Source of the DNA: a virus
Direction: 5' to 3' (one strand)
Length of the DNA: 64,000 nucleotides
Virus record (IMG/VR): IMGVR_UViG_3300031369_000001
Location: 1 to 64,000 of that record
Shown here: positions 1 to 64,000 of the stretch, piece by piece
How the letters are laid out: every line of letters starts with the position of its first letter
Position numbering within the stretch: the first letter of the stretch is position 1
The notes under the pieces: model-generated
Told to the model about the DNA's origin: nothing
Databases searched by the model: none
What the model saw: only the letters and a program-made list of their open reading frames with translations
Position numbers and translations under genes: made by a program

Positions 1-1
1 T

Positions 2-43
2 AATAATCAACCTCAATATCCTAATAATCAACCTCAATATCCT
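2..43 (+). repeat. 21-bp tandem coding repeat (NNQPQYP)
   Basis: Two perfect copies of a 21-bp unit encode NNQPQYP. A degenerate continuation (NNAYQPQ, QGFPQQGYP) follows. The array may begin upstream of the window. Confidence 0.85.
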
Positions 44-1291
44 AATAATGCATATCAGCCGCAACAAGGATTTCCACAACAAGGATATCCTATTCAATCA
101 CCATATCCTATGCAAGGACAAATGCCGTCACAAAATATGCCACAGCAATTTACTGGACAAATGCCTGTTTATAATATGCCTGATGCTAATCAAATGATGA
201 GTGCATATCAAGAGCATAAAATGTCTATGGGACGCGGTGGATCTCAATATACTTTTGTTAAATTTTTAGGCCCAAATAATGAGTCTAAATGGGAGAGTGT
301 AGCAGTTCCTATTGGCTACCAATCGGTTATAAGGGCTTTTATTTTACCACCATGGGCACCTGGAAAATATATATTTGCGATTGCTTTAAGCCATTTTTGG
401 AAATCAGTCAGTAAGCCTCAAGGTGCGTCATTAGGCTGTCCGGGAGCTGATAGTTGTAAAATATGCCAAGTAGCTAGATTAGCTATTGAAAGTTCTGACC
501 TTAGTACACAGAAAAGGGCGAAAGATTGGGGGAGTGTTAATACTAATTTTCTATATCAAGTAGCGTTATTAGATACACCACAAATTCATTTTAATAATGG
601 ACAAGCCCAACCGGCTGTTTTACGAGCAGGTGCTACGCTGCATAAAGCAATTGGTAATTTATTAGAGGAAAGATCTGTTAATATTTGCGATCCACAATTA
701 GGTAGACCTATTAGAATAAAGAAAACAAAAACTGGTCCAGGGAAGTTTGATGTAGAATATAGTTGTATTGATGAAGATCCACAGCCTTTACCACAGCAAT
801 TTTGGGGATTATTGTCTAATTTGATAGACCTTGAATCTGTATTTAAGCATCCAAGCGAAGAAGAGATGCAAAATGCAATCATAGATATGGGACTTGGTAA
901 CATCGGTGGATCTTCATCGATGCAATATCCCAATTCTGGAGTACGGCAGCCTTATTCAATGCAAAATACAATTCCTCCAATGGTGTCTAATCCTATTCCT
1001 CAACCTAATGCTCCTAATTTAGTACCACAACCCCAACAGAATATTAATCCTCCTCCTGTTTCAAGTGGGAATTATAATGGACCTCCGTACTATCCGCAGC
1101 CTTCCCAACAGAATACTTTACCACAGCAACCTATTACGCCTAATGTACCATTTAACCGTAGTCCAATTAAAAAGGAAGCTCAAAATGTAAATCCTTCCCA
1201 GCAGGCGAATACTCAAGCACCTTTAGGGCAACAACAGCCCATGACTTTACAACAACTTCAAGATTCTATTCGAGGAAATAATGGTAATTAG
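2..1291 (+). CDS. gp32-like single-stranded DNA-binding protein (5' end outside window)
   Basis: The frame is open from the first bases of the window, so the Met codon at 110 is internal. The visible N-terminal part is rich in Pro, Gln and Asn and starts with two copies of NNQPQYP. The core (after MSMGRGGSQYTFVKFLG) is followed by a zinc-type H..C..C..C cluster with HFWK, then CPGADSCKIC, as in the T4 gp32 family, which coats single-stranded DNA during replication and recombination. The C-terminal 120 residues are again Pro/Gln/Asn-rich and disordered-looking, unlike the short acidic tail of T4 gp32, and include NRSPIKKE. It stands directly before a recombinase and SbcCD genes, fitting a replication/recombination role. 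Family assignment rests on the Cys/His pattern and context. Confidence 0.7.
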   Translation, partial: NNQPQYPNNQPQYPNNAYQPQQGFPQQGYPIQSPYPMQGQMPSQNMPQQFTGQMPVYNMPDANQMMSAYQEHKMSMGRGGSQYTFVKFLGPNNESKWESVAVPIGYQSVIRAFILPPWAPGKYIFAIALSHFWKSVSKPQGASLGCPGADSCKICQVARLAIESSDLSTQKRAKDWGSVNTNFLYQVALLDTPQIHFNNGQAQPAVLRAGATLHKAIGNLLEERSVNICDPQLGRPIRIKKTKTGPGKFDVEYSCIDEDPQPLPQQFWGLLSNLIDLESVFKHPSEEEMQNAIIDMGLGNIGGSSSMQYPNSGVRQPYSMQNTIPPMVSNPIPQPNAPNLVPQPQQNINPPPVSSGNYNGPPYYPQPSQQNTLPQQPITPNVPFNRSPIKKEAQNVNPSQQANTQAPLGQQQPMTLQQLQDSIRGNNGN

Positions 1292-1293
1292 TA

Positions 1294-2379
1294 ATGAAGC
1301 GTATTTCTATTGGGAAAAAACCTAAACCTATTAAAAAAGACCCAATTGCCGAATACCAGACTTATATAAAGAAAAAAGGTAATGGGATTGTTGAGGTATT
1401 AGATTTTTCTAATGATGATTGCTTAGCTAACGTTAAGCAATACATATCTACACAAAGTATTGCTTTAGATTCGTTATTGAATGGTGTAGGTATTCCAACA
1501 GGTAGAGTGACAGAGATTTATGGGCCACAACATATCGGAAAATCTACTATTATAGATCACCTATTTGCTTCTGTTCAGTCCATAGGTGGAGTGCCTATTT
1601 TATTTGATTCAGAATCTGCAAGGGATTTTAGGTACACAAGTAAGATAGGGGTCGATATTAATAAATTGCAATGCGTAGAATTTAAAAGAGATGAATTACA
1701 TATAGAAAATGTAATGATTCAAATGTACAATACTGTGGAATGGTGGGCGATTAATGCTCCAGATGTTCCTGTAGTAATTGGATGGGATGCGCTAGGTGGG
1801 ACTGCAACTAGAGATGAAGTAAAAAAGCGATTAGAAGCTGAAGGCAAACCTGCGGGAGCCGCTAAAGTATTAAAAGAAGCTTGTCGTTTATTGCCTTCTA
1901 AATTAGGAAGAACTAATGTAGCTATTGTAATTGCTAATCATCAATATGAAGCATTTGGTAAGAACAAAGGCGGTTTTGGAAATGTAACAAAAAAAGAAAC
2001 TTATGGAGGTTCAGCGGTCAGACATTTAGCCACTATTAGGATTAATTTATTTAATCTGGGATATATTAATTATAAAGGGGAACATATTGGTAGACAAGTT
2101 GGTGCATTTTTAGATAAAAATAGATTAGGGAATCCGTATAAAAAAACTGATTTTGCGCTTATTTCTGGAATTGGTATAGATAATACTTGGTCTATTTATG
2201 AAACATTAAAAAATGCAAAAATTATCGTAGTGGATGGTAGTTGGGGCGCAATTAATATAGATGGGGAAGTAATAAAATTTCAAGGTTGGAATGGTTTGGC
2301 AGATAAATGTAGAGAAAATCCTTTATTGTTTAATAAGTTGCTATCGGTTTATTACACAGTAATGTCTAACAATAAATAA
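1294..2379 (+). CDS. RecA/UvsX-like strand-exchange recombinase
   Basis: A 361-aa RecA-fold ATPase. Walker A is GPQHIGKST at residues 77-85, Walker B is VPVVIGWD at about 158-165, and a loop-2-like stretch GGFGNVTKKETYGGSAVRH runs over 226-244 before a hydrophobic strand. The stretch ISTQSIALDSLLNGVGIPTG is the usual RecA/UvsX lead-in to the P-loop. The family forms filaments on single-stranded DNA and catalyses homologous pairing. It begins two bases after the SSB-like gene, so the two are probably translated together. The N-terminus MKRISIGKKPKPIKKDPI is basic and carries the KPIKK signature seen in many proteins of this genome. Confidence 0.85.
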   Translation: MKRISIGKKPKPIKKDPIAEYQTYIKKKGNGIVEVLDFSNDDCLANVKQYISTQSIALDSLLNGVGIPTGRVTEIYGPQHIGKSTIIDHLFASVQSIGGVPILFDSESARDFRYTSKIGVDINKLQCVEFKRDELHIENVMIQMYNTVEWWAINAPDVPVVIGWDALGGTATRDEVKKRLEAEGKPAGAAKVLKEACRLLPSKLGRTNVAIVIANHQYEAFGKNKGGFGNVTKKETYGGSAVRHLATIRINLFNLGYINYKGEHIGRQVGAFLDKNRLGNPYKKTDFALISGIGIDNTWSIYETLKNAKIIVVDGSWGAINIDGEVIKFQGWNGLADKCRENPLLFNKLLSVYYTVMSNNK

Positions 2380-2390
2380 GGAGTATTTTT

Positions 2391-2627
2391 ATGGATGATC
2401 TATATCATAAAAATTTATATGAATTGGTTTTATTGTTTTTAAAAGAAAATAATTTAGATGGGTTAAGTAATGTAGTAGAACCTTGTGAAATGGATTGTTG
2501 TTGTGACTTAGATAATTTAGGATGTTGGTGTGATAGATGTACAATGATGCATTGTTTCCCTGGTAAAAAGCATGTAGTGGAGAAGGATAGTTGGATAATA
2601 TTTCCGTGTAAATTTAGAAAAGAGTAA
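2391..2627 (+). CDS. small cysteine-rich protein
   Basis: A 78-aa protein with an acidic N-terminal half and a Cys cluster CEMDCCCDLDNLGCWCDRC around residues 32-50. A metal-binding site is likely. It follows a usable AGGAG site. I do not recognise the family. It lies between the recombinase and a zinc-ribbon gene in the recombination operon. Confidence 0.65.
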   Translation: MDDLYHKNLYELVLLFLKENNLDGLSNVVEPCEMDCCCDLDNLGCWCDRCTMMHCFPGKKHVVEKDSWIIFPCKFRKE

Positions 2628-2632
2628 GCAAT

Positions 2633-2848
2633 ATGCCTATTTATGAATTTAAATGTAATAAATGTAGTAATATTGTTGAACAATTATTCGATACTTTTGA
2701 AGAGGCTTATAATTTTGATGGTTCTATTTGTGAATGTGGTGGGCAATTAATTCGTATGTATAGTTCTCCTTTTTTAGGAAAGCCTAAGCATCAAACTTAT
2801 TTAGTTGCGGATGATGGTTCTATTATAAAAGGAAAATTTGAAAAATGA
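2633..2848 (+). CDS. FmdB-type zinc-ribbon protein
   Basis: A 71-aa protein starting MPIYEFKCNKCSNIVEQLF, with a second pair CECGG. This is the pattern of the FmdB/CxxC putative regulatory zinc-ribbon family (MPxYEYxCxxCG). The molecular role of that family is poorly known. Its last codons overlap the start of the SbcD-like gene, so the two are probably co-translated. Confidence 0.75.
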   Translation: MPIYEFKCNKCSNIVEQLFDTFEEAYNFDGSICECGGQLIRMYSSPFLGKPKHQTYLVADDGSIIKGKFEK

Positions 2849-3816
2849 TTATTTTTTCTGATTTACATCTACATGAACGTACTTCGGAAATAGTATTTAA
2901 TGAAGTACTTCCTGGTTTAAAGAATGCAGTAGTTCAACAAGCGGATAAATTACTTGTTTGTTTAGGCGATTTTTATCATTTAAGGTATAAAGTAGATGTA
3001 GAGATACAGAATAAGGTATTTGATTATTTTCATGATTTAAATGATTGTGGAATTGAAGTTATTTTATTAGTCGGTAATCATGATCAAATAAATGAAAAAG
3101 GAGATAATGCGTTAAAACCTTTTTCAGAATTAAATAATGTGGAAGTGATTGAACAGCCTTGTGTTTACAAAAATTTTATTTGGTTACCATATAGAAAAAA
3201 TAAACAAATATTATTAGACTACTTAAGTAAAATTCCTTCTGGAATTGTTTTCATGCATCAAGGTATTCAGGGGTTTGAGATTTATAATAACGTATTAGAT
3301 AATGATGGTGTGTCTATTAATGAATTATCTAGCTATTTTATGGTTATTTCTGGGCATTATCATAAAAGGCAGAATATACGTAATATATTTTATGTAGGGT
3401 CTCCTTATCAAATTGATGCAAGTGAAGCAAATCAAGAAAAAGGTTATATGGTTTTTACTAAAAATATTCAAGAACATTTTGTTCCTATTTATAAGACTGT
3501 GAATTGGGGGACTAAACATTATGTATTTGATGTAGTACCACAAGGTACTTGTATTAACGGTGTTGAAAAAGGAGACATCGTTAAATTGAAAGCTCCTCAA
3601 GGAGTGGATTTAGAAAAATTTAGGAAAAGTATTGTTGTTCCTGAAGGAGTTAGATGCATTGTAGAATCTTCAAATGATAGTTCGGTAAACAATAGATTGA
3701 ACGTATGTAGTAATGATTCAATGGACTATGTAAGATCTTATATTGATAATTTTGCAGGTGAAATCGATAAAGAATTACTATTACAAGTATTTAATCAATT
3801 AGTGAATGAACTATGA
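2845..3816 (+). CDS. sbcD: SbcD/gp47-like recombination nuclease subunit
   Basis: A 323-aa calcineurin-type metallophosphoesterase. The metal ligands are visible in order: SDLHLH (residues 5-10), GDFYHL (41-46), GNHDQ (77-81), HQG (138-140) and GHYHKR (170-175). This is the Mre11/SbcD/T4 gp47 arrangement. Together with the following SbcC-like ATPase it should form an exonuclease/endonuclease that processes DNA ends for recombination. The gene overlaps both neighbours by 4 bp (ATGA type), as expected for a stoichiometric complex. Confidence 0.88.
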   Translation: MIIFSDLHLHERTSEIVFNEVLPGLKNAVVQQADKLLVCLGDFYHLRYKVDVEIQNKVFDYFHDLNDCGIEVILLVGNHDQINEKGDNALKPFSELNNVEVIEQPCVYKNFIWLPYRKNKQILLDYLSKIPSGIVFMHQGIQGFEIYNNVLDNDGVSINELSSYFMVISGHYHKRQNIRNIFYVGSPYQIDASEANQEKGYMVFTKNIQEHFVPIYKTVNWGTKHYVFDVVPQGTCINGVEKGDIVKLKAPQGVDLEKFRKSIVVPEGVRCIVESSNDSSVNNRLNVCSNDSMDYVRSYIDNFAGEIDKELLLQVFNQLVNEL

Positions 3817-5819
3817 AAATACTTAATATTAAATTGTGTAATTATGGCTCTTATGCAGGAGAACATTTTATTTCGTTGATTGATAGAGGATTAGTGTTAA
3901 TTCAAGGAATAAATAAAGACGAGCCTAAAATGGATTCTAACGGGGCAGGTAAATCTTGTATTCCTGATAGTTTAGACTGGTGTATTAATGGAAAAATACC
4001 TCGAGGAGATCATATAGACAGTATTATCAATGATGATTGTAAGAATTGTTATGTTGAGGTTCAGATAGAATCAGATAATGGAGATATGATCCTAATTCGA
4101 AGGGAGAGATCTAGAAAAGGAAACACTGTTTTGCAATTATTAGTCAATGATGACAATCAATTGACTAAGTTAGATATAAAAGAAACACAGAAAGCTATTT
4201 ATAATCTATTAGGCATTGATGGAGAAATTTTCCATTCTACTATTTTATTTGCTCAAACAAATTTAGTGCATTATGCAGATAGTACTGACACTAAGCGAAT
4301 GGAAATATTAACTAAATTATCACAACTTGAATTCATAGATAATCTTTTAGAAAAAGTTAAGTGTAAGCAAAATGAATTACTGTTATCAGAACAGCGTATA
4401 CTAGGAAATAAACAAACCATTGATCAAATTATTTCAAGTTTACAAGGTAAAAATTATACCGTTAATATACAAGATTGGGAAATTAGCAAAAGTAAGTCTA
4501 TTGAATCTTTACGCATTAAGGAAAATGAATTACAAATTAAAAATGATGCAATTCAAATATTGGATAAGGTTGGACATGAAACCAGAATACAAGAGTTACA
4601 GATCCAAGTAGCCAATTTAAGTAAACCAGATGAATCTGTATATAAATCTTATTTGGCACAGCAGTTAGATATTAATAAACAGCTAGCTGTTGTAGATAAA
4701 GAATTGTCTGATATTATTAATAAACAACAGTATTTGAATTATACTATGAATAATGGTAATTATTATTGCGATAGTTGCGGGCAGTTAGTTACTATAGAGC
4801 ATTTACAAAAGGAATATAGTAAATTAGAGAATTTATTTTCTGTAAAAACGTCAGAATTTCATAATATAAAAAATACATTGGATACAATTGATGGATCTAT
4901 TCGAATAGAATTACGTAAAATAGAGAGAGAAAAAGCTTTGTTTTTAGATAATTCTGTTAAGTTAAAAGCAGAAATACAAGAACAATTAAATGCTATATCG
5001 GATATAGACAAAAATAATAAATTAAAAAATTCTATTCAGGATGATATTATTTTTATTCAAAATCGTATTAAAGAAGAATCTAATAAGATAAATCCGTGGA
5101 TATCTATACAGCAAGAAGATAACCTTAAATTGGATAGATGTAATAACGATTTATTACAAATAAACCAACAATTAGATAGTATTACAACTTTAAAAGAGTG
5201 CTATGTTTTTTGGGTTAAAGCATTAGGGGCTAAAGGATTAAAATCGTACATACTTGATACAAAATTAAGTGAACTTAATGCCTCCATTAATTATTGGGTA
5301 AAGCTTCTTACGGATGGTACTATTTGGGTAGAACTGGGTTCTTACAAAAAGGGTAGAGGTAAGAAGATAATAAATAGTCCCGAGGTTAATATTTGTAGAT
5401 GGGCACCTAACGGTTCCATAATTTCTAGAAATTATAGAAGTTGGAGTGGAGGGGAGAAACAGCGTATTTCAATAGCTATTGATTTAGGACTTTCGTCTAT
5501 AATCTCTAGACGTTCTACCAAGCAGTACAACTTACTTATTTTAGATGAAATATTTAGACATTTAGATAGTGGTGGCAAGTATGCAGTAATGGACATGCTT
5601 CAGTTGTTAGCTAAGGATAAGGATTCTGTATTTGTGATAGATCACGATCCAGATTTTCAATCCTTGTTTGAAAATAGAATTACTGTTATAAAAGAAAATG
5701 GACAAAGTAATCTTGTGGAGGATACTTTTAATGAAGACAAAAGATATAAAGAAGAAACAAACAGTTCTATACCAAATAGAGCCTATTTCAAGCGAAGAGC
5801 AATTAGAAATTCCGTTTGA
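3813..5819 (+). CDS. sbcC: SbcC/gp46-like recombination ATPase
   Basis: A 668-aa SMC/Rad50-like ATPase. Walker A is DSNGAGKS (41-48). A coiled-coil-rich middle carries a zinc hook CDSCG at 319-323. The ABC signature WSGGEKQR is near 543-550 and Walker B LLILDEIF near 573-580, followed by a D-loop. It is shorter than bacterial SbcC but normal for phage gp46 proteins. It partners the SbcD-like gene just upstream. The C-terminus ends in FKRRAIRNSV, a version of the basic motif shared by many proteins here. The last 89 bp overlap the next gene in another frame. Confidence 0.88.
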   Translation: MKILNIKLCNYGSYAGEHFISLIDRGLVLIQGINKDEPKMDSNGAGKSCIPDSLDWCINGKIPRGDHIDSIINDDCKNCYVEVQIESDNGDMILIRRERSRKGNTVLQLLVNDDNQLTKLDIKETQKAIYNLLGIDGEIFHSTILFAQTNLVHYADSTDTKRMEILTKLSQLEFIDNLLEKVKCKQNELLLSEQRILGNKQTIDQIISSLQGKNYTVNIQDWEISKSKSIESLRIKENELQIKNDAIQILDKVGHETRIQELQIQVANLSKPDESVYKSYLAQQLDINKQLAVVDKELSDIINKQQYLNYTMNNGNYYCDSCGQLVTIEHLQKEYSKLENLFSVKTSEFHNIKNTLDTIDGSIRIELRKIEREKALFLDNSVKLKAEIQEQLNAISDIDKNNKLKNSIQDDIIFIQNRIKEESNKINPWISIQQEDNLKLDRCNNDLLQINQQLDSITTLKECYVFWVKALGAKGLKSYILDTKLSELNASINYWVKLLTDGTIWVELGSYKKGRGKKIINSPEVNICRWAPNGSIISRNYRSWSGGEKQRISIAIDLGLSSIISRRSTKQYNLLILDEIFRHLDSGGKYAVMDMLQLLAKDKDSVFVIDHDPDFQSLFENRITVIKENGQSNLVEDTFNEDKRYKEETNSSIPNRAYFKRRAIRNSV

Positions 5820-6039
5820 TGAAAATATAAAGCATCAAATAGTTAAACAAGAATTAGATAATGTTATTGTTGTTAGTGTTCTTTCTAGTATGACGCACAA
5901 TAGCGTACAACAATTAATGGAAAAATTTCCCATAGAATGGAAAGATAGGCCGGTTATGATTATAACTGATAATATAAAGTTTTTTAGATGCAAAAGAATC
6001 CGTACAAAAGATTATGTAAAGTTATATAAAAATGATTAG
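5731..6039 (+). CDS. hypothetical protein overlapping sbcC
   Basis: About 102 aa from the ATG at 5731, chosen because GTGGAGGAT lies at a normal distance upstream. The first 89 bp are shared with the sbcC end. The sequence has a central hydrophobic strand VIVVSVLSS and a basic C-terminus CKRIRTKDYVKLYK. No family recognised. It also overlaps the RuvC-like gene by 8 bp, so it is embedded in the recombination operon. Confidence 0.6.
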   Translation: MKTKDIKKKQTVLYQIEPISSEEQLEIPFDENIKHQIVKQELDNVIVVSVLSSMTHNSVQQLMEKFPIEWKDRPVMIITDNIKFFRCKRIRTKDYVKLYKND

Positions 6040-6679
6040 GACACCCATTAGATACGGTATGAATTATTCTTTAGTAGTGCTTGGCGTTGATCCAGGTATT
6101 AGAACTACTGGATTATCTATAGTGGGCTTAGATAATGTTGGTCAATATTATTGTTTAGGTAGCCAATATATTGAGACTAAAAAGCAAGATAAAAAATCCA
6201 TTAACCAATTAAGAACTAATATAGATGATTTTAGAAGATATAGGGAGGTGTATGAAGAATTAGAACATTTATACCTTTCCCACAATGCCAAATTAAACCA
6301 GGTTATTTCAGCGGTTGCGATCGAATCTTATACTGTTATGCGTTATAAAAATCAAAAAAGTGAAATTATTATTGGAAATAATGCTTGGAAATCTGCTGTA
6401 GTTTATGGTGGTGTTTTATTTTGGGCGCTTTCTCGTCAATTATATGTTGCTCCCTTTTTTCCAAATGACATTAAAAAACGATTTGGTAAAAAAGATAAAA
6501 GTAAAGAAGGTATTCAATTAGCAGTTGAGAGTGAGGTGTTGAGTGCTTATGAAGAAATTCATAAGTATTCTAAAACAAAACGTGAGCATGTATCAGATGC
6601 TACCGCGCATGCGGTTTTATTAATAGAAGAAATAAGAAAGAATAAAATATTTATAGGAGGATTTAATGAAACTATATAA
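6032..6679 (+). CDS. ruvC: RuvC-like Holliday junction resolvase
   Basis: A 215-aa RNase H-fold nuclease. Acidic residues stand where RuvC needs them: D20 in VLGVDPG, E98 in VAIES, and the C-terminal HVSDATAHA with H186 and D189. RuvC enzymes cut four-way junctions symmetrically, which phages use to resolve branches before packaging. The N-terminus MIRTPIRYG carries the recurrent basic motif. An internal start at MNYSLVVLGVD is possible but lacks a better ribosome site. Confidence 0.85.
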   Translation: MIRTPIRYGMNYSLVVLGVDPGIRTTGLSIVGLDNVGQYYCLGSQYIETKKQDKKSINQLRTNIDDFRRYREVYEELEHLYLSHNAKLNQVISAVAIESYTVMRYKNQKSEIIIGNNAWKSAVVYGGVLFWALSRQLYVAPFFPNDIKKRFGKKDKSKEGIQLAVESEVLSAYEEIHKYSKTKREHVSDATAHAVLLIEEIRKNKIFIGGFNETI

Positions 6680-7286
6680 CGAATTTAAAAGTTTGTTAGT
6701 TATATTAGTTGGTTGTTTCATAGTGTTGTTTCTTATGCTTTGTTTTCTTAGTCTAGCAAAGTCTGAAGAATTAACTAATGATTGTGTTTCTATTGTTTTA
6801 AATGATTGGATTTTACATAAAACAGAGGATACTCCTAATAGTAAATTTAGAAAGAGTTCAATTATTCGTAATCAATTAGTACAAGATCTCATAAATGGAT
6901 CTATGATATATGATAAAAGACCTTTTATGCCTTTTTTAGCTGTATTTTTTGCTTATAAAGAATCTTCATTTAATGAATTTGCTAGAGGGGATATTTCTAA
7001 TGGTAGAGCAAAGGCACATGGAATAATGCAATTCCACAGCACCATCAGAATGGTTTGTCGTAGACAATTACAACTTAATTTGAATGAACGATATGATCAA
7101 ATAGTTTGTTTTTCTTATTGGGTAAATTATTTATCTAAAAAATGTGGTGGATTAGAGGGAGCTATTCGAGCATATACCTCTAAAGGAGGTAGTTGTAGCG
7201 GAACGCCTAAAGGTCGTAGATTAGCAAAACATCGCATTAAACAAGTGAGGAAATTAGCAAATCAATGCCATATAGAGGTTAAATGA
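6666..7286 (+). CDS. lytic transglycosylase (SLT-type) with N-terminal signal anchor
   Basis: A 206-aa protein with a hydrophobic segment at residues 9-32 (LLVILVGCFIVLFLMLCFLSL) acting as signal peptide or membrane anchor. A goose-lysozyme/SLT-like core follows, with catalytic Glu in YKESSF (E99) and the GIMQF motif near 119-123. AIRAYTSKGGSCSG fits the later AYNxG region. It should cleave the glycan strands of peptidoglycan in the periplasm, for lysis or entry. It is preceded by AGGAGG and overlaps the resolvase gene, an unusual neighbourhood for a lysis gene. Confidence 0.75.
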   Translation: MKLYNEFKSLLVILVGCFIVLFLMLCFLSLAKSEELTNDCVSIVLNDWILHKTEDTPNSKFRKSSIIRNQLVQDLINGSMIYDKRPFMPFLAVFFAYKESSFNEFARGDISNGRAKAHGIMQFHSTIRMVCRRQLQLNLNERYDQIVCFSYWVNYLSKKCGGLEGAIRAYTSKGGSCSGTPKGRRLAKHRIKQVRKLANQCHIEVK

Positions 7287-7561
7287 CTACTATCTTTCTA
7301 TATAATAGAGAGCGAATTGTAATGGAAGGATTACAATTAGCTAAATTACGAATTTCTAAAAAGTTGGGTTTATCTGAGAATATTGTAGAAGGGGATTTTA
7401 AGATTGCTAACGGAGAATTAGTTCCTAATTTTACTATAGATAAGCAGAAAGTTCCTTTGTCTAAATTGGATGATTTAGAAATGATTGTGAAAGATACATG
7501 GAGCCAAACTCTAGTAGATATCAAAGACAGGTTAGATAGTTTTGAAAAGGGTTCCCATTAA
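7283..7561 (+). CDS. hypothetical protein upstream of small terminase
   Basis: Up to 92 aa. It starts at an ATGA overlap with the preceding stop; a second Met at 7322 (MEGLQLAKLRIS) is an alternative. It is amphipathic, with a probable C-terminal helix (LEMIVKDTWSQTLVDIKDRLDSFEKG). No family recognised. Confidence 0.55.
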   Translation: MTTIFLYNRERIVMEGLQLAKLRISKKLGLSENIVEGDFKIANGELVPNFTIDKQKVPLSKLDDLEMIVKDTWSQTLVDIKDRLDSFEKGSH

Positions 7562-8216
7562 AGACACAAGAATTTCTTTTGACGATCCAGGTGTAAATGT
7601 AAAAGTTTTACCTGGTTCTAAAGTTTCTTCTATTGAATTTGGATCTCCAATAGAAGAATTAAACAATAAAAGTTTGAGAAGTCTTGCAAAGATAAAATAT
7701 GTAACTTCGCAAACCGGTATTTCTTTGAATGATTTATCTAAAGTTTATCCATTTGATAAGGTAGCATTTTCTACATTGACTAAATGGAGTAAGGCGGATA
7801 ATTGGGTAGAAGACCGTGAAAATTATAGGATTGCATTAGAGACAAAAATATTAGAGAAGCTTGGGCAGGCACATGTCCAGGCTATTACTAATCAATTAAA
7901 AGATGCTGACACTATATCGGAAAAAGTGTTTTCAATGCTTGAAAACATGGGCATAGCTACTGTTAATTCTTATGAAGGTTTATTAAATGCTTTAATGCGA
8001 TTAGAAAAATTTAGATTTGATGCTAGGAAAGAAATTGCTGACATAACTAGAGGGGTATTAACTGATAAAGAATCTGAAAAGGTTGACAGTAGGCAGGGTG
8101 TGTCCGTTCCTAAAATAACTCATTCTAAGGAAGCTTTAAGACAAGCAGCTTTTGCTATTATAAAGGCAAATAGAGAACTGAATAAAAAGAAAAATGAAAA
8201 AGAGACATTGGACTAA
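7542..8216 (+). CDS. probable small terminase subunit
   Basis: A 224-aa protein read from a TTG start; no Met codon lies in the early part. Residues about 45-85 (LRSLAKIKYVTSQTGISLNDLSKVYPFDKVAFSTLTKWSKADNWVEDRENY) look like the helix-turn-helix of phage small terminases, with the typical W..(A)DNW..R signature. A helical central part follows. Small terminases recognise packaging sites and hand DNA to the large subunit, which lies 2.5 kb downstream. The N-terminus MKRVPIKD is the clearest copy of the recurrent basic motif. Function is inferred from pattern and context. Confidence 0.6.
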   Translation: MKRVPIKDTRISFDDPGVNVKVLPGSKVSSIEFGSPIEELNNKSLRSLAKIKYVTSQTGISLNDLSKVYPFDKVAFSTLTKWSKADNWVEDRENYRIALETKILEKLGQAHVQAITNQLKDADTISEKVFSMLENMGIATVNSYEGLLNALMRLEKFRFDARKEIADITRGVLTDKESEKVDSRQGVSVPKITHSKEALRQAAFAIIKANRELNKKKNEKETLD

Positions 8217-8859
8217 AAAAGAAGAGTTAAATTTACTTCAAGGTATTGGGGCAAATAGTATTAAATGGCTTTGTAGGAAAAGTGGTAATAGGAGTATATC
8301 TTCTTTATATCATAAATTATCGAGAATTGGTTATAATGGGGGATTTACTAGGGGTTCTTATACTTTACGGCAATTGATAGAATTAACTGGATATAGTGAA
8401 TCGCAGTTAAGAAGGGCTGCTAAGGCTCTTCTTCAAAAATGGCGTAGAACTTCTACTAAAGGAAGTTTTGTAATTACTGAAGATCAAATGGACGAATTAT
8501 GTACTTGGCTTGGTAAAGATTTTTGGAGTAAACGGCATAAATTATATAGATGTATGTGGTGTAATACGCAAAAAAATAATCATTATGGTTTGGGTTTATG
8601 TTTGGATTGCTATAATGAATATCATAGATTATTATATATGTTAGGTTTACGTAAATATAATTTTGAGCATCTTAGATACTGTATAGTTTCTTTATATTTT
8701 CCTTTACAAGATATGGATATTGTTACTGGATTTCTAGATAAAGGTAGGGCTATACCAAAAGAACTATTATTGAAGTGTATCGGTTTAAAACAATTGAGGG
8801 AACATCATGGAATTGAAGCCTGCTTTGAAAGGCATGCTATCGCTTTTAACGAAGGATAG
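8194..8859 (+). CDS. Myb/HTH-like DNA-binding protein with zinc ribbon
   Basis: A 221-aa protein. The N-terminal WTKKEELNLLQG...SISSLYHKLSRIGY resembles a Myb/SANT-like helix-turn-helix. A second helical unit SYTLRQLIELTGYSESQLRRAAKAL looks MerR/HTH-like. A CMWC...CLDC zinc ribbon sits around residues 117-139. It is probably a DNA-binding regulator or packaging/replication accessory; the target is unknown. It overlaps the small terminase (22 bp) and the clamp gene (52 bp). Confidence 0.6.
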   Translation: MKKRHWTKKEELNLLQGIGANSIKWLCRKSGNRSISSLYHKLSRIGYNGGFTRGSYTLRQLIELTGYSESQLRRAAKALLQKWRRTSTKGSFVITEDQMDELCTWLGKDFWSKRHKLYRCMWCNTQKNNHYGLGLCLDCYNEYHRLLYMLGLRKYNFEHLRYCIVSLYFPLQDMDIVTGFLDKGRAIPKELLLKCIGLKQLREHHGIEACFERHAIAFNEG

Positions 8860-9823
8860 TAGTAAATCTGTCTTTAATAAAATTAGGTTTGTAGTGAATC
8901 CATCTGGAGTATTTGTCACTGATGGAATATGTTCTTCTTTTGCTTATATAGACTCTCCTTTATTAGATTGTTTAGTGGATGCTTCAATAGTGTCTGAAGC
9001 AGTAAAGGACAAAGGTGATTTAGAATTTAGTACAACATTTGACGGAACTAATCGTGTATGTCTTATGGGTAAATCCAATTATTACTATTTAGATTGTCTA
9101 CCAGACGTATATCCATTGCCTATTTATCCTAAAAGTGATTATCAATTTATTAGTATGGATATATGTAAATTGAATAGTGTTATTTTTGGCGCTTCTAAAT
9201 CTTCTAAGGCAAATGGATTTCCTTATTTACATTTTACTAAAGACTATATTGAAGCAACCGATGGAAATAGATTAGTTAGATTAGAGGAAATGAGTTTTCC
9301 TTATGAAGACATAATTATTCCCATTGAATTGTTTAATAAATGGCCTAAAAAAGTGAAATGTGGTGCAGTGTATAAAGATGATTACTTTTTGTATTTTATG
9401 TTGGATAGTATTATTCGTATAGTTGCTTTAGGGGATAGAAAATATCCTAATACAGAGATAGCTACAAAGTATAAATATGAGCACCATACTATTGTAAATA
9501 GAAAACAATTATTAGATGTAGTTAAACAAGCTTCTAATGTTTCAGATATAAATGGTATTTCTTTTAATATTATTGATAGAAAAATAGAAATAAAAGCTTT
9601 AGGAATTGATACTGTTTCAGATTCTTACATTGGTAATGTAGGTATTATTGATGGATCTACTGATATCTCATTTAATGTAGGAATTAATGGTGTAATGATA
9701 TACCAATGTCTATCGCATATTAAATCTGATGTAGTTGAATTAATATATAATAAATATCCATCTCCTTTAGTAATTAAAGGCGATAATATTACTATGTATA
9801 TTTGGCCGTTAATTAATGAATAA
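8807..9823 (+). CDS. sliding-clamp-like protein (DnaN fold)
   Basis: A 338-aa protein with the alternating strand/helix pattern of bacterial beta clamps. Suggestive segments are KSVFNKIRF near the N-terminus, YIEATDGNRLVR (the xxATDxxRL signature of domain 2), and a C-terminal VVELIYNKYPSPLVIKGDNITMYIWPL like the DnaN end. A clamp would tether the phage polymerase to DNA and can also drive late transcription in T4-like phages. The polymerase is not in this window. Assignment rests on these motifs and length. Confidence 0.7.
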   Translation: MELKPALKGMLSLLTKDSSKSVFNKIRFVVNPSGVFVTDGICSSFAYIDSPLLDCLVDASIVSEAVKDKGDLEFSTTFDGTNRVCLMGKSNYYYLDCLPDVYPLPIYPKSDYQFISMDICKLNSVIFGASKSSKANGFPYLHFTKDYIEATDGNRLVRLEEMSFPYEDIIIPIELFNKWPKKVKCGAVYKDDYFLYFMLDSIIRIVALGDRKYPNTEIATKYKYEHHTIVNRKQLLDVVKQASNVSDINGISFNIIDRKIEIKALGIDTVSDSYIGNVGIIDGSTDISFNVGINGVMIYQCLSHIKSDVVELIYNKYPSPLVIKGDNITMYIWPLINE

Positions 9824-9990
9824 TGGACAAGAAACCTAAAAAGGATTGTTATTTTGATGAAAAACGTGGTATAGTAATTCACGTATATGAAATACATGCA
9901 TGGAAATGTAATTGTGGGAAAAAGACAAATAGGGTTCCAATAAAAGATGATTTTTCAGTTTTTTTATTTGGAAAGGGTTTAGGTAAATAG
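9823..9990 (+). CDS. small zinc-type protein with VPIK motif
   Basis: A 55-aa protein (MDKKPKKDCYFDEK...) with a single CNCGK knuckle followed at once by TNRVPIKDD, the recurrent basic motif. It overlaps the clamp stop codon (TAATG) and abuts the next gene. No family recognised. Confidence 0.6.
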   Translation: MDKKPKKDCYFDEKRGIVIHVYEIHAWKCNCGKKTNRVPIKDDFSVFLFGKGLGK

Positions 9991-10191
9991 ATGGAAGAAT
10001 CAGCTGTTTCAATGAGTAAATGTACTTTGCTTAAAAAATCAGGTAAAGCGGTTTACGTAGATACCCCTGATTTTGGTTACAAATGGGTTCCCTATAAGGT
10101 TATCCATGATGATTCTGATTTACATGAAAAATGTACGTTAGGATTTGAAGGTGAGTTAAAAATAAAAGAATCATGGCTTTCAAAACTATAA
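9991..10191 (+). CDS. hypothetical small protein
   Basis: A 66-aa protein starting MEESAVSMSKCTLL; the internal ATG at 10012 is an alternative start. Mixed charge, no membrane segment, no recognised family. It begins immediately after the preceding stop. Confidence 0.5.
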   Translation: MEESAVSMSKCTLLKKSGKAVYVDTPDFGYKWVPYKVIHDDSDLHEKCTLGFEGELKIKESWLSKL

Positions 10192-10203
10192 GGAGGTAAG
10201 CCA

Positions 10204-10491
10204 ATGAAACGAACTATAATTATTTGTTTATGTTTAATTGTAATTTGTATAGTGTATGCTTGTGCATTCTTTCAAGGCATTGATCGTGAAAAAGTGAATC
10301 AATGCGCCGAAGATTGTACTCTATCCTACGTAAAAAATATTGATGCGTTAAACGATGTAATGGATAAAAAATTGTTGACAGAAGCAGGATTACGTTTTTC
10401 TAATTGTATGATTCAGTGTACTGATGCAACGGATTATGTTTTCGAGTATATTAGTAACGCTGTTAATAATAGAAACGTACAATTGAAATAA
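10204..10491 (+). CDS. small predicted lipoprotein or membrane-anchored protein
   Basis: A 95-aa protein with a classic N-terminal signal MKRTIIICLCLIVICIVYAC, where VYAC can serve as a lipobox. The exported part has four cysteines spaced as CAEDC and CMIQC, suggesting disulphides in the periplasm. AGGAGG precedes the ATG. Function unknown; it could modify the host envelope. Confidence 0.6.
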   Translation: MKRTIIICLCLIVICIVYACAFFQGIDREKVNQCAEDCTLSYVKNIDALNDVMDKKLLTEAGLRFSNCMIQCTDATDYVFEYISNAVNNRNVQLK

Positions 10492-10494
10492 ATT

Positions 10495-10671
10495 ATGAAA
10501 ATTTCTACCAGTATATTATATACGGATTATTTTCATTTTGTAGATGACTTAGTGACCTTTAAAAATAGGTTGGTAACTAGTGTATTTGTAGGAATAGATT
10601 TATCGGAAGAACCTATTTATACTACTAAGATTATCAACAATTATGAAAAGGTTACTTTTCATGAAAAATAA
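10495..10671 (+). CDS. hypothetical small protein before terminase
   Basis: A 58-aa protein (MKISTSILYTDYFHF...) filling the gap between the lipoprotein and the terminase, with a one-base stop/start overlap (TAATG) with terL. The tight fit supports it as real. No family recognised. Confidence 0.5.
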   Translation: MKISTSILYTDYFHFVDDLVTFKNRLVTSVFVGIDLSEEPIYTTKIINNYEKVTFHEK

Positions 10672-12599
10672 TGCAGCGTATTCCTATAATAAATACTACT
10701 CCTTTAACTAATCCATTTAAACGGATAGCTATTCCCTTTATAGATAGAAATACTACTATTGCTAATTCATATGAATTACTATTAGCTTCACTTGAATCTA
10801 ATTTTAATTATGAAATAGTTGAAGAAGATTTAACTGAAGAAGAATCTAATTTTGATTATGAAGATATTAATCCTGAATGTGAAATAAAGTTAGATGAATT
10901 AGATAAGCAAATGATACTTGAATCAGTTGCTTATTTTGCAGATTCTATTTTAACGGGGCCTATTGAGCCTCCTTATAATGGTAGATTTTTAATTGGTGAC
11001 CACCACCTTGAATGGGATGAATTAATTGCTTATAATAATAGAATTTGTATATTGAGTGCTAGAGATCACGGTAAGTCATATTTTTTTGATTTTGCTTACC
11101 CAATTAGACAAGCAATTAAATATCCTGGAGAATGCGGGTTTATTTTTTCAGCTACCCAATCACAGGCATCTGAATTTTTAGAAATGATTAAGATTGAAAT
11201 TGAGACTAATCCTAAATTACAATATTTAGTTCCTAAAAAGAAATCTTCATGGGGTTCTAAAAAAATTACGTTAGCAAATGGACATAGGATATATGCTAGG
11301 GGTTTTGGTGTGCGTGTTCGAGGTGCACACCCTAGATGGATTGTAGTAGATGACGGGCTTAACGATGAAACTGCTTGGAGTGAGACAGTTAGAAATAAAC
11401 AAAATGATTATTTCTTTAATGCTATTTCAAACATGGTTACTCCTTCAGGCCAAATAATTGTAGTAGGTACCCCATTTCATATAAATGATTTATATGGGGA
11501 ATTACAAAAAAATAAACAATATGTTTTTAAGATGTATCCGGCTGAATCTAATCCAGGAGAAATTGCTAATAATATTCTTTGGCCAGATAGATATTCATTA
11601 GAGCGTTTACTTACTAAAAAAGATGAAATAGGACTTATTAGATATGGTAGGGAATTTTTAGTTTCTCCAATTAGTGATGAAATGAGTTTATTCCCAATTA
11701 GTCTATTTAGAGGTAATCCCGTTGAACAATTTAGTTTAAAGTTAGGGATGCCTTTACAATTTTGGTTAGATAAAGGGATTGTTCCTTATGCCGGGGTTGA
11801 TTTCGCCATTTCATCCACTGTCCAGGCAGATTATACGGTTATTATTATTTTAGGTTTAGACAATTTTGGAAATAGATGGTTGATCGATATGTTTCGAAAG
11901 AAAGGATTGCCTTATAGAGAACAGCAATCTGAAATTAATAGAATGGGACGTATATATGATCCTGGATTAATGACTTTAGAAGCAAATCAAATGCAACGAA
12001 TTTTTGGAGACGAATTAATAAGGGAAACTGATTTACCTATTTATAAATTTGTAACTACTGCGCAAAATAAAAATTCATTAGAATTTGGTGTTCCTGAATT
12101 ACGTGTATTGTTTGAAAATGGTAAATTTAGAATTCCTCGAGGAGATGCCCATAGTATTGAGTTAACGGATATATTGATTGATGAATTTAGATCAATGACT
12201 TTTTTAGATGGTAGGGTTCAATCAGTTGGCCAGCATGATGACACCGTTTTAGCTTGTTGGTTATGCAATCAAGCAATTAAACGAGGTGCTTTTGGTTTTA
12301 GTTTTGGTGATGACGTTGAGATAGAACCTCGTAGATCTAATTTAATGGATAATGTAGCAGCGACTGATTCTAAAATATCTAATGCAGATCTAGAAGAAAA
12401 GAAAAAATATGTTATTAATAATATTAAGAAAGGAAATGGTATTATTTGCAATGAATACGACTATCCTATATACAGAGATATTTTACACGAAATAGCTGGA
12501 GAAAGTATTGATGGATGTTCAGAAATACATAGTATTATTGCCTTACAAGAAATAAAGCGATTGGATGATCAATATAATTTTGGAATAGGAGGTTTTTGA
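10671..12599 (+). CDS. terL: large terminase subunit
   Basis: A 642-aa packaging motor. Walker A is SARDHGKS (129-136), Walker B plus catalytic acid is WIVVDDGLNDE (223-233), and a coupling motif GTPFH is near 266-270. The RNase H-like nuclease has D377 in YAGVDFAIS, an LEANQ segment near 437-441 and the C-terminal QHDDTVLA. It cuts concatemers and pumps DNA into the prohead. The N-terminus MQRIPIINTTPLTNPFKRIAIP holds two copies of the recurrent basic motif and the extra N-terminal 80 residues are longer than usual. It sits far from the portal (27 kb). Confidence 0.92.
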   Translation: MQRIPIINTTPLTNPFKRIAIPFIDRNTTIANSYELLLASLESNFNYEIVEEDLTEEESNFDYEDINPECEIKLDELDKQMILESVAYFADSILTGPIEPPYNGRFLIGDHHLEWDELIAYNNRICILSARDHGKSYFFDFAYPIRQAIKYPGECGFIFSATQSQASEFLEMIKIEIETNPKLQYLVPKKKSSWGSKKITLANGHRIYARGFGVRVRGAHPRWIVVDDGLNDETAWSETVRNKQNDYFFNAISNMVTPSGQIIVVGTPFHINDLYGELQKNKQYVFKMYPAESNPGEIANNILWPDRYSLERLLTKKDEIGLIRYGREFLVSPISDEMSLFPISLFRGNPVEQFSLKLGMPLQFWLDKGIVPYAGVDFAISSTVQADYTVIIILGLDNFGNRWLIDMFRKKGLPYREQQSEINRMGRIYDPGLMTLEANQMQRIFGDELIRETDLPIYKFVTTAQNKNSLEFGVPELRVLFENGKFRIPRGDAHSIELTDILIDEFRSMTFLDGRVQSVGQHDDTVLACWLCNQAIKRGAFGFSFGDDVEIEPRRSNLMDNVAATDSKISNADLEEKKKYVINNIKKGNGIICNEYDYPIYRDILHEIAGESIDGCSEIHSIIALQEIKRLDDQYNFGIGGF

Positions 12600-12772
12600 T
12601 GTTTGATGAGAAATGCGATTGTAAAAAACGGGAATTAGATGGTTTATGCAGGTATAAGTTTATAAAGGATGACAAAGAAGTGTTGTGTTGCGATCATAAT
12701 AGAAGAAAGGTTATTAATTGTATTGAAGAAGAACGTCAATTATTTATTTTTAGAAAACGGCGGAATAAATGA
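12599..12772 (+). CDS. small cysteine-rich basic protein
   Basis: A 57-aa protein with CDCKK near the N-terminus, LCCDH in the middle and a basic end IFRKRRNK. It overlaps terL at TGATG after an AGGAGG site and the next gene at ATGA. Possibly zinc-binding. No family recognised. Confidence 0.55.
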   Translation: MFDEKCDCKKRELDGLCRYKFIKDDKEVLCCDHNRRKVINCIEEERQLFIFRKRRNK

Positions 12773-13215
12773 ATAATGTAAAAGAAAAAAGTGTAAAACT
12801 ATATATCCTCAAGTATATTTATAGAGAAGTAAGGGATAAGCCTATACCTACTCCCTTTTTATATCATAAAGCATCTGCTATATTAGGTATACCTAAAAAA
12901 CAAATGGGAAATTGGTTACATATATTAGTAAATGAAGGATTATTAAACCGTTTAAAAAAGTCAGAAAAATCAAATAAAAGTCATCATTACGTTTTAACGC
13001 AAAAGGGGTGCCAGTTTATCAACAATGGAATAATGACCACAGTATATAAACCTAAACATAAAATAGATTATTGCTATAACTGTAATGTAAAGACTACGTT
13101 ATATCTATACAAGTCTCAATATTACTGCGGAAAGTGTCTGCGACAAGGAGATGAATTTGAGGAAGATCTTAGACTAGAGGATTATATCTACAAAGGGGTT
13201 GGCTATATTTGGTAA
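12769..13215 (+). CDS. winged-helix protein with C-terminal zinc ribbon
   Basis: A 148-aa protein. Residues about 10-80 predict a winged helix: YILKYIYREVRD, then ILGIPKKQMGNWLHILVNEGLLNRLKK as the recognition helix, and HHYVLTQKGCQFI as wing. A zinc ribbon CYNC...CGKC occupies about 102-123. It is a likely transcription regulator and is the last gene before the regulatory gap at 13.2-13.4 kb. Confidence 0.65.
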   Translation: MNNVKEKSVKLYILKYIYREVRDKPIPTPFLYHKASAILGIPKKQMGNWLHILVNEGLLNRLKKSEKSNKSHHYVLTQKGCQFINNGIMTTVYKPKHKIDYCYNCNVKTTLYLYKSQYYCGKCLRQGDEFEEDLRLEDYIYKGVGYIW

Positions 13216-13299
13216 GTGCGCAAACTTTTCATAAGTTATTACCTTTTTACCTATTTAGTATCATATTGAAATTATTATATTTTTATAAGTTGCGCACTT
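13214..13299 (+). promoter_or_regulatory. inverted-repeat pair, candidate activator sites
   Basis: AAGTGCGCAAACTT (13214-13227) and, inverted, AAGTTGCGCACTT (13287-13299) flank an AT-rich stretch 115-200 bp upstream of the -24/-12 element. That is the usual place for enhancer-binding-protein sites. The segment GCAAACTTTTCATAA (13220-13234) recurs with one mismatch at 52990-53004 near the other sigma-54-like promoters. Confidence 0.45.
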
Positions 13300-13412
13300 T
13301 TTGCGTAGTTGAGGTATGCAAAAAGTATTATATTTAAGTATATACTTACCTAAATATTATTTCTAAGTACCTTAAATCATTAGTTTTTATTTTTTAACCT
13401 TATTTACTTGCT

Positions 13413-13430
13413 TTGGTATACCGTTTGCAC
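13413..13430 (+). promoter_or_regulatory. sigma-54-type (-24/-12) promoter-like element
   Basis: TTTGGTATACCGTTTGCA has GG at 13415-13416 and GC at 13427-13428, exactly 12 bp apart, the hallmark of sigma-54 promoters (TGGCAY-N5-TTGCA). Transcription would start near 13440. The downstream leader and ribosome site resemble those of the promoter at 53056, which supports a real shared promoter. It would drive the accessory run from 13.5 kb. Confidence 0.6.
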
Positions 13431-13475
13431 TAACATAAGGGTATGAGCTGCGAGGCAACAACAAAGGAGAAGAAA

Positions 13476-13700
13476 ATGAAAACGTATCGAGACTTCAAAA
13501 AAGCGCTTGAAGATTTTAGGGACTGTGGTGAGGCGATGAACTATTACGCAGGTTTATGGTTCGTCGGAACGGCGCAGTCTATAGGAGAGATGACTACTTC
13601 TTCTGCAAAACATGCCACGGAATTCGCTCTCGCAATTGGGGGAATGTCGAAGGAGGAAATCCGAGAGGAGTTAGCTGATTGGTGTGAGGTGTCGAAATGA
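13476..13700 (+). CDS. hypothetical protein, first gene of accessory operon
   Basis: A 74-aa protein from the ATG at 13476, six bases after AAAGGAG; the in-frame ATG at 13443 lies almost at the predicted transcript start and has no ribosome site. The sequence MKTYRDFKKALEDFRDCGEAMNYYAGLWFVG is helical with no recognised domain. Its position next to a promoter resembles early phage genes. Confidence 0.6.
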   Translation: MKTYRDFKKALEDFRDCGEAMNYYAGLWFVGTAQSIGEMTTSSAKHATEFALAIGGMSKEEIREELADWCEVSK

Positions 13701-13843
13701 GACTGAATAGGACACAAGAGTATCTTGAGTTAGCCGTAAATCTTTTGGCCGACAAGGGACTTTCGCCTTGTCAGTGCGACGATTTTGACGAGTACGAGGA
13801 GGCGCTCATTGAGGTCGAGGGGGATGTTCTCTGGGCACAGTAG
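13697..13843 (+). CDS. hypothetical small acidic protein
   Basis: A 48-aa protein (MRLNRTQEYLELAVNLLADKG...) with an acidic second half. It begins at an ATGA overlap with the preceding gene, which supports translational coupling. Base composition rises in GC from here on. No family recognised. Confidence 0.5.
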   Translation: MRLNRTQEYLELAVNLLADKGLSPCQCDDFDEYEEALIEVEGDVLWAQ

Positions 13844-13960
13844 CTGGTGACTTCGACCTCCATCCGCTCGCCACTCCGTGGCGGGCGACGATGGGCGCCG
13901 AAAGGCAACCGAGGGCCAACCGTGGCCCGGCAAATGCGCGACAGGCGCAAGGAGATGGAT
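13844..13960 (+). repeat. GC-rich intergenic leader cassette A
   Basis: It contains a stem CGCCAC/GTGGCG (about 13869-13885), the phrase GATGGGCGCCGAA shared with the cassette at 14237, and GCGCGACAGGCGCAAGGAGA, shared exactly with the cassette at 14733 and ending in the ribosome site. It separates two small genes. Confidence 0.6.
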
Positions 13961-14236
13961 ATGAAAGTCTACACGATCGAGAAAAAAATGTCCGGAACCG
14001 GAACCATCCACGGCATCGCGAGCGAGCATTACGACAGGGAGATCAAGTTTCGGAACGGAATGAAATACGCGGTGGTCTTGGCTGCCTTTTACGGTGACTG
14101 CTACAGCACGCACAAGACCAAGGATGCCGCCGCAGACATGTCAAACTCCCAGGCCCGAGCGGGGTACAGTCACGTGGTACTAGACACCGAAGGCAACACC
14201 TATACCTCAAACGGATGGACATTGGTAGCCGACTGA
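13961..14236 (+). CDS. hypothetical protein in GC-rich block
   Basis: A 91-aa protein MKVYTIEKKMSGTGTIHGIASEHYDREIKF... The start at 13961 is set by AAGGAG six bases upstream; the longer frame upstream reads through the leader cassette. Mixed alpha/beta composition, no recognised family. Codons are GC-richer than in the rest of the window, suggesting transfer from another phage. Confidence 0.55.
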   Translation: MKVYTIEKKMSGTGTIHGIASEHYDREIKFRNGMKYAVVLAAFYGDCYSTHKTKDAAADMSNSQARAGYSHVVLDTEGNTYTSNGWTLVAD

Positions 14237-14309
14237 CCTTCGACCCCCACGCCGCCCCCCCGAAACTCGGGGGCGGCGATGGGCGCCGAACAAAAAAGGA
14301 GACTGAGAG
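14237..14309 (+). repeat. GC-rich intergenic leader cassette B with strong hairpin
   Basis: GCCGCCCCC and GGGGGCGGC form a 9-bp all-GC stem, followed by GATGGGCGCCGAA (shared with cassette A) and AAAAAAGGAG. There is no U-tract directly after the stem, so it may be an RNA-processing or attenuation element rather than a plain terminator. Confidence 0.6.
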
Positions 14310-14732
14310 ATGAGAGGTGTATTTTTTGGTAGAGAACAATTGCCGGACGGGATGGTTGGTATCGATTATGACGACGATTATGTGCAGCAACCAGGGAATT
14401 TGGTCGTCGTGTATTGCGAGATGGAGGATGAGGTAATCCCTCATACTGATAATGCATACCCGGCAGGTTTTTATCCACGGGACTACAAGTGCCCCTCGTA
14501 TATTGCGAGGATAAAAGCCTTAGAAGATGCCAAGGAGTGTATAGTGTGCCCAGACTGCGGACGAGAGCGCCTTATTGTTCCGCAGGATCCAGACTGTTTT
14601 GATGCTAGGATTGGTGGATACCCGCTCATGGTATTGAGGTGCCCCATATCTGCCGCGTGGAGAGGGCGGGCGGCGAGGGAGGTCGGCAGGTTATACAGAT
14701 ATCGTCCAACAGATATTGTTCCGGTTGACTGA
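14310..14732 (+). CDS. hypothetical protein with CxxC pair
   Basis: A 140-aa protein (MRGVFFGREQLPDGMVGIDYDDDYV...) with CIVCPDCGRERL near residues 72-83, a single zinc-knuckle-like pair, and an Arg-rich C-terminus (RGRAAREVGRLYRYRP). A good ribosome site AAAGGAG precedes it. No family recognised. Confidence 0.55.
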   Translation: MRGVFFGREQLPDGMVGIDYDDDYVQQPGNLVVVYCEMEDEVIPHTDNAYPAGFYPRDYKCPSYIARIKALEDAKECIVCPDCGRERLIVPQDPDCFDARIGGYPLMVLRCPISAAWRGRAAREVGRLYRYRPTDIVPVD

Positions 14733-14787
14733 CCCTCAGCCCCAAGTGGCCCGTTAAACGCGCGACAGGCGCAAGGAGAATAAAAAG
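14733..14787 (+). repeat. GC-rich intergenic leader cassette C
   Basis: It begins CCCTCAGCCCC after a TGA stop and contains GCGCGACAGGCGCAAGGAGA, identical to the end of cassette A. The repeat supplies the ribosome site of the next gene. Confidence 0.6.
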
Positions 14788-15387
14788 ATGAATATGGAAC
14801 CATATGGATTCGAAGGAATCCCAGATTGGAAAAGGGGATTTTTAACCTTTGACGTAGAGCATAATTGTAGCGGATACGTGTCCATGTGGATAGAGGGTTG
14901 CGGCATCTCCTCCATGTGGCTAGACGTAGTGAAGGAAGGGAAAAACCTCGGAGGGCTCATTCTGTACGAGGATGGAATAGTGTGTGGCGCAGGCGAATAC
15001 GCCACACACCCGAGGGAACTATACGATTGGGGGGATTACCTGTTATCGGAGGCAATCCGTCAAGACAACACCGTGGCGGACTGGGCCAGGAAATGGATTG
15101 ATGCCCCCGAAGAAACTGTGGCGCAATGGAAGAGATGTCGTCGATATTGGGCCGAACAGGTCGATTCTAAAGCCGTGGAAGAGATTTTACGATCTGGAGG
15201 AACGTGTAAAAAGCACGGCGAGATGTTTGAGATCGAACTGGAAAGTAACCCCAACCTAGTGGTTACTGATTGGCCGGACAGCGATTACGATTCGGGTTGG
15301 ACGCAGATCTCATGTAGGCCAGGGCCGCCTACCCATGTCGGTTCAATCAAATTAACGAAGCATACGCGAACCATGATCCACGACTGA
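14788..15387 (+). CDS. hypothetical protein in GC-rich block
   Basis: A 199-aa protein MNMEPYGFEGIPDWKRGFLTFDVEHNC... It is Trp-rich and acidic. Nothing diagnostic was seen. Start fixed by AAGGAG of cassette C, 12 bases upstream (slightly long). Confidence 0.55.
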   Translation: MNMEPYGFEGIPDWKRGFLTFDVEHNCSGYVSMWIEGCGISSMWLDVVKEGKNLGGLILYEDGIVCGAGEYATHPRELYDWGDYLLSEAIRQDNTVADWARKWIDAPEETVAQWKRCRRYWAEQVDSKAVEEILRSGGTCKKHGEMFEIELESNPNLVVTDWPDSDYDSGWTQISCRPGPPTHVGSIKLTKHTRTMIHD

Positions 15388-15451
15388 CCCTCGACTTCTA
15401 CTTCGCTCGTCCCCCTCAAGGCGGGTGTTGAAAGGCAGAAAGGAAAGTAAT
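15388..15451 (+). repeat. GC-rich intergenic leader cassette D
   Basis: It starts CCCTCGACTTC after the TGA stop, like cassettes B and C, then becomes AT-richer and ends in an AAAGGA ribosome site. It marks the right edge of the GC-rich repeats. Confidence 0.45.
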
Positions 15452-15688
15452 ATGTATCAGGTAATAGATTGTGCTAGAGGAAATGTGATCGATAGTCAGT
15501 GGGATGATTTCGATGACGCTCTCGTGAGGGCAGGGGAGCTTGCTGCTGAACAGGCTATTGAGGATGTCGAGGTATCGACCTATGAGAATGGTGATGACCC
15601 TCGACGCGGCCCGGGGAACTGGGAGGCGGGGGCGTGTCCGTATGGTGATGGAGGTGGATATTGGACGCATGTTGAATGGGTTGACTGA
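15452..15688 (+). CDS. hypothetical protein
   Basis: A 78-aa protein from the ATG at 15452 (MYQVIDCARGNVIDSQWDDF), which has AAAGGA upstream. An acidic helical middle and a Gly/aromatic end (GDGGGYWTHVEWVD). Possibly a small regulator of host metabolism; no family recognised. Confidence 0.5.
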   Translation: MYQVIDCARGNVIDSQWDDFDDALVRAGELAAEQAIEDVEVSTYENGDDPRRGPGNWEAGACPYGDGGGYWTHVEWVD

Positions 15689-15737
15689 TTTTGACTTTGT
15701 CAAGTGATTGTTGAGGATGAAAAGAAAGGATTTGAAT

Positions 15738-15896
15738 ATGTCATTAGATATTAATTCATATACAGGAGCCCTTGTGTTTTGGTGTCCGGATTGTGGAGCA
15801 CAAGTTGATGAGATGGAAGATAAATGCCCCAATTGTGATTATGATGGTGTGGATGGTTGGGAACCGTCTCCGCCTGCAATAATGGAAGTTTACTAG
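15738..15896 (+). CDS. small zinc-ribbon protein
   Basis: A 52-aa protein from the ATG at 15738 (MSLDINSYTGALVFWCPDCG), preceded by AAAGGA. Two CxxC knuckles, CPDC and CPNC 18 residues apart, make a rubredoxin-like zinc ribbon. Acidic C-terminus. Function unknown. Confidence 0.6.
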   Translation: MSLDINSYTGALVFWCPDCGAQVDEMEDKCPNCDYDGVDGWEPSPPAIMEVY

Positions 15897-15929
15897 GCCT
15901 AAATGGGTGATGAAAGAAGGAGAAGTGTA

Positions 15930-16445
15930 ATGATTAACAAACTTCATAATTCTCTTGCCTTAGCGAGAGAATTCCTTGAAATAGGCGTTATAAATAGCGT
16001 CTCAAAATATTTAGAAGATGCAATGTCAATTGTAGATGATCTTGTGATTGACATTAAAAGCATTAACGACAATCTCCTGACATCTCAGGAGAATGTAGAA
16101 AAACTGTCTGAGACGTTGTCGCGATTATTCTACGACAAGCAACAAAATGAAAATGAAATCAGATTACTTAAAAAAGAAAATTCTCGCGTAAGGCGCGAGT
16201 ATATGGTCTTTAAAGATCATGCGGAAAAAGAATTGTCCCAAGCTCGTTTGTATTGGCATGCAGGGTATAAATCAGAGCAAAATGCTCGTAACTCAGTACG
16301 CCTTTCCTACGAAAGGGAGTGTTTACTATCAGAGATAGCGTACGAGAATAGACAGTTAAAGGAGAAGATGTCATGTGTAAAGAAGTTAGCGGAGCCCGTG
16401 AAATTAAAATTGGTCCATTGCCAGTTTTCATCGAAGATTGCGTAA
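15930..16445 (+). CDS. coiled-coil protein
   Basis: A 171-aa protein from the ATG at 15930 (AAGGAG upstream). The region after residue 40 is an almost unbroken heptad-rich coiled coil (DIKSINDNLLTSQENVEKLSETL...). No catalytic motif. The last 73 bp overlap the next gene in another frame. Possibly a structural or scaffold-type protein, or an antagonist of a host complex. Confidence 0.55.
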   Translation: MINKLHNSLALAREFLEIGVINSVSKYLEDAMSIVDDLVIDIKSINDNLLTSQENVEKLSETLSRLFYDKQQNENEIRLLKKENSRVRREYMVFKDHAEKELSQARLYWHAGYKSEQNARNSVRLSYERECLLSEIAYENRQLKEKMSCVKKLAEPVKLKLVHCQFSSKIA

Positions 16446-16906
16446 TAGGGGAAACGTGGGGAGATATTCTTCCTGAAAAAATTAACGGAGAATGGTTTGA
16501 CCAATTTGGCCACTCTGTAACTCGTGAATTAGGGGGATGGTTTGTATATTTAAATACAGACGACGATCGTGTATTCTATATAGCGTGTGATCTTGCAAAA
16601 GAATTTGTGGGGCCACAAGCATGCTCTAGCTCTGGATCCCATTATATATTAAGCGATGGAAATTGGCACATTTCAACATTGGATGCTATAGAAATTCGAA
16701 ATATTGCATCCTCTATGAATATACCAATAGAAGTCGTCAATGATGCGATTATTCATCTAAGAATGACTGACACTGAAAGGGTGAATGAGTCAGATCATGA
16801 CGCGCTAGAGTCTTTTCCGCGCGGAAGATACTATGCTCGAGGGGGAGGAGTACATCTAGACGGAAAACCTTGTGGGCCATCTTGTCCACAAGGTAGATAT
16901 AGGTAG
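16373..16906 (+). CDS. hypothetical protein with cysteine tail
   Basis: A 177-aa protein starting at the ATG after AAAGGAGAAG. Mixed alpha/beta, acidic, with a C-terminus GGGVHLDGKPCGPSCPQGRYR. No family recognised. Overlaps the preceding coiled-coil gene by 73 bp. Confidence 0.5.
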   Translation: MCKEVSGAREIKIGPLPVFIEDCVIGETWGDILPEKINGEWFDQFGHSVTRELGGWFVYLNTDDDRVFYIACDLAKEFVGPQACSSSGSHYILSDGNWHISTLDAIEIRNIASSMNIPIEVVNDAIIHLRMTDTERVNESDHDALESFPRGRYYARGGGVHLDGKPCGPSCPQGRYR

Positions 16907-16934
16907 AATGAAAAGAAGGACGTGGGGTATTAAA

Positions 16935-17447
16935 ATGAAAATTGTGATTTTTGCATTACTTATCTGTTATTGTACGGGTTGTGAAACAACCCCTTATGAA
17001 TTGTGGATCGACGATACATGTTCTGATTCAGATCAGGAAGTTATTCGAAATTCTGTTAGTTACCTTAATACGTGGACGAAAAACTTAACAGGTAAAGCTT
17101 TCATCAGTATAGAGGGTACTGACAAAGTGAATCACAGAAAGGCGCTCACTGTTGGGTCTGATCCAGCCTGGGGGAGGGATTTTGTTGTATGTTTTTACGA
17201 TGATCCACAGATGGAGGAATGGGCGGGTTTATTAGGTCATGCATACCAAAATGGTGATGTATGGTTATTTAGATATTTATTATCGGATGAATTATTCACA
17301 CTTACGGTATTGCATGAATTAGGCCATTATATTGGTATGGATGACATAGTATCTCCTGGATCGGTCATGGATGCAATCAATACAGGAAATACTTTTACTG
17401 AAGCAGATAAAATAGAATTTTGTTCGGATGTAAATTGTCATGACTGA
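16935..17447 (+). CDS. lipoprotein with metzincin-type metalloprotease motif
   Basis: About 170 aa from the ATG at 16935 (an in-frame ATG at 16908 would add MKRRTWGIK). The signal MKIVIFALLICYCTGC ends in a lipobox-type TGC. The mature part contains HELGHYIGMDD, which matches the metzincin zinc site HExxHxxGxxD, followed 10 residues later by SVMDA as a Met-turn. The family includes matrixin-like proteases. The protein would sit in the outer or inner membrane and could act on envelope proteins. Lipoproteins with this layout are common in myxobacteria-like hosts, so host origin is plausible. Confidence 0.7.
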   Translation: MKIVIFALLICYCTGCETTPYELWIDDTCSDSDQEVIRNSVSYLNTWTKNLTGKAFISIEGTDKVNHRKALTVGSDPAWGRDFVVCFYDDPQMEEWAGLLGHAYQNGDVWLFRYLLSDELFTLTVLHELGHYIGMDDIVSPGSVMDAINTGNTFTEADKIEFCSDVNCHD

Positions 17448-17715
17448 ATATCATATCAGATTAGTCTTATATGCAAAATTGGTTAATTTAACGCCTGAAT
17501 TAATTTTACAGTTATACAGCGAATCTTATAGTCGATGGATAAAGGATGAACGCATTGCATGGTGCGCTCAAACTGGGCAAATAAAGAATGGGCGATGGAC
17601 CGTTGATCAGAATAACTTATTTGATGAATGGCTTTGTTATAGATGGAATTTTAGTAGGCCAATAGAAATGATTAGGAAATCTATTAGAAGAATTCCTATA
17701 AAACAGAAAGGATAA
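17440..17715 (+). CDS. hypothetical protein with C-terminal RRIPIK motif
   Basis: A 91-aa protein overlapping the metzincin gene by 8 bp. Helical, Trp- and Arg-rich, ending SIRRIPIKQKG, a C-terminal copy of the recurrent basic motif. No family recognised. Confidence 0.55.
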   Translation: MTEYHIRLVLYAKLVNLTPELILQLYSESYSRWIKDERIAWCAQTGQIKNGRWTVDQNNLFDEWLCYRWNFSRPIEMIRKSIRRIPIKQKG

Positions 17716-17720
17716 ATAAT

Positions 17721-18041
17721 ATGAAACGTACGCCAATTAAATCGGTAGAGGTAGTTTACGAAACACCTCCTTTGAGGAAAGAATGTGGGGAGGCTATGTG
17801 TTGGGAATGCATGGGGCATTGGGCAGACGGAAAGGTGGACTGTGAATCAAGGAAATGCCCATTTTATCAATATCAGCCTTACAGAAAATTGGAGCCTGAT
17901 TTTTGGTGGCGTCAATTTAATCCCAAACATAAAGGGAAAGTTACATGGGAAGATTGCAAGCGGGAAATGACTGAGGAGCAAATAGAGGAATTGAAGGAAC
18001 GAGGCCGAAGGTTGGGAGCGAGTAGAAAAGGAAAAAAATAA
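17721..18041 (+). CDS. phage zinc-domain protein (CWECMG type)
   Basis: A 106-aa protein starting MKRTPIKSVEV, an N-terminal copy of the basic motif. Residues 27-45 hold CWECMG...VDCESRKCPFYQYQPYR, the pattern (CxxCmG..x..C...CPLYPYR) of a small zinc module common in phage genomes. A charged helical tail follows. The role of this module is unknown. Confidence 0.65.
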   Translation: MKRTPIKSVEVVYETPPLRKECGEAMCWECMGHWADGKVDCESRKCPFYQYQPYRKLEPDFWWRQFNPKHKGKVTWEDCKREMTEEQIEELKERGRRLGASRKGKK

Positions 18042-18042
18042 G

Positions 18043-18798
18043 ATGAAAAAGCCTATTGAGATTATTGACGTATTTCGTTGTGTTGATATAGACACAACAT
18101 ATATGGAGCCACTTGAAGAGTGGCATTGGATTTCAAAAACACAAAAAGCTCAGCGATGGGCATTGAAGGGAGTGTCAACTAGCGTAATAGATTTTTATAT
18201 TGTAGACAGATCTTTAAATACTTTAATACCGGATGACCATGTAATGGTTGTTGAGTTGTCAAAGAAGGTTGGTAAATATGATCATTCAAAACGCGATCAT
18301 ATTTGCATTAAATTTGTACCCGCACATCAATCTCCATCATCTTGTGTGGGGTTACATTCTTCATGTGATGATGAACAAATTCATCTTCATATCGGTGAAT
18401 TAATGTATTCTTATTTTTATTTTAAGGATTTTGAATTAAAAAACCCAGATCATATTGAAGGTATTGTTAGATGGCATTTTGATCGTTATTATAAATTTCT
18501 AGACAATAGCGATATAAAGAGCGCTGTGGTACAATTATCTGAATATATAGATCAAAATAATTGTACATTGGCTAGTATTAACCGTGCGGCGTCACGTATT
18601 TTATATGATCATGCTAAGGTGAGGGGTTTCCGCAAACTGACCAAACAACAACAGAAGCGTTTAGGTTTATTAGGTCAATGGCATACAGAGGCGGAATATG
18701 CAACGGCTTTATCTAAGATAGAGAATAGTAGGTATCATCCTTCTGGTGTTAGTGATTATTCCTTAAGAGAAAGTAGAGGTGTTGCAGAACATGGATAA
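18043..18798 (+). CDS. hypothetical protein
   Basis: A 251-aa protein MKKPIEIIDVFRCVDIDTTYME... that begins one base after the preceding stop. It is mixed alpha/beta with His-rich patches. The C-terminus SLRESRGVAEHG is encoded by a stretch repeated 220 bp downstream, so its end may have been altered by duplication. No family recognised. Confidence 0.6.
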   Translation: MKKPIEIIDVFRCVDIDTTYMEPLEEWHWISKTQKAQRWALKGVSTSVIDFYIVDRSLNTLIPDDHVMVVELSKKVGKYDHSKRDHICIKFVPAHQSPSSCVGLHSSCDDEQIHLHIGELMYSYFYFKDFELKNPDHIEGIVRWHFDRYYKFLDNSDIKSAVVQLSEYIDQNNCTLASINRAASRILYDHAKVRGFRKLTKQQQKRLGLLGQWHTEAEYATALSKIENSRYHPSGVSDYSLRESRGVAEHG

Positions 18799-19118
18799 TG
18801 TGTCGTTAAAAAAGGAAGAAGGTGCGAATAATGAATAAAGTATTACAACAAATTATCACGGAATTGGAGAAAGAAAAGGGAGAATGGATAGAACGGGCGG
18901 ATAACACCTATGATTGGGCGGTAATACATAAAGCTCATGCACAGGGAACTGTTAGTGGTCTTTCTGATGCTATTTTTATAATTAAAAAATATGTAGAGGT
19001 GTTGCAGAACATGGATAATGTGTCGTTTAAAAAGGAAGAAGGTGTGAATTCAGTGGGCACAGTCCCCTGTGTCTACTGCCAAAGAGATAATGGAAAAGGA
19101 AGGAAGAAGGTGTGAATG
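18778..19118 (+). repeat. direct repeats around a tandem gene duplication
   Basis: GGTGTTGCAGAACATGGATA (near 18778) recurs near 18999, each followed by ATGTGTCGTT and a poly-A/GGAAGAAGGTG run; the GGAAGAAGGTG part recurs again near 19101. The copies bracket two related small genes, which is the footprint of a local duplication. Confidence 0.75.
18831..19115 (+). CDS. hypothetical helical protein, paralogue 1
   Basis: About 94 aa from the ATG at 18831. The core VLQQIITELEKEKGEWIE...GTVSGLSDAIFIIKKY is shared with the next gene. A C-terminal extension SVGTVPCVYCQRDNGKGRKK has no counterpart in the paralogue and follows the repeated stretch, so it is probably acquired. Function unknown. Confidence 0.6.
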   Translation: MNKVLQQIITELEKEKGEWIERADNTYDWAVIHKAHAQGTVSGLSDAIFIIKKYVEVLQNMDNVSFKKEEGVNSVGTVPCVYCQRDNGKGRKKV

Positions 19119-19316
19119 ATGGATAAAACGGTACGGCAACAAATTATTACGGAATTACAACAAAAGAAAGAAGAATGGCTGAAGGAGGCAAATAACTGTT
19201 ACAGTAGTTGGGCTACAGAGTATAAAGCTCTTTCGCAGGGAGCAGCTAGTGGTATTTCCGATGCGATTAATATAATCAAAAAACATATGGAAAGGAATAA
19301 CATTAATGGAAAGTAG
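19119..19316 (+). CDS. hypothetical helical protein, paralogue 2
   Basis: About 65 aa, MDKTVRQQIITELQQKKEEWLKEAN...GAASGISDAINIIKKH. Clearly related to the preceding gene. The gene at 26689 (TLGIADGLLQAFNLI) is a more distant relative by pattern. The start may be either of two adjacent ATGs. Confidence 0.6.
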   Translation: MDKTVRQQIITELQQKKEEWLKEANNCYSSWATEYKALSQGAASGISDAINIIKKHMERNNINGK

Positions 19317-19605
19317 ATATCAACGAAAACAAGAAGAAAAGAAAATGACTCGGATGGAGATGATTAAAGAATTGAAGAACCATGGAATTCTGGTTAATAA
19401 AAAGGCGAATACGGACAGAGTTACAAAAAAGTATTTTGCCTTTAAGGAGGAGCAGCGAAAAAAGAAAGATAAAAAATCAATAGGGCATGTGGTTGTTCGT
19501 AAAATATCAAGGCAAAGGAGGCGTACCATTCAACGTCGTAAAGAGCGCGCTATAGCAGAGATTGGCCGACATGTTGTTCCGAGATATAGAGCAGAAAGAA
19601 AATAG
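19306..19605 (+). CDS. very basic small protein
   Basis: A 99-aa protein with about one third Lys/Arg, including KISRQRRRTIQRRKERAIAE. The start of the central part (MTRMEMIKELKNHGILVNKKANTDRVTKK) looks like a SAP/LEM-type helix-turn-helix. It is a likely nucleic-acid-binding protein. It overlaps the preceding gene by 11 bp. Confidence 0.6.
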   Translation: MESRYQRKQEEKKMTRMEMIKELKNHGILVNKKANTDRVTKKYFAFKEEQRKKKDKKSIGHVVVRKISRQRRRTIQRRKERAIAEIGRHVVPRYRAERK

Positions 19606-19619
19606 AAAGGAGACCAATT

Positions 19620-20465
19620 ATGGATCTAACACACGCGTTAAGGGTTTTTGAAAAAGAAGAAGGTTTTTTTAAAGATAATGTGGAATTGAAATCTGTATTT
19701 CGAAAATTGTCTATGCAAAGGCATCCGGATTGTGGGGGGAGTGAAACAGCCTTTATTGAGTTAACGTCAGCGTATGAATTTTTGTTTGAAAAAATTAAAG
19801 AATTGGGAATTAACACATCTATCTCGGATAAGACTATTGAGGGGGATTTAATTACGTCGTTGGGGAAAGGCTTCCCTATTACGGAGATTGATGTAGGGCC
19901 TTGTGATGTATGTTTAGGAAAAGGATATCATATATACCACGATAAAGGGCAAGTATTGGGTATTGGAGAATGTCCTATTTGTATTGGAGAATGTCCTATT
20001 TGTAATGGCGTAGGGTTATTTTCCTATGCTTGTCGATATTGTAACGGTACGGGAAAATATCGTAAATCAGAGCACCACAATGAGATTGAATGTAAAGTTT
20101 GTAATGGGTTAGGGAGGTTTTATCCTGTTAATAAATTTTGTGATATTAATTTTAAAGAAAATGTCACTATGCAAGATATTGAAGCCTATATAATGAGTAG
20201 AGATAAAACACAATGGATGTCTTTTACAGATCTTTTATCCCATAATAAATTACGTACTAAAAAATGGTATAGGATGCGCATAATCCCTGAAAAGAACAAA
20301 ATTGGGGTAGCATGTAAAAATTGTCAAGGATCTGGTCAAGTGGAAATTAGGTCTGATGACAAACCTTATTACAGTACTTGTTATCATTGCAAAGGATTGG
20401 GGGAAGTTAAATTGAATTTGTGGAATCCAGTTTTAAGAAGGGGGGTTATGAAAGGATATAGGTAA
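19620..20465 (+). CDS. DnaJ-like co-chaperone (J domain plus zinc repeats)
   Basis: A 281-aa protein. Residues about 1-60 form a J domain with the essential HPD (QRHPDCGG) and the helix IV-like FIELTSAYEFLFEKI. Then come CxxCxGxG repeats as in DnaJ: CDVCLGKG, CPICNGVG, CRYCNGTG, CKVCNGLG, CKNCQGSG and CYHCKGLG. The Gly/Phe region and C-terminal substrate domain of full DnaJ are reduced. It could recruit host DnaK for phage assembly or replication. One zinc knuckle is doubled by a 21-bp tandem duplication. Confidence 0.8.
   Translation: MDLTHALRVFEKEEGFFKDNVELKSVFRKLSMQRHPDCGGSETAFIELTSAYEFLFEKIKELGINTSISDKTIEGDLITSLGKGFPITEIDVGPCDVCLGKGYHIYHDKGQVLGIGECPICIGECPICNGVGLFSYACRYCNGTGKYRKSEHHNEIECKVCNGLGRFYPVNKFCDINFKENVTMQDIEAYIMSRDKTQWMSFTDLLSHNKLRTKKWYRMRIIPEKNKIGVACKNCQGSGQVEIRSDDKPYYSTCYHCKGLGEVKLNLWNPVLRRGVMKGYR
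19960..20001 (+). repeat. 21-bp tandem duplication inside DnaJ-like gene
   Basis: Two perfect copies of GTATTGGAGAATGTCCTATT plus T lie head to tail and add seven codons (GECPICI) to a zinc knuckle. The perfect identity indicates a recent event. Confidence 0.9.
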
Positions 20466-20474
20466 GGAATAATT

Positions 20475-20792
20475 ATGAATAATAGGCAGCAAAGATTTAT
20501 TCAGAATAGAAAAAAAGAAGGGAAAAAGAGAAAATCTTTTTGGTGTACTGACTTAGAATGGGGAATTATCTCTTACATTAGACAACATATTGAATTAGAG
20601 TATATTAGTGTACAGGACATGGTGGGAGGAGAAAAATTTGTTGTTTATGAAGATACCATTATACCAATTGGTACAATAATAACGGCTAAAGCTTTTTGGG
20701 TACGTGGGAAATTTAAATGTGTTGTATTTACTTATAAAAATAAGGAATATATGCGAGAAATTAAATATTTAAGGAAACTTACTATAACTTAG
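20475..20792 (+). CDS. hypothetical basic protein
   Basis: A 105-aa protein with a Lys/Arg-rich N-terminus (RFIQNRKKEGKKRKSFW) and a beta-rich C-terminal half. No family recognised. It lies between the DnaJ-like gene and a helical protein. Confidence 0.5.
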   Translation: MNNRQQRFIQNRKKEGKKRKSFWCTDLEWGIISYIRQHIELEYISVQDMVGGEKFVVYEDTIIPIGTIITAKAFWVRGKFKCVVFTYKNKEYMREIKYLRKLTIT

Positions 20793-20802
20793 TGAGGTTT
20801 TC

Positions 20803-21084
20803 ATGCAATCTTTTCAAATTACTGAGGATGGCATTGCACGACGTATTCAGTTAGTTTTAATGAATGAAATGCGACATCGGAAAAACAGAATTTCCGATGA
20901 ATGGCGATTGTTGGAAACTATCTGCGTTTATGAAGCTGTAAAATTAGAATGTGAAAAATTGAGCAGGTTACCTAGTATTTCTATTTATCAAATTATTAGC
21001 GTTATGCAACGAGCTAGAGGTAATCCGGATTTTACATATAGAGTAGCTAAACATTGTGAAGCTTTAATTCTTAGTAGTGCTTGA
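20803..21084 (+). CDS. hypothetical helical protein
   Basis: A 93-aa protein MQSFQITEDGIARRIQLVLMNEMRHRKNR... predicted mostly helical. No family recognised. Its stop codon lies in the -35 region of the next promoter. Confidence 0.5.
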   Translation: MQSFQITEDGIARRIQLVLMNEMRHRKNRISDEWRLLETICVYEAVKLECEKLSRLPSISIYQIISVMQRARGNPDFTYRVAKHCEALILSSA

Positions 21085-21109
21085 ATATACCGGCAAAATG
21101 CCGTATACT
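21081..21109 (+). promoter_or_regulatory. sigma-70 promoter with palindrome in spacer
   Basis: TTGAAT and TATACT are separated by exactly 17 bp. The spacer holds the perfect inverted repeat CGGCA-AAA-TGCCG (21091-21103), a possible repressor site. Confidence 0.6.
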
Positions 21110-21131
21110 ATAAATGAAGTGGTTTATAATA

Positions 21132-21153
21132 TTTAGGTATTTAAATACCTAAA
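21132..21153 (+). promoter_or_regulatory. 22-bp perfect palindrome, candidate operator
   Basis: TTTAGGTATTT followed by AAATACCTAAA is a perfect palindrome just downstream of the promoter at 21081. The core AGGTATTTAAATACCT recurs, whole or as half sites, at 25130-25161, 33555-33580 and 55059-55080, each time in a leader region. This suggests a phage regulon. Confidence 0.6.
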
Positions 21154-21170
21154 TAAAGAAAGGAAATATT

Positions 21171-21407
21171 ATGGAAAAGAAAATGTTGGTTGCGACATAT
21201 ACAAATAGTGTAGGGGAAACTATTTATATCAAGAAGACTTCTAAAAAATACTATGTACATTTAAATTCCGCTAATGGTTCTATTTTAGCTGAAGGAAATT
21301 TTCGGAAGGTGTGCGACGGGGAAATTGTAGTTGGTTATATAGGCAATATGCCTGTAACAATGAATACATTATTGGATATGAATAGCGTTGGGTTAAGGTG
21401 CGAATGA
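21171..21407 (+). CDS. hypothetical small beta-rich protein
   Basis: A 78-aa protein with a strand pattern (MLVATYTNSVGETIYIKKTSKKYYVHLNSANGSIL). First gene after the promoter/operator at 21.1 kb and preceded by AAAGGAAA. No family recognised. Confidence 0.55.
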   Translation: MEKKMLVATYTNSVGETIYIKKTSKKYYVHLNSANGSILAEGNFRKVCDGEIVVGYIGNMPVTMNTLLDMNSVGLRCE

Positions 21408-21829
21408 TGAGAATAGAACGATTAGAAGAATTGATTAAATTCAATGACGCACATGATAGTATTAAGGTTTTTTTGTATTTTGTAGTGCCTTACATGGATT
21501 TTAATACTGATTGCGATATATCTGATAATTATCAGGATACTGTTAATATAGTGCTTATGGGGGGTGAATTTGATCCTTATAGGTTTCTTAAAATTATTGA
21601 ATCTAATAGTTTTGAAATTTCAGATTCATTTTTGAAGAGTACAGGAGAACAGGAAGTAATATTATACTATAGGGGCCATATTATCTATATACCAATTAGT
21701 TGGATATTTGAACGAAAGGAGGGTGCAGATGAAAAATTGTTATGGATAGGTTATGAATTTTTTGAAAAAGGTGAGAAGTACTATCGAGAAAAATTATTAG
21801 ACTATTTGCGAAAAGGAGACACTAAATGA
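21404..21829 (+). CDS. hypothetical acidic protein
   Basis: A 141-aa protein from adjacent ATGs overlapping the preceding stop. Mixed alpha/beta with an acidic, aromatic-rich C-terminus. It overlaps the next lipoprotein gene by 4 bp. No family recognised. Confidence 0.5.
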   Translation: MMRIERLEELIKFNDAHDSIKVFLYFVVPYMDFNTDCDISDNYQDTVNIVLMGGEFDPYRFLKIIESNSFEISDSFLKSTGEQEVILYYRGHIIYIPISWIFERKEGADEKLLWIGYEFFEKGEKYYREKLLDYLRKGDTK

Positions 21830-22305
21830 GGTACATTTTATTATTGATTTTGTTTTGTTCTTTTGCTGCTTGTGAAGATCAAGATTTCGAAATGGATGCT
21901 ATAGAAGATCAAGCAGGACTTACCGTAGTTACTCGTCATAAATGTAGGAATCCCATTGATATCGATAATCAAGACGATGCAGACTATTGGGAGGAGAAAC
22001 CTACTTATTGTATTCAGGGGGATTTGACGGTTGTTAATGCTTCGGCATATTCTGTACGTATGTCTAGTCTTGTAAAGATTTATGGACGATTAGTCGTTGT
22101 GAATAATCATGATTTACAAGATTTACGTTTTGATAAATTGCGATATGTTCGGGATGGAGTATTTATTATTAGTAATCCACGTTTATGTGCAGATTATTTT
22201 ATACCTAGATTATTGATTGCTGCCACTGGGTATAATATAGAGCCATTACCTTCAGGATATTTACTTAGTGATAACGGGTCTTGTACGGGTTATCCTGATA
22301 TCTGA
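21826..22305 (+). CDS. predicted lipoprotein with receptor L-like repeat
   Basis: A 159-aa protein with signal MRYILLLILFCSFAAC, where FAAC is the lipobox. The mature part (YCIQGDLTVVNASAYSVRMSSLVKIYGRLVVVNNHDLQDLRFDKLRYVRDGVFIISNP) repeats short strands in the way of receptor L/leucine-rich solenoids, as found in lipoproteins of myxobacteria-like organisms. It would be displayed on a membrane and might block superinfection or change adhesion. Host capture is plausible. Confidence 0.65.
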   Translation: MRYILLLILFCSFAACEDQDFEMDAIEDQAGLTVVTRHKCRNPIDIDNQDDADYWEEKPTYCIQGDLTVVNASAYSVRMSSLVKIYGRLVVVNNHDLQDLRFDKLRYVRDGVFIISNPRLCADYFIPRLLIAATGYNIEPLPSGYLLSDNGSCTGYPDI

Positions 22306-22403
22306 TTTTTATGGGGGGGATTTTATTATATGAAAGGAATTTATTATTAGGTAAACAAACTATGTAAATATTTAAAGAGGTATTGAGGAATGGTGGATAG
22401 AAC

Positions 22404-22634
22404 ATGGGTAAGCAATTAAAAACAGGTTGGTATTGGTTTAGAAAAAGGAATTTGGAAATAGAGTGGTTACCTGCTTTTGTATTTATTCAAAGAGGTGGTG
22501 AACCTATTTATAAAGTTTTTGGAGATAGTGATTATAAGGCATTAGCTTTAACTGATGAATGGCAATGGGGCGATAGAATACCTAGTTATAATGAGCATTG
22601 TTATCCATGTACGGATTTATTGAAAAGAAAATAA
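22404..22634 (+). CDS. hypothetical Trp-rich protein
   Basis: A 76-aa protein (MGKQLKTGWYWFRKRNLEIEWLPAFVF) with six Trp. It resembles small phage proteins in which a W-Y-W strand pair precedes a GD loop. No named family. Confidence 0.5.
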   Translation: MGKQLKTGWYWFRKRNLEIEWLPAFVFIQRGGEPIYKVFGDSDYKALALTDEWQWGDRIPSYNEHCYPCTDLLKRK

Positions 22635-22644
22635 GGAATAATCA

Positions 22645-22788
22645 ATGCCTGTGAAAGCTAATCAGCTTTATTCTGATAAGAAGAATAAAGAAGTGAAAGA
22701 GATACTGACTGAGGAAGAGATTGATGAAATATTGGCTATGGCTGAAAATATAAAAACTGCTTCATTAAATCAACTTCTAGAAAGATAA
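22645..22788 (+). CDS. hypothetical helical microprotein
   Basis: A 47-aa protein MPVKANQLYSDKKNKEVKEI... with an acidic amphipathic helix. Its stop touches the next start (TAAATG). AAGGA precedes it. No family recognised. Confidence 0.45.
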   Translation: MPVKANQLYSDKKNKEVKEILTEEEIDEILAMAENIKTASLNQLLER

Positions 22789-23067
22789 ATGATCATGGAA
22801 AGAAGTTTAGTGGATAGTTTTAAATTTAAATCTGTTCAAGCCAATTATTTGTATAAGCAATTATTACAAATAGCTGAAGATTTTAAGGTGTCTAGGGAAA
22901 TTAGAGATAATGAATTAGATAAGCTTGATAAAGTTTATGCGCAAAGTCAGAGCGCTATTCGTTATCAAGATATGGTGAGTAATGCTTTTAAAGAAGCAAT
23001 GCAGGTAGAATTAACAATGATAGAAAGTTGTGTATCAATTTTTAAAACATTAAATGATAGTGATTAA
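22789..23067 (+). CDS. hypothetical helical protein
   Basis: A 92-aa, almost entirely helical protein (VQANYLYKQLLQIAEDFKVSREIRDNELDKLDKVY). The second Met at 22795 is an alternative start. No family recognised. Confidence 0.5.
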   Translation: MIMERSLVDSFKFKSVQANYLYKQLLQIAEDFKVSREIRDNELDKLDKVYAQSQSAIRYQDMVSNAFKEAMQVELTMIESCVSIFKTLNDSD

Positions 23068-23115
23068 ATAAAGGAATTTATTATGTTGAACACTAATACA
23101 TTCAAAGGAGTTATT

Positions 23116-23841
23116 ATGAATGAAATCAAAAAAGGTGACTGGGTTTACGCTGAAGATGGTGGAGAGCATGTATTTCAGTGCTCTGGAACAATGGGATTTG
23201 ACGGTCTCGTCGACGGTGGAGATCATTGGTGGCACGAAGAATACTGCTATCGACTAGGGCCTCTGAGGACCGGTGACAAACTCGAAGTAGGAGATAGGGT
23301 GGCGGTGATTAAGCGGTGCGCTACTGCTTATCCTGATATTGGGACAATACATAGGGTCATGGGTTTTTCGTTTGGCAACATTAAAATAGATTTTGCTTCT
23401 GGTCGTATCATGCTGCACAGAGAGCTCGCCCGACTACCGGATTGTACGCAGGATAAACGGTGCGAAACGTCAGACGTAAAAGAAACACACTGTGCAGATG
23501 ATGTTAAAGACGACCAGCCAATACCGTACGTGTTGACCGGCCTGACCATGGAAGCCCCGTGCCCGCACCCTGAGTTTGAGGGATCCACGTGGGATTATTG
23601 TGGAGAAGGATTTAAAATATATTGGGAAAATAATGGATGGATAGCGCATAGCATTAAACCATCAGAAAAATGGAACCCTAGTTTTCCAGTGCATTCTGAT
23701 TCATTGGATTTAGTTACAGAAGAAGACAGTTTTTGGAGACTGGTTGAATTGGCTCCCCAGCAATCTACGCCAGGCAAGAAACTCGAACGACCTAGGAAGC
23801 ACGGTGGAATCAAAACTCCGTGGAATCCCTGGGAGATATAG
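23116..23841 (+). CDS. hypothetical protein with SH3/KOW-like repeats
   Basis: About 241 aa from the ATG at 23116, five bases after AAAGGAG. The N-terminal part has two barrel-like units (KKGDWVYAEDGGEHVFQCSG and KLEVGDRVAVIKRCATAYPDIGTIHRV). The first 480 bp are distinctly GC-richer than the last 250, so the gene looks mosaic. Function unknown. Confidence 0.55.
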   Translation: MNEIKKGDWVYAEDGGEHVFQCSGTMGFDGLVDGGDHWWHEEYCYRLGPLRTGDKLEVGDRVAVIKRCATAYPDIGTIHRVMGFSFGNIKIDFASGRIMLHRELARLPDCTQDKRCETSDVKETHCADDVKDDQPIPYVLTGLTMEAPCPHPEFEGSTWDYCGEGFKIYWENNGWIAHSIKPSEKWNPSFPVHSDSLDLVTEEDSFWRLVELAPQQSTPGKKLERPRKHGGIKTPWNPWEI

Positions 23842-23850
23842 GAGTGAAAA

Positions 23851-24078
23851 ATGATAAGAGAATTTTTAATTAAGGTTACTGTGCCTGAATGGGCTACGTG
23901 TTACGCAATTGATGAGAGTGGGGATGTGTATTACTATGAAAAGAAACCAGTTGCAGATGATGATGAAGACGGGGAGATGTGGATCTCAAAGGGTAGAATG
24001 GAATTCTCAGGAATAACGCTGGAATTGGGCCTATTCGGTGACTGGCGCCAAACTTTGCACGAAATCATAAAAGGATAA
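23851..24078 (+). CDS. small protein of a local paralogous family
   Basis: A 75-aa protein IREFLIKVTVPEWATCYAIDESGDVYYYEKKP... It shares the layout (I.V.VP....AI...GDV) and WRQTL end with the gene at 26483. No known family. Confidence 0.55.
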   Translation: MIREFLIKVTVPEWATCYAIDESGDVYYYEKKPVADDDEDGEMWISKGRMEFSGITLELGLFGDWRQTLHEIIKG

Positions 24079-24083
24079 AAATA

Positions 24084-24476
24084 ATGAAATTTTGTATGAA
24101 GAAAGAAAATGTAGTTAAAGCTATGAAAGAAAAGGTGTCTTTGTATTTAGTAAATACTTCTAATAAATACAGTATGTATTGCACACCTATTCTTGTTACA
24201 TCAGTTGAGGGCTCCCATGATGAAATGCGCGTTACTTTCGAGTATATGCATTTTTGTAAAACAGGAGAAAGTTGTCCATGGTCAAAAGATGAATTTTTGT
24301 TTGAAACAGAAGAAGAAGCTTTAAGGTATATGTATAAAGAAATGAAACAATATATAGATAGTAAAGTGTTTTATTTAAATTCAGTAATTAATGATTTCAA
24401 TAAGAAAATTGTTAAAGCAGGTAAGCAGTTAGCTTTAATTACTCATCAGTATATAGGAGATGAAAATAGAGATTAA
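24084..24476 (+). CDS. member of local paralogous family (FxTEEEA type)
   Basis: A 130-aa protein. A beta-rich first half (VSLYLVNTSNKYSMYCTPILVTSVEG) leads to FLFETEEEALRYMYKEMKQY and a helical end with NSVINDFNKKI. The same order, including FKTEEEAIDF and NNAIRG, is seen in the protein at 25221. It is part of a run of related genes at 24-31 kb. Confidence 0.55.
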   Translation: MKFCMKKENVVKAMKEKVSLYLVNTSNKYSMYCTPILVTSVEGSHDEMRVTFEYMHFCKTGESCPWSKDEFLFETEEEALRYMYKEMKQYIDSKVFYLNSVINDFNKKIVKAGKQLALITHQYIGDENRD

Positions 24477-24517
24477 ATTTAAAAAAATTAATATTACAAG
24501 TCTATAGAAGGCAGTAA

Positions 24518-24793
24518 GTGATGAGAAAAAGATTACGAAAGAAATTAGGATTAAAAGAGTTTATTAATTTTGCTTTTTATATTTATATTACTTTAAAAGA
24601 TGAATTCAATACTAAAGAACATTTAAAAGTAGTATTAGAGTACTTAATTACTTTTTGTGAAAGATATGGTTTGCATACTGGCGGAGTATCTAGAATTAGA
24701 ATGAATGATAAGCAATATAACATTAAGCATTTTATCACTAGTGATAAATGTTTTTATATAATGAATTGGCGCCAAATTTTTTTGTATACATAA
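24518..24793 (+). CDS. hypothetical protein, possibly shortened by a stop
   Basis: A 91-aa helical, basic protein (MRKRLRKKLGLKEFINFAFYIYITLKD). After the TAA stop the same frame stays open for 21 codons (LEELESVKQVVCEDVTRLG) before a TAG, which may be a remnant of a longer ancestor. Confidence 0.5.
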   Translation: MMRKRLRKKLGLKEFINFAFYIYITLKDEFNTKEHLKVVLEYLITFCERYGLHTGGVSRIRMNDKQYNIKHFITSDKCFYIMNWRQIFLYT

Positions 24794-24869
24794 TTAGAGG
24801 AACTAGAATCAGTAAAACAAGTAGTGTGTGAGGACGTAACTCGTTTAGGATTAAGGTAGGAGTTTACTA

Positions 24870-25103
24870 ATGGCGGTGCATCCAGAACTAGCAATTGATA
24901 TTAAAATAAATGATATAGTACGAGTTATAGATCTATATTCTGCTCACTTTTATAAAATAGGTAAAGTGTATGGATATTTTAATTTATCATCATGTGGGTT
25001 AAGGGATTATCAAGTACAATTTAGTAATGGAGAAACTAAGTGTTTTAAGCCAACGGCGCTTGAGGTAATAGGAAAAGGTGGGTATAGGCCATTAACGGAA
25101 TAA
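24870..25103 (+). CDS. hypothetical KOW/Tudor-like small protein
   Basis: A 77-aa protein with the barrel pattern IKINDIVRVIDLYSAHFYKIGKVYGYF...YQVQFSNGETKCFKP. Such folds bind nucleic acid or protein; there is no direct evidence here. Preceded by TAGGAG. Confidence 0.5.
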   Translation: MAVHPELAIDIKINDIVRVIDLYSAHFYKIGKVYGYFNLSSCGLRDYQVQFSNGETKCFKPTALEVIGKGGYRPLTE

Positions 25104-25129
25104 TGTTTCCAGAAAAAACATATAAATCT

Positions 25130-25172
25130 GGTATTTAAATACCTAAATATATTTAGGTATTAACTATATAAT
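25130..25172 (+). promoter_or_regulatory. overlapping palindromes before a -10 box
   Basis: GGTATTTAAATACC (25130-25143) overlaps a longer palindrome (25138-25161, arms AATACCTAAAT and ATTTAGGTATT). TATAAT follows at 25167-25172 with no good -35 box. The palindromes cover the -35 position, as expected for an operator or activator site. Confidence 0.55.
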
Positions 25173-25220
25173 GAATGCTTGTCCTTAATAAATTGACTTT
25201 GAATAATATGGAGATAAGTA

Positions 25221-25670
25221 ATGTATATAAGGAGTAAACCAAAGAACGTAATGAATAGAGCTGATTTAGAAATGGTTGCTATTAATAAGGAGGCAATATA
25301 TAGAGTAGTGGTCAGTGATCATTTAAATAGTCTTAAATATGATAAAGTATTAATAGTTTCTGTAGAAGATATAGCACCACACGCAAATCATTTAGGAAGT
25401 TATAAAGAGGATTTGTTTTTCTATAGTTATTGTTTTGTAGATAATGGTATGTTCAAGATACTTTCAGGACTTTATAAAGTGTCGAGTCATAGTAAAACAA
25501 TTTTTATGTTTAAGACGGAGGAAGAAGCTATTGATTTTATATTCGCTGTAGGTCTTTACTCAGTAAATAAGAAAATAGCTTCTATAAACAACGCTATTCG
25601 TGGAATGAATGTGATGGGTTTAAAGAAGTGTAAAAGGATAGCCCCTATAAAGAATAGAAAGGTGGGTTAA
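25221..25670 (+). CDS. member of local paralogous family with C-terminal basic motif
   Basis: A 149-aa protein related in layout to the one at 24084 (AIYRVVVSDHLN, FMFKTEEEAIDFIF, SINNAIRG). The C-terminus KKCKRIAPIKNRKVG is a variant of the recurrent basic motif. First gene after the operator at 25.13 kb. Confidence 0.6.
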   Translation: MYIRSKPKNVMNRADLEMVAINKEAIYRVVVSDHLNSLKYDKVLIVSVEDIAPHANHLGSYKEDLFFYSYCFVDNGMFKILSGLYKVSSHSKTIFMFKTEEEAIDFIFAVGLYSVNKKIASINNAIRGMNVMGLKKCKRIAPIKNRKVG

Positions 25671-25673
25671 GAG

Positions 25674-25874
25674 ATGTTTAAGATATCAGAGAATGGAGAA
25701 GAGTTTTTAATTGAGGAAAGGTGTATTTGTGGAAGTAATAACTTGAGATTTAGTTTACCTTATTTTGCCGTAGTATGTGATGAATGTTGTTTAAGGACTT
25801 CTGCTTGTAATTCTAATAAAGAAGCCTGCATTATGTGGGATAAACAAATGAAAATTTTAAAAAGGAATAAGTAA
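25674..25874 (+). CDS. Lar-like zinc-ribbon protein
   Basis: A 66-aa protein with CICGSNNLRF, then VVCDECCLRT and a final EACIMWDKQ. This is the layout of Lar-type (restriction-alleviation) small proteins: CxxCGS, a strand, VxCxxC and A..W. Lar of Rac modulates type I restriction, but most family members are untested, so the role is inference. Confidence 0.55.
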   Translation: MFKISENGEEFLIEERCICGSNNLRFSLPYFAVVCDECCLRTSACNSNKEACIMWDKQMKILKRNK

Positions 25875-25875
25875 A

Positions 25876-26064
25876 ATGGTTCATTCATTCATAGGGATTA
25901 TTTATTTGAATTTACTTTTTTGGTTGGTTAGTGATACTTTATTAAGTACGGCTTTGGTTATAAAGAGAAAAAGATTAATCAATATATGTTTTCATTCTGC
26001 TTTTATAGTCAAAGTAGCCTTAATATTGTTTAATTGTTTTTATATATTTAATATTAGGGGATAG
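25876..26064 (+). CDS. small membrane protein
   Basis: A 62-aa protein with two predicted membrane helices (FIGIIYLNLLFWLVSDTLL and FIVKVALILFNCFYIF) joined by a basic loop KRKRLIN. It resembles holin-like or superinfection-exclusion peptides in size only; function unknown. Confidence 0.5.
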   Translation: MVHSFIGIIYLNLLFWLVSDTLLSTALVIKRKRLINICFHSAFIVKVALILFNCFYIFNIRG

Positions 26065-26083
26065 AAATATGAGTAAGATATAA

Positions 26084-26269
26084 ATGATGTTTTTTAAAGT
26101 GAAAATATTATATATAGTATGGGCTTTTTTCTTAGTATTTTTAATAGTTGCAACCCAATTACCTAATAAACTACAACAAGTATTGTTCTACTTTACGGTA
26201 TTTTTTGGTGTAGGTATTGTCTTGTATTCTTTAATACAAGGCTTTATAAAGTATTTTGGAGGTATGTAG
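26084..26269 (+). CDS. small membrane protein
   Basis: A 61-aa protein with two hydrophobic helices (ILYIVWAFFLVFLIVATQL and VLFYFTVFFGVGIVLYSLI) separated by PNKLQ. Adjacent to another two-helix protein. Function unknown. Confidence 0.5.
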   Translation: MMFFKVKILYIVWAFFLVFLIVATQLPNKLQQVLFYFTVFFGVGIVLYSLIQGFIKYFGGM

Positions 26270-26508
26270 TGACTCAGTATCAGTCTTTAATTCATGAATA
26301 CTTATTTAAAACATATGGAATACCATTAAGTACTGTATCCTTGTCTACTTATATTTTATTAGATATTTATAAAATATTTTCTTTTGATACATCTGAGGTT
26401 TGTCATATAGCGGTTAGATTACAATCAGTTTTTTATTTGTATGGTTGGGAAGGGCTTTTAGAAGAAGAAAAAAGGATTAGATATGAGAAAAGTGCAAATA
26501 ATGATTGA
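26269..26508 (+). CDS. hypothetical protein (GTG start)
   Basis: A 79-aa protein starting with GTG that overlaps the previous TAG, with GGAGG upstream. Aromatic and Leu-rich, probably a folded helical protein. No family recognised. Confidence 0.45.
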   Translation: MTQYQSLIHEYLFKTYGIPLSTVSLSTYILLDIYKIFSFDTSEVCHIAVRLQSVFYLYGWEGLLEEEKRIRYEKSANND

Positions 26509-26686
26509 GGTAGAAGTACCTGATGGTATTGATTCAATTGCTATTAATCGCTATGGTGATGTTTTTGGATTTCCATACGGAAGTAATCCAATTAATGAAT
26601 CTAATTCATGGACCATTTCAGATAGGTATTATTCTCATCTAAAAATATCAAACTGGAAAGATACATTGACAAAAGTAGAGGATTAG
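26483..26686 (+). CDS. small protein paralogous to the 23851 gene
   Basis: A 67-aa protein KVQIMIEVEVPDGIDSIAINRYGDVFGFPYG... ending ISNWKDTLTKV. It shares the order of conserved positions with the gene at 23851, indicating duplication and divergence. Confidence 0.55.
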   Translation: MRKVQIMIEVEVPDGIDSIAINRYGDVFGFPYGSNPINESNSWTISDRYYSHLKISNWKDTLTKVED

Positions 26687-26688
26687 AG

Positions 26689-26985
26689 ATGAAATCAAAA
26701 TCAATTAAAGAACGTATGGAAGAACTAGCCATTGCGGCGAATACTGCAAATAATCCTGAAAATGCTTATGTATCTAGTTATACTTTAGGTATAGCAGATG
26801 GACTTTTACAAGCGTTTAATTTGATTTATAATACCAATAGACCAAAATTAGAATTACCTGAGAAGTTTAAAATGGTATTAGAGGTAGATAGAAAGGTTAT
26901 TATAGAAGAATTAGGAAATGAGGCGAAAGAATTAATGGCTAATATAGCCTTAATGGGTATGACTGATGATTCAGTGCGGCATTGA
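26689..26985 (+). CDS. hypothetical helical protein
   Basis: A 98-aa protein with SYTLGIADGLLQAFNLIYN, similar in pattern to the paralogue pair at 18831/19119. Helical throughout. No named family. Confidence 0.5.
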   Translation: MKSKSIKERMEELAIAANTANNPENAYVSSYTLGIADGLLQAFNLIYNTNRPKLELPEKFKMVLEVDRKVIIEELGNEAKELMANIALMGMTDDSVRH

Positions 26986-26986
26986 A

Positions 26987-27349
26987 ATGAGAAATAAAAT
27001 GAATGACATATTGACTTTAGATAAGATTAGGGATTTGATAAAGGATAAGAATTCTTTGTGTTATGTTTATGATAGTGCTATAGATTCTTATTTTATTGGT
27101 AGAATTTGCCAGTTTTTTTGTGAGGAAGAAGGAGAATATGTCTTTATGAAGAATGAATGTGGTGTTGCGCGTAGAGAAATACCTATAGCATTAGTGGGAT
27201 TAAGTAGAGAGCATGCTAAAGCATTATACGCTGTTAAACGAATGTCTGAACTTATTTCCTCAATAGATGAATTACAATTGGAAAGAAATATGTGGAAAAA
27301 TTATTTAGAGAGTATAGAAATAGAACAAGAGGAGAAAGAAAATGTATGA
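26987..27349 (+). CDS. member of local paralogous family
   Basis: About 120 aa; starts at 26966, 26987 or 26999 are all possible because no clear ribosome site is visible. The pattern IRDLIKDKNSLCYVYDSAIDSYFIGRICQF...LVGLSREHAKAL matches the next gene (LIDCLNNQTPCYVIDRNIPYEILICKIVF...MIGLSEDHAWAL) and the one at 28020. Confidence 0.55.
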   Translation: MRNKMNDILTLDKIRDLIKDKNSLCYVYDSAIDSYFIGRICQFFCEEEGEYVFMKNECGVARREIPIALVGLSREHAKALYAVKRMSELISSIDELQLERNMWKNYLESIEIEQEEKENV

Positions 27350-27668
27350 AGCATTAACTATTAATCAGTTAATTGATTGTTTAAATAATCAAACACCTTG
27401 TTATGTTATTGATAGGAATATACCTTACGAAATACTCATATGCAAAATAGTTTTTACTTCAGTTTGGTGCAAAGTAGTTTGTACAGGAGTAAATTTTCAT
27501 GGCGAAGTAATCCCGCCTATGATTGGTTTATCAGAAGATCATGCATGGGCTTTACACTATTCTAGTGAATTAGATAAGGTCCAGAAAACTATTAAAGATG
27601 CAAAAGAATTGGAAAAGGAACTAATGGAAAAATTAGTACAATTCGTGAAAAAGGTAAATGGTGAATAA
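27342..27668 (+). CDS. member of local paralogous family
   Basis: A 108-aa protein, clearly related to its upstream neighbour through the shared order: helix, CYVID strand pair, IGLSEDHAWAL and a C-terminal coiled helix (ELDKVQKTIKDAKELEKELMEKL). GAGGAG precedes the start. Confidence 0.6.
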   Translation: MYEALTINQLIDCLNNQTPCYVIDRNIPYEILICKIVFTSVWCKVVCTGVNFHGEVIPPMIGLSEDHAWALHYSSELDKVQKTIKDAKELEKELMEKLVQFVKKVNGE

Positions 27669-28020
27669 CATGGCAAGTTATTTAACTACGGTAAAGGAAG
27701 TAAGGGAGTGTATTAAAAATAAAACTGAACTTTGGACTATTTTAATACGAGAAGATACACAAGAAGGTTTTGTATTTAGGGTTATTGTGGATTCCTATAA
27801 TCGGTTTAGTGGTAAATCAATTTGTGTTGATAAATGGATTCCCAAATATAATAAGATTTTATGTTTAGTTTGTCCAGTGGCTGAGACATCTCGGTCTTTT
27901 ATTTGGTGTACTGGTGGATATGATAGGCCCATGAATTATTTATTTTATGACAGAGAAAGTGCTATATTGGCTTTAAATAAATATTGGAAACAAGCAGATA
28001 TAGAGGAGGATAGGGTATAA
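27658..28020 (+). CDS. member of local paralogous family
   Basis: About 120 aa with TVKEVRECIKNKTELWTILIREDTQEGFVFRVIVDSY... and YLFYDRESAILALNKYWK. The LFYDxExA end is shared with the genes at 28565 and 24084. The start could be 27658 or the ATG at 27670. Confidence 0.55.
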   Translation: MVNNMASYLTTVKEVRECIKNKTELWTILIREDTQEGFVFRVIVDSYNRFSGKSICVDKWIPKYNKILCLVCPVAETSRSFIWCTGGYDRPMNYLFYDRESAILALNKYWKQADIEEDRV

Positions 28021-28565
28021 TGGAATGGCAACCTTTTAAGGTAAATGAGTTAATAGATTTAATGAATAATGGCACGGTTTGTTTTGTGTATAATGAAGGA
28101 AATAGTCAATATATTAATTTTAAAATAGATGGAATAATGATAGATAAGGGGGATAGCATAAATAAGTGTTATGTATATACGGATTTAGATAGAGATGATG
28201 TATTAGAAGAACCTATTGACAGTGACTTAGTAGGAGTATGTAAATCGCATGCGTATTATCTACGAGAAAATTATTTGAGTAAAAATAAAAATAGTGAGAG
28301 TAATACAAATCCTATTGGGCCAAGGACTAAGGAAGAAATTAACAATTGTATTAATAGCAGAACTATAGTGTATAGTTTTCTAATCCAGCCATCGGTTTTA
28401 AAAATAATAAAAGGAAGAATTGATAGAGTAGATTCTATTTCCCCTGAGTTTTTGTTAGTATTCTCTTGGGATGAATTAGAAGGTAAACGATGGAGTTTAC
28501 CTATTGAAAGAATCTTTTATACTAAGAAATTAGTGTTATCTGAAATAGAAAGGATTTGGGAATAA
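28020..28565 (+). CDS. double-domain member of local paralogous family
   Basis: A 181-aa protein that looks like a fusion of two family units: residues 1-85 (VNELIDLMNNGTVCFVYNEG...LVGVCKSHAYYL) resemble the genes at 26987/27342, and residues 100-181 (TKEEINNCINSRTIVYSFLIQ...RIFYTKKLVLSEIERIW) resemble 27658/28565. This supports tandem duplication and fusion. Confidence 0.6.
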   Translation: MEWQPFKVNELIDLMNNGTVCFVYNEGNSQYINFKIDGIMIDKGDSINKCYVYTDLDRDDVLEEPIDSDLVGVCKSHAYYLRENYLSKNKNSESNTNPIGPRTKEEINNCINSRTIVYSFLIQPSVLKIIKGRIDRVDSISPEFLLVFSWDELEGKRWSLPIERIFYTKKLVLSEIERIWE

Positions 28566-28894
28566 TGGCATATGAAAATATTCGCTATAATGGATATCTT
28601 TTTTCACCTGATGAAAAAAAGATTAGAAGAAAAGGCCCTAGATCCAATTCAGATTTTTATGAATGTATTGATAAAGAATTATCTGTTTATTATGTATCTA
28701 TTAGGAGTTTATCTATTGAAATTCAAAAAGGACATATTGTACAAGAAGGTAGTTTTGATGAATGTAATTGTTGTCCTACTTATTTATTTCGTAGTGAACT
28801 AGATGGAGACATTTACACTATAAGAGAACGAGAAAGTTTGTTCTATGACAAAGATGACGCTTTACACTATATTAGCTTAATGTGGAAGGGATAA
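28565..28894 (+). CDS. member of local paralogous family
   Basis: A 109-aa protein starting at the ATG of a TAATG overlap. DFYECIDKELSVYYVSIRSLSIEIQKGHIVQEGS and LFYDKDDALHYISLMW match the family layout. Confidence 0.55.
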   Translation: MAYENIRYNGYLFSPDEKKIRRKGPRSNSDFYECIDKELSVYYVSIRSLSIEIQKGHIVQEGSFDECNCCPTYLFRSELDGDIYTIRERESLFYDKDDALHYISLMWKG

Positions 28895-28895
28895 A

Positions 28896-29171
28896 ATGCG
28901 ATTAGATGAATATAAAACCACTAATAATAATCAACTTTATAAACGATTAAGAAAAAGGTATTTAGAAAATCAAAATCTTATTTCTTGTTCATATTGTAGA
29001 TATCATCGATTAGAAAATAGAAATAAAAAGGGATGGACAGGAGATCGTATGTGGCAGGTAATGTGGTATCCTGTTATATCTAGTAAAACTACTTGGAAAA
29101 AGGTAAGAAGATATCAATATAAACGTAGTAAAAGGTTAGTAATATGGAAAGAAGATCAATTCAGTATTTAG
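28896..29171 (+). CDS. basic protein with CxxC
   Basis: A 91-aa, strongly basic protein (QLYKRLRKRYLENQ, KKVRRYQYKRSKR) with one CSYCRYH knuckle. Possibly nucleic-acid-binding. No family recognised. It overlaps the next gene by 28 bp. Confidence 0.5.
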   Translation: MRLDEYKTTNNNQLYKRLRKRYLENQNLISCSYCRYHRLENRNKKGWTGDRMWQVMWYPVISSKTTWKKVRRYQYKRSKRLVIWKEDQFSI

Positions 29172-29782
29172 TTAATACGTTTAAACGAATCCCATTTAAA
29201 TTAGATTTAAAATCTATCCAATTACCGGAGTATTCAGCTATGGTAGTATTGGGTGACCAAATTACTGAAGAAAAGGCTTCTGAAATAATTATTAGAACAG
29301 ATAGTCTTAATATATGGGAAAGTAAACATGGTGGTTTTAAAGGATGTATTACCTATTTACCTTTGATTTTTTTATGTAATGAATGGATTACTTCCGAATA
29401 TAGTAAAGGTCCTCATGGTTGGTGCGATTGGGAAGGAAATATTGGTTGTCATTATGGGAATATAGGGCCTAATGCAACGGTTGAATGGATAGAATATGAA
29501 TGGAAATTAATTGCTTATTACTTTCCTTTTCTTAGTCTGAGGTGTCAATTATTTGATAGAGATGTCAATGATGTAGGTCGAAAACCTATAGTAGAATATG
29601 AAGTAAATAAAGGAGTAGTAAAGACTTTATTACCTAGTGATTGCTTGGCACATAGTATTTATGGTGCTAAATATAGGACTGTGAAGGAATGGTGTGAGAC
29701 TTACCCGGTAGAAGAACGGTATAAAGGATTTAAAAATTCTAAACAAGTGGAGGAGGCTTATAAAATATGTCTGAGAAAATAG
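29144..29782 (+). CDS. conserved phage hypothetical protein (LGDQITEEKA type)
   Basis: A 212-aa protein with MVVLGDQITEEKASEIIIRTD, GPHGWCDWEGNIGCHYGNIGP and EWKLIAYYFPFLSLRCQLFD. I know this order from widespread uncharacterised phage proteins; no activity is established. The N-terminus MERRSIQYLVNTFKRIPFKLD carries a variant of the recurrent basic motif. Confidence 0.65.
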   Translation: MERRSIQYLVNTFKRIPFKLDLKSIQLPEYSAMVVLGDQITEEKASEIIIRTDSLNIWESKHGGFKGCITYLPLIFLCNEWITSEYSKGPHGWCDWEGNIGCHYGNIGPNATVEWIEYEWKLIAYYFPFLSLRCQLFDRDVNDVGRKPIVEYEVNKGVVKTLLPSDCLAHSIYGAKYRTVKEWCETYPVEERYKGFKNSKQVEEAYKICLRK

Positions 29783-30132
29783 TAACGGCTTGTGATAAAG
29801 AACATTATTGTGGTTATGAGGGTATTAGCTGTATAAATATGTTGGATTGTTCTTACTATGAAAAGTGTAATTGTAGAGTTTGTATAAATGTTGTATCTAA
29901 TACATGTAAATGGGAATCTAGTATCGGTAGATGCGAAAATATAAAAGCTTGGCCAGAGAATCAAAATATTGAAAGTGAAATAGAAGCAAGTAGGTCTTTT
30001 GCAAAAGCTTTTAAATGGGCTATGCAATTAGGAATGGAAATTGAATTTTTTGTTTCATTTATGGATCATATGAATAATGGATATAGTATAGTTGAATCTA
30101 TTTTCCATGCAAATAGGGAATGGGATTTATAA
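29767..30132 (+). CDS. cysteine-rich hypothetical protein
   Basis: A 121-aa protein whose first half has ten cysteines (CDKEHYCGYEGISC, CSYYEKCNCRVC and others), probably binding metal. The second half is helical. The sequence around its start codon is repeated exactly at its 3' end (30127-30150). Confidence 0.55.
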   Translation: MSEKIVTACDKEHYCGYEGISCINMLDCSYYEKCNCRVCINVVSNTCKWESSIGRCENIKAWPENQNIESEIEASRSFAKAFKWAMQLGMEIEFFVSFMDHMNNGYSIVESIFHANREWDL

Positions 30133-30150
30133 AATATGTCTGAGAAAATA
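30127..30150 (+). repeat. 24-bp direct repeat of an upstream start region
   Basis: The 24 bases at 29758-29781, spanning TATAAAATATGTCTGAGAAA, recur exactly at 30127-30150. In the second copy the frame MSEKIK ends after six codons. It looks like the leftover of a tandem duplication of the gene at 29767. Confidence 0.8.
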
Positions 30151-30152
30151 AA

Positions 30153-30431
30153 ATGATTTGTTTGCATTGTGGCTATTGCTGTACTCATTTGTCTGTTGTT
30201 ATAGTAGATAATCCTAAATTAGGTATTCAAGAAGGTAATTTAATACATCATGCAGGTAATGGTCCTTGTAAACATTTGATAGGAAATCATTCAGGGAAAT
30301 ATATGTGTGCTGTTCACAATGAGGAATGGTATAAAGAAACTCCATGTTTTCAATATACTCAGATTGAATCTTCAATAGATACATTTTGTCGAATAGGTTT
30401 ATCAAAAATGAAAGGTATTGATGATGTTTAA
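30153..30431 (+). CDS. YkgJ-like zinc/iron-cluster protein
   Basis: A 92-aa protein with CLHCGYCCTH at the start, then GPCKHL and C..H...W.KETPCFQY. This order (CxxCGxCC, CxxL, C, RPxxC) is that of the YkgJ/UPF0153 CxxCxxCC family, thought to bind zinc or an iron-sulphur cluster. Role in a phage unknown. Confidence 0.6.
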   Translation: MICLHCGYCCTHLSVVIVDNPKLGIQEGNLIHHAGNGPCKHLIGNHSGKYMCAVHNEEWYKETPCFQYTQIESSIDTFCRIGLSKMKGIDDV

Positions 30432-30612
30432 CAAAAAGAAAATAGATATAAAAGATCTTCCTTTTGCTTATATGGAAGAAGGAATGTGTGCTCATTGTGG
30501 TTGTAGACTAAGTACAACAAAAATGAATGGAAAATTTATTTGTGGTTATTGTAGAGTGCTATATAAAAAGTGTTATATAAAAAAGTTTTATTTAGTAAAT
30601 GGGATGAGCTAG
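30418..30612 (+). CDS. small zinc-ribbon protein
   Basis: A 64-aa basic protein with CAHCGCRL and CGYC 18 residues apart. It overlaps the preceding gene by 14 bp. Likely a nucleic-acid-binding zinc ribbon; no named family. Confidence 0.55.
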   Translation: MMMFNKKKIDIKDLPFAYMEEGMCAHCGCRLSTTKMNGKFICGYCRVLYKKCYIKKFYLVNGMS

Positions 30613-30658
30613 CTAAGCTAGAGGATTTAGCGCATGGTTGGAAAAGTTAGGAGACAAG

Positions 30659-31036
30659 ATGGCTAAAAAGAGAGACATAGATAAATGGATTAAGAATGGG
30701 CAAAAAGTTTGGGAAGTAACTAATAATGGGCCAATAGAAGTAGAATTAATCTATAGGGATTATTTTCAGACCATGGTTCAATATATTAGTGGGCATCGTG
30801 GATGTTGTCCGCATTGGGCAATTTGTGAAATAAAAGAGGAAGCTTTATCTGCTTCTATTATACTTATTAGGAATGTGTGTAATTATGATTTAGAAAAATT
30901 AGATAAGCAATTTATTAAATTGCAAGAATTGGTAAATGAATCTAGAGAATATTCACATTTAGCGATAGTGAACGATAAAAGATTATCCTTTTTTAAAAAA
31001 GGATTTCGTTTAATGAAATTTAAGAAAGGAGAATAG
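30659..31036 (+). CDS. distant member of local paralogous family
   Basis: A 125-aa protein from the ATG at 30659 (TAGGAG upstream). IDKWIKNGQKVWEVTNNGPIEVELIYRDYF and EIKEEALSASIILIRNV follow the order of the 24-29 kb family. Basic C-terminus. Confidence 0.5.
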   Translation: MAKKRDIDKWIKNGQKVWEVTNNGPIEVELIYRDYFQTMVQYISGHRGCCPHWAICEIKEEALSASIILIRNVCNYDLEKLDKQFIKLQELVNESREYSHLAIVNDKRLSFFKKGFRLMKFKKGE

Positions 31037-31037
31037 T

Positions 31038-31295
31038 ATGTACAACACTACGGCTTCCAATCACGTTTACCTTACTATTACTGATGCTATAGGTTTATGT
31101 AAAATTTGTAACCGGGTTATTTATAAAGAAGATTTAGTTGATGAAGAATTATATAGATGTATTGATTCTGTTATAAAATCAATGAGCATTGATTTATCAA
31201 TAGCTAAGGATAAGGTGGTAAAATTTAATAAGGAATATCTTTGTTTAAAACATAAAGGTGTAAAAGAATTATGTTTTGGAAAAGAGGAGAATTAA
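31038..31295 (+). CDS. hypothetical protein with cysteines
   Basis: An 85-aa protein with a CKIC knuckle, single Cys residues in LYRC and YLCLKH, and a helical middle. Possibly one zinc site. No family recognised. Confidence 0.45.
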   Translation: MYNTTASNHVYLTITDAIGLCKICNRVIYKEDLVDEELYRCIDSVIKSMSIDLSIAKDKVVKFNKEYLCLKHKGVKELCFGKEEN

Positions 31296-31296
31296 A

Positions 31297-31674
31297 ATGT
31301 CTAAGCAATCAAACTATGTAAAAGCAGATGTACTAAAGAATTTTGAAAATGGTAAAATGCCAAGAGTAAAAATTGATTGGCGTGGATTATTGTATATTAA
31401 TAGAGCAGGAAAATTGATTAAGGTTAAATGTATTTATTCTGGAAATAGTAGTGCTGAAAGGAGATACTGTACTCATGATTGTGCTTGTTTTGGAGATCCC
31501 ATAACACAGTATTTACCTCCAGATAAAATTAGGATAGAGTTATCTTTATGTCATAAGTTTATTGAGTGTGGATTGTATGAGTTTTTAGATGAACGATTAT
31601 TGTCTATAGGGGAACGTCGATATATGAATGAATGTGGTGATTTTTGTCATTTAGATACCAGGGATGATGTTTGA
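31297..31674 (+). CDS. hypothetical cysteine-containing protein
   Basis: A 125-aa protein from the ATG at 31297 (GAGGAG upstream). It has VKCIYSG, then CTHDCACFGDP and a late ECGDFCH. Could coordinate metal. No family recognised. Confidence 0.5.
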   Translation: MSKQSNYVKADVLKNFENGKMPRVKIDWRGLLYINRAGKLIKVKCIYSGNSSAERRYCTHDCACFGDPITQYLPPDKIRIELSLCHKFIECGLYEFLDERLLSIGERRYMNECGDFCHLDTRDDV

Positions 31675-31921
31675 TATTTTTGAAATAATGGATAAATTAA
31701 TTGAATTACGAAATACCTATTCTATTTTAGAGTGCTCTAATAAATGGTATTTCGTAATAGGGGATATTTACTTTGAGGCATTACGGGCTAATATACCTAA
31801 TTGGATGCAGGTAATTTATGAAGATAGTAATGGAGAAAATAGATATAGAAATATTCCTATTGAGATTGATTATACTAATCGGACAGTAGTTTCTTTAGAA
31901 AGGCAAAGGATACCTAGATGA
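31664..31921 (+). CDS. hypothetical small protein
   Basis: An 85-aa alpha/beta protein overlapping both neighbours by 4-11 bp. Nothing diagnostic seen. Confidence 0.45.
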   Translation: MMFDIFEIMDKLIELRNTYSILECSNKWYFVIGDIYFEALRANIPNWMQVIYEDSNGENRYRNIPIEIDYTNRTVVSLERQRIPR

Positions 31922-32274
31922 CTGTTTGGAATGAAAGTAATGATTATGGAAAATCATTTCTTTTAGAGGAGTGGCGGCAAGCATGTGATCGAGCAAAGAA
32001 TTGTTTAATTGGAACTGACCCTAATTTACGAGTAATGAGCGCATTACAAGAATTGCGTAGAATGAGATCTCAGGTATTTTCAATGGCGGGAGTTATTTGT
32101 TCGTCTTGTGGAGGGGAAGGCATGAAAACATATTCTTCTACTGCAACTTGGAAAGGAGGAATTGGTGGTCAATCTATTACCGAAGATGTTTGTGATAAAT
32201 GCTGGGGAACTGGGCGCAGTGATGTAACTGGTTTAAATTTACGTAAGGTAGACCGGCTTTTAAGAAATAAATAA
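31918..32274 (+). CDS. small protein with DnaJ-type zinc knuckles
   Basis: A 118-aa protein. A helical N-terminus is followed by CSSCGGEGMK and CDKCWGTGRSD, the CxxCxGxG pair of DnaJ-type zinc fingers, then LNLRKVDRLLRNK. Small phage proteins with this exact layout are common; their role is unknown. Last gene of the long accessory run. Confidence 0.6.
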   Translation: MTVWNESNDYGKSFLLEEWRQACDRAKNCLIGTDPNLRVMSALQELRRMRSQVFSMAGVICSSCGGEGMKTYSSTATWKGGIGGQSITEDVCDKCWGTGRSDVTGLNLRKVDRLLRNK

Positions 32275-32340
32275 GTTGTTTATTTACTAATAGATGTTAA
32301 ATTAGTTAATGTCATATGTCCTTTTCTTCTCCTTGGGTTA

Positions 32341-32380
32341 CACCCCCTAAATTATATCGGCATGGTTGGTTTAGGGGGTG
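32341..32380 (+). terminator. stem-loop, probable terminator of the accessory operon
   Basis: CACCCCCTAAA (32341-32351) pairs perfectly with TTTAGGGGGTG (32370-32380) around an 18-base loop; a T-rich stretch follows about 10 bases later. Confidence 0.6.
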
Positions 32381-32410
32381 GTTTATCTATTTTCATTTTT
32401 AATAAAGATT

Positions 32411-32439
32411 TGTATTGAAATTATTGTTGATGTGGTGTA
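32411..32439 (+). promoter_or_regulatory. weak sigma-70-like promoter
   Basis: TTGAAA and TATGGG with a 17-bp spacer precede the isolated gene at 32484. The -10 box is poor, so an activator or a phage-specific factor may be needed. Position is approximate. Confidence 0.3.
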
Positions 32440-32483
32440 TGGGTTAAATTCACTTTAACACTCATACTAAGGAGGTATGAATC

Positions 32484-33395
32484 ATGGGAACATCACATTT
32501 AAACATTCTTTTAAGAGACCATCTTTGTACACCAATTACTGATTGCTGGATGCTTGATTTAGCTGTTCAGCTTTGTAATGGGACACCGTTATATGATGTA
32601 TTTCCTATTGTACAGCAATTAAAGGATAGATATTCGTATGCTGCTGTAGTTAAGGATTTATCTGAATATCCTTTACCTGATCAAAGTGGAAATACTCTAC
32701 AGGTTACTGTAAGCAGTGGGACTATGGAGGAACTCACATTTACTGCTCCAGCAATGACGCAGTCTCAGATTTTTACTCAAATTAAGAATAGAAACTTTAC
32801 GGGGTGTAAAGTTTATATTCAAGATGGCCAAATTGTCATTGAAACAAATGATAAAGGTCCTACAGTTACTTTGACTATTGGTGGGTCTAATTCTATCGGA
32901 TGGGCACCTGTGGAACAGGGAGCAGGTTATCGGATTAGTACTCGCTATTATCATAGTGCCTATCGAATTAATATACTTCCTCCTAGTGGACAGTATATTA
33001 ATCATGTTGAAATGGATGTTCCTGTTGGGTGCTATAAGGTATTTGGTAGAGTTTGTCATGGTAAGAATGAGGATACCTCTAAGGTTATGCAGGTAATTGA
33101 GAATTGTGGGGAATGTTATACGGCCAACCTCTTATTGCCGGAAGTTATGAATTGTTCTCGAGATGTTATTTACCCATTAATGCACAAGTTACTTGATTAT
33201 CAGGGATTGCCTGATATTGCTGATAGGGCAAAGGTATTACAGGGCATTGCGTATGTTGCTAATTTACCGAGGGAACAGATTTTAGTTGAATTGGCCGATC
33301 GGAAACAGGATGCCTTGGATATTGATAGGACTGATCTTGCAGCACAGGTTGATTTAATTATTGCTATCGCACAATTACTTCCACAGTGTTGTTAA
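32484..33395 (+). CDS. isolated, probably highly expressed protein of unknown role
   Basis: A 303-aa protein preceded by a perfect AAGGAGGT site seven bases from the ATG and bounded by terminators on both sides, a monocistronic layout typical of abundant proteins. The N-terminal part is helical, the middle (residues 65-185) beta-rich, and the C-terminal 90 residues helical. It has many cysteines (GCYKVFGRVC, NCGECY, final QCC). No family recognised. It could be a structural or decoration protein or an abundant host-takeover protein. Confidence 0.6.
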   Translation: MGTSHLNILLRDHLCTPITDCWMLDLAVQLCNGTPLYDVFPIVQQLKDRYSYAAVVKDLSEYPLPDQSGNTLQVTVSSGTMEELTFTAPAMTQSQIFTQIKNRNFTGCKVYIQDGQIVIETNDKGPTVTLTIGGSNSIGWAPVEQGAGYRISTRYYHSAYRINILPPSGQYINHVEMDVPVGCYKVFGRVCHGKNEDTSKVMQVIENCGECYTANLLLPEVMNCSRDVIYPLMHKLLDYQGLPDIADRAKVLQGIAYVANLPREQILVELADRKQDALDIDRTDLAAQVDLIIAIAQLLPQCC

Positions 33396-33458
33396 TTTCT
33401 AAAAAAGGGCTATATTGTAGATAGGCACTTTGTGCCCCTCCTGTATCTTTGTTGGGGT

Positions 33459-33506
33459 TGCCCTTGGCAGTGAGTCTCCTTTCCTCCTACCAAGGGCACT
33501 TTTTTA
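33459..33506 (+). terminator. rho-independent terminator
   Basis: TGCCCTTGG (33459-33467) and CCAAGGGCA (33490-33498) form a perfect 9-bp stem, followed by CTTTTTTAT. A smaller hairpin (GGCACTTTGTGCC, 33424-33436) lies just upstream. Confidence 0.85.
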
Positions 33507-33551
33507 TAGACAATACCTCCATTTTGCCGTAAAATATTTAGAGGAATAGTA

Positions 33552-33584
33552 TTAAGGTATAATTAAGTACTTTAATACCTAAAT
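33552..33584 (+). promoter_or_regulatory. operator-like inverted half sites
   Basis: AAGGTAT (33554-33560) and ATACCT (33575-33580) are the half sites of the palindrome at 21132, here spread apart. They precede a small gene and the XRE regulator. Confidence 0.4.
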
Positions 33585-33598
33585 GAAAGGAAAAACAA

Positions 33599-33828
33599 AT
33601 GTTGATTAAAAATGTCACTGTTTTGGTTGATCGTGGGTGCGATAGGATTATGATCACGTTTGAAGATAAAGAGGCTTTTCCTAATTTGTGTGATAATACC
33701 GTCATACACATAGATACACAAAAGGGCATATGGGTATTAATCCAGAAGTGATTAGTTCTCTTCATGGGGTTGTTGAAAAAGGTGAGGAGTTAAAAGATAG
33801 ACACATTGAGTTTACAAAACGTACTTAG
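33599..33828 (+). CDS. small gene with possible -1 ribosomal frameshift
   Basis: The zero frame (33599-33751) gives 50 aa (MLIKNVTVLVDRGCDRIMITFEDKEAF...). At 33720-33726 the in-frame heptamer A AAG GGC fits the X XXY YYZ slippery rule. A -1 shift there enters a frame that continues without stop to 33828, adding HMGINPEVISSLHGVVEKGE and a basic end, for about 76 aa. The second frame also has its own ATG at 33730, so two overlapping genes or a sequencing indel are alternatives. Confidence 0.45.
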
Positions 33829-33849
33829 ACGCAATGAAAGGAAGTAGGA

Positions 33850-34425
33850 ATGGACAGGAAAGAGATAAAGGATATACCTGTGAATAGAAAATTGTATGGA
33901 GAATATCTTCGTGAGGAAAGAAAGAAAAAACGAAAAACTCTTGGAGATATTGCAAGAGCACTGGAAGTATCAGTTACCTGTGTATCAGATATTGAGCGAG
34001 CTAAACGATGCCCATTTAGTGATACTCAAAATGAAATCATTGCGAGAATTCTCCAAATTTCTGTTGAGGAATTAAAGTTACGCGCAGCAGAAAGCCTAGG
34101 AGCGTTTATCTTAGTGGATTGTAATGTTTTACTTGTTTGGTTTACTTCTGATGGTTTTTCTAATCTTTATCTTATAAAAAATCCTATAAAAAAAGATATT
34201 GAACTCTTAGAGAAAGCACATGGGCATTATGTAAATGTAGATGAAGAAGATGCTATTCAAGAGGTTTTAATAATAGCTGATTATATATGTGAGAATGTAG
34301 ATTATTGGTCAAATAAGAATGATCCTAATATGGGTAAATGGGTTAATTACAAATTGGATACATCTTCTCCTATTATAGTAGACGTTCCTATCTCTATTAT
34401 TTATACATGTGGTTGGGTAGATTAG
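33850..34425 (+). CDS. XRE-family transcriptional regulator
   Basis: A 191-aa protein. Residues about 12-70 form a lambda-repressor-like helix-turn-helix: YLREERKKKRKTLGDIARALEVSVTCVSDIERAKRCPFS...IIARILQISVEELKLRA. The C-terminal half (FILVDCNVLLVWFTSDGFSNLYLI) is of unknown type; no protease or metal motif is seen. It is a candidate binder of the AGGTATTTAAATACCT sites, one of which lies 270 bp upstream. Confidence 0.75.
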   Translation: MDRKEIKDIPVNRKLYGEYLREERKKKRKTLGDIARALEVSVTCVSDIERAKRCPFSDTQNEIIARILQISVEELKLRAAESLGAFILVDCNVLLVWFTSDGFSNLYLIKNPIKKDIELLEKAHGHYVNVDEEDAIQEVLIIADYICENVDYWSNKNDPNMGKWVNYKLDTSSPIIVDVPISIIYTCGWVD

Positions 34426-34427
34426 AA

Positions 34428-34718
34428 ATGAAACTACGAGATATGAAGCCGAATGTTCGGTATAAGGTTATTAAGGGATCAACGGACAAAGCTTTTCAAA
34501 TAGGGGATAGTGTTGAATTATGTGAAAAATCAAAGGATATTTTGAATCAAAATGCAGGTGGGTGGATGGATTCATATGATTTAGAAGAATCTGGTTATTT
34601 GGATAAAGTATTCGTTGATGTGGATACTGAATATCTTGTGAAAAAGATAAAAGAGAAAAAGGAGCAATTAGAAAAAGAAATCGATTTATTGAGTAGTTTA
34701 TTGGAGAAAGAGAAATGA
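34428..34718 (+). CDS. small protein, tandem paralogue 1 (MKLRDMKPN type)
   Basis: A 96-aa protein from the ATG at 34428. MKLRDMKPNVRYKVIKGSTDKAFQIGD is followed by a C-terminal coiled helix. The first 65 residues match the next gene closely, so the pair arose by duplication. Fold probably a small beta barrel. Confidence 0.6.
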   Translation: MKLRDMKPNVRYKVIKGSTDKAFQIGDSVELCEKSKDILNQNAGGWMDSYDLEESGYLDKVFVDVDTEYLVKKIKEKKEQLEKEIDLLSSLLEKEK

Positions 34719-34909
34719 AGTTACGAGATGTAAAACCAAATACTAGTTATATAGTTATTAAGGGATCTAAGGATGACACTTTTCAAAGAGGGGATAAGAT
34801 TTATATTGATGCGTTGTACGAAGATGGTTTTATTCATGGTATTGATGCGTGGATAAATGTAAAAAATTCTGTTTATTTGGATGAAGTAGTAGTGGAAGAA
34901 ATAGATTAG
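34715..34909 (+). CDS. small protein, tandem paralogue 2
   Basis: A 64-aa protein MKLRDVKPNTSYIVIKGSKDDTFQRGD... lacking the coiled helix of its upstream copy and overlapping it by 4 bp. Function unknown. Confidence 0.6.
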   Translation: MKLRDVKPNTSYIVIKGSKDDTFQRGDKIYIDALYEDGFIHGIDAWINVKNSVYLDEVVVEEID

Positions 34910-34983
34910 TTTTTACTTTTTGGTTAATACCTTGTCTTTTTTCTAGAAATACTTCATATATAGAATAATGGAAGGAGGGAAAA

Positions 34984-35676
34984 ATGCTTCCTGTAACGCA
35001 TATTTTTTCTAGACGGCAAACTTGGCCAGGGCAAGTTCCTAAAAGATTAGACCCTATTTGTTATGGGCCGCAAAGATTAGCGGATTTTGAAAAATTTAAT
35101 CAATGGACGCAGTCCACTGTGTCTACTGCTAAAGATGTGGTAGAGGGGCTAGGATTCCCTATTTCTCAAGAAAAGGAGTGGATAACTTTTCTTCAGACGC
35201 AGATTACTGGTCAAAAAAATGAGTTAGAATTTAGAAAATCAGTAGTTCTGAAGGCCATTTCAGATAATTTAGATCCTTTTTTACGGAATATAATTGGCGT
35301 ACGTGCTATTAAATATTTTCGAAATATGAAAAAAAGTATACCTATTTTTATGTTACGAAAAGCGGTTCCTCGAGGAGGTTCTTACTATAGGAGGGTACCT
35401 AAGAAGAATGGAAATGGTTATAATTATTATTATAATCAAGAAACATACGAGCGAAGTAAGGGGGCACATTTAGGTGGCCCTGATACTGTTTCAGGGTATT
35501 TAGGAAATAAAATAAAAAATATTTTGAGTAATGGGGCGCAAAATCCTGAAGTATTTAAAAACCTTGTAAAAAAACATGGTTTAGATAAGATAGAAAGTGT
35601 GATGACTGAGTTACAAAAGAAAGGAAATTTGAAAATCAGTAAAGGTAAATTTTACTGGGTAGAAAGTGAGGGATAA
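34984..35676 (+). CDS. virion-type protein with GGSYYRR linker
   Basis: A 230-aa protein preceded by GGAGGG. The middle contains LRKAVPRGGSYYRRVPKKNG and then YYYNQETYERSKGAHLGGPD, a diverged form of the linker found in the giant fusions, again directly after an LxKA site. Other possible cleavage sites are FRKS, VLKA and MKKS. The C-terminal 70 residues are helical (winged-helix-like: LVKKHGLDKIESVMTELQKKGNLKISKGKFYW). Probably a minor head protein processed by the prohead protease. Confidence 0.55.
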   Translation: MLPVTHIFSRRQTWPGQVPKRLDPICYGPQRLADFEKFNQWTQSTVSTAKDVVEGLGFPISQEKEWITFLQTQITGQKNELEFRKSVVLKAISDNLDPFLRNIIGVRAIKYFRNMKKSIPIFMLRKAVPRGGSYYRRVPKKNGNGYNYYYNQETYERSKGAHLGGPDTVSGYLGNKIKNILSNGAQNPEVFKNLVKKHGLDKIESVMTELQKKGNLKISKGKFYWVESEG

Positions 35677-35680
35677 TGAA

Positions 35681-35872
35681 ATGGAACTTTTTTGTAAAGT
35701 ATGTGGATCTCCTGTGAATGGAGAATATCTTCGAATTGGTCATTTAGAGCGCAATGTGTATTCGTGTACAAATCGACATTGTGAACGAGCATCATTGCAT
35801 TATCTAAAGGATAATGCCTCCTTGCCTTCTTGGATTCGTCTGAATCTTCAAGAATATAAAAAGGCCAATTAA
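35681..35872 (+). CDS. Ogr/Delta-like zinc-finger protein
   Basis: A 63-aa protein MELFCKVCGSPVNGEYLRIGHLERNVYSCTNRHCERAS... The spacing CxxCGSP, about 22 residues, CxNxxC is that of Ogr/Delta zinc fingers, which activate late genes in P2/P4. It sits at the start of the head-gene block, so a late activator role is attractive but unproven. Confidence 0.5.
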   Translation: MELFCKVCGSPVNGEYLRIGHLERNVYSCTNRHCERASLHYLKDNASLPSWIRLNLQEYKKAN

Positions 35873-36033
35873 TGGCTAAATCTCCAAGGGTATTTACACA
35901 TTGCCGTTGGGATTGTAATCGAATAGCAATTTTATTTATAGATAAAGAATTGTCTATAGATATTACACTAGAGGAAGCTAAAGAACTTTTTTCTAGCCTT
36001 AGAAAAAGATATAGAAGAGTATTCTTCGAATAA
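35872..36033 (+). CDS. hypothetical small basic protein
   Basis: A 53-aa protein MAKSPRVFTHCRWDCNRIAILF... with one-base overlap (TAATG) to the zinc-finger gene. Amphipathic helix LEEAKELFSSLRKRYRR at the end. No family recognised. Confidence 0.45.
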   Translation: MAKSPRVFTHCRWDCNRIAILFIDKELSIDITLEEAKELFSSLRKRYRRVFFE

Positions 36034-36059
36034 AGATTGAAATAAAAGGAGTATGTTAA

Positions 36060-37334
36060 ATGGAAAAGGCAGTTTGGTCAAATGCGCATATGAATGATTT
36101 GCCGGATAGTGCGTTTCTTTATATTGAATCAGGTGGAAAGAAAGATGAAAGTGGTAAAACGGTACCTCGTTCATTGCGTCATTTTCCTTATAGAGGAATG
36201 GATGGTAAAATTGATTTAGCACATGTAAGGAATGCAATTGCCCGCATTCCTCAATCTAAGTGTGGTTTATCGGAACAACAAAAAGTAGCCTTACAGAATA
36301 GGGCTCGTAAATTATTGGAAGGAAAAAAAGAAATGGAAAAAGCAATGTTTCATATTAATTTGCAAAAAGCTGGTCAAGTTTATTATGGGCCTAAAGGCGG
36401 AAAGTATCGAGATCCACAACATAAAATACCTTGGAGCGATAAAGAATTAAAGTATGGAATGACTAAAGAAGAAGGACATATTCAATCTAGTGTATACAAG
36501 ATACATAATACTGCTTCAGATACAGAAGCGTTAAAATTATTTAAAGAAATTACTGGTACATACGGAAATGATAAGATTAAAGAGGTTATTGCTAAACAGA
36601 ATATTCCTATAAGTTCTGGACTAAAAGATGCCTTAAATTCTTATCGTGGAAGAAAAGATTTTATTAATACTTTACAAAATCATATTAATTGGGTCAAGAA
36701 GTATGGGGCGAAAAGAGATAAAGAAGAATCTTCAAACGTTCATGGAAAAATACTTAAAAGTTTAAATGAAGAAATTGAAATCTTAGAGACTTTTTTAAAG
36801 TCTACAATTGAAGATAGTTCTTTACCTATTATTGGAAAAGGTAAGGAACAAGGAGATCAAACATTAGATGGTAAAGGGAAATCTTCTGGCACTCCTGGTA
36901 GTGGTAGTACTGCCCCTGATAGAGGGGTGACAAAACCATCTGTAAAAAAGTTATCTGAAGATGATGAAGTAGACGAGAAAAATATGAAAGATCATAAGAA
37001 GCCTATTGAGAACACTGCAAGGAAAAGCCTTAATCTTTCTACTCACGCACATGACTATATGGCTAGAGAGGTAGCGTTACGAAAGGCTCAATTGCTTAAA
37101 GAAGATTTGGTTTATATTGAACCAGATGAACCTATTCAAAAGTCTATTGAAAATAAAATAATGACCTCTGATGAAATGGCTGTTCTTTCTATGCAGGATG
37201 AATCTTTTTATAAAGCGCATTTACTGAATCGGCCTTTGTCTGGTATTTCTTTAAGTACTGTTAGCAAGTGTAGACATTGCAGTAATACTTTTAGTAAAGC
37301 AATAACAGTTTGTCCGAATTGTGGTCGTATGTAA
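36060..37334 (+). CDS. multi-module head protein with cleavage sites and zinc ribbon
   Basis: A 424-aa protein. Residues 1-93 (WSNAHMNDLPDSAFLYIESGGKK...LAHVRNAIARIPQ) form a small domain seen fused to phage head and protease proteins (DUF6582-like, from memory). Next comes LQKAGQVYYGPKGGKYRDPQHKIPW, a cleavage-type site followed by the conserved linker. A helical region, a low-complexity Gly/Ser segment and a final zinc ribbon CRHCSNTF...CPNCG follow. Many sites of the form LxK[AS] (MEKA, LRKA, IQKS, FYKA, FSKA) are scattered through it. It precedes the portal gene. Confidence 0.6.
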   Translation: MEKAVWSNAHMNDLPDSAFLYIESGGKKDESGKTVPRSLRHFPYRGMDGKIDLAHVRNAIARIPQSKCGLSEQQKVALQNRARKLLEGKKEMEKAMFHINLQKAGQVYYGPKGGKYRDPQHKIPWSDKELKYGMTKEEGHIQSSVYKIHNTASDTEALKLFKEITGTYGNDKIKEVIAKQNIPISSGLKDALNSYRGRKDFINTLQNHINWVKKYGAKRDKEESSNVHGKILKSLNEEIEILETFLKSTIEDSSLPIIGKGKEQGDQTLDGKGKSSGTPGSGSTAPDRGVTKPSVKKLSEDDEVDEKNMKDHKKPIENTARKSLNLSTHAHDYMAREVALRKAQLLKEDLVYIEPDEPIQKSIENKIMTSDEMAVLSMQDESFYKAHLLNRPLSGISLSTVSKCRHCSNTFSKAITVCPNCGRM

Positions 37335-37351
37335 TATAAAGGATTTTGATT

Positions 37352-38944
37352 ATGGGCATTATTAGTACTTTTCAAGAAATGATGCCTATTGCTACGGATT
37401 TGATAAAAGCTAAACTTGAGCAGTCACGACAAGCAATCAATGTTCAAGCACAACAATTATCTAATCCAGCGCAAAAGGCAGATAATGATCCTAAGTCTAT
37501 TTTCTTTGATCCTTATTCCGTAGTAGAGCAATTTGGCTATAAGGATCGTCCTTCATCTATTACGTATGCTACTTTGTGGAATATCTTTTGTAAGCTTCCA
37601 ATTGTTCAAGCAATTGTATTTTTAAGAATGAATCAAGTAGCGGCTTTTGCTACTCCTCAACAAGATAAATTTTCATTAGGATTTCGAGTAGTATTAAAGG
37701 ATAAGGATAAGAATACTACTAAGCAAGAACAGAGATTCATTGCACAGATGAATAATGTTTTATTAAATACGGGAGTAACAAATAATTCTAGAGGCAGAGA
37801 CAGCTTTAAAACTTTTTTAAAGAAATTAGTATTTGATACCCTTATATATGACCAAATGTGTTTTGAAATAGTTCCTAATAGAAAAGGTCTCCCCGCCGAA
37901 TGGTATGCTACAGATGCAGCTACCATTAGAATTGCAGATAATGGGAATGTATTTAATGATGAAGACAAAACAAAAGAGATCAGATATGTACAGGTATATG
38001 ATGGGGTAGTGATTAACGAATATACCCAATATGAAATGGTATTTGGTGTAAGACACCCTAATACTAATATCAGGCTTCAAGGATATGGGGTAAGTGAATT
38101 AGAATTATTGGTGTCTACAATTACTTCCTTATTGTATGGCCATCAATACAATCAGAAGTTTTTTACACAAGGTTCTAGTGCCAAAGGTATTTTGAATTTT
38201 AAAGGAACAACTAATGCTAAGCAACTTGCTGAATTCAAAAGGCATTGGTACACTTTACTTTCTTCGGTTAATAACGCATGGAAAACTCCTATAACTAATA
38301 CCGAGGGTATCGAATGGGTTAATATGCAGCAGACACATAGGGATATGGAATTTTCTGCGTGGATGGATTTTCTTATTAAAGAAGCTTCTGCTGTATATGC
38401 AACTGATCCAGCAGAAATTAATTTTAATTACGGTAATACTGGTCAATCGAGAGCTTTAGTTGAAAGTTCTTCTGCTGAAAAAATTATAGAAAGTAAAGAG
38501 CGCGGACTACGTCCCTTATTAAATGACGTAGGGGAATTAATTGCCATTCATATAGTGGAACCTATTAACCCTGATTTTACTTTTGAGTTTATGGGGCTTG
38601 ATGCAGAAACAAAAGATAGTGTTGCTAAAAGAAATCAACAAAGAGTTCAAACCTATATTACGGTAAATGAATTAAGGGCTGAAGAAGATAGACCTCCATT
38701 GCCAGATGAACAAGGGGATATTATACTGAATCAGGTTTACATTCAGAACAAACAGCAAACACAAGCAATGCAGCAACAAGAAGAAGGTGATCAAAACGAA
38801 AACGGAATGACACAAGATGAAGAAGGTGATGATGGAAAACAAGATATAAGATCTTTATTATCTAAATATTCTGAGGATGATTTAGTTGATCAAAATGAAG
38901 ATGATGAAGTAAAGAAAAGTTTAGTATTGGATGTAGTTTTATAA
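37352..38944 (+). CDS. portal protein (HK97-like)
   Basis: About 530 aa from the ATG at 37352, eight bases after AAAGGA. The layout is that of HK97/SPP1-type portals: an N-terminal clip of helices, LPIVQAIVFLRMNQVA, beta-rich wing, YGVSELELLVSTI and the long stem helix SAEKIIESKERGLRPLLNDVGELIAIHIVEPINPDFTFEF. The portal is the dodecameric ring for DNA entry. The C-terminal tail is acidic and Gln-rich and ends VKKSLVLDVVL, a possible cleavage site 8 residues from the end. Confidence 0.85.
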   Translation: MGIISTFQEMMPIATDLIKAKLEQSRQAINVQAQQLSNPAQKADNDPKSIFFDPYSVVEQFGYKDRPSSITYATLWNIFCKLPIVQAIVFLRMNQVAAFATPQQDKFSLGFRVVLKDKDKNTTKQEQRFIAQMNNVLLNTGVTNNSRGRDSFKTFLKKLVFDTLIYDQMCFEIVPNRKGLPAEWYATDAATIRIADNGNVFNDEDKTKEIRYVQVYDGVVINEYTQYEMVFGVRHPNTNIRLQGYGVSELELLVSTITSLLYGHQYNQKFFTQGSSAKGILNFKGTTNAKQLAEFKRHWYTLLSSVNNAWKTPITNTEGIEWVNMQQTHRDMEFSAWMDFLIKEASAVYATDPAEINFNYGNTGQSRALVESSSAEKIIESKERGLRPLLNDVGELIAIHIVEPINPDFTFEFMGLDAETKDSVAKRNQQRVQTYITVNELRAEEDRPPLPDEQGDIILNQVYIQNKQQTQAMQQQEEGDQNENGMTQDEEGDDGKQDIRSLLSKYSEDDLVDQNEDDEVKKSLVLDVVL

Positions 38945-38959
38945 AATAAGGAAATTGAG

Positions 38960-39169
38960 ATGAGTATTGATAAAAAATTTGTTGACCGTTATGCAGACGC
39001 TTTATCTAGGCTACATATTTCTGTTGAGGTAATTAGTTACTATGAGTCTTTGTTAAAAGATGCTAATCAATTAATTTATGAAGCGTCTAAACATACTACG
39101 AATGATTCTTTTTATAATAGGTGTCTTAGTTGGGAAGAAGGTTACCATAATAGGAGGGATAATGTCTAA
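38960..39169 (+). CDS. hypothetical small helical protein
   Basis: A 69-aa protein MSIDKKFVDRYADALSRLHISVEV... It lies between the portal and a zinc-knuckle gene, overlapping the latter by 8 bp. No family recognised. Confidence 0.5.
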   Translation: MSIDKKFVDRYADALSRLHISVEVISYYESLLKDANQLIYEASKHTTNDSFYNRCLSWEEGYHNRRDNV

Positions 39170-39347
39170 GATAAAACATATTTGTCGTAATTGTGCCTTT
39201 ATGCGAAGAAGCGCTAAACCTAAAACTATTTATAAATGTAGAATTAAAATTATGCATGGCATACTTCCATCGGTTGTTAAACCATCAAATGAATGTGACG
39301 TAGAGAATGGTTTTCAGCCGTTGCGGATCTTAAATAAGGATAAATAA
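39162..39347 (+). CDS. small cysteine-containing protein
   Basis: A 61-aa basic protein from the ATG at 39162 (AGGAGG upstream). CRNCAFMRR, YKCRIK and NECDVENGF give four cysteines in an order typical of small phage zinc proteins. Function unknown. Confidence 0.55.
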   Translation: MSKIKHICRNCAFMRRSAKPKTIYKCRIKIMHGILPSVVKPSNECDVENGFQPLRILNKDK

Positions 39348-39349
39348 TT

Positions 39350-39730
39350 ATGAAATTGGAACATATAGTGAATGCTAGAATTATAAAAGAATCAGATTTA
39401 AGTGATTTATATTTTGGTTTAAGTAATGACTTAGCTAAGATTACTGTTTCTGAATATGATAAATATTGTTCTGGTACTATTAATATTGATATAGGAGGAA
39501 CAGAAGCTCTTTCTTTTGGGGATATTGATACAGTCAAAGGTATTTTATTAGTAGTTAACAATGATTGCGAATTAACTGTAAATAGCAGTAATGTTCCTAT
39601 TTCATTGATACGTCATACGGATACTACTTACCCAAAAGCTAGTTTTTTCATGAACGCTTTAATTAGTGATTTTAGCATTAAGGCATTAACTGTAGCTTTA
39701 TCTGGTTTTTATTGTGCTTGGGGGGAATAA
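39350..39730 (+). CDS. beta-rich hypothetical virion protein
   Basis: A 126-aa protein with alternating strands (GTINIDIGGTEALSFGDIDTVKGILLVVNNDCELTVNSSNVPISLI). It resembles small neck or decoration proteins, as do the genes at 61048 and 61368. Function inferred from position only. Confidence 0.5.
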   Translation: MKLEHIVNARIIKESDLSDLYFGLSNDLAKITVSEYDKYCSGTINIDIGGTEALSFGDIDTVKGILLVVNNDCELTVNSSNVPISLIRHTDTTYPKASFFMNALISDFSIKALTVALSGFYCAWGE

Positions 39731-40201
39731 ATGGCTAGGAAAGATGAGATTGAGAGTATAGAAAAAGTATTACAACTTTATACTCAACAAATGGATAGCC
39801 AAATTACTAGGTTCAATGAAATTGTGATTGAGCAATCGATTCAAATTGGAAAGCAATCTGTTAATTTTGAAAGACTAGAGCGGACTGTAGCGCAAGAAGT
39901 ACTTCCAGTGATTAAAGAGCTTCCTGGATTGATAGAGCACGGCATTAGATTAGCCCAAGATACTTGTCCATTGTATAAAGCTTGGGATAGGAAAGAAAAA
40001 GAATCAGTAGGAGATAAATTGGGTTCTTTATTTGATTCTAAACCACCAAATAAAAAGAAATTTACAATATCTACTAATCTTAAAATTAGATTAATTGAAG
40101 CGCTTATTCTTTTACTTCTATCCCTTGCGGCATGGTTTGGTATAAGTAGTTACAATGAACCTTTTTCAGTTGCTGATAAAGCAGTAACAACCCATAAGTA
40201 A
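39731..40201 (+). CDS. coiled-coil protein with C-terminal membrane helix
   Basis: A 156-aa protein. The first 90 residues are coiled-coil-like; one membrane helix LIEALILLLLSLAAWFGI lies near residues 121-138, with the C-terminus following. The layout recalls phage membrane proteins such as holin-like or spanin-like factors, but nothing specific is seen. Confidence 0.5.
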   Translation: MARKDEIESIEKVLQLYTQQMDSQITRFNEIVIEQSIQIGKQSVNFERLERTVAQEVLPVIKELPGLIEHGIRLAQDTCPLYKAWDRKEKESVGDKLGSLFDSKPPNKKKFTISTNLKIRLIEALILLLLSLAAWFGISSYNEPFSVADKAVTTHK

Positions 40202-40202
40202 A

Positions 40203-43200
40203 ATGCACATACAAATAGAAGCAAAGAAGGAAGAACTTTTTTCCAAAAGAGTTTCTTTAGTAAAGTCTATCGCTGATTGCATTGGAGAAGTAGATTCTGA
40301 TTTAAAAAATCGTTTAATAAAAGCGATAGACAATAAAGACAAATTGTTTACTGATCCAGTTTTACTAGAAGTATTGAAGCAATGGGAAATAGGTTATAAA
40401 GACCAAACCAATGCGATGCTTGTTGATATAAGTAAAGTATTGGATAAGGGAAAATTAAATAAGAGTCTTAGTTCTGATCCTTCTTGGATTGGTGTTGATT
40501 TAGATAGGACGTTAGCTGAATATCATGAATATAAAGGCCCTGCTTCTATCGGTAAGCCAATTCCTAGAATGGTTGATAGGGTTAAGGAATGGATTGCTAA
40601 TAATAAAAATGTAAAAATTATGACCGCTAGGGCAAATCCAAATTCTAGCGATTTTAGAGCATCTATTACTGCTATAAAGAAATGGTGCAAAAAATATATT
40701 GGAGAAGAATTACCGGTAGTATACGAAAAAGATCTGCATATGGTTGAACTTTGGGATGACCGAGCTATTCAGATTAAACCTAATACGGGTATTAGGGCAG
40801 ATGGATTAAATAAAAGTGAAGATGAAGGTATTTCATATTTTCATTACGATATAGATACAGATTCCTATATTGAAGACTATAATGAATATTTAAATAAAGC
40901 ACAAAAAGGTCCATTCATTGGTCCACGTGGAGGTAAATGGGCTGATCCAGAACACACCATACCTTGGAAAGAAGAAGTACACAGCTACTCAGAAACTAAA
41001 GACCGATATAGTGATGAAGAAGCTGAACAAATTTTAGATAGAATAGGCGAGGCTTTATATAGTCATCAAGCAATTAATCCTCGTGAAAAAGATGATACTG
41101 GATTTAGTTATGTGGATATGGACAGATGGAGATCTGTAACTGGTGTAAATGCAAAGAGACAATTACTTCAAAAATATAAACGCCAAATAGTCGGTGCTTA
41201 TAGTATTGAAGAATATCATAAATTAGGATTAGCAGATGTAAGAGAAGGTAAGGGATATAAAGCGAACATTAAACCTTATTATAATAAAACTTGGGGAAGC
41301 CTCACCCTTCCGGTAGATGGAAGGGTTGATAGAGATACCTTTAATAAATTTAGAGAGATTAATAGAAAACATAATGTGTGGTTTAGTAATGGCGATAACT
41401 TTATTAAAGAACAATATTTAGATGATTTTGATTTTGAATCTTATAAGAAGGATATGGGGGAAATAGGCATAAAAGTTCACCCAATTAAGGGGGAACGAAA
41501 ACAAAATGTATCTGAAAAAGACGAAAAGGATCTTACTGTAGATGAAGCTTTGCAAAGCATTAAAAATAGAAGGATTAAGGATGCAATTGTTCTTAAGAAA
41601 ATAGGTAAAGATAAATTTGCTTTTTGGTCTACCTATTCTCCAGAATTTAATGATTTGTTTTCTAATAAAACTGGTGGATTGTCCGGTATTTTTTACGCAA
41701 ATAAAGATAATAATTGGGCTAGAGAAACGCATGAATTGAATCTAGTAGAAGAAGCTTTACAACAGATAAAGAAGCAATTGCCTAATTATAAGTTGTATAT
41801 AGATGAAGAAGGTTTGAAAGAAGCACAAAATGAAAAAGCGAGATATCAAGCTGAATTACAAAAGCCAATTCCTGAAGTACAGAAATTATTAGATAGTAAA
41901 TATTCATTATTTCCTTATCAAAATGAAGCAGTGCATTTTTTAGATAAAACAAATGGAAATGCCTTAATTGGGGATTCCATGGGACTTGGAAAAACGCTTG
42001 AAACTTTGGCTTGGTTGGCTAAAGGAAATAAGAAAACAATTTTAGTTGTTCCGAAAGTAGTAAGGCGTACTTGGTTACAAGAAGCAGATAAGTTTTTTCC
42101 AGGGCAGTTTAAAGGAACTGAATTAGTGTCTTCTGATATAAGAAATAATAGAGTTCCAAATTTTAAAGATAAGAACCTTGTAACTGTTAATTATGAATCT
42201 TTAGATAAGTTTTATCCTTATTTAAAGGATGCTGGTTTTGATACAGTAGTAGTTGATGAATCACATAGGATGAAGAATCCTAAAGCTAAACAGACAAAAG
42301 CGATTCAAAAGGTATCGGCATTAGTAAATCATCATATTTTATTGTCTGGAACAGCGGTTAAAAATAAAAAAGAAGAGTTGTTTACCCAGTTAGAAGTTGT
42401 TGCGCCAGGTAAATTTACATCTAAAAATCAAATAAAATTTGCTACTATTGGCGGACTTTGGCGCGATATGAAGGATTTCTATATTGCGAGGAGTAAGGAA
42501 GAAGTTCTAAAAGATTTACCTGAAAAAGTCACTTCTATTATTCAACAAGACATACCTAATTTACCTGATTATGGTGCAAATAAAGATATTGGGGATATTG
42601 CTAAAATTAAAGCTTCTGTAGCAATTGGAAAAGTTCCTGCTACTATTGATTTGGCTAAAGAGATACTAGGTTCTTCTGATTCAAAGATAATTGTGTTTAC
42701 TGATTCAGTTGAGGCAGCTAAAAAGATTCATGAAGAATTAGGTGATATTTCTTTATTGCACCATGGGCAAATGAGCGATGATAAAAGGGAAGCGGTAAAG
42801 GAAGAATTTCAAAAAACAGATGGTAATGGTGATTTCATTTCTCCTAAACGGGTATTCGTAACTACTCGTCAGTCAATGGCTGTAGGAGCTACTTTAACCG
42901 CTGCTGATAAAGTCATTTTTAATGACTTACCTTGGACTGCTGCTGATTTACGACAAGCAGAGGATAGAGCACATAGAATTGGGCAAAAGAACAACGTAAA
43001 TGTTTATTGGGTCACTGCTTCGAATAATTTATTTGATTCTTCAGTTACGGAGATAATTAAAAGGAAATATGAATTATCTAAAAAAGTAAATCAGGGAAAG
43101 AAGCTGACGCAAGAAGAAATTGCATGGATGAATAAGCCGTTAACGGTTAGTGATATATTGAATAAAATACATGGAGGTAAAACGCCTATAGAAGAAGAAA

Positions 43201-45011
43201 AACAATTGCTGATTAAAGAAAATAAACCTGAAGTTCCTGTTATTCCGATAGAAGTACCTAAACAAGAAGAAGAGCAGAAGCCTAAATTTATTATGCAAGA
43301 ACCTGTAAAAGTTAAAGAATCTAAAGATATAATAGATATAAAAAAAGATATTAAAGAAACACAAAATAAGATTGATAAATTAAGAGATAGACAATTAAAA
43401 GATTGGCAATCTGGATCTATAACTCGTAAAAGGACAACTACATATAATGCTGAAATAAGTCGACATAATGATAGGATACAAGAATTAAAAAAGCTTTTAA
43501 ACAAATATGAAGAAAATATTAGTGTAATACAAGAAAAAGAACCTGTAAAAGTTGAAACACAAGAACCTGTTAAAAAGAAACGTGGAAGGCCTCTTGGTTC
43601 TAAAAACATTAAAAGAGTTGCTATTCCTCCAATGGTTATCCAAGAACCTGAAAAAAAGAAAAGAGGGAGACCTCCTGGTTCTAAAAACAAAATGACTCGA
43701 GTTGCTATTAAAGAAGTAACACCTCCTACATTTAAACGAGAAGCTATAAAAGAGGAACCTGTTAAACAAGGTAGGGGAAGGCCACCAAAGCCACAAAGTG
43801 TAAAAGAAGCGGAATCTAGTTTAGCTTACGTTTCTGCTAAGAATATAAAACTTAAAAAAGTTGCTTCTGATGACGTTCACGATGTCTATCAAACTAATTT
43901 TTCTATAGACGTAGATGACGCCAAAATAGCTATGAATAATTTACGTGAGCAAGGTATCAATGCAACGGTGCTAGAAGGAGATCCAGGAATAGTTAAAATA
44001 AGAAAAGGTTTTATAATTAGTGAATCTGATTTATATAAAGCCTTATTCATAGGACCTAAAGGTGGTAAATGGGCAAATGCTGAACATACCATACCTTATC
44101 AAGAAGATATAGTTCGAAAACCTGTTAAGCGAGAACCACCTGGTTCACAGTTAGCAATTGACGTACAAAATAAATTAAAAGAATTGAAAGTAGACAAATT
44201 ACCTCAATCTACTATTCCAATTTCAGACATTAGAATTGATTTAACAGGTAATGTTGATACAAAAGCAATCATTACTTGGAAAGATACTAAAGGAAAAGTC
44301 CAAAGTGGTTATACTCCAAAATTCCATGAAATAAATGCTAAGGAAAAATGGGATAGAATTAATAAATTTAGAAGTAAGAAAAAAGAAATTGTAAATACAT
44401 TAAATGAAAAATTGATTAAGGGGAAACCCGGTAGTATTGACCACCAAGGTTATACTATATTAGCCATTATTGCAGAAACAGGATTACGTCCAGGTAGTAC
44501 TGAAAGTGTTAGAAAGCATGGTCATTACGGTATAAGTACTTTAAAAAAGGATCACATTGCTTTAAATAATAAAATGGCTGTTTTAAATTTTATTGGCAAA
44601 GAAGGAAAGAAGAATGTTACAGTGATTCAAAATCCTGTTACGTTAAAAGCTTTAGAGTATTACGTAAGCAATGCTACCGAAAATGGTAGTATATTTAATT
44701 CCAATGCTTTGGATACTGGTAAAACCATACTTCCTAAAGGAATGAAGGTGAAAGACCTTAGAACAATTAAGGCCACCGAATCAGCGGAAAGATTATTAAA
44801 AGAAGTTGACACTCCTCCTCCATTAACCGGAGATAGTAAAAAGGATAAACGATTATTAGCAAAGGCATTGTTGGAAACAAGTAAAAAAGTGGCTACAATA
44901 TTGAATAATACTCCTAGTATTGCAAAGGCTAGTTATATCCATCCAATGGTATTTGAACAATGGGCAAAAAGTGTAGGAGCATCTGAAAAACTTTGGAAAG
45001 AGGTAGGTTAA
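40203..45011 (+). CDS. giant fusion: HAD domain, SNF2 helicase, AT-hooks, topoisomerase IB
   Basis: A 1602-aa protein. Order: LNKS site (85-88); HAD-like domain with VDLDRTLAEY (D99, D101), MTARA and WDDRAI; sites LNKS near 202 and LNKA near 230 followed by the linker GPRGGKWADPEHTIPW; SNF2 helicase with GDSMGLGKT near 590, DESH near 685 and AEDRAHRIGQ near 917; three AT-hooks (KKRGRPLG, KKRGRPPG, GRGRPPK, 1125-1195); LYKA near 1277 followed by GPKGGKWANAEHTIPY; then type IB topoisomerase with TGLRPGS, FIGKEGKK, KDLRTIKAT and SYIHP with probable catalytic Tyr1578. The AT-hook region also carries KRVAIP, TRVAIK and KREAIK. It is probably cut into parts by the prohead protease and carried in the virion. 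Confidence 0.85.
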   Translation: MHIQIEAKKEELFSKRVSLVKSIADCIGEVDSDLKNRLIKAIDNKDKLFTDPVLLEVLKQWEIGYKDQTNAMLVDISKVLDKGKLNKSLSSDPSWIGVDLDRTLAEYHEYKGPASIGKPIPRMVDRVKEWIANNKNVKIMTARANPNSSDFRASITAIKKWCKKYIGEELPVVYEKDLHMVELWDDRAIQIKPNTGIRADGLNKSEDEGISYFHYDIDTDSYIEDYNEYLNKAQKGPFIGPRGGKWADPEHTIPWKEEVHSYSETKDRYSDEEAEQILDRIGEALYSHQAINPREKDDTGFSYVDMDRWRSVTGVNAKRQLLQKYKRQIVGAYSIEEYHKLGLADVREGKGYKANIKPYYNKTWGSLTLPVDGRVDRDTFNKFREINRKHNVWFSNGDNFIKEQYLDDFDFESYKKDMGEIGIKVHPIKGERKQNVSEKDEKDLTVDEALQSIKNRRIKDAIVLKKIGKDKFAFWSTYSPEFNDLFSNKTGGLSGIFYANKDNNWARETHELNLVEEALQQIKKQLPNYKLYIDEEGLKEAQNEKARYQAELQKPIPEVQKLLDSKYSLFPYQNEAVHFLDKTNGNALIGDSMGLGKTLETLAWLAKGNKKTILVVPKVVRRTWLQEADKFFPGQFKGTELVSSDIRNNRVPNFKDKNLVTVNYESLDKFYPYLKDAGFDTVVVDESHRMKNPKAKQTKAIQKVSALVNHHILLSGTAVKNKKEELFTQLEVVAPGKFTSKNQIKFATIGGLWRDMKDFYIARSKEEVLKDLPEKVTSIIQQDIPNLPDYGANKDIGDIAKIKASVAIGKVPATIDLAKEILGSSDSKIIVFTDSVEAAKKIHEELGDISLLHHGQMSDDKREAVKEEFQKTDGNGDFISPKRVFVTTRQSMAVGATLTAADKVIFNDLPWTAADLRQAEDRAHRIGQKNNVNVYWVTASNNLFDSSVTEIIKRKYELSKKVNQGKKLTQEEIAWMNKPLTVSDILNKIHGGKTPIEEEKQLLIKENKPEVPVIPIEVPKQEEEQKPKFIMQEPVKVKESKDIIDIKKDIKETQNKIDKLRDRQLKDWQSGSITRKRTTTYNAEISRHNDRIQELKKLLNKYEENISVIQEKEPVKVETQEPVKKKRGRPLGSKNIKRVAIPPMVIQEPEKKKRGRPPGSKNKMTRVAIKEVTPPTFKREAIKEEPVKQGRGRPPKPQSVKEAESSLAYVSAKNIKLKKVASDDVHDVYQTNFSIDVDDAKIAMNNLREQGINATVLEGDPGIVKIRKGFIISESDLYKALFIGPKGGKWANAEHTIPYQEDIVRKPVKREPPGSQLAIDVQNKLKELKVDKLPQSTIPISDIRIDLTGNVDTKAIITWKDTKGKVQSGYTPKFHEINAKEKWDRINKFRSKKKEIVNTLNEKLIKGKPGSIDHQGYTILAIIAETGLRPGSTESVRKHGHYGISTLKKDHIALNNKMAVLNFIGKEGKKNVTVIQNPVTLKALEYYVSNATENGSIFNSNALDTGKTILPKGMKVKDLRTIKATESAERLLKEVDTPPPLTGDSKKDKRLLAKALLETSKKVATILNNTPSIAKASYIHPMVFEQWAKSVGASEKLWKEVG
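40914..40979 (+). repeat. linker repeat shared with the MuF fusion gene (copy 1)
   Basis: These 66 bp, coding FIGPRGGKWADPEHTIPWKE and flanks, match 49529-49594 with only three differences. The two giant genes thus share DNA-level homology at module borders. Confidence 0.9.
43576..43790 (+). other. AT-hook region
   Basis: This codes three RGRP-type AT-hooks, two of them as KKKRGRPLGSKN and KKKRGRPPGSKN, plus GRGRPPKP. AT-hooks bind the minor groove of AT-rich DNA, which fits the base composition of this genome. They are rare in phage proteins. Confidence 0.8.
44032..44104 (+). repeat. 73-bp exact repeat shared with the MuF fusion gene (copy 1)
   Basis: The stretch coding YKALFIGPKGGKWANAEHTI and flanks is identical base for base to 48465-48537. 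Third codon positions are also identical, so the copying is recent. Confidence 0.95.
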
Positions 45012-45229
45012 TGCAAGAAAGACGAAATGTAAGAGTTATTGGTAGTAAATTACTACGTATACCCGATGGGTTTATTTCTTGGGAAGAACATTTAAAGGTA
45101 TGGGAAGCATACCATAAGAAATGGAATAATATTCAGTCGGCGGAAAGGATTGCGGAAAGAGGGGGATTTTACATGGATGAAGTTATTGAACTACTTGGAG
45201 AACAACCTAAGACATGGAGAGCACGGTAA
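45011..45229 (+). CDS. hypothetical small protein
   Basis: A 72-aa protein from the ATG overlapping the stop of the giant gene (TAATG). Helical, Trp-rich, basic end. No family recognised. Confidence 0.5.
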   Translation: MQERRNVRVIGSKLLRIPDGFISWEEHLKVWEAYHKKWNNIQSAERIAERGGFYMDEVIELLGEQPKTWRAR

Positions 45230-45366
45230 TGGAAAAAGAATTTAATAAAGAAATGAATGAAGATATTGATGATGATGGAGAATTAGACGTTGAGTGGTAT
45301 CCTATACCGGAAGGATTAAAAGAAGCTTGGAATGAGATTATTTTAGAGGAAGGTGGGGCGAAATGA
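45229..45366 (+). CDS. hypothetical acidic microprotein
   Basis: A 45-aa protein, very acidic (MNEDIDDDGELDVEWYPIPEG). It overlaps both neighbours (TAATG and ATGA), supporting it as real. Could be a DNA mimic or a cofactor of its neighbours; no evidence either way. Confidence 0.5.
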   Translation: MEKEFNKEMNEDIDDDGELDVEWYPIPEGLKEAWNEIILEEGGAK

Positions 45367-45590
45367 GTATAAGGGTGAGTGGTATTTTAGAGATTAATTG
45401 GTCAGTTGAATTGCCGGAAGGGAAAGAACATAGCGGGGTTATTTCAGATGATCCAGTTATTGAAGCCGTTTTAGATTTTATTCCGCAGACAGGTTCTATT
45501 TATTTATGGGGAGAAGATGAGAAACCAGTTGATGTGTTTTTAGAAGTTCATGAAGAAGACATGGAAATAGAAGAAGATGAAAGAGGTTAG
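45363..45590 (+). CDS. hypothetical acidic protein
   Basis: A 75-aa acidic, beta-rich protein (ISVRVSGI-like start IRVSGILEINWSVELPEG) ending EEDMEIEEDERG. No family recognised. Second acidic small protein in a row. Confidence 0.5.
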   Translation: MSIRVSGILEINWSVELPEGKEHSGVISDDPVIEAVLDFIPQTGSIYLWGEDEKPVDVFLEVHEEDMEIEEDERG

Positions 45591-45592
45591 TT

Positions 45593-46582
45593 ATGCGTGA
45601 AAAAGTATTGTGTATTTATCATAATGCGGATTTAGATGGCATTTGTTCAGCAGCTATAGTTTACGATTATTTTAATTGCCAGGGTGATGTTATCGATGGA
45701 AATGTTATTCTATATGGAATGAATTACGGAGATGATTTTCCTTGGTCATTTATAGACAAAGATGAAATGACTGAAGAAGATAAAGAAGATTGTGTTCCTT
45801 ATGACAAGGTAGTAATGGTTGATTTTTCTTTATCTAAAGAAGATATGAAAAGATTAAATAATTTAGTTGATTTAATTTGGATAGATCATCATGTGAGTGT
45901 AATTGCCGACAACAAAGATATTCAAGGTGTGCGCGATATAAATTACGCTGCATGTGAATTAACCTATATGTATTTTCATACAGGAATTACTTATATTGAT
46001 GGAGTACTTGCTTTACCATTAGATGGGGATATGCCAAAAGCTGTTAGATTATTAGGACGTTATGATGTATGGGATCATAGTGATAAAGAAGTAGTACCTT
46101 TTCAATATGGAATGAAATTATACGATATAGGGCCTTGTAATTCTGAATGGAAGGATTTGTTAGATAATTCAGTGATTTCTGATAGTATAATTAAACAAGT
46201 AATTCATAATGGTGAAATAATTGAAAAATACCAAAGTAATTTGAACTATAAATATGTAAATGCATATGGCTTTGTTGCTGTTTTAGAATTTGAAGATGAA
46301 TTGTATAATGTACTGTGTGTAAATAAAGGTTTTAGTAATTCATCTATTGTTAAGGATAGTGCATTATATAACAAATCTATTATTGATTTAATAATGGTTT
46401 TTGTAAGGCATGAGGAGTCTTACAAAGTTTCTTTATATACCGAAAAAGAAATAGATGTATCACAGATAGCAAAAGCTTTTGGGGGTGGAGGACATAAAAA
46501 GGCTGCTGGGTTTATTTGTAGTGGCTTAGAATTTGAAGATTTTAATGGAAATTTGATTATTGACATAGATCCCAATGAATAG
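45593..46582 (+). CDS. DHH-family phosphoesterase
   Basis: A 329-aa protein with the DHH core: YHNADLDGICSA near residue 9-20, MVDFSL near 79, WIDHHVS near 96-102, and a C-terminal DHHA1-type FGGGGHKKAAGF near 297-308. Members degrade short RNAs (nanoRNases), pAp or cyclic dinucleotides. In a phage, nucleotide salvage or removal of a signalling dinucleotide is possible; the substrate cannot be read from the sequence. It lies between the two giant fusion genes. Confidence 0.8.
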   Translation: MREKVLCIYHNADLDGICSAAIVYDYFNCQGDVIDGNVILYGMNYGDDFPWSFIDKDEMTEEDKEDCVPYDKVVMVDFSLSKEDMKRLNNLVDLIWIDHHVSVIADNKDIQGVRDINYAACELTYMYFHTGITYIDGVLALPLDGDMPKAVRLLGRYDVWDHSDKEVVPFQYGMKLYDIGPCNSEWKDLLDNSVISDSIIKQVIHNGEIIEKYQSNLNYKYVNAYGFVAVLEFEDELYNVLCVNKGFSNSSIVKDSALYNKSIIDLIMVFVRHEESYKVSLYTEKEIDVSQIAKAFGGGGHKKAAGFICSGLEFEDFNGNLIIDIDPNE

Positions 46583-47132
46583 AATTCCTATACAGCGATG
46601 GACTGAATTACGAATGCAATATGCATTAACTAGGAAAAATAATCTTTTTGACTTTGGAAGATATGCAGTTGTTCCGAATATTGGTTGGGGGTTAGGACTT
46701 AATCACGAACCTGATTTATTGTGTTTATCTAAAACTGGGATATTTCATGAAGTAGAGATTAAAGTAACTATGGCTGATTTGAAAACAGATAAAGATAAGT
46801 GGCATAATCATTATTCTAGATTTGTTAAACACCTATGGTTTGCTATTCCAGACATTTTATCTATAGATAAGGTTTTAAGCGAAATTCCTGATTATGCTGG
46901 ATTAGTTCAAGTGAGTACTTATTACAATGAATATCCATATAATCAAAAATATTCAAGACAAAAGTATTTAACTCATATAATTAGAAAACCTAGACCAAAA
47001 TTACGAAAAGGGTTGTTTACCGACCCTAAACAAGACACTATTATAAAATTTTTAAGGATTGGAGTTTTGCGAATGTGGACAGATACCTATAGGTTTAAAC
47101 ATTTTGACCGACAAGTAATATTAAAGGGGTGA
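46575..47132 (+). CDS. MmcB/PD-(D/E)XK-like nuclease
   Basis: A 185-aa protein with EPDLLCLSKTGIFHEVEIKVTMADLKTDKDKWHNHY and YAGLVQV. The EPD...EVEIK spacing is a PD-(D/E)XK active site, and the following DLxxDxKWxxY matches MmcB-type DNA repair proteins. The N-terminus MNRIPIQRW is a copy of the recurrent basic motif. Likely DNA end processing. Overlaps the DHH gene by 8 bp. Confidence 0.65.
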   Translation: MNRIPIQRWTELRMQYALTRKNNLFDFGRYAVVPNIGWGLGLNHEPDLLCLSKTGIFHEVEIKVTMADLKTDKDKWHNHYSRFVKHLWFAIPDILSIDKVLSEIPDYAGLVQVSTYYNEYPYNQKYSRQKYLTHIIRKPRPKLRKGLFTDPKQDTIIKFLRIGVLRMWTDTYRFKHFDRQVILKG

Positions 47133-47137
47133 TTATT

Positions 47138-50100
47138 ATGCCGTTAACTCCTGATCAAATATTAGAAATCCAAGATATAATTGAATTACATCATAATGCA
47201 TTTATAGCTAATACAATTGGTCATGATGCGTTACCTGATGAAGTAATTGATGAATTACGAGATAAAGGATTATTGAATAAAGAATCTAAAGACCTTATTA
47301 AGAAGATATATGAATACGGTCAAGTGCTTGGTAAATTGAATAGTCCCCAAGCTTCACAGATGTCCTATAATAGATTTGAAGATTATATTCAAAAAAATCC
47401 ACAACCGTTAACGCAAATGCAACAACGAGCTGTTCGTATGGCCCAAGTGAATGCCGGTCAGTATTGTATGGGATTAGGAAATATAATTGAAAAAGATACG
47501 GGAAGAACTTTAATAGAAGCAGATCAAAGATTTAGAATTGCATATGAGGATAAAATAAAAAATCTTACTGCTTTAAATGCTGCAAGAAGAGAGAGTATTG
47601 AAAAGCTTAGAAGTGATTTAGGTTGGTCTACAGGGGATTGGGCTAGGGATATGAAACGAATTGCTGTAACTGAAATAATGTATTCAACGCAGCAAGGACA
47701 AGCGGATTACCTTAGAAAGAAATATGGAGAAGATGTTTTTGTTGCACGTATTCCTAATCCAGGGGCGTGTAAGCATTGTATTCGTTTACATATTGGTCCA
47801 GATGGGCAGCCTAGAATATTTAAATTATCTACTTTAGAGGAACATGGTAGTAACGTAGGACGAAAACAAAATGATTGGCAAGCTGTAGTTGGCCCAGTTC
47901 ATCCTAATTGTGTATGCAACATGATTAGTGTTCCAAAGGGATGGGGATTCAATGAAGAAGGAGACTTGCTTCCAGGAGGTAAGTTAGGGGAAATATATTA
48001 TGAACCAGAAGAATTAGAAAGGGCTTTAATTGAAGAAAATCTTTTTTATAAATCTTTAAAGGCTAAGGTTAATATAGTTTTCCAAGGAATTCCTATTGTT
48101 ATTGAAACTCCAAAAGGAGATAAGCGAAAATGGATTAATGGAGATGGTTCGATAGGGGAAACCATTATGCAGGAAGCTTCTTATGGATTCGTAAAAAATA
48201 CTACTTCTATGGATGAAGAAGAATTAGATGTATTCGTTGGACCATTTAAAGATTCACCTGTAGTTTATATAATTGATCAAAAGAATCCGGATAATGAACT
48301 ATATGATGAACAGAAATGTATGCTTGGTTTTCGAAATGAAGAACATGCATTAAATGTATATAGAATGAATTACGATAATCCAGATAAATTTATTTATGAC
48401 TGTAGTTCGATGGATATAGAAGCCTTTAAGAGATGGTGTGGGATAGGTATTATTCGAGAAGAAATATATAAAGCCTTATTCATAGGACCTAAAGGTGGTA
48501 AATGGGCAAATGCTGAACATACCATACCTTATCAAGATCCTAGTTTAGCAATGAGAAATAAAGCTAGTAATTTTTATGATGGATTGATTAGTTGGGTAAA
48601 GGATAATAAAGATAATTTACAATTTGATTCAAATGGAAATGTTTATATACAGGCAAATCAATTTACAAATGATAAAAATTTATCGCATTTACATATACTG
48701 ATTACTCCTAAAGGAGTTTTTAGAGGCAATGGTATTGGTAAAACTAGTGATGGGAAAGATGTATTAGTGTTAACTAATTTAAGAAATCCATATGATACTA
48801 CTTATTTAGACACTAGAATAACTAGTAGAGTTATTATACACGAAATATCTCATTATCTTAATGCTGGATACGATAAAGTTCATAATATAGTAACTGAGCA
48901 TGGTAAAGAATATTATAATCAATCTGTCGAATTTGATGCATTTTGGAATGAAGGTGCTGGGGAATTGGAAAGATTTATTCGTAATTTTAAAGACACAAAT
49001 CAACATCATATATTTGAAAGGATAGTAGGAAATTCTCCTGATTTTAAGTACTTTAATAGTAAAGTAAAATCTTTTTGGGATAAAACCTTTTTGAATAGTT
49101 TAACAGAAGCTAATAAGAAAAAATTTGATAAAAGATTATATAGATTATGGGATGATTTAAAAAGCAATATCTATAAATCTAATTACGATTTATCCCCTGG
49201 TCCAGGTTCTGGATTGAATTTCTTTTTAGGTACTAATGTAAATAAACCGAATAGTGGAGGAACTATTCGATATAAAGAAGTATTGGAATTAGGTAAAGAG
49301 GAATTAGAAAAACGTAAAAAGCAAAAAGGTAATAAAGGTATTTACGGGGATATAGAGGATTATCAATTTGGCGAAAACATTATACCGGTTAAAGAATTGA
49401 TAATTCCTGAGACCGTAAAAGAGTCTAAGAAAGAAGCACGGAAGAAAAATAAGGATGTGAATAAATTTGTACTTACTAGAAGATTAAAATGGAAAAAAGG
49501 AAATGTAAATAATTTAAATAAATCATTGTTCATTGGTCCACGTGGAGGTAAATGGGCTGATTCAGAACATACTATACCTTGGAAAGAAGAAGTATCAACA
49601 AATGGTAAATTTGTTGATACTAACGATAGTGCTTTAAGTAACGTATTGGCGGAATTGTTGGGAAAAAATATTCATTTAGAAAAAGTTAGGGAAACAGATA
49701 AAGAGTTGTTTTATAGAGGGGGTAAGGAGTTACTTATTGGTGCTAAGAAGCTAATTAATGCTTTAAAAAATAAAGGATTTAAGGTAGAAATAATTCCGCA
49801 AGGAAAGAACCTTCCTATAGTTGTTTTGAATAAGCCAATAAAAAAAGAACCAATAAAGAAAGAACCAATAAAGAAAGAACCAATAAAGAAAGAACCAATA
49901 AAGAAAGAACCAATAAAGCTATCCAGTGATGAAGTTATAAAACAAGATAAAGTTTTAAAGGATAAAAAGATTTTTAACAAATTAAGTAGTGATTATGTTA
50001 ATAGGATTAATAATATTTACAAAGTATTAAAAGACGATAAAGATTTTAAATACTTTGTAAAATCTATTGGTCATACTAATGTAAAAGATACTATTGAATA

Positions 50101-50683
50101 CTTAATTAATAAATGGAATGAGACAGGAAGTGACCATGATATACATTTAATTATTTTACAAAAAGCTGCGATGGATGAGTTTGGATTGGATAGTGGGACG
50201 ATTAAACATTTTGATAAGAAGTTATTAAATAAGGTACATAAAATACCTAAAACTGTTATGGGGGCAAGAAAATTTATAAGAGCGCAGTATAGTCTTACAC
50301 AAGAATATCTAAAAAAACAGGGGATATCGGAAATTATTCTGTTTAGAGGAATGCAACTTAAAAAGATTAAAAGTGATGGTAGGTCTAAAGAGATTGAAGT
50401 TACTTCCCAACCTCTATCTTCTTGGTCTACTTCTTTTTCAGAGGCTAAAGATTTTTCTGTAAGGGGGGCAGTTGGTAGTTCTTCTTTTTCTAGTGTTTTA
50501 TTGTCTAAAAAAGTTCCTATAGAACAAATATTTTCTATACCAAAGGTTGGTATAGGTGAAAGTGATGAACAAGAATGCGTTTTACTTGGAAATAAGAAAG
50601 ATCCTGAAAAAGTGATTTCTTTAGCTGCTGATTATCATTATATGTATAATATTAATGTAAAACAATTATATGGAGAAAAGTAA
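47138..50683 (+). CDS. giant fusion: MuF, pyrophosphatase-like, metalloprotease, ADP-ribosyltransferase
   Basis: About 1181 aa from the ATG at 47138 (AAAGGGG upstream). Modules in order: SPP1 gp7/MuF head domain with C211KHC214 and HPNCVCN near 258; FYKS near 303; inorganic-pyrophosphatase-like domain (IETPKGDKRKW, YGFVKNT, EEELDVFVGP, DEQKCMLGF), a known MuF-polyprotein partner; IYKA near 443 and GPKGGKW linker; zincin protease with H568EISH572; L793NKS and GPRGGKW linker; a KKEPI repeat; and a C-terminal ADP-ribosyltransferase-like domain with R1070 (LFRGMQL), SWSTS near 1096 and EQE near 1145. MuF proteins enter the capsid with the portal, so these modules are probably delivered into the host. 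Confidence 0.82.
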   Translation: MPLTPDQILEIQDIIELHHNAFIANTIGHDALPDEVIDELRDKGLLNKESKDLIKKIYEYGQVLGKLNSPQASQMSYNRFEDYIQKNPQPLTQMQQRAVRMAQVNAGQYCMGLGNIIEKDTGRTLIEADQRFRIAYEDKIKNLTALNAARRESIEKLRSDLGWSTGDWARDMKRIAVTEIMYSTQQGQADYLRKKYGEDVFVARIPNPGACKHCIRLHIGPDGQPRIFKLSTLEEHGSNVGRKQNDWQAVVGPVHPNCVCNMISVPKGWGFNEEGDLLPGGKLGEIYYEPEELERALIEENLFYKSLKAKVNIVFQGIPIVIETPKGDKRKWINGDGSIGETIMQEASYGFVKNTTSMDEEELDVFVGPFKDSPVVYIIDQKNPDNELYDEQKCMLGFRNEEHALNVYRMNYDNPDKFIYDCSSMDIEAFKRWCGIGIIREEIYKALFIGPKGGKWANAEHTIPYQDPSLAMRNKASNFYDGLISWVKDNKDNLQFDSNGNVYIQANQFTNDKNLSHLHILITPKGVFRGNGIGKTSDGKDVLVLTNLRNPYDTTYLDTRITSRVIIHEISHYLNAGYDKVHNIVTEHGKEYYNQSVEFDAFWNEGAGELERFIRNFKDTNQHHIFERIVGNSPDFKYFNSKVKSFWDKTFLNSLTEANKKKFDKRLYRLWDDLKSNIYKSNYDLSPGPGSGLNFFLGTNVNKPNSGGTIRYKEVLELGKEELEKRKKQKGNKGIYGDIEDYQFGENIIPVKELIIPETVKESKKEARKKNKDVNKFVLTRRLKWKKGNVNNLNKSLFIGPRGGKWADSEHTIPWKEEVSTNGKFVDTNDSALSNVLAELLGKNIHLEKVRETDKELFYRGGKELLIGAKKLINALKNKGFKVEIIPQGKNLPIVVLNKPIKKEPIKKEPIKKEPIKKEPIKKEPIKLSSDEVIKQDKVLKDKKIFNKLSSDYVNRINNIYKVLKDDKDFKYFVKSIGHTNVKDTIEYLINKWNETGSDHDIHLIILQKAAMDEFGLDSGTIKHFDKKLLNKVHKIPKTVMGARKFIRAQYSLTQEYLKKQGISEIILFRGMQLKKIKSDGRSKEIEVTSQPLSSWSTSFSEAKDFSVRGAVGSSSFSSVLLSKKVPIEQIFSIPKVGIGESDEQECVLLGNKKDPEKVISLAADYHYMYNINVKQLYGEK
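48465..48537 (+). repeat. 73-bp exact repeat shared with the topoisomerase fusion gene (copy 2)
   Basis: Identical to 44032-44104. It marks the start of the metalloprotease module. Confidence 0.95.
49529..49594 (+). repeat. linker repeat shared with the topoisomerase fusion gene (copy 2)
   Basis: It matches 40914-40979 with three differences in 66 bp and marks the start of the ADP-ribosyltransferase-side module. Confidence 0.9.
49841..49915 (+). repeat. 15-bp tandem repeat coding KKEPI
   Basis: Five units of AAGAAAGAACCAATA (the first with one change) code (KKEPI)5, a flexible basic linker before the ADP-ribosyltransferase-like domain. Such arrays change in copy number easily. Confidence 0.9.
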
Positions 50684-50898
50684 TGGTAATTAATATTGAT
50701 GAAGATTTAATAAATTCTGATTGGTTAAAAAGTAAATGGAATTTACCTCCATATAAAAGCTTTAAATTTATGGAGATATTGCATAGAGATAAAAAATCTT
50801 TAGATCAGTTTAAGCAATTACCTGTATATAAATGGGCAGTTAAAAATGGATTAATTAAAGATGATGAATGGACAGGTAGTGTAAATGAAGTGCCCTAA
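50683..50898 (+). CDS. hypothetical protein after ART module
   Basis: A 71-aa protein beginning at the one-base overlap TAATG with the giant gene. It could be an immunity or partner protein for the ADP-ribosyltransferase module, purely by position. Sequence MVINIDEDLINSDWLKSKWNLPPYKSF shows no known domain. Confidence 0.5.
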   Translation: MVINIDEDLINSDWLKSKWNLPPYKSFKFMEILHRDKKSLDQFKQLPVYKWAVKNGLIKDDEWTGSVNEVP

Positions 50899-51085
50899 TT
50901 GTCGTAATCAAATAATCCAAAGAACTGATGATGGATTTAAATTACACGTAAAGGGGAGGATTATTTGGAAAGGAGATATATGTGAATCTAAATGTTATTG
51001 GTGTGGCGAACCCATTAAAGTGGCGTTGCCAGTTGATTTATCCAAAGCTATTAGGGGGAAAGAGCGTTATGTCATTAAGCGCTAA
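50885..51085 (+). CDS. zinc-ribbon protein
   Basis: A 66-aa protein with CPNCRNQI and CYWCGEPI 31 residues apart, a treble-clef-like zinc ribbon. It ends 4 bp inside the convergent minus-strand gene, with no terminator visible between. Confidence 0.6.
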   Translation: MKCPNCRNQIIQRTDDGFKLHVKGRIIWKGDICESKCYWCGEPIKVALPVDLSKAIRGKERYVIKR

Positions 51086-51396
51086 TTGATTAGATATGTA
51101 GCGTCTCCCATCTCATACGTTAAAATGAATTGTAGTACGGCGGCTTCAGTGTTAAATTGATTATATAGTTCTTTAACGCTACTTTGATTGTCAATTTGGC
51201 TTTTAATCTCCATTAAACTATTTTCGTGGTAAAATGAAGAAATGAATGTATGTGGGAGTCTATATCCAATACCTAAGTATAGTGTATGGATACAAAATAG
51301 ATATAGCAAATCTTCATTTGACAGATAGATTCCTTCTTCTAAATCTTTCATGAGTTTTCGTGCTTTTTCGATTGACGATATTTTTTTATTTTTCAT
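51082..51396 (-). CDS. hypothetical protein, last gene of minus-strand operon
   Basis: A 104-aa helical protein (KNKKISSIEKARKLMKDLEEGIYLSNEDLLYLFCIHTLYLG). It overlaps its upstream neighbour by 11 bp. No family recognised. Confidence 0.55.
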   Translation of the reverse strand: MKNKKISSIEKARKLMKDLEEGIYLSNEDLLYLFCIHTLYLGIGYRLPHTFISSFYHENSLMEIKSQIDNQSSVKELYNQFNTEAAVLQFILTYEMGDATYLIN

Positions 51397-51634
51397 TTTT
51401 GGCCTCCATATTTGTTTTTAGGTTGTTTATATTCCATTGTTGTTCCGTTTCCCTTCTCATTTTATCTATTTCTTCTGAATAGATAACTTTGAAAATTGTT
51501 TCTTTTGATTCATATTCGTTTAGCCCCATACAGGCAGGGCACCGAATTATCCATTTACACGTTAAATCCTTATGGTTCGCCCACAAGTATGAAAATGGAG
51601 GTTTGTTGTGCTTTTTACAGTTATTCAGTTTCAT
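51386..51634 (-). CDS. Lar-like zinc protein 1 in minus-strand operon
   Basis: An 82-aa protein: C..H near the start (NCKKHNKPPFSYLW), then WIIRCPACMGLNEYE and a late EQQWN. The order is like Lar-type proteins and like its upstream neighbour, though with a Cys replaced by His. Confidence 0.5.
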   Translation of the reverse strand: MKLNNCKKHNKPPFSYLWANHKDLTCKWIIRCPACMGLNEYESKETIFKVIYSEEIDKMRRETEQQWNINNLKTNMEAKNEK

Positions 51635-51860
51635 AGCTCATATTATTCCAAAAAAAGATAACACGATCTACATCTTCTTTATGATTACTAAATATTTCTG
51701 AATAATTTGTGTATTGGAAATATTCTTTAATTGATATAGATGGTCCACGCATTAAGCACGACGGACATATTACGAATATATTTGTGCATGCTGGATTGAT
51801 TATTTGGTAATCTAATACTGGGTCGCTTTGACAAAATTGACATCTATTTATTTTTTTCAT
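51621..51860 (-). CDS. Lar-like zinc protein 2 in minus-strand operon
   Basis: A 79-aa protein with CQFCQSDPVLDY, then VICPSCLMRGPSI and VIFFWNNM. This matches the Lar layout (CxFCGSdP, VxCxxCxxRGP, A..WN) well. Lar-type proteins can counter or modulate restriction, but this is a family inference. AAGGAGT precedes the start. Confidence 0.6.
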   Translation of the reverse strand: MKKINRCQFCQSDPVLDYQIINPACTNIFVICPSCLMRGPSISIKEYFQYTNYSEIFSNHKEDVDRVIFFWNNMSYETE

Positions 51861-51863
51861 GAA

Positions 51864-52214
51864 TTACTCCTTATAATTTGGAAAATAATATTCGTCTTCT
51901 TCTCCTTGCGGATAAAAATCTGCGAAAGGTCTTCGATTGCCATTTTTTAGGGTGTTTTTTAGACACAATTTAATGTCTGCTATTCGATCGCATAGTGAAT
52001 AGATATATGTAAAATCATAGAATTGTTGTTTTGTTAATCCGTTTTGCAATTCATTTTTGTTTCGACAAGGTGGTATTCCCCAATCTCCATACAAACAACG
52101 ATCACTTAGCCTATATGCGCGAATTATCTCTTCGAGGCATTCTATGTATTCTCCTGCTAAAAAAAGAATACCCGCCCCTTTTATCGTTTCTTCTAGATCG
52201 TTTAGTTTAGTCAT
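51864..52214 (-). CDS. hypothetical protein in minus-strand operon
   Basis: A 116-aa helical protein (LNDLEETIKGAGILFLAGEYIECLEEIIRAYRL), with an AAGGAG site before the ATG. No family recognised. Confidence 0.55.
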   Translation of the reverse strand: MTKLNDLEETIKGAGILFLAGEYIECLEEIIRAYRLSDRCLYGDWGIPPCRNKNELQNGLTKQQFYDFTYIYSLCDRIADIKLCLKNTLKNGNRRPFADFYPQGEEDEYYFPNYKE

Positions 52215-52476
52215 TTACCTGCTTCTCCTTGAAAAATGTTTTGATTTGGTTTTGGATTTGTTTACGATATTGTCCCCATGAATGGAAACAACCGTTTGCC
52301 CATTTTCTATTGGTAACTAGGTTGTCAATTATTATATTGGGATACGATCCTTTTTTTGGCCTACGGTTACTATATAGGACCATTTGATCTTTATAGATAA
52401 CTGTATATCGATATCTTTCTATATCTGGTGCCAGTAAGACATCGTATATGATGTCATTCATTGATCTTCTAGACAT
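52207..52476 (-). CDS. hypothetical basic protein in minus-strand operon
   Basis: An 89-aa protein from the ATG at 52476 (AAGGAC upstream). YTVIYKDQMVLYSNRRPKKGSYPN looks beta-rich; the end is a basic helix. No family recognised. Confidence 0.5.
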   Translation of the reverse strand: MSRRSMNDIIYDVLLAPDIERYRYTVIYKDQMVLYSNRRPKKGSYPNIIIDNLVTNRKWANGCFHSWGQYRKQIQNQIKTFFKEKQVND

Positions 52477-52489
52477 GATTGTTTTGTCC

Positions 52490-52723
52490 TTATTTTGGGA
52501 TATTGAATTTAATGTAATCTTTATGAAATACACCTACACTATACCGTAAACTATCTAATGCTCGTTGGTAGGAAAGATCATAATTTGCTGGACGTATATT
52601 ACTAGTGTCATATAGGTATATAGCGTCTGCTAATGCTATTCTGGCAGATGATTCCATTTCTGGGAGCATTGCGATATGTTTTCGACAGGCGATGAATAAT
52701 TTTTGTATATTACGTTTTTTCAT
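52490..52723 (-). CDS. hypothetical protein, first gene of minus-strand operon
   Basis: A 77-aa helical protein from the ATG at 52723, which follows AAGGAGG. The predicted transcript start from the sigma-54-like element is near 52741, giving a short leader. No family recognised. Confidence 0.55.
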   Translation of the reverse strand: MKKRNIQKLFIACRKHIAMLPEMESSARIALADAIYLYDTSNIRPANYDLSYQRALDSLRYSVGVFHKDYIKFNIPK

Positions 52724-52750
52724 TTTAATGGCCTCCTTACCTATAAACCT

Positions 52751-52768
52751 ATGCGAATAGTGTGCCAA
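52751..52768 (-). promoter_or_regulatory. sigma-54-type (-24/-12) promoter-like element, minus strand
   Basis: Read on the minus strand: TTGGCACACTATTCGCAT, with GG and GC 12 bp apart. It points at the minus-strand operon and is nearly the same as the plus-strand element at 53056. Confidence 0.6.
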
Positions 52769-53055
52769 AAATTAAAAGTATTGATATGTTTAGGTTTTAT
52801 TAAAAAGTGGTATTAGTGTCTAAAAGTTCAAAAATAGAAGTTTTAGGTAAAAGCTAATGATTTTAAGTACTTAACTTTTTATATACTATTACTTTTTTGC
52901 GTATTTCTATATAAAATATGCATAGTTTATTAAATGGTTGTTTTACTTAAGTTTCTAGTGGTAAAATCTTAAAAATGTGGTTTAGCTATGCAAAGTTTTC
53001 ATAAAGCATTTAACTCCTATATTTATAAGTATTTGAATTTGTTAGATTTAAATAT
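52769..53055. promoter_or_regulatory. AT-rich divergent control region
   Basis: No gene seen. It lies between two divergent sigma-54-like promoters and contains GCAAAGTTTTCATAA (52990-53004), TTTTTTGCGTA and TTAAGTACTTAA, similar to pieces of the 13.2-13.4 kb gap. These may be binding sites for an enhancer-binding protein. Confidence 0.45.
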
Positions 53056-53073
53056 TTGGCACACCGTTTGCAT
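53056..53073 (+). promoter_or_regulatory. sigma-54-type (-24/-12) promoter-like element
   Basis: TTGGCACACCGTTTGCAT is a near-perfect TGGCAC-N5-TTGCA element (GG 53058-53059, GC 53070-53071). The leader that follows (GGGGTAGGAATGCGAAAAGC then AAAGGAGA) resembles that at 13440. Confidence 0.65.
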
Positions 53074-53126
53074 TACCTTAGGGGTAGGAATGCGAAAAGC
53101 CGCAGCAAAGATAAAGGAGATATAAG

Positions 53127-53420
53127 ATGGTAAAATTAATACAGGACAATCTTTGGTTTTGTGACGACTGTTATATCGTGGCTGAAACAGGAGACACGTC
53201 ATCTTTTGACTATTATTACGGGCCTAAGGCGGAAGATAGAATACAAGAGATAGAGAAAGAATTATCTCTTTACGAAAAAGAAGGCCACATTGTTTCGGAT
53301 AATGACTCTGAAACGGGTGAAGGTATTGAAGAATTCTCGCATCGATACTGTGATTGTTGTGGCACAGGATTGGCAGGGGGACGGCACCGTATGGTATTAT
53401 TGGGGAATAACAAACAATAG
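53127..53420 (+). CDS. conserved phage hypothetical protein (CDCCG..LAGGRHR type)
   Basis: A 97-aa protein starting VKLIQDNLWFCDDCYIVAETGD and ending EEFSHRYCDCCGTGLAGGRHRMVLL. I know this order from uncharacterised phage proteins: a CDDC pair and a CDCCG pair probably bind one zinc. First gene behind the sigma-54-like promoter. Confidence 0.65.
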   Translation: MVKLIQDNLWFCDDCYIVAETGDTSSFDYYYGPKAEDRIQEIEKELSLYEKEGHIVSDNDSETGEGIEEFSHRYCDCCGTGLAGGRHRMVLLGNNKQ

Positions 53421-53438
53421 GAAAAGAAAGGAAAGAAA

Positions 53439-54206
53439 ATGACACCTCACGACAAAGTTGTTGAAATGTGCGGAAATTTTGACGAAAAATCAAAAGAAGA
53501 TTTGGCCATCAGAGCCGAACGACAACGGGAACGAGCTAACAAATGGATGGAACGTTATTTTCTCCTACGTGCAACATTAGAGCGTCAATTGGTTGAGCAA
53601 AAAAATGACGGTGAATTGCGCATAGCAGCTGCGATAGATGAATTGCAAAAAGGTGGTGAAAAATTTAACATTGAAATTGAGAAAATTAGAAAAGAGCTTT
53701 TTGCTGCTAGGCAAGAAACGCGCAAAATACGTGGGGAAAAAATTGAGGCTTATGAAAATGGGTGTAAAGAGGGATTTAAGCGGGCTCAAGAAAAATTTGC
53801 GCGTGAAATACGTATCGGTAAACGAGAAATCGCTCGTCAACGTAAAGAGCGTATTAGAATCAAAATCCATGCATTGTTGTGGGAGAGTGTCACTGGTATA
53901 GATGCTAATGGCGATTTAATTGACTGGGTTCGGCGTGCCATTAAGCGTCAAATTGACGCTCCAAATCATGTCGATGTTGTTGTTATTGAGGGTTCAAAAA
54001 AGCGAGAGAATAGTCAGCCAAAATTAGTCGGCAATTCAGGTTATTCCACAACCCCCTCGGGAAAAACAATCGTGAATTATCCAGGCGCATATGGCTGGAG
54101 TACAGTGTATCATCGCTCAACAGAACGAGTAGAAGTTGGGCGTAACTGGATTCGTAAAAATATTTATTATCTCGCAAAGTCTGAGGCGGAGATGAAGATA
54201 AAGTAA
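53439..54206 (+). CDS. basic coiled-coil protein
   Basis: A 255-aa protein. Residues 15-145 are a long basic coiled coil rich in Arg, Lys and Glu (RAERQRERANKWMERYF, KFAREIRIGKREIARQRKERIRIK). A Gly/Ser/Tyr-rich C-terminal part follows. Possibly nucleic-acid-binding or structural. No family recognised. Confidence 0.55.
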   Translation: MTPHDKVVEMCGNFDEKSKEDLAIRAERQRERANKWMERYFLLRATLERQLVEQKNDGELRIAAAIDELQKGGEKFNIEIEKIRKELFAARQETRKIRGEKIEAYENGCKEGFKRAQEKFAREIRIGKREIARQRKERIRIKIHALLWESVTGIDANGDLIDWVRRAIKRQIDAPNHVDVVVIEGSKKRENSQPKLVGNSGYSTTPSGKTIVNYPGAYGWSTVYHRSTERVEVGRNWIRKNIYYLAKSEAEMKIK

Positions 54207-54221
54207 TTTTTGTTTTCGGTA

Positions 54222-54266
54222 CTACACACAAAATTATTTGTGTGTAGGATCGAGCACAAAAGCTCG
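54222..54266 (+). terminator. two stem-loops without U-tract
   Basis: CTACACACAAA (54222-54232) pairs perfectly with TTTGTGTGTAG (54237-54247) around ATTA; CGAGC/GCTCG (54251-54266) forms a second hairpin. They may attenuate, process or stabilise the transcript rather than end it. Confidence 0.5.
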
Positions 54267-54285
54267 TAAGAAAAGGGGGATTTAA

Positions 54286-54630
54286 ATGGAAAAAAGAATG
54301 ACATTGGAAGAAAAAATCAAAGAAATACAAGGTAAAGTTGATAGTAGTGCGCGGGTTTTGGCGTTTCAACGTGCTAAAACAAAAGCTAGTATGTATCAAT
54401 ACAAAGTCCAAGTTCCTTATACAATTATTACACAAAATGATCCTTTTGCTATTGCACAAGCGCTTAGATTGCACACAATGCAAGAAGTAATTTCTCTTGA
54501 ATCTTTGTATGCATCTAGACCACATCATTTTGTTCAAATAATTACGGATAGGGCCAAATTAGCAGATCAAATAGAGAAATGTGTTTCTGTAAAAGAGGCT
54601 CGCAAACTATTGATGGACAATTATACGTAG
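54286..54630 (+). CDS. hypothetical protein
   Basis: A 114-aa helical protein MEKRMTLEEKIKEIQGKVDSSARVLAFQRAK... with an AAGGGGG site upstream. No family recognised. Confidence 0.5.
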   Translation: MEKRMTLEEKIKEIQGKVDSSARVLAFQRAKTKASMYQYKVQVPYTIITQNDPFAIAQALRLHTMQEVISLESLYASRPHHFVQIITDRAKLADQIEKCVSVKEARKLLMDNYT

Positions 54631-54641
54631 GAGGTTAGGTA

Positions 54642-54869
54642 ATGAATATCGAGACTAAAATAAATATTAATTATACAGTTACTGTGTCTAATAGATTTCG
54701 TAGAGCGGTTAATGCCTGGTATGGAAAAGTAGGCTTAGCTACTAATCGTCAAATTGTTAATTGGTTTAAAATGTATGGGGAATCTAATAGTGATGCAGTA
54801 ATGGAGCATTTAGCGATTATAGAATTGGAAAATAGAAATAAAAAATGTAGGAGGAATAATGCAAGTTGA
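54642..54869 (+). CDS. hypothetical protein
   Basis: A 75-aa protein (INYTVTVSNRFRRAVNAWYGKVGLATNRQIVNWFKMYGE) with a possible helix-turn-helix in its middle. GGAGG precedes it. No family recognised. Confidence 0.5.
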   Translation: MNIETKININYTVTVSNRFRRAVNAWYGKVGLATNRQIVNWFKMYGESNSDAVMEHLAIIELENRNKKCRRNNAS

Positions 54870-55068
54870 AATAAAAAATAAAGAAGATGTTCGTACATAT
54901 TTAATAGATGAATATTGTATGGATGATATGGAATGTTCTCAATTTTTAAACTGCATTAATGATAATTTAATTAGAGCTATATCTTCTAGTCATGTGTCTA
55001 TTATAGATTTTGTGGATGCCATGGTTAAATGGGGGAATATAAAAGTAATACGTTGTATAGGTATTTAA
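54859..55068 (+). CDS. hypothetical protein
   Basis: A 69-aa acidic helical protein overlapping its neighbour by 11 bp. Its stop codon lies inside the operator-like sequence at 55057. No family recognised. Confidence 0.5.
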   Translation: MQVEIKNKEDVRTYLIDEYCMDDMECSQFLNCINDNLIRAISSSHVSIIDFVDAMVKWGNIKVIRCIGI

Positions 55069-55083
55069 ATACTATAATACCTT
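55057..55083 (+). promoter_or_regulatory. operator-like palindrome before receiver/sigma genes
   Basis: AGGTATTTAAATACT (55059-55073) followed by ATACCT matches the candidate operator at 21132 with small changes. It precedes the receiver and sigma-factor operon. Confidence 0.45.
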
Positions 55084-55139
55084 TGTTTTTTTCTTTGTTT
55101 TTCTAAACTTTTGTGGTAGGGCATAATAAGGAAGTCAAA

Positions 55140-55184
55140 ATGCCGGTAAAATTTGATGATGAAGAAGCAGTTTGTGGCGATTAA
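55140..55184 (+). CDS. possible 14-aa leader peptide
   Basis: MPVKFDDEEAVCGD with AAGGAAG upstream. It sits just before the next gene and could be a leader peptide. Too short to be sure. Confidence 0.25.
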   Translation: MPVKFDDEEAVCGD

Positions 55185-55201
55185 CAGCAAGGAGGTTATT
55201 G

Positions 55202-55420
55202 GTGAAAATGATGAAAAGAGTAGCAATTAAAGATCCTTATTTTTCATTAAAATGGGAAATTTTCCAATTGCCGGAAGAACAGCAAACGAAGTGGGAATTG
55301 ATGTATGAGGTGTCAGGTGGCTCACTTCTTTTTGAACGGATTCATGTTCTTTACCCACGTAAAATAAAGAATTTGGTAAAGGTAATTGATATCCTTTACG
55401 AGAAAATGGAAAGAGAATAG
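55202..55420 (+). CDS. hypothetical protein with N-terminal KRVAIK motif
   Basis: About 72 aa from GTG at 55202, six bases after AAGGAGG (an ATG at 55211 is further away). The start MKMMKRVAIKDPYFS carries the recurrent basic motif. The rest is helical and Trp-containing. First gene of the regulatory operon with the receiver and sigma factor. Confidence 0.55.
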   Translation: MKMMKRVAIKDPYFSLKWEIFQLPEEQQTKWELMYEVSGGSLLFERIHVLYPRKIKNLVKVIDILYEKMERE

Positions 55421-55430
55421 GAGGTTTTTC

Positions 55431-55811
55431 ATGGAGAAGAAAAGAATTTTGGTAGTAGATGACGATCCATTAATTTGTAAAATGATTAAACGTTGCATAA
55501 GAATTTTTATTAAATATCCTATATTAAAAGTGAAATGGGCATTTAGTGTTAGGCAAGCTATAAAGACTATAGATAACAGTCATAAAAAATATAGTCTAGT
55601 GATTACTGATTGGGATTGTTCCCAAGAGAATGATGGATTTAAAGTTGTTTCTTGTGCATTGGGGAATGGTATCCATTGTATTGTGTACACAGGTGATTCT
55701 TTATCTGCAAAATGTTTTTTAAAGAATTATGGAATAGAAATACCCATTATTGACAAAGTAGCTGATATTACGAAATTAATGGAGGTTATAAATGGAATTA
55801 TCATTAGATGA
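55431..55811 (+). CDS. stand-alone response-regulator receiver domain
   Basis: A 126-aa CheY-like protein from the ATG at 55431 (GGAGG upstream). All receiver residues are visible: acidic pair in VVDDDP, phospho-acceptor in VITDWDC, Thr in VYTGDS and Lys in IIDKVAD. It has no output domain. It overlaps the sigma-factor gene by 20 bp. Receiver-only proteins act by protein contact, so it may control the sigma factor beside it or tap a host two-component pathway. Rare in phages. Confidence 0.8.
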   Translation: MEKKRILVVDDDPLICKMIKRCIRIFIKYPILKVKWAFSVRQAIKTIDNSHKKYSLVITDWDCSQENDGFKVVSCALGNGIHCIVYTGDSLSAKCFLKNYGIEIPIIDKVADITKLMEVINGIIIR

Positions 55812-56577
55812 TAAACATTTAAACACTTCATATCAAGAATTATTTGATGCAAATATAAAATTAGTATACCATTATGTTAAAAAACATTCTTATTTTTCCG
55901 ATGAGTTGGAAAAGGAAGATGTTTTACAAGACGGTAAACTAGGACTATTCTTAGCAGCTAAAACTTTTGATCCTAATAAAAATGTAGCTTTTTCTACTTG
56001 GGCATATTATTGGATAAAAGCCATTATTACTCGTTCTCAGGCCAAGTTTACATTTTTAAAATGGCCAAATAAAAAATATATTATCCGGACTAAAATTATT
56101 CAATTTTGGGGGAAGTACTACAATTCACATGGAGAAAATCCAGAATTAGACGACATTATTAATGCTTTAGAAGATTTGGACGCATATATGCCTATAACTT
56201 CTAAAGATATTACCATTGTTTATAATAATATAACAATGTTCAAAAAATCATTAACTAATAAAACAGGGGAAGCTAATCAAGACTTTTCAGATTATGGTAA
56301 TGAAATTCTATTAGAGAGTATAATGGTTCCGCAGGAATCAGCTGAAGATAGACTAGTAAAAAAAAGGTCGGTTGAGTTAAATAAATGTTTGTACAAATTG
56401 CCATATTTTGAACGTTTTATAATTGAAAAAAGATATTTGGAAGAATATACTTTAGAGGATATCAGAAATTTATGGAGTGAAATTACTGGAAAGACGTATA
56501 CACGAGAATGGATACGCCAAAAAGAAAAAACAGCATTAAAGAAAATGAAACGATTTATGGAGGAATTTGATGTCTAA
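55792..56577 (+). CDS. sigma-70-family sigma factor
   Basis: A 261-aa protein. Region 2 spans about residues 14-85 (FDANIKLVYHYVKKH, EKEDVLQDGKLGLFLAAKTFDPNKNVAFSTWAYYWIKAIITR), with the aromatic-rich promoter-melting segment FSTWAYYWI. Region 4 spans about 195-258 (LYKLPYFERFIIEKRYLEEYTLEDIRNLW...TREWIRQKEKTALKKMK). It should redirect host RNA polymerase to phage promoters, probably for the head genes just downstream. Confidence 0.88.
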   Translation: MELSLDDKHLNTSYQELFDANIKLVYHYVKKHSYFSDELEKEDVLQDGKLGLFLAAKTFDPNKNVAFSTWAYYWIKAIITRSQAKFTFLKWPNKKYIIRTKIIQFWGKYYNSHGENPELDDIINALEDLDAYMPITSKDITIVYNNITMFKKSLTNKTGEANQDFSDYGNEILLESIMVPQESAEDRLVKKRSVELNKCLYKLPYFERFIIEKRYLEEYTLEDIRNLWSEITGKTYTREWIRQKEKTALKKMKRFMEEFDV

Positions 56578-56908
56578 GTTATTTTATATATTTCTAATAG
56601 TTGTTACTTGCACGCCATTTGTAATTTATCAATACATAACATATGAGTTATATGATTATACCGGTAAGGTTTATGAAGAATCTTATATTACGGTAAAAGA
56701 TTATGAGTCTATTAACGACTTACCAGTTTATAAGCAATTAAAACAAATACAAAATAGAAAAGAAAAATGTGATAGGATATGTCGGTTGGCTAAGTATTTG
56801 TATAGAAAAGAAATGAAAAGATTAAATGATTGGTGGTACACATGGGATCAACTTGTAAAAGCAAAAAAGGAGAGATTACGTGAAAAGAGTAGCAATAAAA
56901 ACAGATAG
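56570..56908 (+). CDS. single-span membrane protein
   Basis: A 112-aa protein from the ATG at 56570 with one N-terminal membrane helix (LFYIFLIVVTCTPFVIYQYI) and a charged cytoplasmic or periplasmic helical tail with CDRIC. Overlaps the sigma gene by 8 bp. Could be a spanin-like or membrane regulator; unknown. Confidence 0.55.
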   Translation: MSKLFYIFLIVVTCTPFVIYQYITYELYDYTGKVYEESYITVKDYESINDLPVYKQLKQIQNRKEKCDRICRLAKYLYRKEMKRLNDWWYTWDQLVKAKKERLREKSSNKNR

Positions 56909-57332
56909 CTGTGATTGTGTCTATTGTAGGTACCCGGTTACTCCAGAAGTTCATGACAAGAGGTTTATTGCTGAAGCGGTTGCAATTCGGCAATATATAA
57001 AGTTAGATCAATTACCTAATTTACAAAAAGCATTAGAAAAAGCTTCAGTTAATTCGGAAATTTGGTTGGAGATAGTGTTCTTGCTTAAAAAAATTATTGA
57101 AGATAAGATAGCTTTAACGGAAGTTATTTCTCATGCTTCCATTGGTTTAATTCATTCTGAATGGTATAAAATAGGGGATTATTTGCGGAAACGGGCAAAA
57201 GACTATAGGAAAAATGCATCTATAGAAAGAAAGGATAACGAAATTGAGGGAGCTGCTATTTGGGAAGGAGTTGCTGAGGACCTAGAATCTTGCGCGTATG
57301 CTATTGATAACGGGATGCATTGGAATAAGTAG
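56880..57332 (+). CDS. hypothetical protein with N-terminal KRVAIK motif (GTG start)
   Basis: A 150-aa protein from GTG after AAAAAAGGAGAG. It starts MKRVAIKTDSCDCVYCRYP: the recurrent basic motif, then CDCVYC. The rest is helical (LVLP-rich QNLQKALEKASVN-type repeats). Last gene before the head-assembly operon. No family recognised. Confidence 0.55.
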   Translation: MKRVAIKTDSCDCVYCRYPVTPEVHDKRFIAEAVAIRQYIKLDQLPNLQKALEKASVNSEIWLEIVFLLKKIIEDKIALTEVISHASIGLIHSEWYKIGDYLRKRAKDYRKNASIERKDNEIEGAAIWEGVAEDLESCAYAIDNGMHWNK

Positions 57333-57381
57333 ACTCTATAAATTACCTACTATTATTTTTAGTTTTTCTTTTATTATTAGT

Positions 57382-57409
57382 AAGTTATACGTTAATTAAG
57401 GTATAACTT
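57382..57409 (+). promoter_or_regulatory. inverted repeat upstream of head operon
   Basis: AAGTTATAC (57382-57390) and GTATAACTT (57401-57409) are perfect 9-bp arms with a 10-bp spacer, about one helical turn apart. It is a likely dimeric regulator site before the capsid genes. Confidence 0.55.
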
Positions 57410-57430
57410 ATCCGTAATGCATAAATTCTA

Positions 57431-57458
57431 TTGACAAAATTTCAAATTTAATTACATT
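57431..57458 (+). promoter_or_regulatory. sigma-70-like promoter of head operon
   Basis: TTGACA (57431-57436), 16-bp spacer, TACATT. The -35 is perfect; the -10 is weak. TATATA at 57461 is an alternative -10 at poor spacing. A small hairpin GTGTGCAAACAC lies in the leader. Confidence 0.45.
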
Positions 57459-57530
57459 CTTATATAGATAACGCGATAAGCCTACCTGTGTGCAAACACA
57501 ATTGAGGCAAATAGCATATAAAGGTGCTAA

Positions 57531-58322
57531 ATGCCTCAAGAAATTCCTACAAATGATTTTAGACTTTCTGTAGGAGAAGCTTCTTTTTTTACAAAAGCTT
57601 CAGCTCCCGAAGGACAACAACGTCGAATAGGTGGTGTTGTTTCTACAGAAACTCCGGATAGACAAGAAGAAACTCTTATTCAAAATGGTTTAGATTTTTC
57701 TGAATTTGTAAAATATGGTTGGTTTAATGACAACCATTCTAATCCTAAAGTGAGTCATACCTGTAATTTAGTAGGGTATCCTGAGTTAACTGAACGTTTT
57801 CAAAAAGGTGATAGGTTGCCTGATGGAAAAATTGCAAAAGCAGATTGTCATTGGGCAGAGGGGTATTTGTTAGAAGGTTATTCACCTGCTGATGAATTGT
57901 GGAATCTTGCCTGTGCCTTAAATAAGACCCCCCGTAGATTGGGTTTTTCAGTTGAAGGTAAAATTCAACGAAGAGATCCATTAAATAAGTCTACTGTTAC
58001 AAAGGCAATTGTTAGAGAAGTAGCAATTACAAAAGCCCCTGTTAATACAGATACACAATTAAATATATTAGCAAAGGCTCTTTCTATGGGTACTTCTATT
58101 CCAGGCAATTCTGTCGATGGAGATAAAACCGGGGAAAATGCTGGGCAAGTTCTTGCTCAGGAATCCTTAGAGAAGAAAAAGAAAAAGAATTTAAAAAAAG
58201 GTTTAACGGATAGTCAAGCGTTTGCTTGGTTATCTAATCATTTACCCAATATATCCCCTGAATTAAAAGGGAGAATAATCTCGTTGACTCGGGATTTAAA
58301 ATTGCAAAATAAATTGCATTAA
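57531..58322 (+). CDS. prohead protease (HK97 gp4-like)
   Basis: A 263-aa protein. The family core is clear: GGVVSTETPDRQEE, the catalytic His in NDNHS (H69) and the catalytic Ser in RLGFSVEGKI (S140). Such serine proteases cut scaffold and capsid inside the prohead. The C-terminal part has LNKS, VTKA, ITKA and LAKA sites, and FTKA lies near the N-terminus, suggesting self-processing at the same motif as in the scaffold and the giant fusions. It starts the head operon. Confidence 0.85.
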   Translation: MPQEIPTNDFRLSVGEASFFTKASAPEGQQRRIGGVVSTETPDRQEETLIQNGLDFSEFVKYGWFNDNHSNPKVSHTCNLVGYPELTERFQKGDRLPDGKIAKADCHWAEGYLLEGYSPADELWNLACALNKTPRRLGFSVEGKIQRRDPLNKSTVTKAIVREVAITKAPVNTDTQLNILAKALSMGTSIPGNSVDGDKTGENAGQVLAQESLEKKKKKNLKKGLTDSQAFAWLSNHLPNISPELKGRIISLTRDLKLQNKLH

Positions 58323-58338
58323 TTAAAAGGAGTTAGTT

Positions 58339-59157
58339 ATGAAAAGACAGCCAATGCAAAATGATGATGAGATGAAGAACAAGAAAGATCAGATGGATGA
58401 GGATAACGAAGATTCTCAAATGGAAGAAGAAGAAAAGTCTTGCGGTACTAAGAAATCACAAGACCTAACCGAAGATGACCTCAGTAAAGCTGTTGAGGTA
58501 TTAAATGATTATGTCAATACGACTGATCCAAATTCTCGAAAAGAGACTTTATTGAAAAAAGCAATGACTGATGATCTTTCTTCTGAAGAGATGAATGAAC
58601 TATTTAAATCTTTAAGTGGTTCTGAAAATTCAAATACGGAAGAAGTTAATGATTTTTCTGATTCTGTTCTTAATTCATTAGAATCTGATACTATTCAGAA
58701 ATCATTAGATGTTTCTGATTATTTAACAGAATTGCATAGTGGATTAGTTAAATCGCTTAGTACGTTAGAAGGAGAATTAAATAGTAATGCTATGCGTCAG
58801 CATACATTTAATATTACTCTTGCTAAGAGCATGGTTTCTGTTGTTACTGGGTTACAGCGTACAATGAATGTTATTTCTGAATTAAAAAAATCTATGGACA
58901 ATTATAGTGAAGCCCCTATTAGAAAGCCAACATCTGTTCAACCTTTAAACAAAGCTTTTGTTGGACACAATGGGCAAGAAGGGCAGTCTTTAAAGAAATC
59001 TGAAATGATGGGACAATTACTCTATCTTGCAGAGCAAGGAGTTGATAACATTGGGGGAGTTAGTGTAAATCATGCGGTTGCTTTACTGGAAAGTAGCAAT
59101 CAATTACCTAATCAAGTTGTTAGTGCTTTAAAAGCTAGACAAGGAGCTACTGCTTAA
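58339..59157 (+). CDS. scaffolding protein with repeated protease sites
   Basis: A 272-aa acidic, helical protein between protease and capsid genes, the usual scaffold position. It contains LSKA, LKKA, LFKS, IQKS, LVKS, LAKS, LKKS (twice) and LNKA, about one site per 30 residues, which fits a scaffold that is chopped up during maturation. The N-terminus MKRQPMQNDDE is a degenerate form of the basic motif. Confidence 0.75.
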   Translation: MKRQPMQNDDEMKNKKDQMDEDNEDSQMEEEEKSCGTKKSQDLTEDDLSKAVEVLNDYVNTTDPNSRKETLLKKAMTDDLSSEEMNELFKSLSGSENSNTEEVNDFSDSVLNSLESDTIQKSLDVSDYLTELHSGLVKSLSTLEGELNSNAMRQHTFNITLAKSMVSVVTGLQRTMNVISELKKSMDNYSEAPIRKPTSVQPLNKAFVGHNGQEGQSLKKSEMMGQLLYLAEQGVDNIGGVSVNHAVALLESSNQLPNQVVSALKARQGATA

Positions 59158-59158
59158 T

Positions 59159-59195
59159 AATGAGGGCAGAGCTTATATATAATTGTGCCCTCATT
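59159..59195 (+). terminator. stem-loop before the capsid gene
   Basis: AATGAGGGCA (59159-59168) pairs perfectly with TGCCCTCATT (59186-59195). No U-tract follows, so it may protect or process the capsid mRNA rather than end transcription. Confidence 0.55.
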
Positions 59196-59215
59196 GGGCT
59201 TAAAAGGAGTTAAAA

Positions 59216-60646
59216 ATGTTAGAGAACATGGTTAGTTTTTCAGATTATGATGGCATCGAGGGATATGGAAGTGTTCAGCAGCAAGAAGTAGTTGACTTGA
59301 ATAAAGCTTTAACTGCTGGACAAGATATAGCGGCGCCTACTGTTGCTGCTGGAGAAGGCTTTCCTTTACGGGTTGAGTCTTTAGAGAATACCTTAAAAAC
59401 GGTTACCTTTACGGCAAAAGAAATTGTTTTTTGGAAAGCTATTCCCAAAATCCCTGCATACAATACGGTGGAAGAGCATAATCAGATTTCGAATTATGGA
59501 TCTAATGAGGATTCTGGATTCATTCCGGAAGGTGCGCTTCCTGAAAGTGATGATTCTACTTATGCGCGAAAGTACGCGGTGGTAAAGTTTTTAGGTACTA
59601 CTCGATCTGTAACTCATGTAATGAGTCTCGTTCGGCCAGCGCATGGTAACGTTATCGCCAATGAAACCGTTAATGGAACATTGCATTTACTTCGTATTTT
59701 GGAAAAAGCTCTTTATTACGCGGATTCTTCTTTATCTGCTGTTCAATTTGATGGCTTTAATAAGCTAATTACGGATAATGCAGATTCTGATCATGTATTA
59801 GATTTAAGAGGAGCGCCTCTTACCGAGGATATTTTATCGGACGCAGTAGCTACTGTTAGAACTTCTTATGGATTTCCTACTCATCTTCATTTAAACCATA
59901 AGACTAAGTCGGAATTAACTAAGACATTTTTCCCCAAAGAGCGACATAATACTTTTACTGATAATAGTGGTATTATTGGTAATAACATTACTGGGTTTAC
60001 TTCTGAATCAGGTATCGTTCAATTTGTAAGTAATACTTTTCTTACTGGTAACACTGCTTCTTATAATTCCGCAGCAATTGGGGACGCAACTAAAATCCCT
60101 GGAACACCTACTATCAGTACTTCATTAGCTGCTTCTGGTACGGCAGCTCCGTTATGGACTGCGGATGATGCTGGGAGCTATTATTGGACTGTCGTTGCGT
60201 GCAATCGTTATGGGAGGTCAGCTCCAGTGGACGCAAATGAGGCCGGAGGTGCTTTTGCCGTTGCCACTACGCAAACAGTTACTTTTGGTGTAACACCGTC
60301 AACTACTGGAGGTGCCGGGGCTACTGAATGGTACGAAATTTATCGTACTAAAAAGGGTGGGGCGGATGGTACGGAGAAATTAATTCAACGTATCGTGAAC
60401 TCTAATACTACAAGTGAACAAACAATTACGGATTTGAATGCAAGTCTCCCGGACACTACCAATGCCTTTTTACTTCAGCAGAATATTGATAGTCTTTCAT
60501 TTAAACAATTAGCTCCGATGGTTAAAATCCCATTAGCGACTATTGCGACAGCCGTTCGTTGGTGTCAGGTTCTTTATGGGGTTCCTGTGCTTTATGCCCC
60601 GAATAAGAATTTCTTATTTAAGAATGTGGGAAAGAATAACTACTAA
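59216..60646 (+). CDS. major capsid protein (HK97 fold) with inserted Ig/Fn3-like domain
   Basis: A 476-aa protein preceded by AAAGGAG. The N-terminus has LNKALTAGQDI near residues 28-38: an LxKA site whose cut would leave a mature start similar to HK97 gp5. The core shows an HK97-type E-loop/spine and C-terminal LATIATAVRWCQVLYGVPVLYAP. Residues about 290-405 (GTPTISTSLAASG...AGSYYWTVVACNRYGRSAP...EWYEIYRTKKGG) look like an inserted fibronectin III/Ig-like domain, probably displayed on the capsid surface. GC content is higher than nearby, as in strongly expressed genes. Confidence 0.85.
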   Translation: MLENMVSFSDYDGIEGYGSVQQQEVVDLNKALTAGQDIAAPTVAAGEGFPLRVESLENTLKTVTFTAKEIVFWKAIPKIPAYNTVEEHNQISNYGSNEDSGFIPEGALPESDDSTYARKYAVVKFLGTTRSVTHVMSLVRPAHGNVIANETVNGTLHLLRILEKALYYADSSLSAVQFDGFNKLITDNADSDHVLDLRGAPLTEDILSDAVATVRTSYGFPTHLHLNHKTKSELTKTFFPKERHNTFTDNSGIIGNNITGFTSESGIVQFVSNTFLTGNTASYNSAAIGDATKIPGTPTISTSLAASGTAAPLWTADDAGSYYWTVVACNRYGRSAPVDANEAGGAFAVATTQTVTFGVTPSTTGGAGATEWYEIYRTKKGGADGTEKLIQRIVNSNTTSEQTITDLNASLPDTTNAFLLQQNIDSLSFKQLAPMVKIPLATIATAVRWCQVLYGVPVLYAPNKNFLFKNVGKNNY

Positions 60647-60670
60647 TTGTTATTCGATGTAGATATTACC

Positions 60671-60706
60671 AATAAAGAAAGTTAGGGGGACTTTCTTTAT
60701 TATTTC
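60671..60706 (+). terminator. rho-independent terminator or attenuator after capsid gene
   Basis: AATAAAGAAAGT (60671-60682) pairs with ACTTTCTTTATT (60690-60701) around a G-rich loop, followed by ATTTC. It would reduce read-through after the capsid gene. Confidence 0.65.
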
Positions 60707-60721
60707 TAAAGGGAGTACATT

Positions 60722-61042
60722 ATGCCAAAAATGAAAAATATTTTACCTCATATGAGAAACAATAAAGTAAGGGTTAATGGTAATTCTTACAAATTGAATA
60801 ATGAGGGTGAAGCATTTATTGAGGATGAAATAGCTATTGGAATATTATTGCAAGATTCTGCATGGAGAAAGGTAATTGATAGGATTCCTATTAAGTCACC
60901 CTTAGAAGATGGTATTGATTACTCTAAAATGCATAAAGATGAGCTGATAGCTTTACTTAATTATAAAAATATTGAATTTGATCCAAAAGCTAAAAAAGCC
61001 GAGCTAATACAGTTAGTTCAGCAATTACCATTAGGAGAGTAA
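60722..61042 (+). CDS. neck/connector-type protein with C-terminal HeH/SAP-like motif
   Basis: A 106-aa protein. The C-terminal 35 residues (MHKDELIALLNYKNIEFDPKAKKAELIQLVQ) form a helix-extended-helix (SAP/LEM/Rho-N-like) DNA-binding motif, common in small proteins after capsid genes. DRIPIKSPLEDG in the middle is a copy of the recurrent basic motif. Confidence 0.6.
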   Translation: MPKMKNILPHMRNNKVRVNGNSYKLNNEGEAFIEDEIAIGILLQDSAWRKVIDRIPIKSPLEDGIDYSKMHKDELIALLNYKNIEFDPKAKKAELIQLVQQLPLGE

Positions 61043-61047
61043 ATATT

Positions 61048-61368
61048 ATGGAAAAATTTAAAGATTATGATCCAATTTTCGCAAAACATGGTATTGACAA
61101 CGTTTGCGCTGCTGGTAAACCTGGTGTAGGTGTACAGGGATTAACTTATACTATGGTTAGTGGTGGCGCAATTGTATTTGCTGCACAAGGATTGGCGAAT
61201 ATGGCTTCAGCTAGTTACCAGGTTCTTGTTCAAAATCAAACCGATATAGCTGATCCATCTACAGTGGGAACTAAAACTACTACTGGTTTTGTAATTACTG
61301 GCCCCGATGCGGATGATGTATTAGACATCGTGGTCGTTGGTCAGATTGCAGGACAAAAGGCTAGTTAA
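61048..61368 (+). CDS. beta-rich virion protein
   Basis: A 106-aa protein with Gly/Ala/Val-rich strands (GLTYTMVSGGAIVFAAQGLANMASASYQVLVQNQT). It looks like a small decoration, neck or tail-completion protein. Position after the capsid supports a structural role. Confidence 0.55.
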   Translation: MEKFKDYDPIFAKHGIDNVCAAGKPGVGVQGLTYTMVSGGAIVFAAQGLANMASASYQVLVQNQTDIADPSTVGTKTTTGFVITGPDADDVLDIVVVGQIAGQKAS

Positions 61369-61658
61369 TGAGTTTACTGTATACAAGAAGTGGTAAACCT
61401 CATATATTTAATGACACTATTAGTACTACTGGAAGAATGCATGATTTTAGGGGGTACTCTAAGTGGTTAAGAATTACTGCTACCACAAATCCTTGTTTAA
61501 TTTACTTTACTGAAGAAGATTTTACTTCTGGAACTAATTTTATTACTGTAGCTACGGCAACTCCTTTCGAGGCACCTTTAGAAATTAATAAGATTTGGAT
61601 AAAAGGTAGTGGTGGTGATTCCGATGTGGCATTAGTGGCTTCTATACGTTTAAATTAG
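61368..61658 (+). CDS. beta-rich virion protein
   Basis: A 96-aa protein (MSLLYTRSGKPHIFNDTISTTGRMHDFRGYSKWLRI...) starting within the stop of the preceding gene. Strand-rich, with no known motif. Probably another neck or decoration protein. Confidence 0.5.
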   Translation: MSLLYTRSGKPHIFNDTISTTGRMHDFRGYSKWLRITATTNPCLIYFTEEDFTSGTNFITVATATPFEAPLEINKIWIKGSGGDSDVALVASIRLN

Positions 61659-61694
61659 TGCCTAGTTCTTTTACTTTTAATTTTGGAGGATTAT

Positions 61695-63704
61695 ATGCCT
61701 ATTGCGCAATTTTATGCAATAAAGGATAATCGTTATAAAGTTGTAACTGGTCAAATAGACGGTACTAATCCTCCTATTCCTGGAACAATTGATCGAGTTT
61801 TCGTATGTACAACTTCAGGGGGGGTTTTTACTCTTAACTATTTATATTATGATAATGGTATTGATTGGATAGAAATTGTACCTTTTAATGAATTACTTAT
61901 TAGCGTAACTTTAGATTTATTAGGAGGTAGTACCGAATTTAAGGAATATAGATTATATACTTGGGGAATAGGAGATTCTTCGTGGCATATTCTTAGTGAA
62001 GTTATTATTGCAGGGGGGGATGTTCAAGGTCCTATTTCTTCTACGGATAATGCAATAGTTAGATTTGATTCTACTACTGGTAAACTAATACAGAATAGTA
62101 ACGTAATTCTTAATGATGATGGTGATATTGAAACTAGTGGTACAATTACTTCGAATTTAATTAATGGTAGAGATATAGCTACTGATGGAAGTAACTTAGA
62201 CTCTCATATATCGGATGATTCTATCCATTATGTCCAAACTTCAATAGACCATACAAATATACAAAATATTGGAGCTAATACCCATGCAGAAATTGATGAT
62301 CATATTTCTGATGGGGATAATCCACATGCCGTAACTAAAACCCAAATAGGATTGTCTAATGTCACAAATGATTCTCAATTAAAACGTAGTGCTTCGGATT
62401 TTAATAGTTTTGATTTAAAAGCTTCTCCAGTATCAGGGGATATAGTTTTAGTAGAAAATAGTGAAGATGCTAATAATAAAAATAAAATAACCATAGGATC
62501 TATTTCTCATACAGTTTTAGCTGATATAGGTGTTAAATCACATACAACCATTGATACACATATCGATGATAGTACTATACATTATGCTCAAACACTTATT
62601 GATCATACGAATCTTTTAAATAAAGGAACTAATACTCATAGTGCTATAGATTCTCATATATCTAGTAACTCTAATCCTCATTCTATTACTAAAACCCAAA
62701 TAGGTCTTGAAAATGTAACTAATGATTCTCAATTGAAAAGAAGCGCTAATGATTTTTCTTCTTTTACCATTAAAGCTTCTCCAGTATCAGGAGACATAAT
62801 ACTTATAGAAGATAGTGTTGATTCTAATAATAAGAAGTATATTACGATAGGTGGAATTTCCCATACTATTTTGTCTAACATAGGAACTAATTCGCATATT
62901 GCTATTGATTCGCATATAAGTGACGGAACTCTTCATTACACACAATCCAATATAGATCATACTAGTATCCAAAACATTGGAACTAATTCACATACTGTCA
63001 TAGATACTCACATTTCGAATATTAGTAATCCACATACGGTTACAAAAACGCAAGTTAGCTTAGGGAACGTTACCAATGACGCTCAATTGAAAAGGAGTGC
63101 AAGTGATTTTTCTTCGTTTACTGTAAAAAGTACTCCGGTATCAGGCGATATAATTTTAATAGAAGATAGTGCTGATTCAGGAAGTAAGAAATATATTACC
63201 TTGGCTAATTTATTGGGAAATGTGAATGGTCCAGGTTCTTCTACGGATAATACAATAGTTAGATTTGATTCTACTACTGGTAAACTAATACAAGGTAGCA
63301 ATGTTACGATAAATGATACAGGTGATATGCATATGAATAATCATCATATCACCAATGCACAAACTATTACTTTTAATGACGTAGGTAGTGTTTCTCCTAG
63401 TGGGAGTACTATTACTTGTGAATTTGATGTTGATCAGAAAATAATTGCAGATTTAGATGATAATGCTTCTTTAACTATTCAATTAAACACTCCTATAGGT
63501 CCTGGAAATTTTGTTTTAGTTTTAAAGCAAGGAAGTAGTACTGCTACTACTTCTATTACATGGGTAACTGAGGGAACTCATGGTTTATACGGAGTATTAA
63601 ATTTTAGCACTGCTTTAGAGGCTAGAATATTTATAGGATTATTCTACGATGGAACAGATTGGTATGCTTTATCTAGTGATATGCCTCAAATATTAGGGAA
63701 TTAA
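61695..63704 (+). CDS. tail-fibre-like protein with three long repeats
   Basis: A 669-aa protein from the ATG at 61695 (GGAGGA upstream). Residues about 165-500 hold three units of about 110 residues, each with IDHT.IQNIG, DxHIS, NPHxVTKTQIGLxNVTND, QLKRSAxDFxSF and SPVSGDIxLxE. NPHxVTKxQxGLxNVxN is a repeat known from phage tail fibres. Two near-identical STDNAIVRFDSTTGKLIQ segments flank the repeats. The C-terminal 130 residues look like a carbohydrate-binding or tip domain. Confidence 0.8.
   Translation: MPIAQFYAIKDNRYKVVTGQIDGTNPPIPGTIDRVFVCTTSGGVFTLNYLYYDNGIDWIEIVPFNELLISVTLDLLGGSTEFKEYRLYTWGIGDSSWHILSEVIIAGGDVQGPISSTDNAIVRFDSTTGKLIQNSNVILNDDGDIETSGTITSNLINGRDIATDGSNLDSHISDDSIHYVQTSIDHTNIQNIGANTHAEIDDHISDGDNPHAVTKTQIGLSNVTNDSQLKRSASDFNSFDLKASPVSGDIVLVENSEDANNKNKITIGSISHTVLADIGVKSHTTIDTHIDDSTIHYAQTLIDHTNLLNKGTNTHSAIDSHISSNSNPHSITKTQIGLENVTNDSQLKRSANDFSSFTIKASPVSGDIILIEDSVDSNNKKYITIGGISHTILSNIGTNSHIAIDSHISDGTLHYTQSNIDHTSIQNIGTNSHTVIDTHISNISNPHTVTKTQVSLGNVTNDAQLKRSASDFSSFTVKSTPVSGDIILIEDSADSGSKKYITLANLLGNVNGPGSSTDNTIVRFDSTTGKLIQGSNVTINDTGDMHMNNHHITNAQTITFNDVGSVSPSGSTITCEFDVDQKIIADLDDNASLTIQLNTPIGPGNFVLVLKQGSSTATTSITWVTEGTHGLYGVLNFSTALEARIFIGLFYDGTDWYALSSDMPQILGN
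62200..63195 (+). repeat. three coding repeats in tail-fibre gene
   Basis: Units begin near 62200, 62545 and 62905 and encode the same order of motifs. Protein identity is high while many third codon positions differ, so the duplications are not recent. Confidence 0.8.
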
Positions 63705-63705
63705 T

Positions 63706-64000
63706 ATGGCTACTTCTTTTGTAAGCACATCTTCTGATTCTGATAGCTCTAGTTATTCTGTTTATCCTGTTGTCCCCGCTGGTGTCCAGGACGGTGATCT
63801 TTTAGTAGCGTTTGTTGGTGGCGTTGCGGCTGACACATCAGCAAGTGGCTGGACGTATTTAGGAGGGATCTCTGAATTTCGCGGGTTTTTTAAGGTTGCC
63901 AATTCGGAGAGTGGAACTTACACATTTAATCAGGTTGTCCAGGGGCCGCTTAGGGCACAGGTTGTTGCCTATAGGGGAGGATTCGACACATCGGATCCAA
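63706..64000 (+). CDS. virion or tail protein, 3' end outside window
   Basis: The start is MATSFVSTSSDSDSSSYSVYPVVPAGVQDGDLLVAFVGG, then SGWTYLGGIS and FFKVANSESGTYTF. This SGWT...FxKxA...Y.F order is typical of phage tail or structural beta-sandwich proteins. Codons are GC-richer than in the preceding gene. The C-terminus lies beyond the window. Confidence 0.6.
   Translation, partial: MATSFVSTSSDSDSSSYSVYPVVPAGVQDGDLLVAFVGGVAADTSASGWTYLGGISEFRGFFKVANSESGTYTFNQVVQGPLRAQVVAYRGGFDTSDP

Follow-up and report, generated by a model that had tools for sequence, protein, structure and literature searches.

Does a phage protein that joins several unrelated enzymes in one chain work as one machine, or is it a set of enzymes made as a single chain and then taken apart? 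Polyvalent proteins have been proposed to be multi-tools injected together with phage DNA, and how their large chains get loaded and become working enzymes is mostly unknown. The question is raised here by an open reading frame (ORF) of 1602 aa in the IMG/VR virus record IMGVR_UViG_3300031369_000001, of which positions 1 to 64,000 form the stretch analysed (64,000 nucleotides, hereafter the window). A preliminary description of the window had read the ORF as a HAD phosphatase, an SNF2 helicase, AT-hooks and a type IB topoisomerase (TopIB) acting as one virion-associated DNA-topology and chromatin kit. We infer that it is probably a packaged polyvalent precursor, cut by the phage's prohead protease into separate enzymes, because the joints between its modules carry a probable capsid-protease site followed by a short tag. 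The features of the ORF are as follows, with a slash marking each predicted cut.

40203 to 45011, + strand: the 1602-aa ORF, candidate polyvalent precursor; ATG start, single intact frame
40203 to 40463, + strand: N-terminal leader (aa 1-87) with conserved LVK/S, LIK/A and LNK/S sites
40455 to 40466, + strand: putative protease site LNK87/S88 before the HAD module, kept in all three relatives
40464 to 40898, + strand: HAD phosphatase piece (aa 88-232, 16.7 kDa); DLDRT at 99, TAR at 141, EKD at 175, WDDR at 184
40890 to 40901, + strand: putative protease site LNK232/A233
40899 to 40973, + strand: cassette tag 1, AQKGPFIGPRGGKWADPEHTIPWKE
40989 to 43232, + strand: conserved region (aa 263-560) and SNF2 ATPase (aa 561-1010), a single unit behind tags in other phages
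43581 to 43592, + strand: AT-hook 1 (RGRP, aa 1127)
43662 to 43673, + strand: AT-hook 2 (RGRP, aa 1154)
43773 to 43784, + strand: AT-hook 3 (RGRP, aa 1191)
44031 to 44042, + strand: putative protease site LYK1279/A1280; LxKALFIG is kept and its middle residue varies (Y/R/Q)
44040 to 44108, + strand: cassette tag 2, ALFIGPKGGKWANAEHTIPYQED, with a 73-nt stretch the same as the copy at 48465-48537
44103 to 45008, + strand: TopIB cassette (aa 1301-1602), catalytic Tyr1578; recognised by Pfam, PDB, model and residues

That HAD, SNF2, three AT-hooks and a complete TopIB share one frame, as the preliminary description held, is confirmed. The SNF2 ATPase matches Pfam SNF2-rel_dom (aa 572-781, E 2.9e-24) and Helicase_C (aa 818-927, E 6.5e-14), and carries Walker A (GDSMGLGKT, at aa 590), DESH (685) and HRIGQ (924). 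No Pfam methylase match in the 1602-aa ORF points to an adenine methylase before the helicase, as in DarB, and the one PHROG named DNA methyltransferase that matches does so in the helicase region only. The TopIB module matches Pfam Topoisom_I (aa 1374-1595, E 8.4e-17) and, by sequence, the Deinococcus and variola TopIB entries in the PDB; its catalytic Arg (GLRPG), Lys (GKxGK), Arg (KDLRT) and Tyr1578 (SYIHP) are kept in every full-length relative, with Asn (NNT) at the usual His position, like the GNT of Deinococcus. Its AlphaFold model (mean pLDDT 83) gives the TopIB fold that the preliminary description anticipated, variola TopIB being the top fold match (3.4e-12). For the HAD region, which has no Pfam match and no PDB sequence match, structure prediction is less decisive: HAD enzymes are the best Foldseek matches of the model (pLDDT 81), T4 Pnkp 3'-phosphatase first (prob 1.00), but with a TM of only about 0.42 and an E of 4.8e-3, that is, not below 1e-3. 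The HAD motifs DLDxT, TAR, KD and WDDR are nevertheless invariant or nearly so across 37 relatives, and this HAD is often encoded by phages as a protein of its own. The predicted AT-hooks consist of an RGRP core with a basic flank in three copies; RGRP is absent from all other ORFs of the 102.6-kb contig, each relative likewise has three, and the hooks are limited to a three-phage clade. Finally, the search among related phages that had been proposed finds the complete architecture in two contigs, L001 and L002 (best-segment identity to the 1602-aa ORF 87% and 88%, respectively). With dN/dS (omega) at about 0.03-0.12 across relatives, the enzyme modules are under purifying selection.

The placement of the ORF in a head operon is likewise borne out by its neighbours, and a terminase is also encoded with the head genes.

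36060 to 37334, + strand: ORF of the head operon, carrying a degenerate tag and 10 hxK[AGS] sites (3.1 expected)
37346 to 38944, + strand: portal protein, upstream of the 1602-aa ORF
47129 to 50683, + strand: downstream polyvalent ORF with MuF, InPase, tag, HEISH zincin-like region, tag and ART-like region
57531 to 58322, + strand: SPO1 gp3.2-type prohead protease (phrog_1028, 5.6e-30; SPO1 gp3.2 homologue)
58339 to 59157, + strand: scaffold
59216 to 60646, + strand: major capsid protein, with predicted propeptide cut LNK30/A31 (nt 59297-59308)

Head-operon proteins that combine several enzymes have been described as polyvalent proteins (Iyer et al. 2017, PMC5512222), and the 1602-aa ORF shares their marks: several unrelated domains in one polypeptide, a location among portal and head genes, and ties to the polyvalent domain network through its own SNF2, the InPase of the neighbouring ORF and the network domains that follow the same tag in other phages. 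Some of the neighbours are variable. The ORF upstream of the portal encodes 424 aa in the window (36060-37334) and 766 aa in L001 (2819-5119), where it has extra tag-headed segments, and both versions end in a Cys-rich zinc-ribbon-like tail. The ART-like C-terminus of the 47129-50683 ORF has the motifs FRG, SWSTS and EQE (zincin and ART are assigned by motif only), and its zincin-like cassette is missing in L002. A small ORF just before the 1602-aa ORF (39731-40201) has a C-terminal predicted hydrophobic segment (LIEALILLLLSLAAWFGI) and no Pfam or PHROG match. Elsewhere in the window, positions 12001-16000 stand out with a GC content of 43%, against about 33% in the remainder.

Closer inspection of the module joints reveals a repeat that the preliminary description had overlooked. 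The 1602-aa ORF contains two copies (40900-40972 and 44032-44104), and the large ORF that follows contains another two (48465-48537 and 49515-49587). A putative protease site precedes each copy, and the repeat encodes FIGP(R/K)GGKWAxxEHTIP(W/Y). Across phages the tag runs to about 20 aa, GP-F/Y-I-GPRGGKWADPxHTIPW. A scan of IMG/VR for GP(K/R)GGKWA gave 115 stretches, and after removal of duplicates we count about 160 tags across about 100 uncultivated phage contigs. GTDB holds the tag in just 3 contigs, and tblastn with a 27-aa query found no match among 50,697 phage records (INPHARED), a query short enough that diverged copies may be missed. A folded domain is not indicated, as the tag has no Pfam or PHROG match and a pLDDT of about 34-41; it is therefore probably disordered. 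The copies at 44032-44104 and 48465-48537 are identical over 73 nt though they lie in different genes, which suggests recent copying of the tag between cassettes. As a general rule, a role as a recent recombination site is not borne out: tags within a contig are barely more alike in nucleotide identity than GC-matched tags from other contigs (0.74 vs 0.71), so that the 73-nt identity in the window is an exception.

What follows the tags is the effector repertoire known from polyvalent proteins, judged by domain matches. Among 148 segments behind tags, Pfam recognises InPase (6), zeta toxin (6), ART-PolyVal (5), TopIB (4), RelA_SpoT (3), DarA_C (3), SAM lyase (2), ddrB-ParB, SNF2 and others, and PHROGs add minor head protein and 'released from the phage upon host infection' families; most segments match no Pfam family. 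In most other carriers of the unit at aa 263-1010, a tag precedes it by 24-48 aa (one, L107, has no recognisable tag), and elsewhere SNF2 stands behind a tag with neither HAD nor TopIB. Conversely, TopIB follows a tag without SNF2 in L016/L212, where an InPase-like region precedes it, and in L097/L213, where a zincin-like region does. A second tag family, hxK[AGS]..GGKYxRRVP..YRYYY, occurs in the window at 34984-35676 (LRKAVPRGGSYYRRVPKKNGNGYNYYY), in L001 at 2819-5119 and in L093, L109 and L058; its body differs, and the lysine site precedes it in 15/15 cases.

The lysine site itself is the most constant element of the joints. Scored as [LIFMVYW]-x-K-[AGS] within 14 aa upstream, hxK[AGS] precedes 150/161 tags (93%), against 8-9% of control windows, and with one representative per flank cluster it is found in 40/43; few tags lack it. 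Position P3 is Leu in 102/150 of these sites and P1' is Ala, Gly or Ser. When every residue was tried at P1, lysine was by far the most enriched (93%), the only other rise being that of glycine (15% vs 5%), probably because GG follows the site. Twenty-six tag ORFs open with a short leader whose end is a site directly ahead of the tag. A second site occurs 9-26 aa upstream of 50 internal tags, as if a short peptide were excised. Sites are rarer inside recognised domains (68 vs 91 expected) and commoner outside them (315 vs 175).

Several observations connect this site with head maturation. In the window, the protease has 8 hxK[AGS] sites (1.3 expected) and the scaffold 9 (1.4 expected), while the remainder of the genome is near expectation (131 vs 107). 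Fifteen related scaffolds have 8-14 sites each, where about 1.4 are expected, and SPO1 has 11 in its scaffold (1.35 expected) and 8 in its protease; no such excess is seen in the scaffold of Listeria phage A511 (2 vs 1.6), where the consensus may therefore be looser. The annotated mature start of the A511 capsid protein, directly after EDALK, is in register with LNK/ALTAGQ in the window and LNK/ALEAGH in SPO1. Among contigs with a tag and a length of at least 50 kb, 20/20 encode an SPO1-type protease, against one weak partial match in 20 tag-free contigs picked for carrying the HAD protein, a co-occurrence that is supportive but not fully independent, because some of the tag contigs fed the protease alignment. 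Residue P1' differs between the two settings, being frequently glycine before tags and A or S in scaffolds. On these grounds the site before the tag looks like one that the phage's own SPO1-type prohead protease would cleave. The tails of these proteases have a further peculiarity: right after an LAK/[AS] site they resemble the N-terminal arm of the mature capsid protein from the same phage (phmmer E 1.5e-7 to 2e-3; window 57531-58322, L078 2033-2830, L026 8424-9374), and positions 163-210 of the protease profile also match capsid genes.

In the 1602-aa protein, putative sites of the form [LFIMV]-x-K-[AGS] divide the HAD, SNF2 plus AT-hook and TopIB modules from one another, and SNF2 and TopIB each follow a tag. 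The predicted junction sites K87, K232 and K1279 are conserved in both L001 and L002. Counted over the full protein, the motif shows no enrichment (14 vs 10.6 expected, p 0.17) because it is also present inside folded domains, TopIB for example, so the argument rests on placement at the junctions. Cuts at the three lysines would yield pieces of 10.0, 16.7, 119.6 and 35.8 kDa (computed), the first being the leader, a possible propeptide.

If the precursor reading is correct, the 1602-aa chain would be loaded into the procapsid and cut after lysine at head maturation by the SPO1-type prohead protease, as would the scaffold and capsid protein. The pieces released would be HAD (88-232, 16.7 kDa), SNF2 with the AT-hooks, which would stay on it (233-1279, 120 kDa), and TopIB (1280-1602, 36 kDa); the latter two would each begin with a disordered tag, most likely serving loading, retention or ejection, and all would enter the host together with the DNA. 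There, to judge by enzyme class, the SNF2 motor, held on AT-rich DNA by its hooks, may translocate and displace bound proteins, and TopIB, separately from it, may relax supercoils arising from early transcription or translocation; the DNA acted on could be that of the host or the phage DNA coming in.

The claim of a single virion machine thus stands in part. Its modules, the head operon and the polyvalent repertoire all agree with it, but the junction sites and tags do not, and we set aside a single-chain chromatin machine, a reading made less likely by phages in which the same tag heads an SNF2 or a TopIB cassette without the other. Its nearest surviving form, which we consider unlikely, is that the chain is packaged and injected uncut, with the tag as a flexible shuffling linker and all modules acting together on one DNA. 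A translocase tethered to a swivel would be sensible, the tag is disordered by prediction with near-identical copies that suggest recombination, and N4 vRNAP as well as plasmid ArdC and TraC1 are reportedly delivered uncut (PMC5512222). An uncut chain nevertheless leaves unexplained why hxK[AGS] is near-invariant before tags and dense in scaffold and protease, why the mature end of the A511 capsid protein matches, why leaders end at the site, why the protease co-occurs, and why TopIB is found without SNF2 elsewhere.

More doubtful again is that site and tag together form a binding motif for a head component, with lysine needed for recognition and the cargo uncut or cut by something else, such as the zincin-like domain of the neighbouring protein. 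One protein of the L001 contig starts MNK/A-tag, retaining the site at its very beginning, and the lysine could therefore belong to the tag instead; packaging of P1 DarB needs no more than its first 30 residues (PMC9024508), the neighbour does have a HEISH zincin-like motif, and polyvalent proteins have been suggested to undergo MPTase processing (PMC5512222). A binding motif fits poorly, however, with a site that abounds in scaffold and protease without any tag, that coincides with the propeptide boundary of the capsid protein, and that the second tag family retains (15/15) with a different body. That the protein is an unpackaged enzyme of replication-time DNA metabolism, among head genes by chance, is very improbable: the stretch also includes DHH and MmcB-like genes, and the SNF2 helicases of many phages are ordinary early proteins, but the ORF sits between the portal and MuF/InPase genes and shares its tags with head-linked polyvalent proteins, protease sites included.

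Returning to the precursor reading, we see about an even chance that it extends to a general cargo code in uncultivated phages with SPO1-type heads, in which an interchangeable head for effector cassettes, built from a scaffold-like propeptide, a cut site at lysine and a tag of about 20 aa that is retained, would let several enzymes be synthesised as a single polyprotein, co-loaded into the procapsid and separated by the capsid-maturation protease before injection. The site-plus-tag unit would then be a sequence rule that marks module boundaries and predicts exact mature N-termini, and it suggests that a single protease governs both capsid maturation and cargo release. If true, the tag reveals new injected effectors from sequence alone and could load chosen proteins into phage heads, and a TopIB and an SNF2 motor take their place among the proteins that may accompany phage DNA into the host. 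In the open-licence literature we found no description of a site-plus-tag unit that recurs at the head of cassettes (a text search with the tag letters gave nothing), of TopIB in a polyvalent protein or of the HAD/SNF2/AT-hook/TopIB set, and no direct precedent for a virion TopIB or a lysine consensus of a prohead protease.

Comparison with known systems places the ORF closest to the polyvalent proteins, which are likewise large head-operon proteins joining unrelated enzymes, SNF2 ATPases included, and whose repertoire (ART, zeta toxin, RelA/SpoT, DarA_C, ddrB-ParB) is also found behind tags elsewhere. Their description stresses processing by metallopeptidases, whereas the site in the window points to the head-maturation protease; its main text has no AT-hooks or linker tags, and mentions topoisomerase only in a reference title (PMC5512222). 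The Dar proteins of P1 (DarB, DarA, DdrB) are similar in being a head-packaged antirestriction set with an SNF2-type helicase (DarB), in which a short N-terminal stretch directs packaging and DarA is thought to be processed. P1 differs in its protease, its capsid protein being cut at E120/S121, and DarB combines its helicase with a methylase but lacks TopIB; the P1 Dar proteins have no reported tag of this kind. Short N-terminal sequences target proteins to the capsid in T4 as well as in P1 (PMC9024508), and head proteases trim packaged proteins in T4 and SPN3US (PMC10052503). The internal proteins of T4 and the ejection proteins of SPN3US and phiKZ are thus a parallel for trimming of packaged, ejected proteins at a short consensus by a prohead protease, but the cuts there mostly strip N-terminal propeptides off single cargoes, whereas the internal sites in the window would separate several enzymes, and the tag, unlike those propeptides, lies after the cut and would stay on the cargo. 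SPO1 and A511 (Herelleviridae) have a homologous protease and capsid protein with the propeptide boundary in register, and the scaffold and protease of SPO1 are site-dense; in contrast to the window, where polyvalent cargo genes lie between portal and protease, their records gave no match to the short tag query. Lastly, poxvirus and Deinococcus TopIB have the same fold and active-site residues as the enzyme found here, which is built as the C-terminal, tag-headed cassette of what is probably a polyvalent precursor.

What the first reader, a model, noticed from the sequence alone, without database searches (positions are those of the whole stretch)
50250..50683. C-terminal ADP-ribosyltransferase-like effector in a MuF polyprotein
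Seen: LFRGMQL, then SWSTS, then EQE in the order R...STS...ExE of arginine-type ADP-ribosyltransferases, at the end of a MuF head protein and behind a cleavage-type site and a KKEPI linker. Known: T4 Alt and related enzymes are injected to modify host RNA polymerase; MuF proteins often carry toxins. Inference: an injected host-modifying enzyme.
Basis: partly seen in the sequence, partly recalled or inferred. Interest (0 to 1): 0.78.

Follow-up and report, generated by a model that had tools for sequence, protein, structure and literature searches.

The report
Phage head ADP-ribosyltransferase with partner gene
The end of a large phage head protein is an ADP-ribosyltransferase, an enzyme that probably tags host proteins after injection, and the small gene next to it belongs to an undescribed family that accompanies this enzyme in nearly every phage where either is found.

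Summary
The 1184-aa protein (47129-50683) ends in an R-S-ExE ADP-ribosyltransferase (ART) domain. In 93 non-redundant relatives R1073 and E1149 are invariant and E1147 is E in 88, Q in 5. AlphaFold2 gives a confident model (pLDDT 85, pTM 0.82) and every leading PDB match is an ART, though single scores are weak (Z at most 6.5). Pfam DRAT, not Alt, is the family that relatives ring (17 of 39).
The N-terminus has the MuF Cys/His signature, but Pfam MuF does not ring. The gene lies between portal and head-protease/capsid genes. Head packaging and injection are inferred.
New here: the downstream 71-aa ORF (50683-50898) belongs to an unlisted family (D-W-x-K...W-D-L-P; F...LPVY). With the ART as bait its motif adjoins 32 of 33 evaluable loci (chance about 0.01 per locus). 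With the ORF as bait, nearly all loci carry the ART. Seven of 51 non-redundant pairs are fused in one polypeptide; one protein has the module twice. A 97%-identical sister phage lacks both genes.
Best reading: injected mono-ART effector plus dedicated partner, more likely an inhibitor (like Bsi for Bxa) than a cofactor. Biochemistry is untested.

The parts
47129..50683 (+). MuF-like head polyprotein, 1184 aa, GTG start: MuF-like region, InPase domain, metallopeptidase-like region, linker, ART
47141..48050 (+). MuF-like N-terminal region; CKHC 47768-47779 and HPNCVC from 47900
   Evidence: 28-32% identity to stand-alone 286-311-aa proteins of other phages, in LysYB1 two genes before the portal; invariant C-x2-C...H-x2-C-x-C; Pfam PF04233 does not ring
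48065..48439 (+). InPase (polyvalent-protein pyrophosphatase-like) domain
   Evidence: PF18823, E 3.8e-30
48464..48538 (+). inter-domain motif FIGPKGGKWANAEHTIPY (copy 1 in this protein)
48839..48853 (+). HEISH, zinc-metallopeptidase-like motif of the middle region
   Evidence: sequence; no Pfam match, inferred
49511..50866 (+). block absent from the sister phage L066: second GPRGGKW motif, linker, ART and most of the partner gene
   Evidence: blastn of window against L066: pieces 43559-49510 and 50867-51402 join at L066 8348-8370; ORFs
49514..49594 (+). inter-domain motif FIGPRGGKWADSEHTIPWKEEV (copy 2 in this protein)
49835..49918 (+). KKEPI linker, 15-bp tandem repeat, 5.6 copies
49919..50680 (+). 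ADP-ribosyltransferase domain (P0003), aa 931-1184
50345..50347 (+). predicted catalytic Arg R1073 (LFRGM)
   Evidence: 93/93 R
50417..50428 (+). Ser motif S1097-S1098-W-S1100
   Evidence: 85, 85 and 67 of 93 Ser
50567..50575 (+). ExE motif, E1147 and predicted catalytic E1149
   Evidence: E1149 93/93; E1147 E in 88, Q in 5
50683..50898 (+). partner protein, 71 aa; start codon overlaps the ART stop (TAATG); N-S-D-W-L-K-S-K-W-N at 50713-50742

Best explanation
The C-terminal 250 residues are an active R-S-ExE mono-ADP-ribosyltransferase carried as cargo on a MuF-like head protein. It is probably built into the capsid and passed into the cell with the DNA, where it transfers ADP-ribose from NAD+ to host protein side chains; ExE predicts arginine. 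The next gene encodes its dedicated partner. I think it most likely that the partner binds the ART and holds it inactive while virions are made (a non-enzymatic immunity protein or, in the natural fusions, an auto-inhibitory domain). Shown: ART fold prediction, conserved catalytic residues, head-gene context, near-obligate pairing with the partner family, joint absence from a sister phage. Inferred: NAD-dependent activity, arginine preference, packaging, injection, host target, and the sign (inhibitor or cofactor) of the partner's action.
For: ART: 54 viral loci encode relatives; R and second E 93/93; Pfam DRAT in 17/39 relatives, best E 1.2e-11, over the catalytic half; model pLDDT 84.9, pTM 0.82; PDB ranks 1-5 all ARTs and the leading structural matches all ARTs, Vis Z 6.5, iota Ia 6.1, VIP2 5.9; a second model from a relative gives the same. 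Delivery: portal at 37346, head protease, scaffold and major capsid protein at 57531-60646; MuF-type Cys/His signature; relatives fused to or beside portal, MuF and head-morphogenesis domains. Partner: ART bait 30/33, 32/33 with SP-15 (partner upstream) and L017 (S-E-D-W-L-K), chance about 0.01 per locus; partner bait, ART found in all but four of the loci, three of the four exceptions cut at contig or locus ends; fused in 7 of 51 non-redundant pairs, tandem in L081; natural fusion models as ordered (pTM 0.81, partner blocks pLDDT 70-88); both absent from sister virus L066. Precedent: Bxa, a prophage MuF-ART toxin blocked by small Bsi (PMC11699363); MuF toxins usually followed by a small ORF (PMC5576092).
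Against: No biochemistry. Single fold matches are weak (Foldseek E 0.013, Z at most 6.5). Pfam MuF does not ring on this protein. The partner is better conserved than the ART (48% against 33% mean pairwise identity, but on a set chosen by partner score) and co-varies only weakly with it (r 0.14), unlike a fast-evolving toxin-immunity pair. Natural fusions mean partner and ART would be delivered together, which does not suit a purely protective immunity protein unless the fusion is cut. No packaging evidence for this phage.
Confidence: 0.6

Rival explanations
1. The partner is not an inhibitor but an obligate positive subunit or docking module: it completes, targets or anchors the ART, is packaged with it (sometimes in the same chain) and acts in the new host.
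For: In-cis fusions and the tandem ART-partner-ART-partner protein; partner more conserved than the ART and weakly co-varying; the D-W-x-K segment also heads much larger downstream proteins, e.g. L016, L023, L027, L043; predicted ordered in the fusion model.
Against: A single small gene directly downstream is the usual place of immunity genes, and orphan partner genes without ART sit in three bacterial contigs, odd for a cofactor.
Confidence: 0.28
2. Polymorphic MuF toxin used by lysogens against competitors, with the 71-aa gene as host-expressed immunity.
For: Bxa and Apk2 precedents; the block is present or absent between close relatives.
Against: No tyrosine-recombinase match in the 102.6-kb record (a fragment is possible and serine integrases were not sought); no alternative toxin seen at the same place, only absence.
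Confidence: 0.15
3. The ART is a degenerate or NAD-binding domain without transferase activity, kept for a structural role in the head.
For: Predicted structure matches are weak; no activity shown.
Against: R and E invariant in 93 sequences of about 33% mean identity.
Confidence: 0.05

Closest known systems
Bxa with Bsi and BAH, Bacteroides stercoris prophage (PMC11699363)
   Same: MuF-type head protein with a C-terminal ART and small adjacent genes, one blocking the ART by binding
   Different: no ADP-ribosyl hydrolase found in this virus record; this partner is a different-looking family of about 55-75 aa, sometimes fused to the ART; sequence kinship of the two ART domains not tested
DraT (Pfam PF07357 DRAT)
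   Same: the only Pfam ART family that many relatives ring, over the catalytic half; R-S-E type
   Different: the window domain itself does not ring; no DraG-type hydrolase found in the record; phage head cargo, not nitrogenase control
T4 Alt and the Alt/VIP2 ARTs fused to MuF (survey PMC9503650)
   Same: R-S-E ARTs, head packaged or predicted so, injected
   Different: VIP2 is only one of many equal structural neighbours; an Alt homologue sits low in the viral fold search (rank 31); the partner gene is not mentioned in the passages read
Polyvalent proteins (PMC5512222) and Pfam ART-PolyVal
   Same: multi-domain phage protein with MuF-like, InPase and metallopeptidase-like parts
   Different: the ARTs described there are chiefly of the H-Y-D clade; this one is R-S-E
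Bacillus phage SP-15 SP15_258 and SP15_257
   Same: the only cultured phage found with the pair: ART 32%, partner 56% identical
   Different: annotated hypothetical; partner lies upstream; ART on a 469-aa protein without a Pfam match

Membership tests
R-S-E ADP-ribosyltransferases | Arg on the first core strand | tested here: met
   R1073, 93/93
R-S-E ADP-ribosyltransferases | Ser motif on the second core strand | tested here: met
   S at two positions in 85/93; the T and last S of 'STS' not conserved
R-S-E ADP-ribosyltransferases | catalytic Glu, ExE or QxE | tested here: met
   E1149 93/93; E1147 88 E, 5 Q
R-S-E ADP-ribosyltransferases | ART fold | tested here: met
   prediction only; leading matches all ARTs, Z at most 6.5
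R-S-E ADP-ribosyltransferases | NAD-dependent transfer to a target | not testable with these tools
   needs an assay
DRAT (PF07357) | Pfam score of this domain over the cut-off | tested here: not met
   window protein does not ring; 17/39 relatives match at E<=0.01, some above the cut-off
MuF (PF04233) | Pfam score over the cut-off | tested here: not met
MuF (PF04233) | C-x2-C...H-x2-C-x-C signature (own knowledge) and place in the head module | tested here: met
   invariant in the alignment with five distant relatives; head-gene context
T4 Alt family | closest kin among ARTs | tested here: inconclusive
   an Alt homologue appears at rank 31 of the BFVD search with a weak score; no direct sequence comparison made
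MuF polymorphic toxin-immunity systems | small downstream gene that neutralises the toxin | not testable with these tools
   linkage shown; neutralisation needs an assay
MuF polymorphic toxin-immunity systems | different toxin domains on the same carrier | tested here: inconclusive
   sister L066 lacks the block, L067 is cut off; no alternative toxin seen
Curated families, including known immunity families | partner matches a library family | tested here: not met
   partner and 8 relatives ring nothing meaningful in Pfam, PHROGs or NCBIfam

The most novel reading that the evidence does not exclude
ART and D-W-x-K partner form a two-part effector built, packaged and injected together, with the partner switching or aiming the enzyme in the new host; the larger proteins that begin with the same segment would be extra cargo docked on the ART.
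Probability: 0.25. Interest if true: 0.78.

Novelty: new variant of a known kind. Interest (0 to 1): 0.6.

Why it matters
Phage ARTs on head proteins are known, but how a phage keeps such an enzyme harmless while it is made, and switches it on after injection, is largely open. A small partner family that follows one ART clade across very different phages, is sometimes fused to it, and is in none of the family libraries searched gives a direct handle on that question. It also offers a marker for annotating dozens of 'hypothetical' phage proteins, with Bacillus phage SP-15 as a culturable model.

Tried and rejected
Single-sequence searches with the ART domain found nothing in IMG/VR or the PDB; the profile was needed. 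Alt kinship: not supported by family hits. ADP-ribosyl hydrolase partner: not found in this record. Pfam hits Hemocyanin_N (ART) and DUF1473 (partner) are below cut-off and were discarded. Plasmid ARTs: the Rhodococcus L004 gene overlapping the ART stop carries a partner-like W-D-V-R-N-x-D-G segment, by eye only; no D-W-x-K neighbour was seen at the ART end of L002, L003, L005 or L006. Genome-collection hit L140 is judged spurious. Matches of the fusion model that run to residue 331 on pertussis-type toxins (Z 3.4-3.8) are too weak to place the partner.

Full report
The window is part of a 102,614-base IMG/VR virus record. ORF 47129-50683 encodes 1184 aa. From the N-terminus: a MuF-like region (about aa 5-290), an InPase domain (PF18823, aa 313-437, E 3.8e-30), a first GPKGGKW motif, a region with HEISH, a second GPRGGKW motif, a KKEPI repeat and the C-terminal domain of the finding.

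Observation. Single-sequence searches with the domain found nothing in IMG/VR or the PDB, but tblastn found Bacillus phage SP-15 SP15_258 (32%, E 3e-21) and actinobacterial plasmid proteins. A profile of these found 54 loci in IMG/VR. In 93 non-redundant homologues R1073 and E1149 are invariant, E1147 is E in 88 and Q in 5, and two Ser stand at 85/93. The search pattern covered only the upstream F-[LIV]-R-A-Q-Y-x-x-T-Q stretch, so these columns are independent of how the set was found.

Identity. Seventeen of 39 relatives match Pfam DRAT, best E 1.2e-11, aligned over the catalytic half. AlphaFold2 on the 39-row alignment gives pLDDT 84.9, pTM 0.82. Foldseek against the PDB: ranks 1-5 are Vis, ART2.2 and cholera toxin A, E 0.013 or weaker. 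The structural aligner's leading rows are all ARTs: Vis Z 6.5, iota Ia 6.1, VIP2 5.9, C2-I, C3, ExoS, HopU1 and a toxin/immunity ART. Scores are modest and unrelated folds can reach such Z, but the uniform ART list plus the conserved residues make the assignment firm. A model of a relative's natural fusion gives the same kind of list.

Carrier and context. PF04233 does not ring on the window protein, but aa 5-280 align with stand-alone proteins of Lysinibacillus, Bacillus, Chryseobacterium and Bacteroides phages, with invariant C-x2-C...H-x2-C-x-C. In LysYB1 this gene lies a few genes before the portal. In the window the portal is at 37346-38944, head protease at 57531, scaffold at 58339 and major capsid protein at 59216. 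PF04233 rings in 6 of 39 ART relatives and PHROG head-morphogenesis or portal families in several. Packaging and injection therefore fit known MuF cargo but were not shown.

The partner. P0002 (50683-50898) has homologues at 40-60% identity beside the ART in many loci, including SP-15 SP15_257 at 56%, which lies upstream of the ART. Two counts test the link. ART as bait: 30 of 33 evaluable non-redundant loci have [NDEQ]-x-D-W-x-[KRQH] at the ART or ORF end, against about 0.01 expected per locus; L014 (SP-15) has it upstream and L017 has S-E-D-W-L-K, giving 32 of 33. The regex was written after looking at these loci, so that count is descriptive; the second count is the independent one. Partner alone as bait: 63 loci. 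Three of them (L012, L013, L044) were already ART loci; of the 60 newly fetched, 56 carry the ART profile, mostly 60-400 bases upstream, so 59 of 63 in all. A few of these 60 are the same contigs as loci of the first scan (for example SP-15 and the L022, L015 and L016 contigs), so the two sets overlap. Of the four exceptions L084, L109 and L116 are cut at contig or locus ends; L110, after a portal fusion, is a true one. The partner lies in the ART polypeptide itself in L057, L063, L076, L077/78, L079, L115/117 and L118, and L081 holds ART-partner-ART-partner: 7 of 51 non-redundant pairs passing the score filter are fused. Pfam, PHROGs and NCBIfam give no meaningful match, and among 50,697 phage records only SP-15 matches.

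Joint absence. Virus L066 (97% identical over the MuF-like region, 103 kb) has a 794-aa version ending ...KGNINEVP and then the same next gene. Window 49511-50866 is missing there, with a 23-base stretch of L066 matching both flanks. Neither ART nor partner was found elsewhere in that record (the ART profile does ring in the window's own record). L067 (90%) keeps a second GPRGGKW motif there but is cut off, so loss in L066 is at least as likely as gain in the window.

Mechanism. The pair resembles Bxa-Bsi, where a prophage MuF-ART is blocked by a small bound protein (PMC11699363), and MuF toxins in general, usually followed by a small ORF (PMC5576092). That favours an inhibitor. Three facts point elsewhere: the partner is more conserved than the ART, co-varies with it only weakly, and is sometimes fused to it. 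The fusion model is ordered as a whole (pTM 0.81; partner blocks pLDDT 70-88), but no coordinates or PAE were available, so where the partner sits is unknown. Orphan partner genes in three bacterial contigs (L136-L138) suit immunity but may be prophage remains.

Known or new. ARTs on MuF and polyvalent proteins are described (PMC9503650, PMC5512222). Text searches found no account of this DRAT-like clade with its partner, within an open-access library that misses much of the literature. I rate it a new variant of a known kind.

Noticed in passing
window 36378, 40905, 44031, 48464, 49514: A roughly 20-residue motif (F-I-G-P-R-G-G-K-W-A-D-P-x-H-T-I-P-W-K-E) lies between domains of three large proteins. 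In IMG/VR a pattern for its core gave 96 stretches; in the 80 read, 129 copies in 96 ORFs (median 894 aa, 1-3 per ORF), with flanking H, T-I and W conserved outside the pattern. No paper in the library holds GPRGGKW. Role unknown: processing site, packaging signal or linker.
   Followed up: partly
window 44032-44104 and 48465-48537: Two copies of that motif are identical over 73 nt in two different genes, suggesting recent gene conversion or shuffling of modules.
   Followed up: no
window 40203-45011: 1602-aa protein combining SNF2 helicase and a eukaryotic-type topoisomerase I catalytic core (PF01028, E 8.4e-17) with two copies of the motif.
   Followed up: no
L044 2921-5104: One protein with MuF, the DRAT-like ART and a second ART-PolyVal match (below cut-off) at the C-terminus.
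   Followed up: no
L136 6001-6195, L137 5748-5918, L138 6001-6150: Orphan partner genes in a Limnochordales MAG, a Burkholderiales MAG and Melghirimyces profundicolus, no ART within the 6 kb fetched on each side.
   Followed up: partly
L110 1234-3955: The one true partner locus without ART: partner after a portal protein with repeated L-x-S-L-E-G-C-P-K-E-V-G-G-D-F units.
   Followed up: no
L074 5683-6192, L084 1379-1944: A conserved ORF of about 100-118 aa sits between a metallopeptidase-bearing polyprotein and the partner gene; possibly the partner of the metallopeptidase.
   Followed up: no

Follow-up and report, generated by a model that had tools for sequence, protein, structure and literature searches.

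Lytic phages are generally considered to follow a fixed transcription programme. The described systems closest to the locus analysed here are of two kinds: bacterial receivers that control or feed sigma factors, and phage accessory genes that overlap their transcription-factor neighbours. In the PhyR-NepR-EcfG system, a receiver controls a sigma factor through protein binding; PhyR combines its receiver with a sigma-like domain in one protein and acts via an anti-sigma (PMC12148442). RssB is a response regulator whose sigma-binding is enhanced by phosphorylation; it requires a C-terminal effector domain, and its receiver domain by itself adds little to sigma-S binding (PMC7226468). MrrA, Spo0F and CheY are single-domain receivers with all five phosphorylation residues, as is the phage protein described below; they are bacterial genes, and an overlapping sigma gene is not among their known features. 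MrrA feeds a sigma pathway by shuttling phosphoryl groups between kinases (PMC5964349). Among phages, SPO1 has an accessory gene (gp33) that immediately precedes the late sigma gene (gp34) and overlaps it, and its capsid protein is related to the one encoded here; its overlap measures 4 bp, compared to 20 bp in our locus. In the T4 late system (gp55, gp33), too, an accessory gene with a conserved overlap lies near a late-transcription factor; the system works with a clamp and a sigma factor in split form, and includes no receiver. The overlap of dsbA and gene 33 is conserved and coupled, yet no transcription function was found for it (PMC2988020). This T4 precedent calls for caution before a coupled operon is read from a conserved overlap. 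No description of a phage operon combining a receiver with a sigma factor was found in the open-access literature, and the locus reported here (Table 1) is a new combination of two known protein kinds.

The window, that is, the whole stretch of DNA analysed (64,000 nucleotides), corresponds to positions 1-64,000 of a virus record of 102,614 bases. The final 100 bases of the record are repeated at approximately 182-281 of the window (terminal repeat; window 1-281), indicating that the genome is probably complete. The phage is contractile-tailed, with genes for a sheath and a baseplate; its capsid protein is SPO1-like and has its closest characterised relatives in SPO1-like phages, almost all its genes lie on the same strand, and it also encodes UvsX, SbcC and sliding-clamp-like genes. 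An AGGAGG-like strong site precedes most of the phage genes, which suggests a host using Shine-Dalgarno sites and says nothing finer about it. Elsewhere in the window (40203-45011), an SNF2-type helicase and a eukaryote-type topoisomerase I catalytic core are fused in one protein of 1602 amino acids. The anatomy of the receiver-sigma locus, as presented in Table 1, can be considered practically certain.

Table 1 Features of the receiver-sigma cassette and of the adjoining head region (positions in the window).
Feature	Position	Strand	Basis or remark
72-aa ORF with a GTG start, opening the conserved cassette	55202..55420	+	Kept in both relatives
Stand-alone CheY-like receiver, 126 aa	55431..55811	+	Pfam, AlphaFold model, structural matches, residues
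Sigma-gene Shine-Dalgarno site (GGAGG) within the receiver gene, in a predicted hairpin	55781..55785	+	Sequence, RNA folds
Sigma-70-family factor, regions 2 to 4, 261 aa	55792..56577	+	Pfam, PHROG, NCBIfam
112-aa ORF, 8-bp overlap with the sigma gene	56570..56908	+	Conserved with the cassette
150-aa ORF, 29-bp overlap with the 112-aa gene	56880..57332	+	Cassette member
Promoter-like site upstream of the head protease: TTGACA, 16 bp, TACATT	57431..57458	+	TTGACAAAATTT identical in the three phages
Head genes: maturation protease, scaffold, SU10/SPO1-type major capsid protein	57531..60646	+	PHROG 1028, 15087, 752

By its modelled fold and its residues, the first protein of the pair is a true receiver. 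Its reading frame runs from an ATG at 55431 to a stop at 55811, preceded by a Shine-Dalgarno site (GGAGG, 55420-55424). As a single sequence it scored 29.1 bits (E 1.2e-6) against Pfam Response_reg (PF00072), slightly below the curated cut-off of 30.2 bits, a shortfall outweighed by the fold and the five residues, which settle the identity of the protein. The AlphaFold model (pLDDT 90.3, pTM 0.86) has five alternating strands and helices, the (beta-alpha)5 receiver fold, and matched solved receivers in Foldseek (TM 0.74-0.80) and in VIA-align (Z about 16 (16.7), 111-121 residues aligned; a few rows with titles unlike receivers were left out). Receivers are defined by the active-site residues DD, D, T/S and K (PMC12632262). 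All five phosphorylation residues (D10, D11, D60, T87, K109) were present and invariant across the three phages compared (the window and its near relatives L002 and L007), with D10/D11, D60, T87 and K109 directly following strands 1, 3, 4 and 5, as expected. Canonical receivers usually have an aromatic switch residue three positions before the Lys, and a Pro after it. The corresponding residues of the three phages were I, V and I (non-aromatic) and V, S and G; the preliminary description, which credited the receiver with all key residues, was right about the catalytic five, but not about the aromatic switch and the Pro. The protein stops after alpha5, with neither a sigma-like nor a C-terminal effector domain. 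No second receiver was detected in the phage record; the search against 50,697 phage records gave zero matches at E 1e-3, and the search with the L007 receiver just two weak ones (Listeria phage, E 0.3).

The product of the overlapping gene is, from its profile matches, a true sigma-70-family factor: Sigma70_r2 was detected above the Pfam cut-off (E 1.5e-13), Sigma70_r4 slightly below it (21.8 bits; cut-off 24.1), PHROG 351 was matched at E 7e-27, the RpoD C-terminal model aligned to residues 15-254 (regions 2 to 4), and the best PDB matches were primary sigma factors. The structure prediction of this protein was of low confidence (pLDDT 51), and therefore no sigma model was used. Inspected by eye, the helix TREWIRQKEK has R, E, R and Q at positions which we take to be those of sigma-70 R584, E585, R588 and Q589, the residues reading the -35 box; region 2.4 has an Ala at the position of sigma-70 Gln437. 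No match to this sigma factor was found in GTDB genome contigs.

The two genes overlap by exactly 20 bp (55792-55811), as reported in the preliminary description. The start that it gave for the pair, 55202, belongs to the separate 72-aa ORF, although the pair itself is real, and its location just before the head operon is accurate only roughly, since two small ORFs and a gap of 198 bp precede the protease at 57531. A coupling of function is not supported by the overlap: in our gene calls, which include 151 genes on the plus strand, 47 neighbours overlap, in 8 cases by at least 20 bp, and the next two junctions of the cassette overlap by 8 and 29 bp. Overlaps being ordinary in this phage, that of 20 bp is not a sign of joint function, and it was rejected as evidence of a receiver-sigma interaction. 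The sigma start site pairs in a predicted RNA hairpin in all three phages (L007 uses different partner bases), with weak or modest z-scores (-2.1, -1.9 and -0.5); this predicted hairpin fits a translational coupling of receiver and sigma. Two 20-nt direct repeats (55212-55231 and 56881-56900, 95% identical) lie on either side of the receiver, sigma and 112-aa genes, and both encode KRVAIK, as the start of the 72-aa and of the 150-aa protein; judging from their sequence, they are a possible trace of insertion or duplication of the cassette.

The search for the pair in other phages, suggested in the preliminary description, recovered it in both near relatives, which share the gene order, the 20-bp overlap and the five receiver residues with the window; on this point, the proposal withstood the refutation set out there. 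Identities to the window were 88% (capsid), 91% (sigma) and 56% (receiver) in L002, and 82%, 58% and 47%, respectively, in L007. The 72-aa ORF (80% and 63% identity in the two relatives) and the 112-aa ORF (95% and 55%) are also present, as is the 150-aa ORF (89% in L002; a shortened relative in L007), so that the tight run formed by the 72-aa ORF, the receiver, the sigma factor and the two small proteins is kept as a unit in the lineage. Screens of other phage loci (by HMM for the receiver and the sigma factor; capsid identities from 79% to 36%, up to 10 kb upstream) detected neither the receiver or sigma factor of the window, nor the other cassette genes beyond the window, L002 and L007; the screened loci include contigs too short to judge, among them the one with the 79% capsid. 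In four near-complete distant relatives (98-110 kb), a region-2 sigma factor and a related receiver were undetected, three of them lacking any detectable receiver, and in none of nine phages, from Bacillus to Vibrio, did a receiver adjoin a related sigma factor. Among the sequences compared, the pair is lineage-specific; as it occurs in only three sequences of one lineage, the shared neighbourhood by itself is weak evidence of joint function. The receiver of a relative with a 58% identical capsid (G006) was considered as a counterpart and rejected: it is unrelated, degenerate and located after the capsid genes. In L106 (1495-1899), a more distant capsid relative of 109 kb, an unrelated receiver-like protein is encoded past the capsid genes; its active site is degenerate (ADHD, GEPI). 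The region directly upstream of the cassette is variable; in L002 it contains an 85-aa ORF (7511-7768), of which the window retains only a remnant.

The receiver evolves faster than its neighbours. Between the window and L002, its dN/dS was 0.37 (bootstrap 0.20-0.59), compared to 0.065 (0.04-0.12) for the sigma gene and 0.06-0.18 for the neighbouring genes. Synonymous change in the receiver was ordinary (30% of the identical codons; 18-34% in the neighbours), indicating that it is probably not an imported or distant allele, and allele replacement is disfavoured as the origin of its fast change. The changes were concentrated in alpha2, alpha3 and alpha4-beta5, and the alpha4-beta5(-alpha5) output face was not conserved. 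Segments 1-23, 54-63 and 84-90, comprising the active site and alpha1, were identical at 35 of 40 positions and segments 24-53 and 64-83 at 12 of 50, a split chosen post hoc after the alignment; the whole-gene contrast involved no such choice. Conservation of the final residues has a different cause, their overlap with the sigma start and its Shine-Dalgarno site. We read this pattern as phosphotransfer and kinase docking being retained, while the remainder tracks something variable. Since the sigma factor is nearly invariant, any receiver surface binding it would be expected to be equally quiet; a phosphorylatable receiver facing a variable host partner would fit better than a fixed dock on the sigma factor. 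The face formed by alpha1 and the active site, which is conserved, may just as well serve to dock the sigma factor.

Neither an HATPase_c kinase nor Hpt domains were detected in the phage record, so the source of the phosphoryl group would be a host kinase, a host Hpt or acetyl phosphate. The reading that explains the locus best, to which we give a probability of roughly 40%, is a takeover operon with translational coupling, in which host kinases feed the receiver. Translation of the receiver would open the hairpin over the sigma start, and both proteins would be made together; the sigma factor would bring the RNA polymerase of the host to those phage promoters that have TTGACA as their -35 box, and the head promoter is the best candidate for one of them; the receiver would be phosphorylated, via its conserved pocket and alpha1 face, by a histidine kinase or phosphotransfer protein of the host, and would drain, redirect or report the host signal. 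The fast-changing outer faces point to a variable protein of the host as the relevant partner, rather than to the near-invariant phage sigma factor. If receiver and phage sigma factor are produced jointly, host signalling would have a route into the phage transcription programme; alternatively, the phage would drain a host signalling pathway during takeover. Since the pair is kept in both near relatives, this phage may, during its takeover of transcription, listen to a signalling kinase of the host or hijack it.

It is unlikely, in our estimation, that the phosphorylated receiver binds or frees the phage sigma factor, a host kinase timing the transcription switch. Adjacency and overlap are retained in three phages, the phosphorylation pocket is intact, and RssB is a precedent for a response regulator binding a sigma factor in a phosphorylation-dependent manner (PMC7226468); against this, the sigma factor is nearly frozen (91%) while most of the receiver surface varies, the alpha4-beta5 face is unconserved, the aromatic switch residue is absent, no anti-sigma was found, and the RssB receiver domain contributes little without its effector domain, which the phage protein does not have. 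Slightly less likely still would be a direct switching of the viral sigma factor by a host histidine kinase through the receiver, with no anti-sigma between them. The PhyR-NepR analogy drawn in the preliminary description failed: the phage protein is a receiver only, NepR had no match in the 102.6-kb record (a tiny model with a noisy control), and neither a conserved alpha4-beta5-alpha5 face nor the aromatic switch is present. Membership of the PhyR family was rejected on architecture, there being no fused sigma-like domain; a functional likeness of the receiver to PhyR or RssB is possible. Overall, the interpretation given in that description was partly supported.

We consider it doubtful, more so than the switching proposals, that the two genes are mere operon neighbours, the receiver doing an unrelated host-modulating task (e.g. 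in motility or dormancy) from a position that is historical. The frequency of overlaps in the phage, the confinement of the pair to one lineage and the variable sequence just upstream all agree with this; the cassette has nevertheless stayed intact in three phages whose receivers differ at about half of their residues. Least probable is that the receiver is a phosphorylation-independent RNA polymerase or sigma accessory, the functional counterpart of SPO1 gp33: the SPO1 genes have the same order, accessory then sigma, with their 4-bp overlap, and the nearest characterised capsid relatives are SPO1-like, but gp33 is not a receiver by sequence and shows no similarity to the phage receiver (hhalign probability 0.1%), all five phosphorylation residues have persisted although about half of the other positions differ, a pattern not required by a purely structural role, and the phage sigma factor already possesses region 4. 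SPO1 gp34 showed no clear similarity to the phage sigma factor at the sensitivity used.

The conserved TTGACA promoter before the head genes is the best hint of a late role for the sigma factor. This TTGACA fits the intact -35 residues of the phage protein, and host sigma-A could use the site too; the -10 box is unusual (TACATT, and TATATT in L007). The longer intergenic gaps contain just two perfect TTGACA sites with a -10-like match (at most two mismatches from TATAAT), the head promoter among them; this number is too small to derive a motif, and a late promoter consensus was rejected. A near-perfect palindrome of 28 bp, AAGTTATAC(G/C)TTAATTAAGGTATAACTT, precedes the head promoter (57382-57409) and is perfect in L002; it was discarded as an operator of the system, being present in the window and L002 and absent from L007. 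Between the head promoter and the protease start (57460-57530), a highly conserved leader, AGATA.CGCGATAAGCCTACC ... GGTGCTAAATG, is shared by the three phages, and may be a structured 5' leader.
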